NCBI GenBank assembly: GCA_938009905.1
Contig: CALLGK010000120.1
Span: 1-34,658, forward strand
From: an uncultured Acidimicrobiales bacterium
GTDB lineage: Bacteria; Actinomycetota; Acidimicrobiia; Acidimicrobiales; SZUA-35
Length of the DNA: 34,658 bases
Direction: 5' to 3'
The notes under the pieces were generated by a model. The model was not told the DNA's origin, did no database searches, and saw only the letters and a program-made list of their open reading frames with translations. The first letter of the stretch is position 1. Every line of letters begins with the position of its first letter. Positions 1-34,658 of the stretch are shown here, piece by piece. Made by a program: the position numbers and the translations under genes.

Positions 1-612
1 ATCCTCGTCTTCGGAGCGCCAACCATGACGCTTGGCTCATGGCTCTGGGCGTCCGGTCAGGACTTGATGGCGGCCGAGTGGTTCCTCGCCGCTCCTACGT
101 TCTTGGTCTTCGTCTACGGATTCCTCGCCAGCCGTTCTGGCGCCTCCTCATGGGGTGGCATGCCGGTCGGCGTCACCCTCTTCGCCGGAGCTGCACTGCT
201 CGAACGCATCGACTCAGCCATCCTCCACGACAACATGGCGACGGCAGAGATCATGAACGGTGGCGACTTCGGAGCCACGTCTGGCTGGCATGCCGTCGTT
301 GCTGGTGTCGTCTCGATCATCGCTCTCACCCTTGGCGTGGAGCGCAAGTGGCAGGGCCCGACGGCAGCAGGCTTGGTGTTCCTCACCGCCACGGTGATCA
401 TCGAGGCTGGCGCCGTTGTCCCACTCGTCCCGGTCTGGGTGTTGCTCGGCATCGGAGGCTCGTTACTCCTCGGCGCTGGACTCGCTCTTGAACGAGGCGC
501 ACAGCGCAGCGCACGGGTCGCCGTCGCTCACGGTCCCTCACCTGAAGGGACACAACCCGCCGAATCCGGACCGCTCGCTACCCTAAAGGCGACATGGGCG
601 GAGTTTCAGTAA
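1..612 (+). CDS. C-terminal part of a polytopic membrane protein (SCO7613 C-terminal-domain-like), 5' truncated by window edge
   Basis: Frame is open from base 1 (ILVFGAPTM...). Several hydrophobic Ala/Val/Leu-rich segments; ends LLGAGLALERG...LKATWAEFQ. Confidence 0.55.
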   Translation: MLVFGAPTMTLGSWLWASGQDLMAAEWFLAAPTFLVFVYGFLASRSGASSWGGMPVGVTLFAGAALLERIDSAILHDNMATAEIMNGGDFGATSGWHAVVAGVVSIIALTLGVERKWQGPTAAGLVFLTATVIIEAGAVVPLVPVWVLLGIGGSLLLGAGLALERGAQRSARVAVAHGPSPEGTQPAESGPLATLKATWAEFQ

Positions 613-794
613 GTGTCCAACGTTGACCAGCAGTCGCTGATTAACCGGGCGATCGAACGAAATCGGGCGAAAATCCGGTCAAGTTCCTCCATTTTTTGGG
701 CAAAAGCTCACTGAAAACGGCAGTTCCTCACTCTGTGTGTGGAGCCAAGCACCTTCGTTCGGTACTGTTTTGGACGCGGGAGGCGTTGCACAAC

Positions 795-3029
795 ATGGCG
801 GTGACTGGAGCAGAGGACTCGATCCTCATCCTGAAACACGTGGGCGGACTTACTTCGGGGCAGACAATGCCCCTGCGTCGTGGCGTCTATCAATTTGGTC
901 CGAGCAAGACAGAAGACGCAGGTCTTGATGTCGGCGACCCAGCGGTGGTCAGCTTCGAACTTGAAGTTCGGGGCCCAGACGACGTGATCTTGTCGCCAGG
1001 GCGTGACGCCGTGTCGATCGAAGGTCGAACCGTCTCCCAACCACTTCCGATCACGACGGGCCGCACCATACAAGCCGGCCCCGATCTGTTCGTTCTGACC
1101 ACAACGGCAGACGAAGCATCGGCGAAGCGGATCGTGGCACCAACCAGCCCGATCATCGTGCCGAAGGTTCACCCGACGGTTGCGAGCCGATACCTCCCGT
1201 TGCTTTGGCTTGCGGGCCTCTCCATCATCGCTGGCGTTGCCCTCTCGTTCATCCTCGATGAACTGCTGTGGCTTGCCCTCGCGGGTGTCGGCCTTGTCGT
1301 GGCCGGTGTCGTGCTTTTGATGCGCCGCCGGGCCGAGGCGCGAGCCAAGGCCGAAAACGAGCAGAAGGTCACCCAAGCAAAGGGCGAACTCGCCGGGTCC
1401 CTGATGGAACGCCGGATCGTTACGGCTCAAGAGGCCCGATCACAGTCGACCGGACCAGCCGATGTGCTGCAGTCGTTCGCCGGAGACGGGTCCGACCCCA
1501 ACACCGCCGATCTCGCGATCGGTGCCGGCACCAAGCCATGGAAGCCGCCGATCGGAAGCCTGCAAGGAGCGGGCTGGGATCCACAGGGAATCATCGACGG
1601 CCACTCATCGCTGGCCGCCGTGCCGTTCGAAACCGAGTTGGCGAAGCCTTTCGCCGTTGCCGGCCCACGACCGGCGGCCCTCGCCTTCGCCCGCTACCTG
1701 ACGCTGGCCGTTGCCGAAAAGGTCGGTGCCAACAACATCGCCATCGATACAGACGAGCCGTCTGATTGGGCATGGGCCGACGGCCTGCTGTCGCCCAGCA
1801 CAGACAACGCATCGTTTGTGGTGCGAGACCGCACCGATGGCACGACGCCACGGCGCGGCCTGCTGCTTACTTCCGAACCGCACCCTGTGCCGCCTGGTGT
1901 TGGCGGTCTGCTCTCGATCTCGACGACCGGCGTCGCCAAGCTGCACGACGGCATCGGCAACACCGTCGCAGACGACATCGTCCCTTACGGCGTCACCTCG
2001 AAATCAGCCGTGGCAGCCAAGGCAGGGGCGTCTGCCGAACGGCTCCGGCGAGAAGAGATTCGCGAGGCCAGACGAGCCGCGAACCGCGAGGTTGAAGCGG
2101 CGGCTGCCCAGCGAAACGCCGAGGTCCAGGCTCGACGGGCCAAAGCTGAAGTGCAGCGCACCGAGGCCGAGACCCAACGTCTCGAAGAAGCCGAGATGCG
2201 AGCCCAGCGGGCGGCAGTCAAGGCTGCTGAACAGTCAGCCGGGATCGCACCAGAGGTGACCGAAGTTAGGGACGCCACGAGCGATGTCGAGGTTGCGCCC
2301 CTCGTTGATCCGGCTGCTGTTGCCACGGCGCCCGCTCGCCCACCACGACCTGCGCCACCGACAGACGCCGACCTGCGCAAGACGCCGCCCGACCCTCCAC
2401 CGTTTGCGCCAAGCGCCCCCACCCGGCCGACGGCGCCCGCAAAGACCGGTCGAGACGCCACGTCAACGACGCTGTTCTTGTCTGACGATCTCGGGCATGC
2501 AGACGCGCTTGTCGCGAGCGTCACCATCGATCTTGCCGAGCGCCTCACACCAGACCGCTTTGCGTTCGCCGTGCTCGACTCTGGCTCGCGGCCGCTGATT
2601 CGCCTGCGACAAATGTTCCACTGCAACGGCTACGCCGGCATCGACCACGATGCGTCCGTCGACGCCCTGCTCGACATGGTCGAGCGACACCAACGACAGG
2701 CAAACAATCGCCTCCTGCTGCTTGCCGTTTCCGACCTTGTCGCCACCCTCGCCTACCTCGATGGCGCTGGCCGATACACCCAGGCCCAGCAGCTGCGCAA
2801 CGCGCTGGCCGCAGCCGATGGCAAGTCGCTGATCGTCATCGGCTCATCTCCCCGTAGCAATCCGCCTTCCCATGACCTTGCTGAGGTGGTCATGTCGCAG
2901 GTTGAGCGCTACGCCGACGGCACCGCACGAGTTCGTGATTCACGAGGCTCGCGTCCACTGTCGTTCAATGAAGCGTCAGGTCAGGATCTCACCGGATCTG
3001 TAGCCCGACTCACGACCCCTCAGAGATAA
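795..3029 (+). CDS. EccC/EssC-like (type VII secretion FtsK/SpoIIIE-related) membrane protein without recognisable Walker A
   Basis: N-terminal beta-rich FHA-like region, two TM segments (YLPLLWLAGLSIIAGVALSFIL / LLWLALAGVGLVVAGVVLLM), EccC-like 'GSLMERR...DLAIGAGTKPW' region, coiled coil, Pro-rich linker and a C-terminal FtsK-like fold (FAVLDSGSRPL...VERHQRQANNRLLLLAVSDL...SLIVIGSSPR). ORF extends to a TTG at 696; ATG at 795 preferred. Confidence 0.6.
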   Translation: MAVTGAEDSILILKHVGGLTSGQTMPLRRGVYQFGPSKTEDAGLDVGDPAVVSFELEVRGPDDVILSPGRDAVSIEGRTVSQPLPITTGRTIQAGPDLFVLTTTADEASAKRIVAPTSPIIVPKVHPTVASRYLPLLWLAGLSIIAGVALSFILDELLWLALAGVGLVVAGVVLLMRRRAEARAKAENEQKVTQAKGELAGSLMERRIVTAQEARSQSTGPADVLQSFAGDGSDPNTADLAIGAGTKPWKPPIGSLQGAGWDPQGIIDGHSSLAAVPFETELAKPFAVAGPRPAALAFARYLTLAVAEKVGANNIAIDTDEPSDWAWADGLLSPSTDNASFVVRDRTDGTTPRRGLLLTSEPHPVPPGVGGLLSISTTGVAKLHDGIGNTVADDIVPYGVTSKSAVAAKAGASAERLRREEIREARRAANREVEAAAAQRNAEVQARRAKAEVQRTEAETQRLEEAEMRAQRAAVKAAEQSAGIAPEVTEVRDATSDVEVAPLVDPAAVATAPARPPRPAPPTDADLRKTPPDPPPFAPSAPTRPTAPAKTGRDATSTTLFLSDDLGHADALVASVTIDLAERLTPDRFAFAVLDSGSRPLIRLRQMFHCNGYAGIDHDASVDALLDMVERHQRQANNRLLLLAVSDLVATLAYLDGAGRYTQAQQLRNALAAADGKSLIVIGSSPRSNPPSHDLAEVVMSQVERYADGTARVRDSRGSRPLSFNEASGQDLTGSVARLTTPQR

Positions 3030-3036
3030 CCGTGAC

Positions 3037-4032
3037 ATGACTCTGCCCGAGCCCGGTCCCTCCGAAGGCTCCAATCGCCCATCGCCCATCGCCATTGCCC
3101 TCGGGATTGTGCTCCTGCTCAATTTCGCTGCGATCGGGTATTTCCTCGGTCAGCGAGGAAGCGAAACAACAACGGCGGAAGCGCCTACCACCACAGCCGC
3201 GTCCAATGCCGACGATGGTGAACCCGATACTGACGAGCCAGCCGACGACGAGCCCGACACCGATGCGGGCCTCGACACCACCACGACAGAGCCGACGACC
3301 ACCCAAGCGCCATCCTCACCCGCTGACGAGTCGACAACAACGGCAGACGACAGCGATGACACCAGCGCTGACGAAGATGCGGATGACGCCTCTGACGCTG
3401 ATGCTGCAAATGCCGACGCCGATGCGGCGGACGCCGAGGATGTGACCGACGCCGACGATGCTGGCGACAGCGGCGAGACGGCAGCGCCCCGAGTCGATGT
3501 TGATGAAGACGGCGAGGCCGTCCGAGCGGCTGTGTTGTCTGGTGGCGTGCTCTTTCTCCGAGGCTCGGTGCCCAGTGTCGAAGTCAGCGAAGCCATCGAA
3601 GGCAAAGCTGTTGCTGTGCTTGGCGAGGATCGAGTGGTCAACGAGTACGTGATCGACCCAGACTCACCGCTGCCCCAAGATGGCGAGGTCTACGTCGAGG
3701 ACCTCGTGCTGTTTCCTTACGGCTCTTCTGAGATCAACCCGGCGTTCACACCGCTACTGGATCTCGGCACCGCTCTCCTGCTTCAGAACCCGCAGGCCAC
3801 CCTCACGGTGCTGGCCCACACCGATGCCGACGGTCCAGCCGACTACAACCTGCGCCTGTCGCAAGACCGCGCCGACAAGGTGGCGGCGTACTGGATCGCC
3901 CAAGGCGTCAACCCCGAACAGGTCATTGCCATTGGCCGGGGCGAAGAAGAACCGATTGCCGACAACGCCACGGCCGACGGAGCCCAAGCCAACCGCCGCG
4001 CCGAGTTCATCGTCAGCGGCCTCCTCAACTAA
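3037..4032 (+). CDS. TM-anchored protein with acidic Ala/Asp/Thr-rich linker, BON-like segment and OmpA C-terminal peptidoglycan-binding domain (ArfA-like architecture)
   Basis: N-terminal TM (IAIALGIVLLLNFAAIGYFLG); OmpA-C motif TVLAHTDADGPADYNLRLSQDRADKVAAYWIAQGV...GRGEEEPIADN...NRRAEF; starts 7 nt after the upstream stop. Confidence 0.8.
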   Translation: MTLPEPGPSEGSNRPSPIAIALGIVLLLNFAAIGYFLGQRGSETTTAEAPTTTAASNADDGEPDTDEPADDEPDTDAGLDTTTTEPTTTQAPSSPADESTTTADDSDDTSADEDADDASDADAANADADAADAEDVTDADDAGDSGETAAPRVDVDEDGEAVRAAVLSGGVLFLRGSVPSVEVSEAIEGKAVAVLGEDRVVNEYVIDPDSPLPQDGEVYVEDLVLFPYGSSEINPAFTPLLDLGTALLLQNPQATLTVLAHTDADGPADYNLRLSQDRADKVAAYWIAQGVNPEQVIAIGRGEEEPIADNATADGAQANRRAEFIVSGLLN

Positions 4033-4081
4033 CCGCTCAGACGAACCCTCGCCCGCCACTCAACAGCCCTCCAGAACACCG

Positions 4082-4144
4082 TTTTCCCGTTCTGGAGGCC
4101 GTAGAGCACGTTTTGGTGGCCTACGGCCTCCAGAACGGGGAAAA
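4082..4144. terminator. Bidirectional terminator-like inverted repeat between convergent genes
   Basis: TTTTCCCGTTCTGGAGGCCGTAG ... CTACGGCCTCCAGAACGGGGAAAA: about 23-bp arms, one bulged G, 16-nt loop, A/T tracts at both ends. Confidence 0.8.
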
Positions 4145-4149
4145 GAGCG

Positions 4150-5556
4150 CTAGTCGGTGACCTCGGGACGGAGCGTCGGGAAGAGCACCACGTCGCGAAT
4201 CGACTGCACGTTGGCCAGCAACATCACGAGGCGATCCATGCCGATGCCGAGGCCGCCGGTGGGTGGAAGGCCGTACTCCATCGCACGTAGGTAGTCCTCG
4301 TCGACGACCATTGCTTCGTCGTCGCCGTCTGCCTTCTGTTTTGCCTGGTCCTCGAAGCGGGCCCGCTGTTCATCTGCGTCGATCAGCTCGCTGAACGCAT
4401 TGCACAACTCACGGCCTGCCACGATGCCTTCAAACCGCTCGGTGAACCCGGCAAGCTCGCGGTGATCGCGAGAGAGCGGCGAAACCTCTTTGGGATAGTC
4501 GGTGACGAACACCGGATCCCACATAGCGCCCTCGACGGTCTTTTCGTAGATCTCGAGGATGATCTTGCCCGGACCGTAGGAGTCCTTGAGCGGAATGTTG
4601 AACTCGCTCGCCGTGGCTCGCAGGCTCTCGATGTCGTCGTCGAGGTGGAGCTTGAGCGTTGTCTGCTCTTCGATGAGCTCGAGCATCGTGGCTCGGCGCC
4701 ACGGAGCGGAAAGGTCAAGCGGCTTGCCGTCGTATTCCAGCTGACTGGTGCCGTGGATCTCGATGGCCAGAAACTCAATGAGCTCTTCGGTGAGCTTCAT
4801 GATGTCGCCGTAGTCGGCGTAGGCCTGATAGAGCTCAAGCATCGAGAACTCGGGGTTGTGCCGGGTCGAGATGCCTTCGTTGCGGAACACACGAGCGATC
4901 TCGAACACTCGCTCGAAGCCGCCAGCCACGAGTCGCTTCAGATACAGCTCGGGGGCGATGCGCAGGTAGAGCTCGAGGTCGAGGGCGTTGTGGTGCGTGG
5001 TGAACGGCTTGGCCAACGCACCGCCGGGAATGGGGTGAAAGACCGGCGTCTCCACTTCCATAAAGTTGCGATCTTCGAGCCACCGCCTGGTGAGCGACAT
5101 GACCTTCGAGCGCATCACGAACGTGTCGCGCGATTCCGGGGTGACCCACAGATCGACATAGCGCTGGCGGTAGCGCATGTCTTGATCACTGATGCCGTGA
5201 AACTTGTCGGGGAACGGCCGCTTGGCCTCGGCCAGCAGCGTCCACTCTTCGACCTTCACCGATAGCTCGCCCTTGCGGGTCTTCATGACCTCGCCGCTGA
5301 CACCAATCCAATCACCGAGGCTGAGATCGCAGAACTCGGCGAAGTCTGGCGTGACCTTGCCGGGAGCAAACAGCTGGATGCGACCGCCGGTGTCTTGCAG
5401 CGTTCCGAACGCGAGCTTGCCCTGCACTCGGCGCAACATCAGGCGACCGGCAATGGTGGCCTTCTGTCCAGTTTCGGCACCGTCGTCGATGCCGTCGAAC
5501 TCGGCCCGGAGGGCGTCAGAGGTCGTCGTTGGTTCGAAGCGATACGGGATGGACAT
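4150..5556 (-). CDS. lysS: Lysyl-tRNA synthetase, class II
   Basis: Class II motifs: [80 protein letters not shown]. Confidence 0.95.
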
Positions 5557-5562
5557 CGAGTC

Positions 5563-6438
5563 TCAGCTCTGGTCAGGCACGACATCGAGACCGATGTCGA
5601 GCACAGGGGCGGAGTTGGTGAGCGAGCCAGACGACACGAGGTCGACGCCGCTGGCGGCGTAGCCGTCGAGCTTGTCGAGCGTGATGCCGCCCGAGGCTTC
5701 GAGCAGGGCTCGCGTTGTTCCGTTTTCGGCGGCCCACGCATCGGCGGCCGCCACGAGCTCCACCAACTGAGGTGGGTCGAAGTTGTCGAGCAAGATGATG
5801 TCGGCCCCTGCGTTGAGCGCTTCCATCATTTGGTCTTCGCGGTCGGCCTCGACGTGAATGGTGCGGCCGGGCCACAGCTCACGGGCTCGTTCAACTGCTT
5901 CGGTGATCGACAGACCCACAAGATGGTTGTCTTTGAGCATCAACCAGTCGCTCAGATTGCCTCGATGGTTGGCGGCACCGCCGGCTCGAACGGCCGCTTT
6001 CTGAAGAGAGCGGTAGCCGGGTGTGGTCTTTCGGGTGTCCCACACGGTGACTCTGCCCGCGGCCACATCAACCCAGCGACCAGCGTTGGAGGCGATGCCA
6101 GACAAGTGGCTCAGGAAGTTGAGGGCGGTGCGCTCTGCGGTGAGCATCGTGGCGAACGGGCCGGTGGCGACACCGATGACATCACCGGCGGCCAGACGAT
6201 CTCCGTCGTTCTTGTGCCACTGAATCGACAGCAGCGGATCGACGGCCTTGAACGTCTCTTCTGCACACCGTGTGCCAGCGAGCGTGCCGGCCTCGCGAGA
6301 GTTGAACTCTGCGGTGGCTTGCAGGTTGGGGTCGAGCAACGACGACGTCAGATCGCCAAACGGGGTGAGGTCTTCGGCGAGGGCTCGCTCGACAAGAAAG
6401 CGAATGTCGGCGACCGGCGGGTGAAGATCGTGGCGCAT
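5563..6438 (-). CDS. nadC: Nicotinate-nucleotide pyrophosphorylase (carboxylating)
   Basis: EDLTPFGDLTS, AERTALNFLSHLSGIAS, VWDTRKTTPGYRSLQKAAVRAGGAANHRGNLSD, LLEASGGITLDKL. Confidence 0.95.
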   Translation of the reverse strand: MRHDLHPPVADIRFLVERALAEDLTPFGDLTSSLLDPNLQATAEFNSREAGTLAGTRCAEETFKAVDPLLSIQWHKNDGDRLAAGDVIGVATGPFATMLTAERTALNFLSHLSGIASNAGRWVDVAAGRVTVWDTRKTTPGYRSLQKAAVRAGGAANHRGNLSDWLMLKDNHLVGLSITEAVERARELWPGRTIHVEADREDQMMEALNAGADIILLDNFDPPQLVELVAAADAWAAENGTTRALLEASGGITLDKLDGYAASGVDLVSSGSLTNSAPVLDIGLDVVPDQS

Positions 6439-6477
6439 GTTGGGCTCAGTCGTTGATGGGCTAGGCGACAGAGGGAC

Positions 6478-6999
6478 CTATGCCTCAGCCGGATCCTGGT
6501 TGAGGAGTTGCTCGGCGACGGTGACGAGGTTGCGACCTTCCGGACCCATCTGCCGTTCAAGGATGCGCTCGACCACCGTGATGGCCTCGAAGGTGACCGG
6601 CACCATGCCGCTCCAGCGGAGATAGCCAGAGAGAAGCCCGGCGAGTCGGTCGCCAACTTCTTCTGCGTGCATCAGGATCTTGCCGTCGGTCTCCATGAGC
6701 GTCTGGAGCTCTGGATAGATCTGGCCCAGCGCAGCCTCGGGGTCGACCGAAGGCGGGAACGGCCAGTGGCGCCAAGGCACACCAAGCTCGTCGTAGCTAT
6801 GAAGGTTGTGATCAGACGGAATCAGCGAGATGACCGAGAGAAAGTTGTTCTCACGAATCCAGATGATCTCTTCTTGGCGTCGCACCTTGCGGTGGTTGAC
6901 GCCATAGCCGCCGGGACGCTCGCAAATTGCGAGCTTGTCATTGATCACCCATTGGAAGTGCCGGGGCGTAATGCCCTGCGCCCACTTGCCTTTCGCCAT
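6478..6999 (-). CDS. Dual-specificity/tyrosine-phosphatase-like protein with degenerate catalytic loop
   Basis: DSP-like architecture; P-loop position reads ILMHAEEVGDRLAGLLSGYL (HAx5R, not HCx5R). ATG at 6999 preceded by GAGGAA; the longer ORF to 7071 is not preferred. Confidence 0.55.
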   Translation of the reverse strand: MAKGKWAQGITPRHFQWVINDKLAICERPGGYGVNHRKVRRQEEIIWIRENNFLSVISLIPSDHNLHSYDELGVPWRHWPFPPSVDPEAALGQIYPELQTLMETDGKILMHAEEVGDRLAGLLSGYLRWSGMVPVTFEAITVVERILERQMGPEGRNLVTVAEQLLNQDPAEA

Positions 7000-7088
7000 T
7001 CGTGTTTCCTCATTCAGGCTTGATCGTTCGTGCTTGCGCGCCGGAAGCGTCGTGCCGACCGAAAGCGTCAACTCAATCTAGCCATCAT

Positions 7089-7985
7089 TCAGACGTCGTG
7101 GGTCAAAATCTCTAGGACTCCGCCTGATCTCTGCACGCGACGTCTGCCCGAGAGCTCTGTGGCGGTCGCTCGCAGCTCCACAACGTCGAAAACCCGCTCG
7201 ATTTCGGCCGAACTCGGCGGATGACCATCGCCATCGCGCAGCCAGGTTCGTAGCGCGGACGTGGCGATTTCTCGATGAACCGAACGCAGCTCGCCACAAT
7301 TCGTCGGATCGACGTCGATTGCGAGCTCGTCGAGGGCTGCTGCGGCAGTCCGAGCACGATCAGCGGTTCGGGCCAGCAACGGGACAGGGTCGCGTTCGCT
7401 GATGTCGGCCATCAGGGGGAGCAGTTCGTGACGAACGCGGTTTCTCACAAAGCGAGGATCGTCGTTGCTCGGATCGTGCACGGGGGTGAGGCCGAGCGCA
7501 GCACAAAGCGCTTCTGTGTCACTGCGACGCAGGGCCAAGATCGGCTTTGTTGGCGACGGTGTCATGGCGCCGAGCCCACCAACACCGGCACCTCGCAGCA
7601 GATTGATCAGCAGGGTCTCGGCCTGGTCGTCTGCCGTGTGGCCAGTGAGTGCACCAGGCCCGAGCGCCTCGTGGCGAGCGGCGCGAGCTCTGGCTTCCAA
7701 GTCGGCGCCGTCGACGAGCTCGACCCGTTCAGACCGGAAGGCCGCACCGAACTGCTGGGCGGCCGCGGCAACCACGTCCGCCTCTGATGCCGACTCTGGG
7801 CGCAGCCCGTGATCGACATGCACCGCCGTGACCTCAAGGCCAGCGGCGGTCGCAAGGGCAAGCATCGCCAGCGAGTCGGCACCGCCAGACACGCCGCAGA
7901 CCGCGGTGGTTCCAGCAGGCGCAAACGTGCAGCGGGCCAGAAGCTCGTCGACGATCTTTGGCTGCGTGCCCATGAACGGGGACAC
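7089..7985 (-). CDS. tilS: tRNA(Ile)-lysidine synthase
   Basis: SGGADSLAMLAL P-loop, HVDHGLRPES, GHTADDQAETLLINLLRGAGVGGLGAM, HDPSNDDPRFVRNRVRHELLP. Start could be GTG 7985 or ATG 7973. Confidence 0.93.
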   Translation of the reverse strand: MSPFMGTQPKIVDELLARCTFAPAGTTAVCGVSGGADSLAMLALATAAGLEVTAVHVDHGLRPESASEADVVAAAAQQFGAAFRSERVELVDGADLEARARAARHEALGPGALTGHTADDQAETLLINLLRGAGVGGLGAMTPSPTKPILALRRSDTEALCAALGLTPVHDPSNDDPRFVRNRVRHELLPLMADISERDPVPLLARTADRARTAAAALDELAIDVDPTNCGELRSVHREIATSALRTWLRDGDGHPPSSAEIERVFDVVELRATATELSGRRRVQRSGGVLEILTHDV

Positions 7986-7994
7986 CTCACGCCG

Positions 7995-9089
7995 TTAGGC
8001 GGCGGCGTCTTCTCCCATGCGGTTCACCCACAGCTCGGGCGAGCGAATCTCGCTGATGGTCGGCAGATGCTCGGCTCGTTCCCACACGCGATCGAACAGC
8101 TCTCGTCCACCAGCTGCCTCAACGGCGTGGACGAACTTCTCGCCCTCTTCATATTGGGCGAGCTTGGCTTCGAAGCCGAGCAGTCGCTGCATGAGTTTGG
8201 CCGGGCCAGAGGCGCTCGAACGGCGCTGGCTCATCACTCGAGCGAACCGAGGCTGGCTCGGAATGTGCTCGATGCCGGCTCGGTCCATGACGATGTCGCC
8301 GTGGCCTTCGAGCAGGCTCATGAGTCCGGTCATCTTGTCGAGCGTGACCTTCTGTTCTGGTGTGGCGAGCAGGGCCGAGATGCCACCGTCGGCGAGGCCT
8401 GATGGCTTGCCGGCCCGCTTGTCTTCTGCGATCTGCTTGACCGTGTCGAGCAGATGCTTTGGATCGGGGTCGATGGCGTTGAGCAGCTCGTCGACCAACG
8501 ACAGGAAGTAGGGACGGAGCCACGGCACACCGGTGAACTGGGCCCGGTGCGTGCACTCGTGCAGCGCAATCCATAGACGGAATTCGCGCGGCGGGAAGCC
8601 GTACTTCTTCTCGAGCGACAGCACGTTTGGGCCCACGTAGTAGACCCAGTCTTGATCTTCTGGACGCTCGTCTTCGATGATGAGCAAGTCGTATTGACCG
8701 ATGACTCGTCCGGACATCCAGCCGAGGAGCGTGCCCACTTCAGCCGCCGCGAACTTCGGACCGACAGCATCGCTGATCGGACTGAGCAGCTGACCAATAC
8801 GGCCCGGCTCTGCTTCGTCGTCGAACTTGCCGAGCAACGGGCGCATCAAGCGGTCAAAGCTGGCGATGTTTGCATCGACCCAGCCCGCCCGGTCGGTGAC
8901 CTTGGCTTTGGCCGCGCCGTTGAGCGACGGCAGCCCGGTCTCGGCCTCGACGAGCTTCTCAGCAATCGAGGTGAGTTCGAGCAGATCGGGCTCGAGGGAC
9001 TCTTCGAGATAGGAGCGAGAAAACGGCTCTTCGCCGCCCACCTTGCCCGCGATACGGCGGGCGAGATCCCAATCGACGGTCATGCCCAC
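7995..9089 (-). CDS. DUF2342 / F420-biosynthesis-associated putative zinc metallohydrolase
   Basis: HExxH in IALHECTHRAQFTGVPWLRPY; GHGDIVMDRAG; adjacent to tilS as often seen in Actinobacteria. Confidence 0.85.
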   Translation of the reverse strand: MGMTVDWDLARRIAGKVGGEEPFSRSYLEESLEPDLLELTSIAEKLVEAETGLPSLNGAAKAKVTDRAGWVDANIASFDRLMRPLLGKFDDEAEPGRIGQLLSPISDAVGPKFAAAEVGTLLGWMSGRVIGQYDLLIIEDERPEDQDWVYYVGPNVLSLEKKYGFPPREFRLWIALHECTHRAQFTGVPWLRPYFLSLVDELLNAIDPDPKHLLDTVKQIAEDKRAGKPSGLADGGISALLATPEQKVTLDKMTGLMSLLEGHGDIVMDRAGIEHIPSQPRFARVMSQRRSSASGPAKLMQRLLGFEAKLAQYEEGEKFVHAVEAAGGRELFDRVWERAEHLPTISEIRSPELWVNRMGEDAAA

Positions 9090-9092
9090 TAG

Positions 9093-9221
9093 TTAGGGCT
9101 TCCTTGGATACTCGGGGTGCTTGACCTTCGCGAAGTAGCCGACGATCAAGGCAACGGTGAGCCCGAAGGCGCCGATTGCCAAGAAGAAGCCGATCCACCA
9201 GTGCCAGATGACTGCCAACAT
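9093..9221 (-). CDS. Small single-TM protein (42 aa)
   Basis: Manual translation MLAVIWHWWIGFFLAIGAFGLTVALIVGYFAKVKHPEYPRKP*: one TM helix and a basic tail. Below the ORF-track cutoff; no obvious Shine-Dalgarno. Confidence 0.5.
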   Translation of the reverse strand: MLAVIWHWWIGFFLAIGAFGLTVALIVGYFAKVKHPEYPRKP

Positions 9222-9298
9222 TCTGACGAGTGTACGGCCTCAGGCCCAAAGGGCGGAACCGGCCATTCGACTTGTTTCACCACGGGAGCGCTGACGGC

Positions 9299-9610
9299 TC
9301 AGGCGTTGCCCTCTGAGAGGTCGTTGATCGCGGCCAGAACCTTGTCGCGAAGACCGGCCGGCATCTCGGTTTTGGAGCGCTGGCTGACGACCTTCTGCAG
9401 ATCGTCGTGGAACTCGAAGGCGTGGAGGCAGTGCCCACAATCGTCGAGATGCGACTTGATCAGTGCACGCTTTGCGTCGTCGATCTCGCCGTCGAGGTAG
9501 CCGTACAGGTCTTCAACAGCCTCAAGGCAGCTCATCGTCGAAGATGCGCCCGTGCCGCTGCAGTCTGCGCCGTCTTGTGCGGCGTCGTTTGGCGTGTCGT
9601 CGGTGGTCAT
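9299..9610 (-). CDS. rsrA: Zinc-containing anti-sigma factor (RsrA / mycothiol-system type)
   Basis: SCLEAVEDLYGYLDGEIDDAKRALIKSHLDDCGHCLHAFEFHDDLQKVV: HxxxCxxC ZAS signature; next to an ECF sigma gene. Confidence 0.85.
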   Translation of the reverse strand: MTTDDTPNDAAQDGADCSGTGASSTMSCLEAVEDLYGYLDGEIDDAKRALIKSHLDDCGHCLHAFEFHDDLQKVVSQRSKTEMPAGLRDKVLAAINDLSEGNA

Positions 9611-9650
9611 GAGAGATCAGTGAGGTGAGGCAACAGGTTGGGAGGCCGGA

Positions 9651-10202
9651 CTAGACGAGTCCTCGGGATGCCGCGAACTCATACAACTCCTTCTGGAGCG
9701 CTTTTCTTCCGCGATGCAGCCGACTCATCACAGTTCCGATCGGAATGTCGAGAATCTCGGCGATTTCTTTGTAGGCAAACCCCTCGACGTCGGCCAGCAA
9801 AACTGCCATCCGATAGTTCTCGGGAAGCGCCTCGACGGCGTCGACCACTTCGGCTTCGGAGAACGTCTGCAGGAGTTCGTCCTCAGCGCTTTGACCGAAG
9901 TCGGACCCGTCGGCGAGCCGTCGATAGAGGTAGAAGTCTTCGAGGTCGTCGAGATCGGTCTCGTCGACCCGGCGCTGCTTGGCTCTGAACCGATTGATGT
10001 TGGTGTTGGTCAGGATGCGAAACAGCCACGCCCGAAGGTTGGTTCCCTCGGTGAATCCGCCATAGGCCCGATACGCCTTCAGGTACGTCTCTTGGACGAG
10101 GTCTTCGGCGTCGGCCTGATTGCCGGTGAGACGTCGTGCTGTTGAAAACAGCGATGCCATAAACGGTTCGGCATCCTCCACAAACGTCGCTTGGTCGGCC
10201 AC
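9651..10202 (-). CDS. sigR: ECF RNA polymerase sigma factor, SigR/SigH type
   Basis: [51 protein letters not shown] and [47 protein letters not shown] at 10202 is a likely start; ORF open to 10328. Confidence 0.88.
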
Positions 10203-10231
10203 AAAACCGAACCTACCCCACTCCCCACCAG

Positions 10232-10345
10232 AACTGGCACCGACCGCGCCCAACACCGGCCCAAAACCGTTCCAAATCACCCGCGCGATTTCCCGGTGAT
10301 CGCAACTGGCACCAAACCGGCGCGACACCCACGCAAAACCGTGCC
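10232..10345. repeat. Diverged 42-bp direct duplication (72-bp period) upstream of sigR
   Basis: 10232-10273 aactggcaccgaccgcgcccaacaccggcccaaaaccgttcc vs 10304-10345 aactggcaccaaaccggcgcgacacccacgcaaaaccgtgcc, 32/42 identical by hand. A third, inverted core gtgccagttc lies at 10341-10350. Confidence 0.6.
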
Positions 10346-10416
10346 AGTTCGAGGTGGGGCAGGTGTCGGAAATGGCGGCGGGCCGCTTCGGATCGCACGA
10401 TAAGATTTGGCGGTCC

Positions 10417-10492
10417 GCCCGGATAGCTCAGTCGGCAGAGCGTCTCACTCGTAATGAGAAGGTCCCGAGTTCAATTCTCGGTCCGGGCTCCA
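10417..10492 (+). tRNA. tRNA-Thr (anticodon CGT), CCA encoded
   Basis: GCCCGGA acceptor / TCCGGGC; D-loop TAGCTCAGTCGGCAGAGC; anticodon stem TCTCA-CTCGTAA-TGAGA; GGTTCAATTC-type T-loop; 3' TCCA. Confidence 0.95.
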
Positions 10493-10537
10493 ACAGGCCA
10501 GGTCCACGTCGAGTCGTGCCTGCCACCTGCCGATTCA

Positions 10538-10557
10538 ACCCCCAATCTGAGGGGGGT
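10538..10557 (+). terminator. Stem-loop downstream of tRNA-Thr
   Basis: ACCCCC-AATCTGAG-GGGGGT, followed by a further CCCCC run at 10571-10575. Confidence 0.4.
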
Positions 10558-10580
10558 AACGTGCTACCGTCCCCCACGGG

Positions 10581-10970
10581 ATGCGGCAGATTCTGAGATC
10601 GATCTACTCAGCGATCACAAAGAAGACCGTTCGCCAGTCGGGTACACCGACCGACCCACAGCGGCGGGCGTTGATTGACCGCGCCGTCGAATGCGCCAAG
10701 CAACAGCAGACGCCGACACCGTTGACGTCGCAGCGTCGACCAGACGCACTCATCGAAGTGCGATATGCCAACGGCGATCTCGTGCTGTTCTGCGGACCAG
10801 GTCGACGGGGCGAGGATCGCTTTCAGCGAGAGTTCGAGCTCAATCCAGAGGCGGTGAGAACTGGTCGAATCAAGGTTGGATCGCCGCCTCCGCCGATGAT
10901 TGCGTGGACAAGTGAACGGCTGATCGCCTTCATCGAGACCAACTGTCCCGACGGCAACGATGCCGACTAG
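10581..10970 (+). CDS. Hypothetical protein (129 aa)
   Basis: Complete ORF with a mid-region of alternating hydrophobic/charged residues (ALIEVRYANGDLVLFCGPG); stop codon lies inside the tandem repeat; no family recognised. Confidence 0.5.
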   Translation: MRQILRSIYSAITKKTVRQSGTPTDPQRRALIDRAVECAKQQQTPTPLTSQRRPDALIEVRYANGDLVLFCGPGRRGEDRFQREFELNPEAVRTGRIKVGSPPPPMIAWTSERLIAFIETNCPDGNDAD

Positions 10971-11050
10971 CAACGATGCCGACTAGCAACGATGCCGACT
11001 AGCAACGATGCCGACTAGCAACGATGCCGACTAGCAACGCTGCCGGCTGA
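10955..11050. repeat. 16-bp tandem repeat, 5 perfect copies plus 1 degenerate
   Basis: Unit CAACGATGCCGACTAG at 10955, 10971, 10987, 11003, 11019; degenerate copy CAACGCTGCCGGCTGA at 11035-11050. Confidence 0.97.
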
Positions 11051-11074
11051 GCGAAGCCATGCCTCGAGTAACAG

Positions 11075-11431
11075 CTAGGCGGACTGGCGAGGGCCGAGCA
11101 CGCAGAACTCGTTGCCTTCCGGGTCGGTCAACACCACCCACGGCACGTCGCCTTGCCCGACGTCGACTCGCGAGGCCCCCATGCCGATGAGCCGCTCGAC
11201 CTCTGCGTCCTGATCGTCTGGGCGCAGATCGATGTGGAGGCGGTTCTTCTGCTGCTTGGCCTCATCCACCGGCAAGAACAAGATCCCTGGCAAACGATCG
11301 GGCTCTGGCTGAATCTCGAACACCACCGGGCCGTCATCAACGACCACCCACCGCAGCGCCTCACACCACCACTGTCCAAGCGCAGCCGGATCAGCACTGG
11401 CGACAACGACCTGTTCCCATTCCAGACTCAT
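11075..11431 (-). CDS. VOC/glyoxalase-like protein
   Basis: LEWEQVVVASADPAALGQWWCEALRW...FLPVDEAKQQKNRLHIDLRPDDQDAEVERLIGMGASRVDVGQG...VLTDPEGNEFCVL. Confidence 0.85.
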   Translation of the reverse strand: MSLEWEQVVVASADPAALGQWWCEALRWVVVDDGPVVFEIQPEPDRLPGILFLPVDEAKQQKNRLHIDLRPDDQDAEVERLIGMGASRVDVGQGDVPWVVLTDPEGNEFCVLGPRQSA

Positions 11432-11586
11432 CGCCGGACCCTACTTCTCGACCCACGAACGCGAGCCGAATCTCGACGGCCCTCCCTTCGGTAGCGAGTG
11501 CTGATCACGTTGCAGCCCGAGCGGCTACACAGCCCGTTCGCGGGCTCGAAACACTGGGTTCATTCACCACCCGTACTGTCTGATCC

Positions 11587-12348
11587 ATGCCCACGCAGAC
11601 CTACCTCATGCGCATCTGGCTTCCAGATCGTCCGGGTGTTCTGGGTGCGGTGGCAACTCGACTCGGGGCGGTCAAAGGCGATCTCCTCGGGATCGAGGTT
11701 GTCGAACGAGGCGGCGGAATGGTGATCGACGAACTCCTCATCGAACTACCAGACAGCAACGTCATCGACTTGATGATGCGTGAAGTGACGGCCGTCGAGG
11801 GGGTCCGCGTCGAGGACCTCCGCAGCGTCGATGACCGTCGCGATGTCGAGACAGATGCCATCGACGCATGTGCAGCGATTGCCGAGTGGCCACTTATGCA
11901 CCCGGCAACTGTCTCGAGCCTCGCTGAACACATCTGCCACAACGTGGCGGCGGCTCTTCGATGTAGTTGGACGGCGATCATCGACGGGTCGAGTGATCGG
12001 GAGCAGTTCCAAACGGCGGTCGGAGCTGCTCCCGACCCACGATGGCTCGAGGCGTACGTTGCCGGAGCCCGCCACGCAGTCAGCACGGTTGACGCGTGCG
12101 CAGAGGCCGACGCTGAGGTGCTCGAAACCGAGACCGACACGCTCTGCGTCCAGTTGCCTCGTTCGCGCCAGACACTCGTGCTCGGCCGAAACGAGCTCAC
12201 GTTCCGCCGGCGCGATCGCCAGAAGGCCAATGCCATCGCTCGAGTGGCTGATGCCGTGAGCACCCTCCACCAGAACCCCATCTCCCCACCGCCGGATTGG
12301 TGTGTCGAGACAACCAGTTACGACCGTCTCACGACACCAATCCGGTAG
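11587..12348 (+). CDS. ACT-domain protein with C-terminal GAF-like region
   Basis: YLMRIWLPDRPGVLGAVATRLGAVKGDLLGIEVVERGGGMVIDELLIELPD at N-terminus (ACT fold). Confidence 0.75.
   Translation: MPTQTYLMRIWLPDRPGVLGAVATRLGAVKGDLLGIEVVERGGGMVIDELLIELPDSNVIDLMMREVTAVEGVRVEDLRSVDDRRDVETDAIDACAAIAEWPLMHPATVSSLAEHICHNVAAALRCSWTAIIDGSSDREQFQTAVGAAPDPRWLEAYVAGARHAVSTVDACAEADAEVLETETDTLCVQLPRSRQTLVLGRNELTFRRRDRQKANAIARVADAVSTLHQNPISPPPDWCVETTSYDRLTTPIR
12292..12345. terminator. Inverted repeat overlapping the 3' end of the ACT gene, between convergent genes
   Basis: CCGGATTGGTGTGTCGAGAC (12292-12311) vs GTCTCACGACACCAATCCGG (12326-12345), 17/20 pairing, 14-nt loop. Confidence 0.65.
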
Positions 12349-12365
12349 GGCTGGGCAGCCAACCG

Positions 12366-13073
12366 TCAGTGCGTCTGGACGATCCCGTCAAACACCGGAA
12401 AGTCTCCGATGGAGGCCGGTTCGAAGCGCACGAAACGCTTGCCGAGTCGCCACGTTTCGATCCGCCGAGTGAACACCTCGTAGCCCGCCCGATAGGTGCC
12501 ATGGCTCGCCCCCCGATTTTTTGACTCGGCATAGGCGGTGACGTAGCGCACCCCCGGGGCTGCGTCTGCCTTCGCCGCTTCGGTGAGCACATAGTGGCCC
12601 ATCGCCATGAGCCCGAAGCCTCGAAACTTCGGTGAGACCCACGCACCTTCGCCGATGAGCGTGTCCGGACCAAAGCGGAACAGCGGGCCCCAGTAGTCGC
12701 GCACCTTGTCGGCCTGATAGTGGGGAATGAACCACGACAGGTAGGCCGGCTCGCCATCGCTTGTGAGGGCTACGTAGCCCCCATCGAAGCCTGCCTGCCA
12801 CAGCGCGTGACGCCGTTCGAGCAGCTGCTGATCGCGCGGCTCAAGGCCACGCCGGTCAAATACTCGGGCCGCCAGCTCATCATCGAGCGGAGCTGCCGTG
12901 AGGCGGCCAAGACTCGACGTGGGCACCGGATAGCTCCGGGTGAAGTCGCGCCGTAGGCCAATCGACTCGCTCTGAGAGTTCACCCAGTGGCCAACGTCAG
13001 CCCCAACGGCGGAGAACTCGCCTGCGCGCAGTTGCTGCGCTGTCAACGAAAGACGATCAGCCGCTCGACTCAT
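12366..13073 (-). CDS. GNAT-like acetyltransferase
   Basis: LIGEGAWVSPKFRGFGLMAMGHYVLTEAA and YVTAYAESKNRGASHGTYRAGYEVFTRRIETW (GNAT motif A/B-like). ATG at 13073 preferred over 13112. Confidence 0.55.
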   Translation of the reverse strand: MSRAADRLSLTAQQLRAGEFSAVGADVGHWVNSQSESIGLRRDFTRSYPVPTSSLGRLTAAPLDDELAARVFDRRGLEPRDQQLLERRHALWQAGFDGGYVALTSDGEPAYLSWFIPHYQADKVRDYWGPLFRFGPDTLIGEGAWVSPKFRGFGLMAMGHYVLTEAAKADAAPGVRYVTAYAESKNRGASHGTYRAGYEVFTRRIETWRLGKRFVRFEPASIGDFPVFDGIVQTH

Positions 13074-13172
13074 GACGAAAAACCGTAGCCAGCCCCGCGG
13101 CGATGGCAACAACAGGAAATATGAACTTTTGGACCGGGGTTGGGCTCGTGCCGGTGGTCACCCAACTCTCGG

Positions 13173-13649
13173 CTAGGCGGAAATGTGTGCCTCGAGCTTG
13201 TCGAGCGCCATGCCCCAACCCTGCGCACCTGGTGAATCAGCAGGCACACCGACGTGGGTCATCACCATCTTGGTGCCACCGTCTACCTCGGTGAGTTCAA
13301 CGACAACCTGGGTATTCGACGGCGCTCCTTCCGGCATGCCCATGTCGGCCGGGCTCATGACGTTGCCATCTGCGTCAGCCATGGCCTCGGTGTAGACGAA
13401 CCGCTCGTTCTCGACGATCTCTTCAACCTCACCAACAAACCACATCTGCATAGGTCCGTTTGGTGTCTCCATCTCCATACAGACCTTGCGGGCACCGCCA
13501 ACACGCAGGTCCAGCTCTGACACCGGGATCGTCGCGCCCATGGGCCCGTACCACTGAGCGAAGTGCGCCGGGTCGGTCCACATCTGCCAGACAAGGGATG
13601 GTGGTGCACTCACGGTGCGTTCAATCTGCACGGACTTGAAATCGCTCAT
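13173..13649 (-). CDS. SRPBCC / AHSA1-like protein
   Basis: SVQIERTVSAPPSLVWQMWTDPAHFAQWYGPMGATIPVSELDLRVGG...GWGMALDKLEAHI. Confidence 0.9.
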   Translation of the reverse strand: MSDFKSVQIERTVSAPPSLVWQMWTDPAHFAQWYGPMGATIPVSELDLRVGGARKVCMEMETPNGPMQMWFVGEVEEIVENERFVYTEAMADADGNVMSPADMGMPEGAPSNTQVVVELTEVDGGTKMVMTHVGVPADSPGAQGWGMALDKLEAHISA

Positions 13650-14023
13650 GTTCGCTTGCTCTTTCTGGTTTTCGGTCGTTGCACTTCTTCGAGATAGTCG
13701 GCCATGCGGTCGAAGCGGTCTTCCCAGATCGGTCGGTACTGGTCGGTCCAGTCGGCGACGGCGCGCAACGGCTCTGCATTGATCGAACACGGTCGGTATT
13801 GCGCCCGCTGGCCCTGCGTCACAAGACCAGCCTTCTCGAGCACCTTGATGTGACGTGAGACGGCAGGGAGGGTCATGTCGAACGGCTCAGCAAGCTCGTT
13901 CACACTTGCCTCACCTTCCGCGAGCCGCACCAACATGGCCCGGCGGATGGGGTTTGAAAGCGCAGCAAAGGTGGCGCTCAAGCGATCGTCGGCAAGCTCC
14001 CGGTCGATAACTGAAGCAGGCAT
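13646..14023 (-). CDS. ArsR-family transcriptional regulator
   Basis: LSATFAALSNPIRRAMLVRLAEGEASVNELAEPFDMTLPAVSRHIKVLEKAGLV; 4-bp overlap with the AHSA1 gene. Confidence 0.92.
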   Translation of the reverse strand: MPASVIDRELADDRLSATFAALSNPIRRAMLVRLAEGEASVNELAEPFDMTLPAVSRHIKVLEKAGLVTQGQRAQYRPCSINAEPLRAVADWTDQYRPIWEDRFDRMADYLEEVQRPKTRKSKRT

Positions 14024-14026
14024 GAA

Positions 14027-14062
14027 CTTAACCCTACTGTTAATTAACAACTATGTAAAGTA
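14027..14062. promoter_or_regulatory. Candidate ArsR-family operator
   Basis: ACTTAACCCTACTGTTAA|TTAACAACTATGTAAAGT: 36-bp imperfect palindrome (12/18) with perfect core TGTTAATTAACA at 14039-14050, immediately upstream of the ArsR start. Confidence 0.6.
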
Positions 14063-14088
14063 CTTCCTCGACAGACACCAGCGAAGCG

Positions 14089-15111
14089 TTAGTCGACGCG
14101 TGCAGCCGCCAGTTGCTCATCGGCGACTCCGGTCAGATAGCGACGCAGCCGAGCAAGGCCACGATCGTGGCTATACAACTTCTCTCGACCGTCAGGCTCC
14201 ATCCGTTCGAGAAGCGCCCGATCTTGCTCGAGCACGTGCCAGTGCCGATCTTCGAGCCGGTTCTTGTAGAGGAACCGCCACACGTCGCGCTGCCATCCGT
14301 CGATCTCGCAGGTACGCCAGAAGAACACAGACGTCGAACCGTTCGCCGCCGGTGTGTACATCCCGATGATGCCGAAGGTCTTCGCCGGACCACCGGACGG
14401 CGGATACGGAATCTCGAGTCTCATCCACATCACGCCGGTGTCACCGAACTCCGTCCAATCGAAGTTCACGCCCGATTGACCGGTCTTGGCGAACACGAAG
14501 CCATCGTCGGTCTCGCTGAGCGCGAACTCTGCGCTCATCTCACCTTCGCCCATCGAGTGCGACTGGCGGTGCAGGAAGGCGCCGTGCATGGGGTCCATCA
14601 CGTTGTCGGCGATGAGGCGCCAATCACCGGCCCACTCGACATAGCAAAGGAAGTTGCTGAAGCGATCTCCGGTGAGCTGTTCTGGCAAGTCAAGAGGCGG
14701 CACATCCTCCAGATGGGGGTCTGCACTCTTGTAGAGAAAGATCACGCCCGCAGCCTCGGTGGCCGGATACACACGTGTCGGTCGGCTTCCTTCAAGATTG
14801 CAGCCAGGGCTTGCTGGCACCTTGGTGACCACTCCGTCGAAGCGAACCTCGACCCAGTGATACGGGCAGCGAAGACGGTCGTCGAGCACGTCGCCCGCTG
14901 ACAGCGGTGCACCGCGGTGCGGGCAGTAGTCCTCGAGCGCTCGAACGGTGCCAGACGAGTCTCGCCAGATCGCGATGCGAGCCCCGAATCGTCGGATCTC
15001 CTTCACCTCGCCCTCAGCCAACAGCGTGGAGGGCAACACGGCGTACCAACGGTTGGCAACACCCTCGGCAACGAGCTCATCAGCGGAGAGGCTTGCGTTT
15101 GTCGCACTCAT
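14089..15111 (-). CDS. Rieske (2Fe-2S) non-haem iron oxygenase alpha subunit
   Basis: CPHRGAPL...CPYHW Rieske ligands; mononuclear-iron motif DNVMDPMHGAFLH. Confidence 0.92.
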   Translation of the reverse strand: MSATNASLSADELVAEGVANRWYAVLPSTLLAEGEVKEIRRFGARIAIWRDSSGTVRALEDYCPHRGAPLSAGDVLDDRLRCPYHWVEVRFDGVVTKVPASPGCNLEGSRPTRVYPATEAAGVIFLYKSADPHLEDVPPLDLPEQLTGDRFSNFLCYVEWAGDWRLIADNVMDPMHGAFLHRQSHSMGEGEMSAEFALSETDDGFVFAKTGQSGVNFDWTEFGDTGVMWMRLEIPYPPSGGPAKTFGIIGMYTPAANGSTSVFFWRTCEIDGWQRDVWRFLYKNRLEDRHWHVLEQDRALLERMEPDGREKLYSHDRGLARLRRYLTGVADEQLAAARVD

Positions 15112-15353
15112 CGGCCCAGCTCCGCCATCAGCGTCGTGAATCGCGCTGCGGTCCACTGTTCGTTGTCGGGCGGCGGAGGGCCATCGGCGTTCAACCGACC
15201 AACGAGTCCTTCGAGATCGTGCACCCCAGCGGCATAGGCCGACTCGATGGCGTCACCCAGCTGGTTCTCGAACTCGGTTGGTGGCGCTGAGCGACTTTGA
15301 TTTGGCTCGAGATACGGAACCTCAGCCCCGGCAGGTGAAGGTGCGGTGGTCAC
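15108..15353 (-). CDS. Small recombinase-like helix-turn-helix domain protein (81 aa)
   Basis: PYLEPNQSRSAPPTEFENQLGDAIESAYAAGVHDLEGLVGRLNADGPPPPDNEQWTAARFTTLMAELGR; GTG start with upstream AGAGGAG; 4-bp overlap with the Rieske gene. Confidence 0.65.
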   Translation of the reverse strand: MTTAPSPAGAEVPYLEPNQSRSAPPTEFENQLGDAIESAYAAGVHDLEGLVGRLNADGPPPPDNEQWTAARFTTLMAELGR

Positions 15354-15393
15354 GGAGAGCTCCTCTGATGTTGAAGGTTCTGAGTGTGAAGGT

Positions 15394-17043
15394 TCATGGC
15401 ACGGGAACCGGTGGTACGAACGGGACGGGCATGGGGCCGAAGGCGTCGCAGTCGACTTCGATGACCGTTGGACCACCGTCGGCGATCGCCTGCTCCAAGA
15501 CCGCATGGGCCTTGTCTGGCGAGTCGAGGCGACGATGCGGCATCGAGAACGCAGATGCCAAGGCGGCGAAGTCTGGTGTGAAGAGGTCAACACCGCTCCG
15601 ACGGCCGATGTGGGCGTCTTGCAGATTGCGAAGCACCCCGTAGCCGCCGTCGTTGAAGATCAGCACAACCACTGGCAGTTGCTCCTGGGCAAGTGTGGCG
15701 AACTCACCGAGATGCACGGCGAGACCGCCATCACCCACCATCAGTGCGGTCGGCACGTCTGACCGAGCCGTTGCCGCACCAATCGCCATGCCGAGACCTT
15801 GCCCGATGCCGCCTCCTCGGGCATTCACGTTGGTCGTCGGATCGAGTACCGGGAGCAGCCGGTTGCCCCACGCCGACGCCGGAATGGTCACGTCTCGAAC
15901 GAGCGGGGCATCGTCTGGCAGTAGGGATCGCATTGCTCGGCACAGCTCGGCATATGGACCGATGTCGGCTTCGAGCTGTTGGCGCACGCTGACGGCGGTG
16001 TCGCTCGCCACGGCGAGCCAGTCGGATCGATCGCGTTCGCTCAGTCGATCGGTCAGTTCGGCGATCGCAACACCAGCCGTGCCAACCAAGCCAACGTCAC
16101 ACGGGTAGGCGCGGCCAATGGCGGCAGGGTCAACGTCGATCTGCACGTGCGTCGGGGGTAGCCGAAGCTTGTAGTGCCGCGTTTCGTTCGACCGGAAGTG
16201 TGTGCCGATCGACAGCAACACATCGGCTTGGTCAAGCAAGTCTTGGCCCCCTGGGCGGGCGGCGAAGTTGCCGATCACCAGAGGGTCGCCCTCGGGGATG
16301 ATGCCTCGACCGGCGTTGCTGGTGACGAGGGGGATGGCGAACCGTCGGCAGAACTCGGCCACGGCTTCTCGAGCTGGCACCGCTCCCCCGCCAGCCCACA
16401 CCACCGGCCGTTCCGCACCATCGAGCAAGGCAACGGCTTGGTCGAGGTCACCGACGATGGCATCGGGCGAACCGTTGCTGTTTGAACGCGGCCCGCTGTC
16501 AGGTTGCACTGCCGCCGCGTACTGAAGGTCAATCGGGATCTCGACGCTGACCGGCCCGGTCGGCGCGGTGAGCGCCTCAGCAACGGCTCGACGAAACACC
16601 GGGCGGATCTGCGTCGGATCCGTGATGGTGTGCTGCGCCTTGGAAACCGCGGCGAGCATGCGATCTTGCGCCTTGGTCTCGTGGATGACACCACGGCCTT
16701 TGCCGAGATAGCCAGCGTCGATGTTGCCGGTGACGTGCAGCACCCGACTTCCGGCCGTGAGCGCCTCGACAAGCGAACCCGCGGCATTGCCCGCGCCGGT
16801 ACCCGTGCTCGTTACGGCGATTCCGAGCGAGTCGGCGACCCTGCTGTAGCCGTCGGCGGCGTTGACGGCAGTCGCCTCGTGACGGACTGCGGTATAGCGG
16901 CCGGCGGCAACAAGGGCATCAACCAGCGGTTGGTTGTGCACGCTCACGATGCCAAACGCGGCCGCAACATCGTGTGCGGCTGCGATCTCGCAAAGAGTTG
17001 CCGGTGCGGCGGGGGGCGCAGCGGGGGACACGGCTTCAGACAT
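15394..17043 (-). CDS. Thiamine pyrophosphate-dependent enzyme (acetolactate-synthase-like superfamily)
   Basis: HEATAVNAADGYSRV; TPP motif GDGGLAVHLGEFATLAQEQLPVVVLIFNDGGYGVLRNLQ. Confidence 0.92.
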   Translation of the reverse strand: MSEAVSPAAPPAAPATLCEIAAAHDVAAAFGIVSVHNQPLVDALVAAGRYTAVRHEATAVNAADGYSRVADSLGIAVTSTGTGAGNAAGSLVEALTAGSRVLHVTGNIDAGYLGKGRGVIHETKAQDRMLAAVSKAQHTITDPTQIRPVFRRAVAEALTAPTGPVSVEIPIDLQYAAAVQPDSGPRSNSNGSPDAIVGDLDQAVALLDGAERPVVWAGGGAVPAREAVAEFCRRFAIPLVTSNAGRGIIPEGDPLVIGNFAARPGGQDLLDQADVLLSIGTHFRSNETRHYKLRLPPTHVQIDVDPAAIGRAYPCDVGLVGTAGVAIAELTDRLSERDRSDWLAVASDTAVSVRQQLEADIGPYAELCRAMRSLLPDDAPLVRDVTIPASAWGNRLLPVLDPTTNVNARGGGIGQGLGMAIGAATARSDVPTALMVGDGGLAVHLGEFATLAQEQLPVVVLIFNDGGYGVLRNLQDAHIGRRSGVDLFTPDFAALASAFSMPHRRLDSPDKAHAVLEQAIADGGPTVIEVDCDAFGPMPVPFVPPVPVP

Positions 17044-17842
17044 AGCGGCCCACTCCACCGGATACGTCGATGGAGGTCCCCGTTACGTAGGAGGCCCGTG
17101 GCGACACCAGCATGGCGGCGACAAACGACACCTCGCGGGCAACCCCGAGCCGTCCGAGCGTGATGCCCCGGTCGGCGGCGAGATCGCCCGACCATTCCTC
17201 CCACGAGCGCTGATCATCGTCGGGGCGCTGGTCGTAGCGTCGACGCCACTGTCCCGTGTCGATCAAGCCCAGCAACACGGAGTTCACTCTGATGCCCTCC
17301 GGCGCGAGATCGACCGACAGCGTTTTTGTCAGGTTCAGTAGCCCAGCTCGGGCCGCGCTCGTTGCGGCGAGGCGAGGCTCGGGCTGACGAGCAAGCACGG
17401 CGTTGATGTTCACCACCGCTCCGGCACCACCCGCCGCAAGGTGAGGACGTGCCGCAGTGAGCGGGTTCAACACCCCGTTGAACTTCAGCTCGAATTCAGA
17501 CATCCACTCGTCGGCGGCCGTCTCATCGAACCGCTTCATCAGCGATTGGCCGGCATTGTTCACCAGACCGTCGATGGCGCCGAATCGGTCGACGGTCGCC
17601 TCAATGAACGACGCGACCGCATCGGCGTCGCGTACGTCGCACCCGTGCACGAGCAATCGGTCTGCCGCATCGCCGTGTCCAGAATCCGACAGCGAAGCAG
17701 TCGAGGCGCGAAGTCGATCAAGATCTCGAGCGCACGCCGCAACGCGTGCCCCGGACAACAACAAGTCTTCGACCAGGGCGCGGCCGACCCCCGAGCTACC
17801 GCCCGTGACCACGATGACTCGATTGTGGAGTTGAAGGTCCAT
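17036..17842 (-). CDS. SDR-family protein with non-canonical active site
   Basis: TGGSSGVGRAL cofactor motif and NNAG; the YxxxK position reads ATSAARAGLLNLTK. Confidence 0.9.
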   Translation of the reverse strand: MDLQLHNRVIVVTGGSSGVGRALVEDLLLSGARVAACARDLDRLRASTASLSDSGHGDAADRLLVHGCDVRDADAVASFIEATVDRFGAIDGLVNNAGQSLMKRFDETAADEWMSEFELKFNGVLNPLTAARPHLAAGGAGAVVNINAVLARQPEPRLAATSAARAGLLNLTKTLSVDLAPEGIRVNSVLLGLIDTGQWRRRYDQRPDDDQRSWEEWSGDLAADRGITLGRLGVAREVSFVAAMLVSPRASYVTGTSIDVSGGVGRYV

Positions 17843-17867
17843 ACCCGTTCCCGTTAGCCCGATTTCG

Positions 17868-18629
17868 TCATGGCATCACGAACCCACCGTCAACCACCTG
17901 CGTGGTTCCGGTGACATACGCGGCATCGTCAGACAGCAGGAAGCGGACAACCCCGGCAACGTCAGCGGGCGTCTGCGGTCGAGACAACGCACGGTTGTCG
18001 GCGTACAGCTGATGACGTTCGGCTGGCACACCTTCGGTCGACTCACCCACGACAATGCCCGGCGCAACCGCGTTGACCGTGATGTCGTGCGGGCCAAGCT
18101 CGCGAGCCATGGCACGAGTGAGGGCGATCACACCACCCTTCGATGCGATGTAGTGACTCAGGCGGGGGCTTCCGTAGAGGGCGGCATCGGAGGCGAGGTT
18201 GACGATGCGACCTTGACCGGCATCGATCATCAACGGGGCCACGTGTTTGGCGACCAGCCAGGTACCGGTGAGATTGACGCCCATGAGGCGATCCCAGGTC
18301 TCTCGGTCGAGTTCCCAGAAGTTGGCCCCGCCCACCGCATCAGCCATCGCTGCGTTGTTCACCACACCCCACGGGGCGGCGGTCAGCCCCGAGAAGAACC
18401 CGGCCACGGACGCCTCGTCGGCCACATCGACCACGTGGGAACGCACGTCGAGCCCGGCGGCGGCGAGTTCGGCCGCTGCGTGCTCAACCCGCTCTCCATC
18501 TACATCGAGGGCGTGAACGACCGCACCGGCCTCCGCGATTGCCTTGGCCATCGCTCGGCCAAGACCTCGACCAGCGCCCGTGATGACGACCGTGCGACCC
18601 GCGAGCGTCTGCGCAGATGCGTCGGTCAC
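17868..18629 (-). CDS. SDR-family oxidoreductase
   Basis: TGAGRGLGRAMAKA; NNAA; HYIASKGGVIALTRAMARELGPHDITVNAVAPG (YxxxK intact). Confidence 0.93.
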   Translation of the reverse strand: MTDASAQTLAGRTVVITGAGRGLGRAMAKAIAEAGAVVHALDVDGERVEHAAAELAAAGLDVRSHVVDVADEASVAGFFSGLTAAPWGVVNNAAMADAVGGANFWELDRETWDRLMGVNLTGTWLVAKHVAPLMIDAGQGRIVNLASDAALYGSPRLSHYIASKGGVIALTRAMARELGPHDITVNAVAPGIVVGESTEGVPAERHQLYADNRALSRPQTPADVAGVVRFLLSDDAAYVTGTTQVVDGGFVMP

Positions 18630-18635
18630 CGATCG

Positions 18636-19142
18636 TCAGTCACGACTGACGCCGTACATCGGCGACGTCTCGGGGTAGGTCGGCAGCTGCGGCTTCCCGA
18701 CGCCGAGCATCACGCAGAAGATCGCATGGCCATCGCCGACGTTCTTGAGGCTGCGGGGCACACCGGGCGGCACGCACATGAAGTCGCGGTAGCCGAGCAC
18801 ACGAGCGGCCGACTTCGTGCCGTCTTCCACGTCGTGGATTCGTAGCTCGACCTCACCCTCGATCACAAAGAAGGCTTCTTCGACATCGTGATGCGTGTGT
18901 TCAGGGCCCTCGCCACCCGGCGGCAGAAACATGTTCGAGAAGGTGAAGTTCTCGGCTTGGATGATGTTGCCGTCTGCCTCGTGTCGACCGGTGCCGCCAG
19001 ATCCCATGTAGCGCATCTGGGCTCGCCCAAACTGTTCGCCGGGCTTCTTCTGCCAAGCGAGGGTGTCCCAATCCTGCTCTCGGCTGTCCTTTGTGGCCAG
19101 GAACGAATCGACCTGAGCCTCGAGTTCATCCTGCGTTGCCAT
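18636..19142 (-). CDS. Cupin-domain protein
   Basis: GPEHTHHDVEEAFFVIEGEVELRIHD...VPPGVPRSLKNVGDGHAIFCVMLG. Confidence 0.9.
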   Translation of the reverse strand: MATQDELEAQVDSFLATKDSREQDWDTLAWQKKPGEQFGRAQMRYMGSGGTGRHEADGNIIQAENFTFSNMFLPPGGEGPEHTHHDVEEAFFVIEGEVELRIHDVEDGTKSAARVLGYRDFMCVPPGVPRSLKNVGDGHAIFCVMLGVGKPQLPTYPETSPMYGVSRD

Positions 19143-19155
19143 GGGGTTCCTCTCG

Positions 19156-19989
19156 TCAGACGTCGTGGGTTGCGGCGAAGAAATCGCCGACCGCTCGATT
19201 GAACGCAGCGGGTTGCTCACGGTTCGCGAGGTGACCGGCGTTTGGGATAGTGACCAGGCTGGCGTTCGGAACCAGGGCCGTCAAAACCTCGGCCTCGCTT
19301 GGCGGGCACACAATGTCGGCTTCGCCGACAACAACGAGGGTTGGCACCTCGATCGTTGGCAGAAGATCGGTGTGGTTGGTGTCAGCCATTGCTGCGGCGG
19401 CCTGGCCGTAGCCGGGCAACCGAATGGCCGCGGCCATCTCCAACGCAACCGCGGCCACAAGATCAGCCGGAGCATCCTGAGACACGAGCCGGGGAGCTCT
19501 CGAGGCCGCGAACGCCTCGTTCCCCTGCGCCGTGAGGGCGTCACCCCGACCCCGCATGACCTCTGCTTTCGATGGATCGACGCCCGAGCCTCGACTGGTG
19601 TCAGCGAGCACGAGCCGACGCACCCGAGCTGGGTGTGTCGCCGCGAGCCGAGCCGCGATCACACCGCCCCACGACACACCAACGAGATCGACCTGCCGGG
19701 CCTCGACCGCATCGAGCATCGCAATCACGTGATCGACGTAGCCGGTGAGCGAGTCGATGTCGGGCACATCGTCTGAGTCGGCGTAGCCGGGAGCGTCCGG
19801 CGCAAGGCACCAGCGCCGCCCGCCTGCATCTGATGCAAAGTGCCGTAGCTGCGCATCGAACGCGACCCGAGACGACCCGATGCCGTGCAGCAGCACGACG
19901 GGAAGTCCGGGTTGACCAATGGGTGGCAACACCGCCTCGCTGACGGCCAACGGTCCGATCCGTCGAAACCCGATTGGGTTCAAGGTCAT
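19156..19989 (-). CDS. Alpha/beta hydrolase
   Basis: VVLLHGIGSSRVAFDAQL; nucleophile elbow VGVSWGGVIAARLA; NAGHLANREQPAAFN. Confidence 0.9.
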   Translation of the reverse strand: MTLNPIGFRRIGPLAVSEAVLPPIGQPGLPVVLLHGIGSSRVAFDAQLRHFASDAGGRRWCLAPDAPGYADSDDVPDIDSLTGYVDHVIAMLDAVEARQVDLVGVSWGGVIAARLAATHPARVRRLVLADTSRGSGVDPSKAEVMRGRGDALTAQGNEAFAASRAPRLVSQDAPADLVAAVALEMAAAIRLPGYGQAAAAMADTNHTDLLPTIEVPTLVVVGEADIVCPPSEAEVLTALVPNASLVTIPNAGHLANREQPAAFNRAVGDFFAATHDV

Positions 19990-20966
19990 GCTGAGTTCGG
20001 CGGGGAAGGCGTCCAACGAGGCGGATGGCAGTTCGGGTCGGGACTTCCCGCGCCGGCGGCCCGAAACTCTGCAGACGGTGGGCCGGCCAGGTGCCACAGA
20101 TCAGACTGGGACGGAATGCGTCGCCAAACTCGCGGGATCCACCCCGGTTCATTGATCTGTTGCACATCGGCGGTCAGTTCAGGGACGAACCCCGCAGGGT
20201 CGCCGTAATAGGCAAAGGCATTGTTCCCTGGTCCGTGGCGACCGATACCCCACAGGGGTTCGACACCAGCCGACTTCATGCGTCCCACCGACTGGAGGAA
20301 GTGGTCGACAGAGTCCAGCTCGTAGGCAACGTGGTTGACCGATGCGTGCGCCGCCTGATTGAAGGCGATGGTGTGGTGATCGGTCCCGTTCCGCAGGAAC
20401 ACCATCTGATGTTCTGACCAGTCGGACACGGCGAACCCGAGCACATCGACGTAGAAGCCGCAGAGCAGATCGATGTCGACCGTGTTGAGCACGACGTGGG
20501 TGATGGCGAGTGGCAGAGGAGCTCCTGGCGGAACCGGATCAGCCGTCTCCATCTCGGTGACGACCCGCAGCACTCGACCCTCCGGGTCAGCTGCGTCGAA
20601 CCCGTAGCCACCGCCGAGTTCATCGAGCGATGCGGGCTCACTGCGGATCTCGACACCAGCCGAAGACCAACGGGCATGGAGGGCATCGACCGCTCCACGC
20701 GACGAGGCCCCGAACGCAATGTGGCCCAGCCCAACATGATCACCAGCCAAGAACCGAACAATGTGGTGGGGAGCGTGGGTGAGCGATCCTCGCCCCCGAA
20801 AGGCGATCGACGAGTCTGGTTCGCCAGTGTCAACGGGTGTGAGGCCCCAGTGGGAGTAGAACTCGCCGACCTCAGCAAGTGGCGTCGTGGTGGTGAGCGC
20901 AACGTGCTGGATGCGCCCGAGTCGTGGCTCGCTTCCCGCACCCCCGACCGGCAAGACCGAGCTCAT
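19986..20966 (-). CDS. Extradiol-type (VOC superfamily) dioxygenase
   Basis: Two VOC modules; putative metal ligands in ITHVVLNT, VNHVAYEL and GFVPELTAD; 4-bp overlaps with both neighbours. Confidence 0.85.
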   Translation of the reverse strand: MSSVLPVGGAGSEPRLGRIQHVALTTTTPLAEVGEFYSHWGLTPVDTGEPDSSIAFRGRGSLTHAPHHIVRFLAGDHVGLGHIAFGASSRGAVDALHARWSSAGVEIRSEPASLDELGGGYGFDAADPEGRVLRVVTEMETADPVPPGAPLPLAITHVVLNTVDIDLLCGFYVDVLGFAVSDWSEHQMVFLRNGTDHHTIAFNQAAHASVNHVAYELDSVDHFLQSVGRMKSAGVEPLWGIGRHGPGNNAFAYYGDPAGFVPELTADVQQINEPGWIPRVWRRIPSQSDLWHLAGPPSAEFRAAGAGSPDPNCHPPRWTPSPPNSA

Positions 20967-23314
20967 CGTGAAACCTCCGAGTCGCGAAGCATGTCGAGGA
21001 TGCGGCCCGGTGACAGCGGTCCAGACAACACCGACACGCCTTCGGGGCGAAGGGCATCTTCAACCGCGTTGGCGATCGCCGCCGGCGGACCAACGGCGCC
21101 GCCCTCGCCCAAGCCCTTGACTCCGAGCGGATTGGTGGGGCTTGGGCACACGATCTCATCCATTCTGATCTCGGGCACCATCTCGCTGATGGGCATGAGG
21201 TAGTCGGAGAATGTCGAGGTGATCGGCTGACCATTCTCGTCGTAGCGCAGATGTTCGCTCATGATTCCGCCGATGCCTTGCCCCACGCCACCGATCACCT
21301 GGGCGTCGGCAACGACTGGGTTCACGATCGTGCCGGCTTCGTGCACAACGACGTAGTCGAGGATCTCAACCCGGCCCGTTGCGGTGTCGACCTCGACGGT
21401 GACGGCGTGGGCCCCACTGGCGGTCGCGTAATTCGGCGGCTGAAAGTACGACGTCTCGCCGAGCCCATCGCTGCCGGAGCCACCCGCCAGCTTCGGCACG
21501 GAGCGAATCAGGTCGGCCAGAGTCAGCTCTACAGACGGCGTGCCCGTCACCGAGATGATCCCCTGCTCAATCGTGAGGTCTGCTGCGTTGGCTTCGAGCA
21601 CGCCGGCCGCGGCCTCAAGAATTCGTTGGCGAACGAGCTCGCCTGCTTGTGCGGTTGCGTTGCCTGCCGTTACAAGCGCTCGACTAGCGATGGTGCCAAC
21701 CCCATAGGGAATCGAGGCCGTGTCGCCTGCGAGCACATCGATGTCATCAAAGGCGACACCCATCGTGTCGGCCAAGATCTGTGCGAACACCGTGCGATGC
21801 CCTTGCCCCTGTGACGGTGCTCCTGTGTAGAGCCGCACTCGACCGGACGGCATCACTTCGACCCTGGCCCCTTCGAACGGGCCGAGCCCTGTCATCTCGA
21901 GGTAGAGGGCGAACCCAACGCCGATGCGACGATCGGGCTCGGCGGCCTGGCGGGCCCGCACGGCGGGAACATCGATCATCTCGACGGCTCGGTCAAGCAT
22001 CGCCGGGTAGTCGCCGGAGTCGTATTCTTGCGGCACGCCGCGCCGGTCGAGCAATCCCGTTTCGTACGGCATTTGCTCTGAGGTGATCAGATTGCGACGG
22101 CGAAGCTCTGATGGCTCGATGCCAAGCTCAACGGCGAGGCGATCCATGGCCCGTTCCATGGCAAAGGTCGCCTCTGGTCGTCCGGCGCCGCGGTAGGGCG
22201 ATGTGAAGGTGGTGTTGGTGAGCACCCCCGTTGCTTCGAGATCTGCATTCGCCACTTGATACGGCCCAATGAGGTGGCAGAGGGCGTTGTATGGCACCAC
22301 AAGGCCAACCATGTTGCGGGCGCCGAGGTTCACGACGATGTGATCCTTGACCGCCACAAGCGTGCCATCGGCATCGGCGCCAAGGGTGATGTGGTGCACC
22401 TGCTCACGAGCATGGGCGTCTGCGGTCAGGTTCTCGAAACGATCGGCGATCCACCGGACAGGCCGGCCCAGGTCGTGCGCTGCAAAGGGCACGAGCAGCT
22501 CCTCAACAACGAGGATGCCCTTCTGCCCGAAGCCTCCACCGACGTCGACGGACTGCACCCGCACGTCGTCGACCGGCAGACCAATGGCTCCAGCGACATG
22601 GTCGCGGACTCGGTGGGGAGTCTGGGTAGTCGACCAAATCGTCAAGCTGCCGGTGAACGGATCTTGTTGGGCAACAAGGCCTCGGGTCTCGATCGGAGCG
22701 CACACGTACCGCTGGGTCGAGAACGTTTCGGTGATCACTGCGGCAGCTGAGGCGAGCGCAGCGTCGGTATCGCCCTTGCCGTGGCGGACATGCACGCCGA
22801 TGTTGTCGTCTTCGCCAAGAAGCACGAGTGGAGCGTCCTCGGCCAGCGCCGCTTCGACATCGATCACCGCAGGAAGCAGCTCGTACGCGACATCAATGAC
22901 TTCGATCGCGTCCTCAGCGAGATAGCGCGTCTCGGCAACGACCATCGCGACGGGTTGCCCCACGTAGTTCACTTCATCGGTGGCCAGAATCGGGGCCGGC
23001 TGCAGCTTGTTGATGGGATCGAGCGCGGCGATGCCCGGAGGCACCCGGAGTTCCTCGGCGTTGAGCAACGGCTTGATGCGATCAACGACTGATGCCCCGT
23101 CGTAGACGGCGATCACGCCAGGCATCGCCTTCGCGGCGGAGATGTCGATCGACGTGATGCGAGCGTGAGCCTCGGTGGATCGGAGGAAGGCAACCTCGAG
23201 GGCGTCTGGAACATGAAGATCGTCGGTGTAGCGGCCAGCGCCACGCAGGAGCCGATCATCTTCGACTCGGGGAACGGATTGGCCAATGAGCCAGTCGGTT
23301 GGTTCCGTGCTCAT
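20963..23314 (-). CDS. Molybdopterin-binding large subunit, xanthine dehydrogenase / form II CoxL family
   Basis: IGQSVPRVEDDRLLRGAGRYTDDL; VQSVDVGGGFGQKG; active-site loop PYRGAGRPEATFAMERAMD (form II-like, not AYxCSFR). Confidence 0.94.
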   Translation of the reverse strand: MSTEPTDWLIGQSVPRVEDDRLLRGAGRYTDDLHVPDALEVAFLRSTEAHARITSIDISAAKAMPGVIAVYDGASVVDRIKPLLNAEELRVPPGIAALDPINKLQPAPILATDEVNYVGQPVAMVVAETRYLAEDAIEVIDVAYELLPAVIDVEAALAEDAPLVLLGEDDNIGVHVRHGKGDTDAALASAAAVITETFSTQRYVCAPIETRGLVAQQDPFTGSLTIWSTTQTPHRVRDHVAGAIGLPVDDVRVQSVDVGGGFGQKGILVVEELLVPFAAHDLGRPVRWIADRFENLTADAHAREQVHHITLGADADGTLVAVKDHIVVNLGARNMVGLVVPYNALCHLIGPYQVANADLEATGVLTNTTFTSPYRGAGRPEATFAMERAMDRLAVELGIEPSELRRRNLITSEQMPYETGLLDRRGVPQEYDSGDYPAMLDRAVEMIDVPAVRARQAAEPDRRIGVGFALYLEMTGLGPFEGARVEVMPSGRVRLYTGAPSQGQGHRTVFAQILADTMGVAFDDIDVLAGDTASIPYGVGTIASRALVTAGNATAQAGELVRQRILEAAAGVLEANAADLTIEQGIISVTGTPSVELTLADLIRSVPKLAGGSGSDGLGETSYFQPPNYATASGAHAVTVEVDTATGRVEILDYVVVHEAGTIVNPVVADAQVIGGVGQGIGGIMSEHLRYDENGQPITSTFSDYLMPISEMVPEIRMDEIVCPSPTNPLGVKGLGEGGAVGPPAAIANAVEDALRPEGVSVLSGPLSPGRILDMLRDSEVSR

Positions 23315-23883
23315 TCGCTCACCTCACCGGACGTCGAGTCGAGCGAGACGGGGACATCAACCGGCAGGCCGAGCGCCTGGCGAGCCGCCTTGCGGATGTT
23401 CACGTATCCGGTGCACCGGCAGTACGAACTGTCGACACAGTCTTGAACCTCGGCCTCGGTTGGTGCCTGACCGGTCGCTTGCGTTTGCTCCTTGAGCGAG
23501 GTCACCGACATCACAAACCCTGGCGTGCAGAAGCCGCATTGCAGCCCGTGCTGATCGGCGAACGCCTGCTGAACGGCGGTCAGCTCGTCATCAGGACCCG
23601 CCAACCCTTCGATCGTGCGGATGTCGCGGCCGTCTACCTGGGCGGCCAGCAACAGGCACGACCTGACCGGTTGCCCGTCGAGTTGAATCGTGCACGCACC
23701 ACATGCTCCCTGCTCACAACCGACGTGGGTTCCCGTGAGGCGAAGGCGGTGGCGAAGAAAGTCGGTGAGCAGCAGACGTGACTCGACCTCTGCCGTGACC
23801 GCTTCACCGTTGACCGTGAACGTGATTGTGTGCCGGGCCGTTGGTTCTGCAGCCGGTGGCCCAGATGGATCGAGGTTGCTCAC
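23311..23883 (-). CDS. 2Fe-2S small subunit (CoxS-like)
   Basis: GCEQGACGACTIQLDGQPVRSCLLLA and CGFCTPGFVMS...CRCTGYVNI: two plant/XDH-type Fe-S motifs. Confidence 0.95.
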   Translation of the reverse strand: MSNLDPSGPPAAEPTARHTITFTVNGEAVTAEVESRLLLTDFLRHRLRLTGTHVGCEQGACGACTIQLDGQPVRSCLLLAAQVDGRDIRTIEGLAGPDDELTAVQQAFADQHGLQCGFCTPGFVMSVTSLKEQTQATGQAPTEAEVQDCVDSSYCRCTGYVNIRKAARQALGLPVDVPVSLDSTSGEVSE

Positions 23884-24755
23884 GTCGTGCCTCCTCTGGC
23901 CTCAGCCATCGTCCATGCCTCCGCCACCGACTCGGTGGCGAGGAGCGTTGCGAACTGTCGACGAGCATCAGCAGAGGCGTGCACGTCATCGTTGGGATCG
24001 ATGGACGCATCGAGTTGTGCAAGCACGGCCTCGGTGAGCGTCGGTGTCGAAGCCCCGTTGATTGCCGCTTCGACCACTGCCGAGCGCTGCGCACCGGGCC
24101 CAAGTCCAAAGAGAACAACGACCGCATCGCTGGCGACTCCGCCCTCGACAACCAAGCGTGTCACCACCCCAGCCGTCGCAAAGTCGCCGGTTCTGGTGGC
24201 GAACTCACGAATGGCCCAGCCGGTTCCGGGTCCGAGCGTCGGGAAGTGGGCACTCGTGATGAGCTCACCCGGGTCGAGCGACGTCATGAAGGGACCGGCA
24301 AACAGATCCTCGATCGCGACAACTCGTTGACCGCTCGGCCCTGCGACGGTGACCGATGCGTCGAGCGCCATCGCAACTGCTGGCAACTCGGCCAGCGGAT
24401 CGTTGTGCGCAAGGCTGCCGCAGAGTGTCCCCCGATTTCGGATCTGGGGATGGCCGATGAGCCCAATGCCTTCAGCCAGAAGTGGCCAGCCGCCGACGAC
24501 ATCTGCGTTGCCTGCCACCTCGGCCTGCGAAACGGCGGCCCCTACCGTGAGACCGGCGCCGTCAACGGTGATCGTGTTGAGCGACTCAATCCGGCCAATG
24601 TCGACCACGAGTTCTGGCGACGCAAGACGAAGGTTGAGCAGCGGCATGAGCGACTGGCCCCCGGCGATGACCCTGGCATCGGCATCACCGTTCAGGAGTT
24701 CGACCGCATGGTCAACCGTCGCCGCTGCCACGTAGTCGAAGGGTGGCGGCTTCAT
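23880..24755 (-). CDS. FAD-binding medium subunit (CoxM-like)
   Basis: FDYVAAATVDHAVELLNGDADARVIAGGQSLMPLLNLRLASPELVVDI; RNRGTLCGSLAHNDPLAELPAVAMAL. Confidence 0.95.
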   Translation of the reverse strand: MKPPPFDYVAAATVDHAVELLNGDADARVIAGGQSLMPLLNLRLASPELVVDIGRIESLNTITVDGAGLTVGAAVSQAEVAGNADVVGGWPLLAEGIGLIGHPQIRNRGTLCGSLAHNDPLAELPAVAMALDASVTVAGPSGQRVVAIEDLFAGPFMTSLDPGELITSAHFPTLGPGTGWAIREFATRTGDFATAGVVTRLVVEGGVASDAVVVLFGLGPGAQRSAVVEAAINGASTPTLTEAVLAQLDASIDPNDDVHASADARRQFATLLATESVAEAWTMAEARGGTT

Positions 24756-24809
24756 GAGGCCACGCTATGTCTCCGCCGTTCAGAGCACCAAAGAGCGTGG
24801 CGGCGACCG

Positions 24810-25544
24810 TTACGGCGCAACCTCATTGATGAGACTGGCAACCCAGTCGGGCTGTTCGACCTGCACCGAATGTCCCCCGCCCGCCGCCATCCTGGGATTG
24901 TCGACGTAGGCCGAGATCTCGTCACGACTCACCATGGGATCGTCGCTGCCCGCGCCCAGAATCACCGTCGCACCGGTTGGCGACACGTTTGAGAGTTGGG
25001 CGCCAGACATGAGGGCCGCCATGTCGACCGGGTTCTGGGCGAACGTGGCCGGATCCTGCGCCAAGCGCCAGCCTTCCTCGGTTTCGACCACCGAGTGCTC
25101 CACCGCCGGGTGATCAGCATCGACAAGGCCATCTAGGCCAGCCACTCGCAGGAACCGCGTGACGGCTTCGTCTCGGGACTCGAAAAAGCGAACGCCACGC
25201 CCGGCCATCTTGGCCATGCCAGCCACGTCGTCGCTGGTCCAGGTCATCTTGATGCCGATGCCGATGACGGCCCGCACGCTCGGCCGGTAGAACCCAGACG
25301 CTAAGCAGAGCGCCACCACTCCCCCGAGTGAGTGGCCAACAACCACGGCGTCTTCACCCGAATCGCATTGCGCTGAGACGGCCGCGGCCAATCCGCCCAA
25401 GCTGTAGTCGCCAGACCATGCCGACTGCCCGTGGCCGGCCAAGTCAATGGCTCGCACATCACCGGGCCAATCGAGTTGTCGTTCGACGTCGGCCCAGACC
25501 CCAGAGGTCGCGCCCATGCCATGCAGGAGTAACAGCGTGGTCAT
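24810..25544 (-). CDS. Alpha/beta hydrolase
   Basis: LLLLHGMGATSGVWADV; VVGHSLGGVVALCLA; terminal GGHSVQVEQP. Confidence 0.9.
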   Translation of the reverse strand: MTTLLLLHGMGATSGVWADVERQLDWPGDVRAIDLAGHGQSAWSGDYSLGGLAAAVSAQCDSGEDAVVVGHSLGGVVALCLASGFYRPSVRAVIGIGIKMTWTSDDVAGMAKMAGRGVRFFESRDEAVTRFLRVAGLDGLVDADHPAVEHSVVETEEGWRLAQDPATFAQNPVDMAALMSGAQLSNVSPTGATVILGAGSDDPMVSRDEISAYVDNPRMAAGGGHSVQVEQPDWVASLINEVAP

Positions 25545-26869
25545 GAGACACCCTCCTGGGTTTGCCAGCGAACGGGTAACGACTTGAGACCCTGTTGGAA
25601 GTTGGACTGCAAGCGGACGGGCTCGCCCGCCAGCTCGAGCTGGCCGAGTTGGCTGTTCAGCTCGCCGAGCATCGAGCTCACCTGACGCCTGGCCAAGTGG
25701 GCACCAAGGCAGAAGTGCGGGCCGAAGCCAAACGAGACGTGATCGTTGCTCCCCCGGCTCAAATCAAGCCGGTGAGGGTCGGCAAACACCTCGGGGTCAC
25801 GGTTGGCAGCGACGTGGTACACCGCCACCTTGTCACCAGCCGTGATCGCAACACCGCCGAGCTCAACGTCGATCGTGGCCGTCCGGCGAAAGTGGGTCAC
25901 CGGTGGCCAGAAGCGGAGCAGCTCTTCAACCGCCGACGGCAGCAAGCCAGGATCACTCAGCAGCCGCTCGTATTCGCCCGGGTGCTCGATCAGCGACAAG
26001 ACCGCTCCTGGGATGCCGTTTCGAAGCGTCTCGTTGCCAGCCACAGCAAAGAGAAAGAACAGCGTTTCGAACTCGTCGTTCGACACCCTCGTGCCATCAA
26101 GCTCGGCTTGCAGGAGCAGCGACATGATGTCGCCCCCGGGCTCACGTCGCTTCATCTCAGCAAGCTCGTGGGCGTAGGCATACATATCGGCGAGCCCGGC
26201 TCGGCTCCTCGGATCGGGCAACGTGCCATCGGCGGCAGGCACCGGGCGAACGGCAAGCGCCCGCCGCGCCATGTCGGTGCCCTGAGCAACATCGAAGGTG
26301 GCCGAGCCTGCGTAGTCGACGTCTTGGTAGCCGATCACCCGGTTCGACCAGTCGTACAGCAGCCTTCGGTCCTCCTCTGGTACGCCAAGCACGGCTGCGA
26401 GGACGGCAACCGGAAGATCGGCGACGACGTCGGTCACGAGGTCGCAGCTCCCACGAGGAGCCACGGCCGCAACCAGCGATCTCGCTCGCTCTGCGATCTC
26501 GGTGTCAAGCAACGCAATGGCTCGAGGCACAAACGCCTTCGCCAACAGGCCCCGCAGACGGTTGTGCTCCGGTGGATCTTGGTTGAGCATCATCCGCTGC
26601 GCGAACGCCAAGTCGCTCGGCGGCGGCGTGCGCAACTGCGTGCCTCCAGCATGGCTCGAGAACGTCGCCGCGTCTTTCAGCACCCGCTTGGTCTCGGCAT
26701 GACCGAACACTGCCCAGTAGCCGGGCCCCTCAGCCGACCCGTGCAGCGCTGGCTCGGGCACCCACACCACCGTGCCGGACTGTCGCAATCGATCGATGGC
26801 GTCGTGAGGTGCGCCGCGGACATAGGTCGCCGAGTCGTAGAGGGCGAGGACGTCGGCATCGTTGGGCAC
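25541..26869 (-). CDS. Cytochrome P450
   Basis: I-helix AVAGNETLRNG; haem loop FGFGPHFCLGAHLARRQ; 4-bp overlap with downstream hydrolase. Confidence 0.96.
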   Translation of the reverse strand: MPNDADVLALYDSATYVRGAPHDAIDRLRQSGTVVWVPEPALHGSAEGPGYWAVFGHAETKRVLKDAATFSSHAGGTQLRTPPPSDLAFAQRMMLNQDPPEHNRLRGLLAKAFVPRAIALLDTEIAERARSLVAAVAPRGSCDLVTDVVADLPVAVLAAVLGVPEEDRRLLYDWSNRVIGYQDVDYAGSATFDVAQGTDMARRALAVRPVPAADGTLPDPRSRAGLADMYAYAHELAEMKRREPGGDIMSLLLQAELDGTRVSNDEFETLFFLFAVAGNETLRNGIPGAVLSLIEHPGEYERLLSDPGLLPSAVEELLRFWPPVTHFRRTATIDVELGGVAITAGDKVAVYHVAANRDPEVFADPHRLDLSRGSNDHVSFGFGPHFCLGAHLARRQVSSMLGELNSQLGQLELAGEPVRLQSNFQQGLKSLPVRWQTQEGVS

Positions 26870-26936
26870 GGGCCAACACTAGGGAGCAACCCGGATTGGT
26901 TCCAAGGGACGGCTCGTGCGCCCGTCGGATGACGAG

Positions 26937-28001
26937 CTAGTCGGTGGTCAAGTCGAGAAGCAACGCTTGCAGCAGGAGCGACTCGTTGGGGTTACGCACC
27001 ATGGCGTCGCCGACGTGGGTGATGGCCGCGAGCGCATTGTCGGCCACACCGCTCGGACCCTCGATCAGCACATCGCGATAGTGGCGGCTCAAGGTGGCCA
27101 GACCGAAGCGCATCTCATCAGTGCGTAGCCGTCGCACCTCGCGCTTGTGTCGGGCCACGAGGTCGGATCGGCCAGCGCCCCGCTCCCCCGTCACCTCAAC
27201 TCGAGCATCGAGCTCGGCAATCTCAATGAGTTGCTGCGCTTCGAGGGCTTCTGTGGCCCCGTCCATCGCCTCTTTCAGCTCATTCACCAAGCTGACAACT
27301 GCGGCGCCCGTGCCATCGAGGCGGCTTGGCACGCTCTGCCAGAGTTCAGCCCGCTCGGCGAGCGCATCGTCTGTCGCCAGCAACCGGGCTCGGGCGAGGT
27401 CGCCTCCTGAGGCGGCCGCTGCGTTCTTCGCCCGCTTGGGATTGACGCCTTCGGTGACCAGCACCGTCACGATGAGCTGGACGGGTACCGCAACGAAGTC
27501 GATCGTGACACAGCGAGAGGCGATGGTGATGATGTCGGGCGGCACCTCTTCGGCCAGCAGCACGAACACGGCGGACGGTGGGGGCTCCTCGATGACTTTG
27601 AGGAGCTTGCCGATGGCTGCTTCTTCGATCGCATCAACACCGCCGACAACGATGACCTTGCGAGCGCCCTCGACGGGCGAGACGGTGCCGTGCCGAATGA
27701 TCTGCTCGGCTTCTGTGACGCGCAATGCCGCGCCCTCGGCCTCAACGATCGTGAGGTCGGGGTGAGTGCCGGCCAGGCAGAGTCGCCGGTGTCGTTCGGC
27801 GGCCTCCCCGTCTGATCCTTCTGATAGCAACAGTGCTGCGAAGGCAAAGGCGGCCTGACGCCGACCGCTGCCCCGGGGCCCAAGAAACATGTAGGCGTGC
27901 ACCGGTGCTGAGGCGGCAGCTTGGAGCTGGGCCACCGCGGTGTTCTGACCGATCACGCCGCCAAAGACATCGTCTGACGTCGGACTCTCCGCAAGGCTCA
28001 T
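26937..28001 (-). CDS. holB: DNA polymerase III delta' subunit
   Basis: FGGVIGQNTAVAQLQAA...HAYMFLGPRGSGRRQAAFAFA; ADAIEEAAIGKLLKVIEEPP-type region; SRC motif (ASRCVTIDF); upstream tmk. Confidence 0.88.
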   Translation of the reverse strand: MSLAESPTSDDVFGGVIGQNTAVAQLQAAASAPVHAYMFLGPRGSGRRQAAFAFAALLLSEGSDGEAAERHRRLCLAGTHPDLTIVEAEGAALRVTEAEQIIRHGTVSPVEGARKVIVVGGVDAIEEAAIGKLLKVIEEPPPSAVFVLLAEEVPPDIITIASRCVTIDFVAVPVQLIVTVLVTEGVNPKRAKNAAAASGGDLARARLLATDDALAERAELWQSVPSRLDGTGAAVVSLVNELKEAMDGATEALEAQQLIEIAELDARVEVTGERGAGRSDLVARHKREVRRLRTDEMRFGLATLSRHYRDVLIEGPSGVADNALAAITHVGDAMVRNPNESLLLQALLLDLTTD

Positions 28002-28609
28002 TCGTCAGTCCAATCGAATCGATCGGCGAGTGCTGACCACACTCGTTGTGATACCTCGTCGATGGTTCCGTTGGCCTCGAGCACAACAAAACGATCGGGC
28101 TCGTTGTTGGCGAGTTCGAGATACGTGGCGCGCACCGTGTCGTGAAAGGCGTCGCCTTCTTGTTCGAGTCGATCGCTGCTGCGACGACCACGGGGGCCAG
28201 CACCAGCTGGACAATCAAGGAGCACAACCACGTCTGGCCAGCGTCCTGCCATCGCCCAGTCGTTCACCGAACGGACGGCATCGATGCCGAGGCCTCGGGC
28301 ACCGCCCTGATAGGCCAGCGACGAGTAGGCGGTGCGGTCAGAAACGACGTGACGGCCAGCCTCGAGAGCCGGCACCACAAGCTCCTCGAGATGTTGGGCT
28401 CGGTCGGCGGCCATCATCAGGGTCTCGGCTCGCGAACCAACGGGTGCTTCACCAACGCCGAGCAGCAACTTCCGCAGCTGAGCACCGAGCTCGGTGCCGC
28501 CTGGTTCCAGCGTCAGCAGCGCATCAATTCGCTTGGCCAGAATCTTGGCTTGCGTGCTCTTTCCGGAGCCCTCGCCACCCTCGAATGCAATGTAGAGCCC
28601 CGCAGCCAT
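27998..28609 (-). CDS. tmk: Thymidylate kinase
   Basis: IAFEGGEGSGKSTQAK; EPGGTELGAQLR; VSDRTAYSSLAYQG. Confidence 0.92.
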   Translation of the reverse strand: MAAGLYIAFEGGEGSGKSTQAKILAKRIDALLTLEPGGTELGAQLRKLLLGVGEAPVGSRAETLMMAADRAQHLEELVVPALEAGRHVVSDRTAYSSLAYQGGARGLGIDAVRSVNDWAMAGRWPDVVVLLDCPAGAGPRGRRSSDRLEQEGDAFHDTVRATYLELANNEPDRFVVLEANGTIDEVSQRVWSALADRFDWTDE

Positions 28610-28616
28610 GGGCTGC

Positions 28617-31439
28617 TCAGAATGCGTCGGTCTCGGGATCAACCCCGAGCTGGGCATCACTGGCGTCGACGTCTGGGGTCACCACGGCCGGCGGATCAGC
28701 CGGCTCAGTCGCCGCCGCCTTCTTCTTGGTGGCCTTCTTCTTCGTCGCCTTTTTCTTGGTGGCTTTCTTGGCTGTGGCCTTCTTCTTGGTGGCCTTTTTC
28801 TTTGTGGCCTTCTTTTTCTTCTTCTTGGGGCCACCGTCGGCCGCAACCTTGATGCGGCGTTCGATCAACAGCTCGGCGGCTCGGTCGATCGTGAGGTTCT
28901 CTTCGGTGTCGCCCTTGCGCAGGCTGGCGTTGACTTCACCGTCTGTCACATACGGACCGAAGCGGCCGTCCTTGAGCTGCACCTCGGCACCGGTGACCGG
29001 ATCTTCACCGACGATCTTGACCGGCGCAGCCGGCTTTTGACCACGACGTCGCTTCGGCTGCGCCATGACCTCGAGTGCCTTTGGCAGCTCGAGCGACAGC
29101 AGCTCTGCTTCTTCTTCGAGACTGCGCGAGTCCTTCTTGGTGTTGCCCTCTTCGTCGACGAAGATCTTCTCGATGTAGGGGCCGTAGCGACCGTTGTAGG
29201 CGGTGATTACGCCCTGGTCGGCAGGGTCGATACCGATCTCGCGAGGAAGCTTGAGGAGCTCAACGGCCTCTTCGAACGTGATCTCTTCTGGCTTCAATGT
29301 CTTGAACAATGAGCTGGTCTTTGGCTTTTCGCCTGTCTCAGCGTCGTGATCGCCCATCTGGACGTACGGACCGAAGCGGCCAGCCTTCACAAACACGGGG
29401 AGATCGGTCTCGGGATGGGTGCCGAGTTCACGGTCGCTCTTGGGCGCTTCGAGCAGTTCGACGGCCCGCTCTGGCGTGAGCTCGTCTGGGGCCAGATCGT
29501 CTGGGATCGACGCTCGGTCTTCGCCTCGTTCGAGGTAGGGGCCGTAGCGGCCGACGCGAGCCACGATGGCGACGCCATCTTCGTCGCCGCCGATTGGGAT
29601 CGAGTTGACGGCCCGGGCATCGATGTCGCCCAGCCGCTCGTTGACCTTCTTCTTCAGTCCTTCATCGGCGCTATTGCCAAAGTAGAACTCGGTGAGCCAT
29701 GGAACCGTCTCTTTGCCGCCACCGGCGATGGAGTCGAGATCGGTCTCCATCTTGGCCGTGAAGGCATAGTCGACCAGGTTGGGGAAGTGCTGTTCGAGCA
29801 ACCCGGTCACGGCGAAGGCCTTGAAGCTTGGAACGAGGGCTGAGCCCTTCTTCCACACGTACTCGCGAGCCTGGATCGTGCCCATGATTGAGGCGTAGGT
29901 CGACGGACGTCCCACCTCGAGTCGTTCGAGCTCCTTGACGAGCGAAGCCTCGGTGTAGCGAGCGGGAGGTTGGGTGTCGTGCCCGGCGGCAACGAGGGAC
30001 TCAACGGTTGCGCCATCACCCTCGTTGAGGGGCGGCAGCAACTGTTCAGCTGCTTCTTCTGAGTTCTTGTCGTCCTCTTCGTCTGTCGACTCTTTGTAGA
30101 CCTTCAGGAAGCCCTGATGAGTAATGACGGTACCGGCGGTCGAGAAGACGGTCTTGCGGCCATCAGTCGCATCGACCCCGAGTCGCAAGGTGACCGTTTC
30201 GCCGGTGGCGTCTGTCATCTGCGAAGCAACGGTGCGCTGCCAGATCAGCTCGTAGACCGCGAGGTCCTGCTTCGACAATTCGCCAGCGACCTCTTCAGGT
30301 GTCCGGAAGCGATCCCCCGATGGGCGGATGGCCTCGTGGGCCTCTTGCGCATTTTGCGTCTTCCCTTTGTAAACCCTGGGTCCGTCTGGCAGGAACTCCT
30401 CACCAAAACGCTCTTGGATCTGGCTTCGAGCAGCAGAGACGGCCTGATCGGACAGGGTCGTCGAGTCGGTACGCATGTAGGTGATGAATCCCCGCTCGTA
30501 CAGACCTTGCGCCACGCGCATGGCGGGCGACGAACCGAGGCGAAGCTTGCGGCTCGCCTCTTGCTGGTAGGTCGACGTAATAAACGGTGCAGCCGGACGG
30601 CGGCGGTATGGCTTGGCCTCGCGGCTTTGCACCGTTGCCGGACGCTGGGTGAGCGCCTGCACGAGTCCGTTGGCGCCAACCTCGTCGAGATGCACGGCGT
30701 TCTCACGAGAGAGCTTGCCGTCTTGACCAAAGTCGCGGCCGGTGGCGACGCGGTTTCCGTCGACCTCAACAAGCAGGGCCTCGAATGGCCGCTCTGCTTC
30801 TGCAGCGTCAAACGTGCCTTTGACATCCCAGTAGTTGGCAGAGCGGAACGCCATGCGCTCACGCTCTCGCTCGACGACGATCCGGGTGGCGACGCTCTGC
30901 ACACGACCAGCCGAAAGCTTCGGCATGACCTTCTTCCAGAGCACCGGCGACACTTCGTAGCCATAGAGACGGTCGAGAAGTCGGCGAGCTTCCTGGGCAT
31001 CAACGAGGTGACGGTCGAGTTCGCCCGGCGACTCGATCGCACGCTGGATGGCCTCGGGTGTGATCTCGGTGAAGACGATGCGCTTGACCGGCACCTTGGG
31101 GTTCAAGACCTGCGTGAGGTGCCACGCGATGGCCTCGCCTTCGCGGTCCTTATCGGTGGCAAGAATGAGCTCGTCCGCATCCTTCATCAAGGACTTGAGT
31201 TTCTTGACTTGGTCCTTCTTGTCCGCCGAAACGACGTAGAGCGCCTTGAAGTCGTTGTCGACATCAATGCCGAGCTTTGACCACTTCTCGGACTTGTACG
31301 CGGCTGGCACATCAGCCGCATTCCGAGGCAGATCGCGGATATGCCCAATCGAAGAGTCGACGATGTAATCGTCGCCGAGAATCTCGGAGATCTTCTTGGT
31401 CTTCGCTGGGGACTCGACGATGACTAGGGCTTGGGGCAC
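28617..31439 (-). CDS. topA: DNA topoisomerase I with Lys/Ala/Thr-rich C-terminal tail
   Basis: ALVIVESPAKTKKISEILG; ATDKDREGEAIAWHL; GFITYMRTDSTTLS; C-terminal GRFGPYV repeats; tail KKKKKKATKKKATKKKATAKKATKKK... Confidence 0.96.
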   Translation of the reverse strand: MPQALVIVESPAKTKKISEILGDDYIVDSSIGHIRDLPRNAADVPAAYKSEKWSKLGIDVDNDFKALYVVSADKKDQVKKLKSLMKDADELILATDKDREGEAIAWHLTQVLNPKVPVKRIVFTEITPEAIQRAIESPGELDRHLVDAQEARRLLDRLYGYEVSPVLWKKVMPKLSAGRVQSVATRIVVERERERMAFRSANYWDVKGTFDAAEAERPFEALLVEVDGNRVATGRDFGQDGKLSRENAVHLDEVGANGLVQALTQRPATVQSREAKPYRRRPAAPFITSTYQQEASRKLRLGSSPAMRVAQGLYERGFITYMRTDSTTLSDQAVSAARSQIQERFGEEFLPDGPRVYKGKTQNAQEAHEAIRPSGDRFRTPEEVAGELSKQDLAVYELIWQRTVASQMTDATGETVTLRLGVDATDGRKTVFSTAGTVITHQGFLKVYKESTDEEDDKNSEEAAEQLLPPLNEGDGATVESLVAAGHDTQPPARYTEASLVKELERLEVGRPSTYASIMGTIQAREYVWKKGSALVPSFKAFAVTGLLEQHFPNLVDYAFTAKMETDLDSIAGGGKETVPWLTEFYFGNSADEGLKKKVNERLGDIDARAVNSIPIGGDEDGVAIVARVGRYGPYLERGEDRASIPDDLAPDELTPERAVELLEAPKSDRELGTHPETDLPVFVKAGRFGPYVQMGDHDAETGEKPKTSSLFKTLKPEEITFEEAVELLKLPREIGIDPADQGVITAYNGRYGPYIEKIFVDEEGNTKKDSRSLEEEAELLSLELPKALEVMAQPKRRRGQKPAAPVKIVGEDPVTGAEVQLKDGRFGPYVTDGEVNASLRKGDTEENLTIDRAAELLIERRIKVAADGGPKKKKKKATKKKATKKKATAKKATKKKATKKKATKKKAAATEPADPPAVVTPDVDASDAQLGVDPETDAF

Positions 31440-31507
31440 AGCGGGGAGGGTAGGAAGTCAGGGAGTGTTTTTGCGAACACCCACGGAGATTTGATGAACG
31501 AACGTGA

Positions 31508-31532
31508 CCGTTGACCTACGTCAAACGGTTGC
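31508..31532 (-). terminator. Stem-loop at nhaA stop codon
   Basis: Plus-strand CCGTTGAC-CTAC-GTCAAACGG (one bulge) overlapping the nhaA stop; weak U-tract. Confidence 0.35.
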
Positions 31533-32954
31533 TTCGACTGGCTCTGGATCGGCGACATCAGGCTCGATGTGAGCACTCTCGACCGGCGGTGCGCCTCGCA
31601 AAATGAGGGCACCGACAATTGAAGCGGCGAGCGAGGCGAACAGGATGCCAAGTGTCGCTTGATCCTTGATGGCGTCGTTGTCGGCGAAGGCCAGGTTGTT
31701 GATAAAGAGGGCGACCGTGAAGCCGATACCGGCAACTGCACCAGCGCCGATGACGTGGCGCATGGTGACCCCTTCCGGAAGAACAGCGAGCCCGGAGCGG
31801 ACGGCCATGAGGGCAAAGATGAAGATGCCGAGCGGCTTTCCAACCACCAGACCCAGGAAGATGCCGAGCGACACGAGCGACGTTGCCGCTTCGCTGATCG
31901 CCTCGCCAGACAACGACACGCCTGCGTTCGCTAACGCAAACACGGGGATCACAAAGAAGCTCGTCCACGGACTCACGAGTGCGAGCTGCCGGTTACACAC
32001 CGACACCGACTCACGCAGCTTCCAGTTGGCGTTACGCAATCCGGCAGGATCGGCGTTGTCGCCAGAGATGAGGTCTTCGATCGACTCGAAGCGACGCTGC
32101 CCGACGAGCGGCTTGGCCGGTGTGAGCATGCCGAGTGCAACACCAGCGATCGTGGCGTGCACACCCGAGCGGAACGTGGCGTACCAAACGAACACGCCGA
32201 CGATGATGTACATCGGGGTGTACCAGATCTTCATGCGCTGCATCGCGACGACGAGCGCGAGCCCGAGGAGGGCGTAGATCATCCAGTCGAAGTGGATCGA
32301 GCTCGTGTAGAAAATCGCGATCACGAGGATGGCACCGATGTCGTCGACGATGGCCAACGTGAGCAAGAACAGCTTCAGTTTGCGTGGAATGCGAGGGCCG
32401 AGCAGGGCAAGCACCCCAACCGCAAAGGCGATGTCGGTGGCCATGGGGATACCCCAGCCGCCCAGTCCTTCGCCGCCGATGTTGAGCATGGCATAGAGGC
32501 CTGCGGGAATGACCATGCCGCCGATTGCGCCGATGGCGGGGAGGGCGGCGATCTTTGGGTCGCGCAGGTCGCCAACGACGAGCTCAGATTTGATCTCGAG
32601 CCCGACCACAAAGAAGAACAGCACCATCAGGGCGTCGTTGACCCACAATTCGAGCGACAGACCGTGGTCGTCGTGCAAGAACGGCATCCACGAACCAATG
32701 GCCAGGTCGACTTCGGTCTCCCACAGATGGTGGTAGCTCTCGCTCCACGGGGAGTTGGCCCAGATCAGGGCGACGGCGGTTGCGATCAACAACAGAACGC
32801 CGGATGCGGCTTCTTGTGCGAGGAACCGAACCATGGGGCGGGCCACAGTCTTGGCCAGGCGCGTGTCGCCACCGCTCCACGCTTCTCGTCTTACTTTGAT
32901 GGAACCTTCGGACACGTGGACATCGTACTTTCGAGACGGTTCCCCCCGACTCAT
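31521..32954 (-). CDS. nhaA: Na+/H+ antiporter NhaA
   Basis: FFFVVGLEIKSELVVGDLRDP; MATDIAFAVGVLALLG; LAIVDDIGAILVIA; GVHATIAGVALGMLTP. Confidence 0.94.
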   Translation of the reverse strand: MSRGEPSRKYDVHVSEGSIKVRREAWSGGDTRLAKTVARPMVRFLAQEAASGVLLLIATAVALIWANSPWSESYHHLWETEVDLAIGSWMPFLHDDHGLSLELWVNDALMVLFFFVVGLEIKSELVVGDLRDPKIAALPAIGAIGGMVIPAGLYAMLNIGGEGLGGWGIPMATDIAFAVGVLALLGPRIPRKLKLFLLTLAIVDDIGAILVIAIFYTSSIHFDWMIYALLGLALVVAMQRMKIWYTPMYIIVGVFVWYATFRSGVHATIAGVALGMLTPAKPLVGQRRFESIEDLISGDNADPAGLRNANWKLRESVSVCNRQLALVSPWTSFFVIPVFALANAGVSLSGEAISEAATSLVSLGIFLGLVVGKPLGIFIFALMAVRSGLAVLPEGVTMRHVIGAGAVAGIGFTVALFINNLAFADNDAIKDQATLGILFASLAASIVGALILRGAPPVESAHIEPDVADPEPVEATV

Positions 32955-32960
32955 GGGGGG
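32942..32960 (-). promoter_or_regulatory. Hairpin presenting the predicted nhaA start codon in its loop
   Basis: Coding-strand CCCCCC-ATGAGTC-GGGGGG; AAGGAG about 13 nt upstream of the ATG. Confidence 0.45.
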
Positions 32961-32996
32961 CGTGACACTCCTTACATCGGCACAAAGAATCCAATA

Positions 32997-33020
32997 AGAA
33001 GGTCAAGACTTTGACCTTCT
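32997..33020 (+). promoter_or_regulatory. Perfect 10-bp inverted repeat upstream of thiolase, overlapping a possible -35
   Basis: AGAAGGTCAA-GACT-TTGACCTTCT; right arm contains TTGACC. Confidence 0.55.
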
Positions 33021-33089
33021 AAGCGTTGGGTCGGTACGTTCATAGGTACCAACGTGGCTTCCGAAGCCCCGAACCCAGGAGCACTCAAT

Positions 33090-34262
33090 ATGCGCGAAGC
33101 CGTCTTTGTTTCGTACGCCCGCACCGGTCTGGCCAAGGCCGGCCGCGGCGGATTCAACCAGACGCCAGCTATGTCCATGGCTGCCCATGCCATCAAGCAC
33201 GCCGTCGCCAAGGCCGGCGTCGAGCCCGAGGCTGTCGAAGACGTGGCCCTCGGAAACGGCGCTCACGGCGCAGGCAACCTCGGTCGCCTTGCTGGCCTTC
33301 TCGCCGGCATGCCTGTCACCACCGGCGGCAACACCATCCAGCGTCACTGCTCGTCTGGCCTCAACTCGATCGCCGTCGCTGCGAACCACATCAAGATGGA
33401 TTCCGCAGACGTCGTCGTCGCCGGTGGCGTCGAGTCGATCTCGATCCCCAGCCCCGGCATGGGTGGCGAGATCAACATGGATCCTGAGCTCACGCTCAAG
33501 TACCCGGCCATCTACATGGCCATGATCGAGACCGCCGACATCGTGGCCGAGCGCTACAACGTCAGCCGCGAGTACCAAGACGAGTACTCACTCGAGTCGC
33601 AGATGCGCACCGCCGCAGCGCAAGAGAACGGTCTGTACGAAGACGAGATCGTTCCCATGAACACCAAGATGAAGCTCGTCGATCGCGAGACCGGCGAAGA
33701 GTCAATCGTCGACTACGTCGTCGACAAGGACGAGTGCAACCGTCCAAGCACCACCATCGAAGGCCTGGCCAAGCTCAAGCCTGTTCGTGGCGAAGGCAAC
33801 TACATCACCGCCGGTAACGCCTCACAGCTTTCCGACGGTGCCGCCGCCGTGGTGATGATGTCCGACGAGGAAGCATCTCGTCGCAACATCGAGCCAATGG
33901 GCGCCTTCAAGGGTTGGGCTGTTGCTGGCTGCGAGCCAGACGAGATGGGTATCGGCCCGATCTACGCCGTGCCGAAGCTGCTGAAGCGCCACGGTCTCAC
34001 CGTCGACGACATCGACATCTGGGAGCTCAACGAGGCGTTCGCTAGCCAGTGCCTCTACAGCCGTGATCAGCTCGGTATCGACCCCGAGAAGTACAACGTC
34101 AACGGTGGCTCCATTTCGATTGGTCATCCGTTCGGCATGACCGGCACCCGCTGCGCAGGACACATCCTGCAAGAGGGCAAGCGCCGCGGCGCCAAGCTCG
34201 GCGTTGTCACCATGTGCATCGGTGGCGGCCAGGGCGCAGCAGGTCTCATCGAGATCTACTGA
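33090..34262 (+). CDS. Thiolase (acetyl-CoA C-acyltransferase family)
   Basis: NTIQRHCSSGLNSIAVAANHI catalytic Cys; WELNEAFASQCLYSRDQLG; GGSISIGHPFGMTGTR; CIGGGQGAAGLIE. ATG at 33090 with AGGAG; ORF extends to GTG 33054. Confidence 0.95.
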   Translation: MREAVFVSYARTGLAKAGRGGFNQTPAMSMAAHAIKHAVAKAGVEPEAVEDVALGNGAHGAGNLGRLAGLLAGMPVTTGGNTIQRHCSSGLNSIAVAANHIKMDSADVVVAGGVESISIPSPGMGGEINMDPELTLKYPAIYMAMIETADIVAERYNVSREYQDEYSLESQMRTAAAQENGLYEDEIVPMNTKMKLVDRETGEESIVDYVVDKDECNRPSTTIEGLAKLKPVRGEGNYITAGNASQLSDGAAAVVMMSDEEASRRNIEPMGAFKGWAVAGCEPDEMGIGPIYAVPKLLKRHGLTVDDIDIWELNEAFASQCLYSRDQLGIDPEKYNVNGGSISIGHPFGMTGTRCAGHILQEGKRRGAKLGVVTMCIGGGQGAAGLIEIY

Positions 34263-34275
34263 CACAACCACATTG

Positions 34276-34292
34276 GGTCTGCTCCGCAGACC
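34276..34292 (+). terminator. Stem-loop after thiolase
   Basis: GGTCTGC-TCC-GCAGACC perfect 7-bp stem; no U-tract. Confidence 0.4.
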
Positions 34293-34472
34293 GCTACCCG
34301 CGATCCGGATCTAGCTCAGAGCTTGTCGCCTCCGGCGACCAAGCGATCGTTGAGTACGCGTGGCGAGGGACGAGCCAGCCCCGAGCGTGCGAGCCGATCG
34401 CGAGTAGCGGCTCGGCGAAGCCGACGCCCAATGTGATAGCGCTCCGTGCGCAACGGCCCGCCCGGAGGGCAA

Positions 34473-34658
34473 TCAGCGCTGGACGCGGAGCTCGAGGGTG
34501 GTGCCGTCTGGGCCGGTGATGTACTCCATGGCACCCCGCGTCAGTTCTTTCATGAGCGGCACGCCAAACCCACCCTCGATCAACAATCGATCGGGGTGCG
34601 TGATCTCGGGAATCTCGGGCGCATCGTCGATGCCGTTGCCACCATCGACCACCGTGAG
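34473..34658 (-). CDS. C-terminal part of an anti-sigma / HATPase_c_2 (RsbW-like) protein, truncated at window edge
   Basis: Manual translation LTVVDGGNGIDDAPEIPEITHPDRLLIEGGFGVPLMKELTRGAMEYITGPDGTTLELRVQR*: N-box/G-box-like DxGxG and GxGxPLM pattern. Confidence 0.65.
   Translation of the reverse strand, partial: LTVVDGGNGIDDAPEIPEITHPDRLLIEGGFGVPLMKELTRGAMEYITGPDGTTLELRVQR

Follow-up and report, generated by a model that had tools for sequence, protein, structure and literature searches.

Sequence comparison places an eleven-gene actinobacterial cluster in a widespread operon family, perhaps for the degradation of kynurenate

The stretch of DNA analysed here (34,658 nucleotides from an uncultured Acidimicrobiales bacterium, hereafter the window) raises the question of whether a long co-directional array of catabolic genes forms a single pathway and, if so, for which compound. 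An earlier note had read thirteen minus-strand genes, from a cytochrome P450 to a Rieske oxygenase, as one such unit. All thirteen were found in the claimed order, uninterrupted and with the domain types expected from Pfam (Table 1), and the 4-bp overlaps at 25541/25544, 23880/23883, 23311/23314, 20963/20966, 19986/19989 and 15108/15111 proved exact at all six junctions. The remaining gaps between array genes are 54, 13, 6, 25, -8 and 40 nt. Three gene starts had been over-extended, the likely positions being 19989 for hydrolase 2 (277 aa), 19142 for the cupin (168 aa) and 15353 for the HTH-like gene (81 aa, preceded by AGGAG); the start of the TPP gene lies at 17043, giving an 8-nt overlap with SDR 2. 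Upstream, 67 nt separate the end of holB from the P450 gene. The whole block, from nhaA-topA-tmk-holB through ArsR-AHSA1, is syntenic with that of G002, another genome of the same genus, at 78-97% protein identity, and the array is therefore not a chance arrangement. The ArsR and AHSA1 genes, which run in the same direction as the array, are also kept in this second genome.

Table 1. Genes of the array and its downstream neighbours, in window coordinates.
Feature	Position	Strand	Domain or basis
Cytochrome P450, 442 aa	25541..26869	-	PF00067
Alpha/beta hydrolase 1, 244 aa	24810..25544	-	PF12697
CoxM-type FAD subunit, molybdenum hydroxylase	23880..24755	-	PF00941 + PF03450
CoxS-type 2Fe-2S subunit	23311..23883	-	PF01799, PF00111
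CoxL-type molybdopterin subunit, proposed aldehyde (or heterocycle) oxidase	20963..23314	-	PF02738, PF20256, PF01315
VOC-fold type I extradiol ring-cleavage dioxygenase, 326 aa	19986..20966	-	PF00903
Alpha/beta hydrolase 2, 277 aa	19156..19989	-	PF00561
Cupin, 168 aa, HxH + Glu motif	18636..19142	-	PF07883
SDR 1, proposed cis-dihydrodiol dehydrogenase	17868..18629	-	PF13561
SDR 2, proposed ring-cleavage-product reductase	17036..17842	-	NCBIfam NF005468
TPP-dependent enzyme, 549 aa, proposed 2-oxo acid decarboxylase	15394..17043	-	PF02776, PF00205, PF02775
HTH_62 small protein, 81 aa, partner of the Rieske gene	15108..15353	-	PF20552
Rieske oxygenase, VanA_C/KshA type, 340 aa, proposed ring dioxygenase	14089..15111	-	PF00355, PF19112
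ArsR-type regulator, directly downstream of the Rieske gene	13646..14023	-	sequence reading
AHSA1/SRPBCC protein after ArsR	13173..13648	-	PF08327

The assignment of all thirteen genes to one unit or pathway fails for the first two. The P450-hydrolase 1 pair stands apart from the operon in four relatives (G001, G004, G005 and G016), and hydrolase 1 is paired with the P450 in 6/6 genomes examined, suggesting that the P450 is probably an adjoining passenger outside the pathway. Since the two genes form a separate pair, the P450 no longer counts among the oxygen-inserting enzymes, leaving the Rieske oxygenase, the molybdenum hydroxylase and the ring-cleavage dioxygenase. The nearest solved structures of the P450 are a reconstructed CYP125, followed by CYP124/CYP125, and the Rieske oxygenase has low-level similarity to KshA, both of which would fit the degradation of a steroid or branched lipid with the CYP125/124-like P450 as first step. 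We regard this reading as highly improbable, however, given that the pair is separable from the operon and that, in Acinetobacter, Klebsiella and Pseudomonas, the Rieske orthologues belong to operons that also encode a TPP enzyme, aspartate dehydrogenase (AspDH) and RidA.

A scan with the Rieske oxygenase alone retrieved 586 relatives, and 64 loci of at least 19 kb, chosen by this gene alone, were kept, with neighbourhoods mapped from codon-scored gene calls. Eight genes were taken as the core (VOC, hydrolase 2, cupin, SDR 1, SDR 2, TPP, HTH_62 and Rieske). Seven or eight of them occur in 46/64 loci, and all eight are present within a single cluster in the window. The TPP, VOC and HTH_62 genes are each found in 60/64 loci, SDR 2 is adjacent to the TPP gene in 52/64, and HTH_62 lies immediately upstream of the Rieske gene in 60/64, as it directly precedes the VanA_C-type Rieske gene, by way of the 15108/15111 overlap, in the window. 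Among 61 relatives, HTH_62 exceeded its cut-off only in the four operon genomes. Operon carriers include Pseudomonas, Acinetobacter, Klebsiella, Variovorax, Rhodococcus and Streptomyces, and the hosts comprise soil, plant, animal and marine bacteria. Judged by gene content and conservation, the eleven genes from CoxM to Rieske are a variant of a widely conserved operon. The array is not peculiar to this genome, as eight of its genes constitute the core of an operon present in hundreds of species. The earlier note's view that the combination is not recognisable as a described pathway agrees with the literature, in which, with thin coverage of subscription journals and preprints, we found neither such a pathway nor a published function for the operon.

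The operon is usually accompanied by an aldehyde dehydrogenase (ALDH, 51/64 loci), an aspartate dehydrogenase (50/64) and a Rieske reductase, and RidA is encoded in 30/64. The first three are absent from the window cluster; in searches of its genus a homologue of the reductase was not found and the ALDH and AspDH matches were all distant, although one member (G004) has AspDH. Because 10-14/64 other loci also lack AspDH or ALDH inside the stretch, ALDH, AspDH and reductase were not counted as defining.

Comparison with individual operons places the window more precisely. An unnamed operon of Acinetobacter baumannii (L009) and Klebsiella pneumoniae (L012) holds orthologues of the eight window core genes that are 28-50% identical, together with a Rieske-type ferredoxin, an FAD reductase, AspDH, ALDH and a transporter, whereas the window has none of these and carries CoxMSL instead. 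The Klebsiella pneumoniae operon sits between speB and tkt, and the AspDH-ALDH-TPP part of the Acinetobacter baumannii operon corresponds to A1S_0956-0958, which are listed in PMC5757984. All eight core genes are likewise shared by actinobacterial operons of Rhodococcus wratislaviensis (L119), Streptomyces (L010 and L129), Jatrophihabitans (L122) and Bailinhaonella (L123), with the order VOC-(AspDH)-hydrolase-cupin-SDR1-SDR2-TPP-...-HTH_62-Rieske in L010, L119, L122 and L129. In these five operons a VanB-type reductase gene lies upstream of HTH_62 (5/5) and an aldehyde dehydrogenase is mostly present (4/5); unlike the window, they have a MarR regulator and a Rieske oxygenase of another clade, and lack CoxMSL. 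The window Rieske oxygenase, which is of the VanA_C type and has no beta subunit, nests with proteobacterial orthologues. By these affinities the cluster is a mosaic, with a Rieske oxygenase of proteobacterial type and a remainder that is actinobacterial.

The active sites of the core enzymes are intact. In the Rieske oxygenase, the Cys/His residues of the Rieske cluster, the DxxH..H motif and D297 are invariant, so that both the cluster and the 2-His-1-carboxylate residues are complete. Alignment of the VOC protein with homoprotocatechuate 2,3-dioxygenase revealed all six type I extradiol active-site residues, namely the invariant iron ligands H157, H212 and E263 and the second-sphere residues H198, H244 and Y253. 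Ser106/Asp225/His253 of hydrolase 2 are conserved (columns over 71 operon copies), as are H82, H84 and E88/E89 of the cupin, which is 46% identical to the Acinetobacter and Klebsiella operon cupins. SDR 1 is 46-50% identical to the operon SDRa, whose gene lies right after the Rieske gene in L009, L011, L012 and L013. SDR 2 and the TPP enzyme exceed the cut-offs of NF005468 (347.9 vs 266 bits) and NF005470 (627.7 vs 495 bits), respectively, neither of which names a function. A monooxygenase encoded by relatives has 6-hydroxynicotinate 3-monooxygenase as its nearest match (2.6e-79 for the Pseudomonas-form FAD enzyme), and this hydroxynicotinate-type enzyme, aspartate dehydrogenase and RidA argue for nitrogen in the ring. 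Together with the intact extradiol and Rieske sites, these nitrogen-linked enzymes support the stepwise oxidative breakdown of an (N-hetero)aromatic compound that the earlier note had proposed.

A similar list of enzyme classes (P450, TPP enzyme, molybdenum hydroxylase, Rieske oxygenase, extradiol dioxygenase and cupin) is found in lum, the cluster with which Nocardioides simplex degrades lumichrome (vitamin B2; PMC12746152), and would be compatible with a related function here. The protein families nevertheless differ at nearly every step: lum has an alpha/beta Rieske oxygenase, a TPP enzyme split into 20+23 kDa, a single-chain 140 kDa molybdenum enzyme, a self-sufficient P450 of 81 kDa and hydrolases for the pyrimidine ring, as opposed to a VanA_C Rieske without beta subunit, a TPP enzyme of 549 aa, a three-chain molybdenum enzyme, a P450 of 442 aa (itself the passenger) and no amidohydrolase in the window. 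Membership in the lum family is thereby refuted, and there is next to no likelihood of lumichrome as substrate. A naphthalene-type meta pathway was also rejected, as the cluster has no hydratase-aldolase for pyruvate removal and a TPP enzyme in its place, and no support was found for homarine as the substrate.

Among the compounds considered, we lean slightly towards kynurenate (4-hydroxyquinoline-2-carboxylate), or a compound closely related to it, as the substrate of the widespread operon whose actinobacterial variant the eleven genes represent. The classical quinoline (kynurenate) pathway of Pseudomonas was reportedly described by Taniuchi and Hayaishi in 1963. Following 7,8-dihydroxykynurenate, its next intermediates are the 3-carboxy-3-oxopropyl, 2-formylethyl and 2-carboxyethyl dihydroxypicolinates, and hence both the decarboxylation of a 2-oxo acid and the oxidation of an aldehyde are needed. 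To our knowledge, EC 1.14.99.2, 1.3.1.18 and 1.13.11.10 have been activities without genes since the 1960s. Kynurenate breakdown in Pseudomonas proceeds via 7,8-dihydroxykynurenate (PMC5610271), and from kynurenate Pseudomonas extracts produce glutamate, alanine and organic acids (PMC11354673). The enzyme classes called for by these intermediates match the operon, and the window encodes, by enzyme class, candidates for a Rieske dioxygenase, a dihydrodiol dehydrogenase, an extradiol dioxygenase, a 2-oxo acid decarboxylase and an aldehyde oxidiser; CoxMSL has no counterpart in the classical description.

In the proposed route, the Rieske oxygenase would dihydroxylate the benzene ring at C7/C8 and SDR 1 would convert the dihydrodiol into 7,8-dihydroxykynurenate, which the VOC enzyme may cut between C8 and C8a to yield a dihydroxypicolinate whose side chain is CH=CH-CO-COOH. 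SDR 2 is predicted to reduce the side-chain double bond and the TPP enzyme to decarboxylate the resulting 2-oxo acid to an aldehyde, with oxidation to the propionate by the aldehyde dehydrogenase in most genomes and putatively by CoxMSL in the window. Cupin and hydrolase 2 would jointly open the pyridine ring, their roles not being divided enzyme by enzyme, to give a five-carbon acid en route to glutamate plus iminosuccinate from the N-C(COOH)=CH-C unit. Relatives could convert the latter into aspartate or oxaloacetate by means of aspartate dehydrogenase or RidA, and its release would explain why they carry these enzymes.

Several observations temper this assignment. AspDH, Rieske reductase and ALDH are missing from the window cluster and CoxL is not clearly of the aldehyde type, all of which we counted against kynurenate. 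Literature searches, thin for subscription journals and preprints, yielded neither a gene assignment for the classical pathway nor a link between operon genes and kynurenate. No genes for making kynurenate were found in the operon flanks, where 108 genes surveyed with Pfam included no recurring family that would betray the substrate. Tryptophan dioxygenase, present in 13/23 operon genomes, does not lie beside the operon, and a link to tryptophan genes was dropped. The enzyme classes set the chemistry in outline only, and RidA, aspartate dehydrogenase and the hydroxynicotinate-type monooxygenase indicate a nitrogen heterocycle, not which one, so that the same operon and logic might serve another bicyclic or N-heteroaromatic natural compound (e.g. 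another quinoline, quinoxaline or indole carboxylate). We consider such a substrate less likely, though a serious contender: a distribution that spans soil, plant, animal and marine bacteria points to a natural compound in common supply, and few besides kynurenate join a 7,8-dihydroxylatable ring with a built-in N-C(COOH)=CH-C unit.

With respect to the molybdenum enzyme, G002 and G004 show linkage of CoxM to the operon, and CoxL adjoins VOC in G000, G002, G004 and G005. CoxL falls under every NCBIfam cut-off, and its loop reads PYRGAGR where CO dehydrogenase has AYxCSFR; with this motif absent and bit scores under the curated cut-offs, an aerobic CO dehydrogenase was rejected. CoxMSL probably stands in for the missing aldehyde dehydrogenase in the window's genus. 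CoxL is nonetheless no more similar to aldehyde oxidases than to hydroxylases of the heterocycle and CO types, its closest PDB entries being 6-hydroxypseudooxynicotine dehydrogenase (1e-140) and quinoline 2-oxidoreductase (5.6e-135). It is conceivable, and compatible with kynurenate degradation, that CoxMSL hydroxylates a heterocycle ahead of the common pathway (e.g. quinaldate to kynurenate), a role to which we give a modest chance. In line with this, a different molybdenum hydroxylase accompanies the operon in Caballeronia, Hydrogenophaga, Ramlibacter and two Variovorax, both of which retain the aldehyde dehydrogenase; yet the proteobacterial enzyme differs in kind, with 4-hydroxybenzoyl-CoA reductase as its nearest match, and searches of the window's genus found no aldehyde dehydrogenase orthologue, CoxMSL being the enzyme that sits in the operon.

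On a broader and more tentative level, which we would put somewhat short of even, the operon family may supply the genes that have long been missing for kynurenate breakdown by bacteria as far apart as soil actinobacteria, Acinetobacter baumannii and Klebsiella pneumoniae, re-engineered in the window's genus by a molybdenum enzyme in place of the aldehyde dehydrogenase and a proteobacterial-type Rieske oxygenase with an actinobacterial core. Kynurenic acid is a tryptophan waste product made by animals, plants and microbes that acts on mammalian receptors, and bacteria consuming it could alter its level in gut, soil and infection sites. If the operon is the kynurenate pathway, hundreds of genomes, including those of two clinical species, become annotatable at once; even with a different substrate, a broad, conserved and unannotated catabolic operon merits assignment. 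The Vibrio operon has a hydroxynicotinate-type FAD enzyme beside it and is devoid of Rieske, HTH_62 and SDRa, a layout as expected if a monohydroxylated relative, e.g. xanthurenate, reaches the same catechol.

The window is a single contig (G000:C120) of an assembly that is 85% complete. Using Pfam domains and sequence reading, we determined that all thirteen genes claimed in the earlier note, from the P450 to the Rieske gene, are intact and co-directional, and that the six junctions it named as 4-bp overlaps are exactly so; the gaps at the remaining junctions are 54, 13, 6, 25, -8 and 40 nt. The starts of three genes were over-extended and were corrected to 19989 (hydrolase 2), 19142 (cupin) and 15353 (HTH_62 gene). 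The topA, tmk and holB genes lie upstream of the array. A palindrome-like sequence (TTGTTAATTAACAG) precedes the ArsR-type regulator and AHSA1 genes, and two ORFs elsewhere in the window have no Pfam match.

Coordinates of features in the window and at loci from other genomes (L-numbers)
Feature	Location	Strand	Remark
ORF, 777 aa	window 696-3029		
tRNA-Thr (CGT)	window 10417-10492	plus	
ORF, 248 aa	window 12366-13112		
ArsR-type regulator and AHSA1 protein	window 13173-14060		directly downstream of array; both kept in G002
HTH_62 (PF20552)	window 15108-15353	minus	
P450-hydrolase 1 pair	window 24810-26869	minus	
Vibrio nigripulchritudo plasmid operon	L043:8705-18280		
Burkholderiales Mo hydroxylase and CoxG-type protein	L047:14856-19311		also L068, L084, L090, L094
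Conserved ~105-aa protein	L051:9441-9758		also 36 other loci

That the thirteen genes form one unit was not borne out by comparison with relatives. In G002, a second species of the genus, synteny extends over the entire nhaA-to-AHSA1 block, with cluster proteins 78-97% identical. In the third species, G004, contig C4 carries CoxMSL (the three-subunit molybdenum hydroxylase), VOC, aspartate dehydrogenase (AspDH), hydrolase 2, cupin, SDR 1, SDR 2, TPP enzyme, HTH_62 and Rieske together, and the P450-hydrolase 1 pair is found on contig C60; the pair also lies apart from the operon in the relatives' genomes G001, G005 and G016. In G005, which belongs to a different genus, the CoxL-VOC neighbourhood is retained, with a divergent MarR-like gene between. 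Because the pair sits away from the operon in relatives and the CoxL-VOC link is kept, P450 and hydrolase 1 form a passenger that adjoins the operon in the window lineage, and the catabolic unit comprises eleven genes, CoxM to Rieske. The pair corresponds to a two-gene unit kept at other sites in relatives (L175, L176, L177, L178), and in both the G004 and the G016 copy the genome search reported a single TGA inside the P450 frame that it matched.

These eleven genes represent a variant of an operon with a very wide distribution. Searches with the Rieske and TPP proteins matched a nearly identical set of plasmids and chromids, including those of Acinetobacter, Klebsiella, Burkholderia, Caballeronia, Novosphingobium and Streptomyces. 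At annotated loci, the operon genes encode a Rieske-type ferredoxin, HTH_62, Rieske, SDR, VOC, FAD reductase, transporter, cupin, hydrolase, SDR, AspDH, aldehyde dehydrogenase (ALDH) and TPP enzyme. When genomes were scanned with the Rieske alignment, at least 595 stretches were recovered, 586 of them encoding a relative, and 80 loci were kept; gene content was counted in the 64 of at least 19 kb. All eight core genes (VOC to Rieske) were present in 31/64 loci and at least seven in 46/64, with HTH_62 immediately upstream of Rieske in 60 and SDR 2 followed by TPP in 52. Common partners among the 64 were a VanB-type reductase (53), ALDH (51), AspDH (50), RidA (30) and a flavin monooxygenase (18). 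Among 61 relatives, HTH_62 scored over its cut-off in operon genomes only; instead of a recombinase-like DNA-binding protein, it may represent an accessory component of the oxygenase. Just upstream of HTH_62, the Pseudomonas-type operon encodes a conserved protein of ~105 aa without Pfam match.

SDR 2 and the TPP enzyme score above NCBIfam cut-offs, the models naming no function, and a literature search, with subscription journals and preprints outside its scope, found no function assignment for the operon. The array is a new version of a catabolic operon that is widely conserved and apparently has no assigned function. For A1S_0956-0958, the AspDH-ALDH-TPP genes of Acinetobacter baumannii, a 2.2-2.4-fold increase with mucin was reported (PMC5757984), and A1S_0945, A1S_0946 and A1S_0956 were expressed in biofilm cells only (PMC3758355), neither study giving a pathway. 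The enzyme-class list of the lumichrome pathway matches the operon, but the protein families differ at nearly every step (PMC12746152), and membership in that pathway was rejected.

The VOC protein aligns with homoprotocatechuate and catechol 2,3-dioxygenases, and the six residues characteristic of type I extradiol enzymes are all in place. The Rieske protein is of the VanA_C kind, with complete cluster and iron-binding motifs and without a beta subunit, and hydrolase 2 keeps Ser106, Asp225 and His253. The classical work is recorded in two papers: pseudomonads break kynurenate down, with glutamate, alanine and organic acids as products (PMC11354673), and kynurenate is enzymatically converted to 7,8-dihydroxykynurenate, as has been suggested for Pseudomonas fluorescens (PMC5610271). 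In the classical kynurenate pathway, extradiol cleavage yields a 5-(3-carboxy-3-oxopropenyl)-dihydroxypicolinate, which is reduced, then decarboxylated to the 2-formylethyl and oxidised to the 2-carboxyethyl compound. This sequence calls for a Rieske system with a dihydrodiol dehydrogenase, an extradiol enzyme followed by a reductase, a TPP-type 2-oxo acid decarboxylase, and an enzyme that oxidises the aldehyde. Once opened, the N-C(COOH)=CH-C portion of the leftover ring would be iminosuccinate, the substrate of AspDH and plausibly of RidA, both of which recur in the operon; the suggested ring opening by the cupin and hydrolase 2 is the weakest part of the proposal. Among the readings considered, only the kynurenate-type one accounts jointly for AspDH, RidA, TPP enzyme and ALDH. 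The operon is best explained as kynurenate-type degradation, with kynurenate as a proposed substrate. The earlier view of an oxidative array for an aromatic, N-heteroaromatic or polycyclic compound is supported in part: it stands as regards a catabolic operon and falls as regards P450 and hydrolase 1.

The Vibrio nigripulchritudo plasmid operon lacks Rieske, HTH_62 and SDRa (SDR 1) and adjoins the FAD monooxygenase known from the Pseudomonas form of the operon, where it is closest to 6-hydroxynicotinate 3-monooxygenase. Such a form would be expected if one catechol could be made either by Rieske and SDR acting on an unhydroxylated ring or by the flavin enzyme acting on a phenol, a two-entry logic that would parallel kynurenate and xanthurenate. 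The reading frame of the Vibrio flavin monooxygenase looks split.

CoxMSL is kept with the operon within the family; a role as CO dehydrogenase was ruled out on the active-site motif. In the assemblies of the window's genus (76-91% complete, which leaves absence unproven), neither the usual operon ALDH (best matches 37-40%, generic) nor a VanB reductase homologue was found. We favour a model in which CoxMSL replaces ALDH in this genus. Close behind it comes hydroxylation of a heterocycle, e.g. quinaldate to kynurenate; among solved structures, CoxMSL comes nearest to 6-hydroxypseudooxynicotine dehydrogenase and quinoline 2-oxidoreductase. Caballeronia NK8, Hydrogenophaga, Ramlibacter and two Variovorax have a Mo hydroxylase of another kind, together with a CoxG-like protein, beside the operon, indicating that Mo hydroxylases joined the operon more than once. 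This Burkholderiales enzyme is 4-hydroxybenzoyl-CoA-reductase-like.

The cluster is mosaic. In the TPP tree, the window's genus clusters with actinobacterial operons (100/100), and quick trees place its SDR 1, SDR 2 and cupin likewise (support 1.0), as well as VOC, weakly. The Rieske tree places the genus among beta-, gamma- and alphaproteobacterial sequences (99/97), separate from the five actinobacterial ones. An exchange of the Rieske gene between phyla, perhaps together with HTH_62, is probable.
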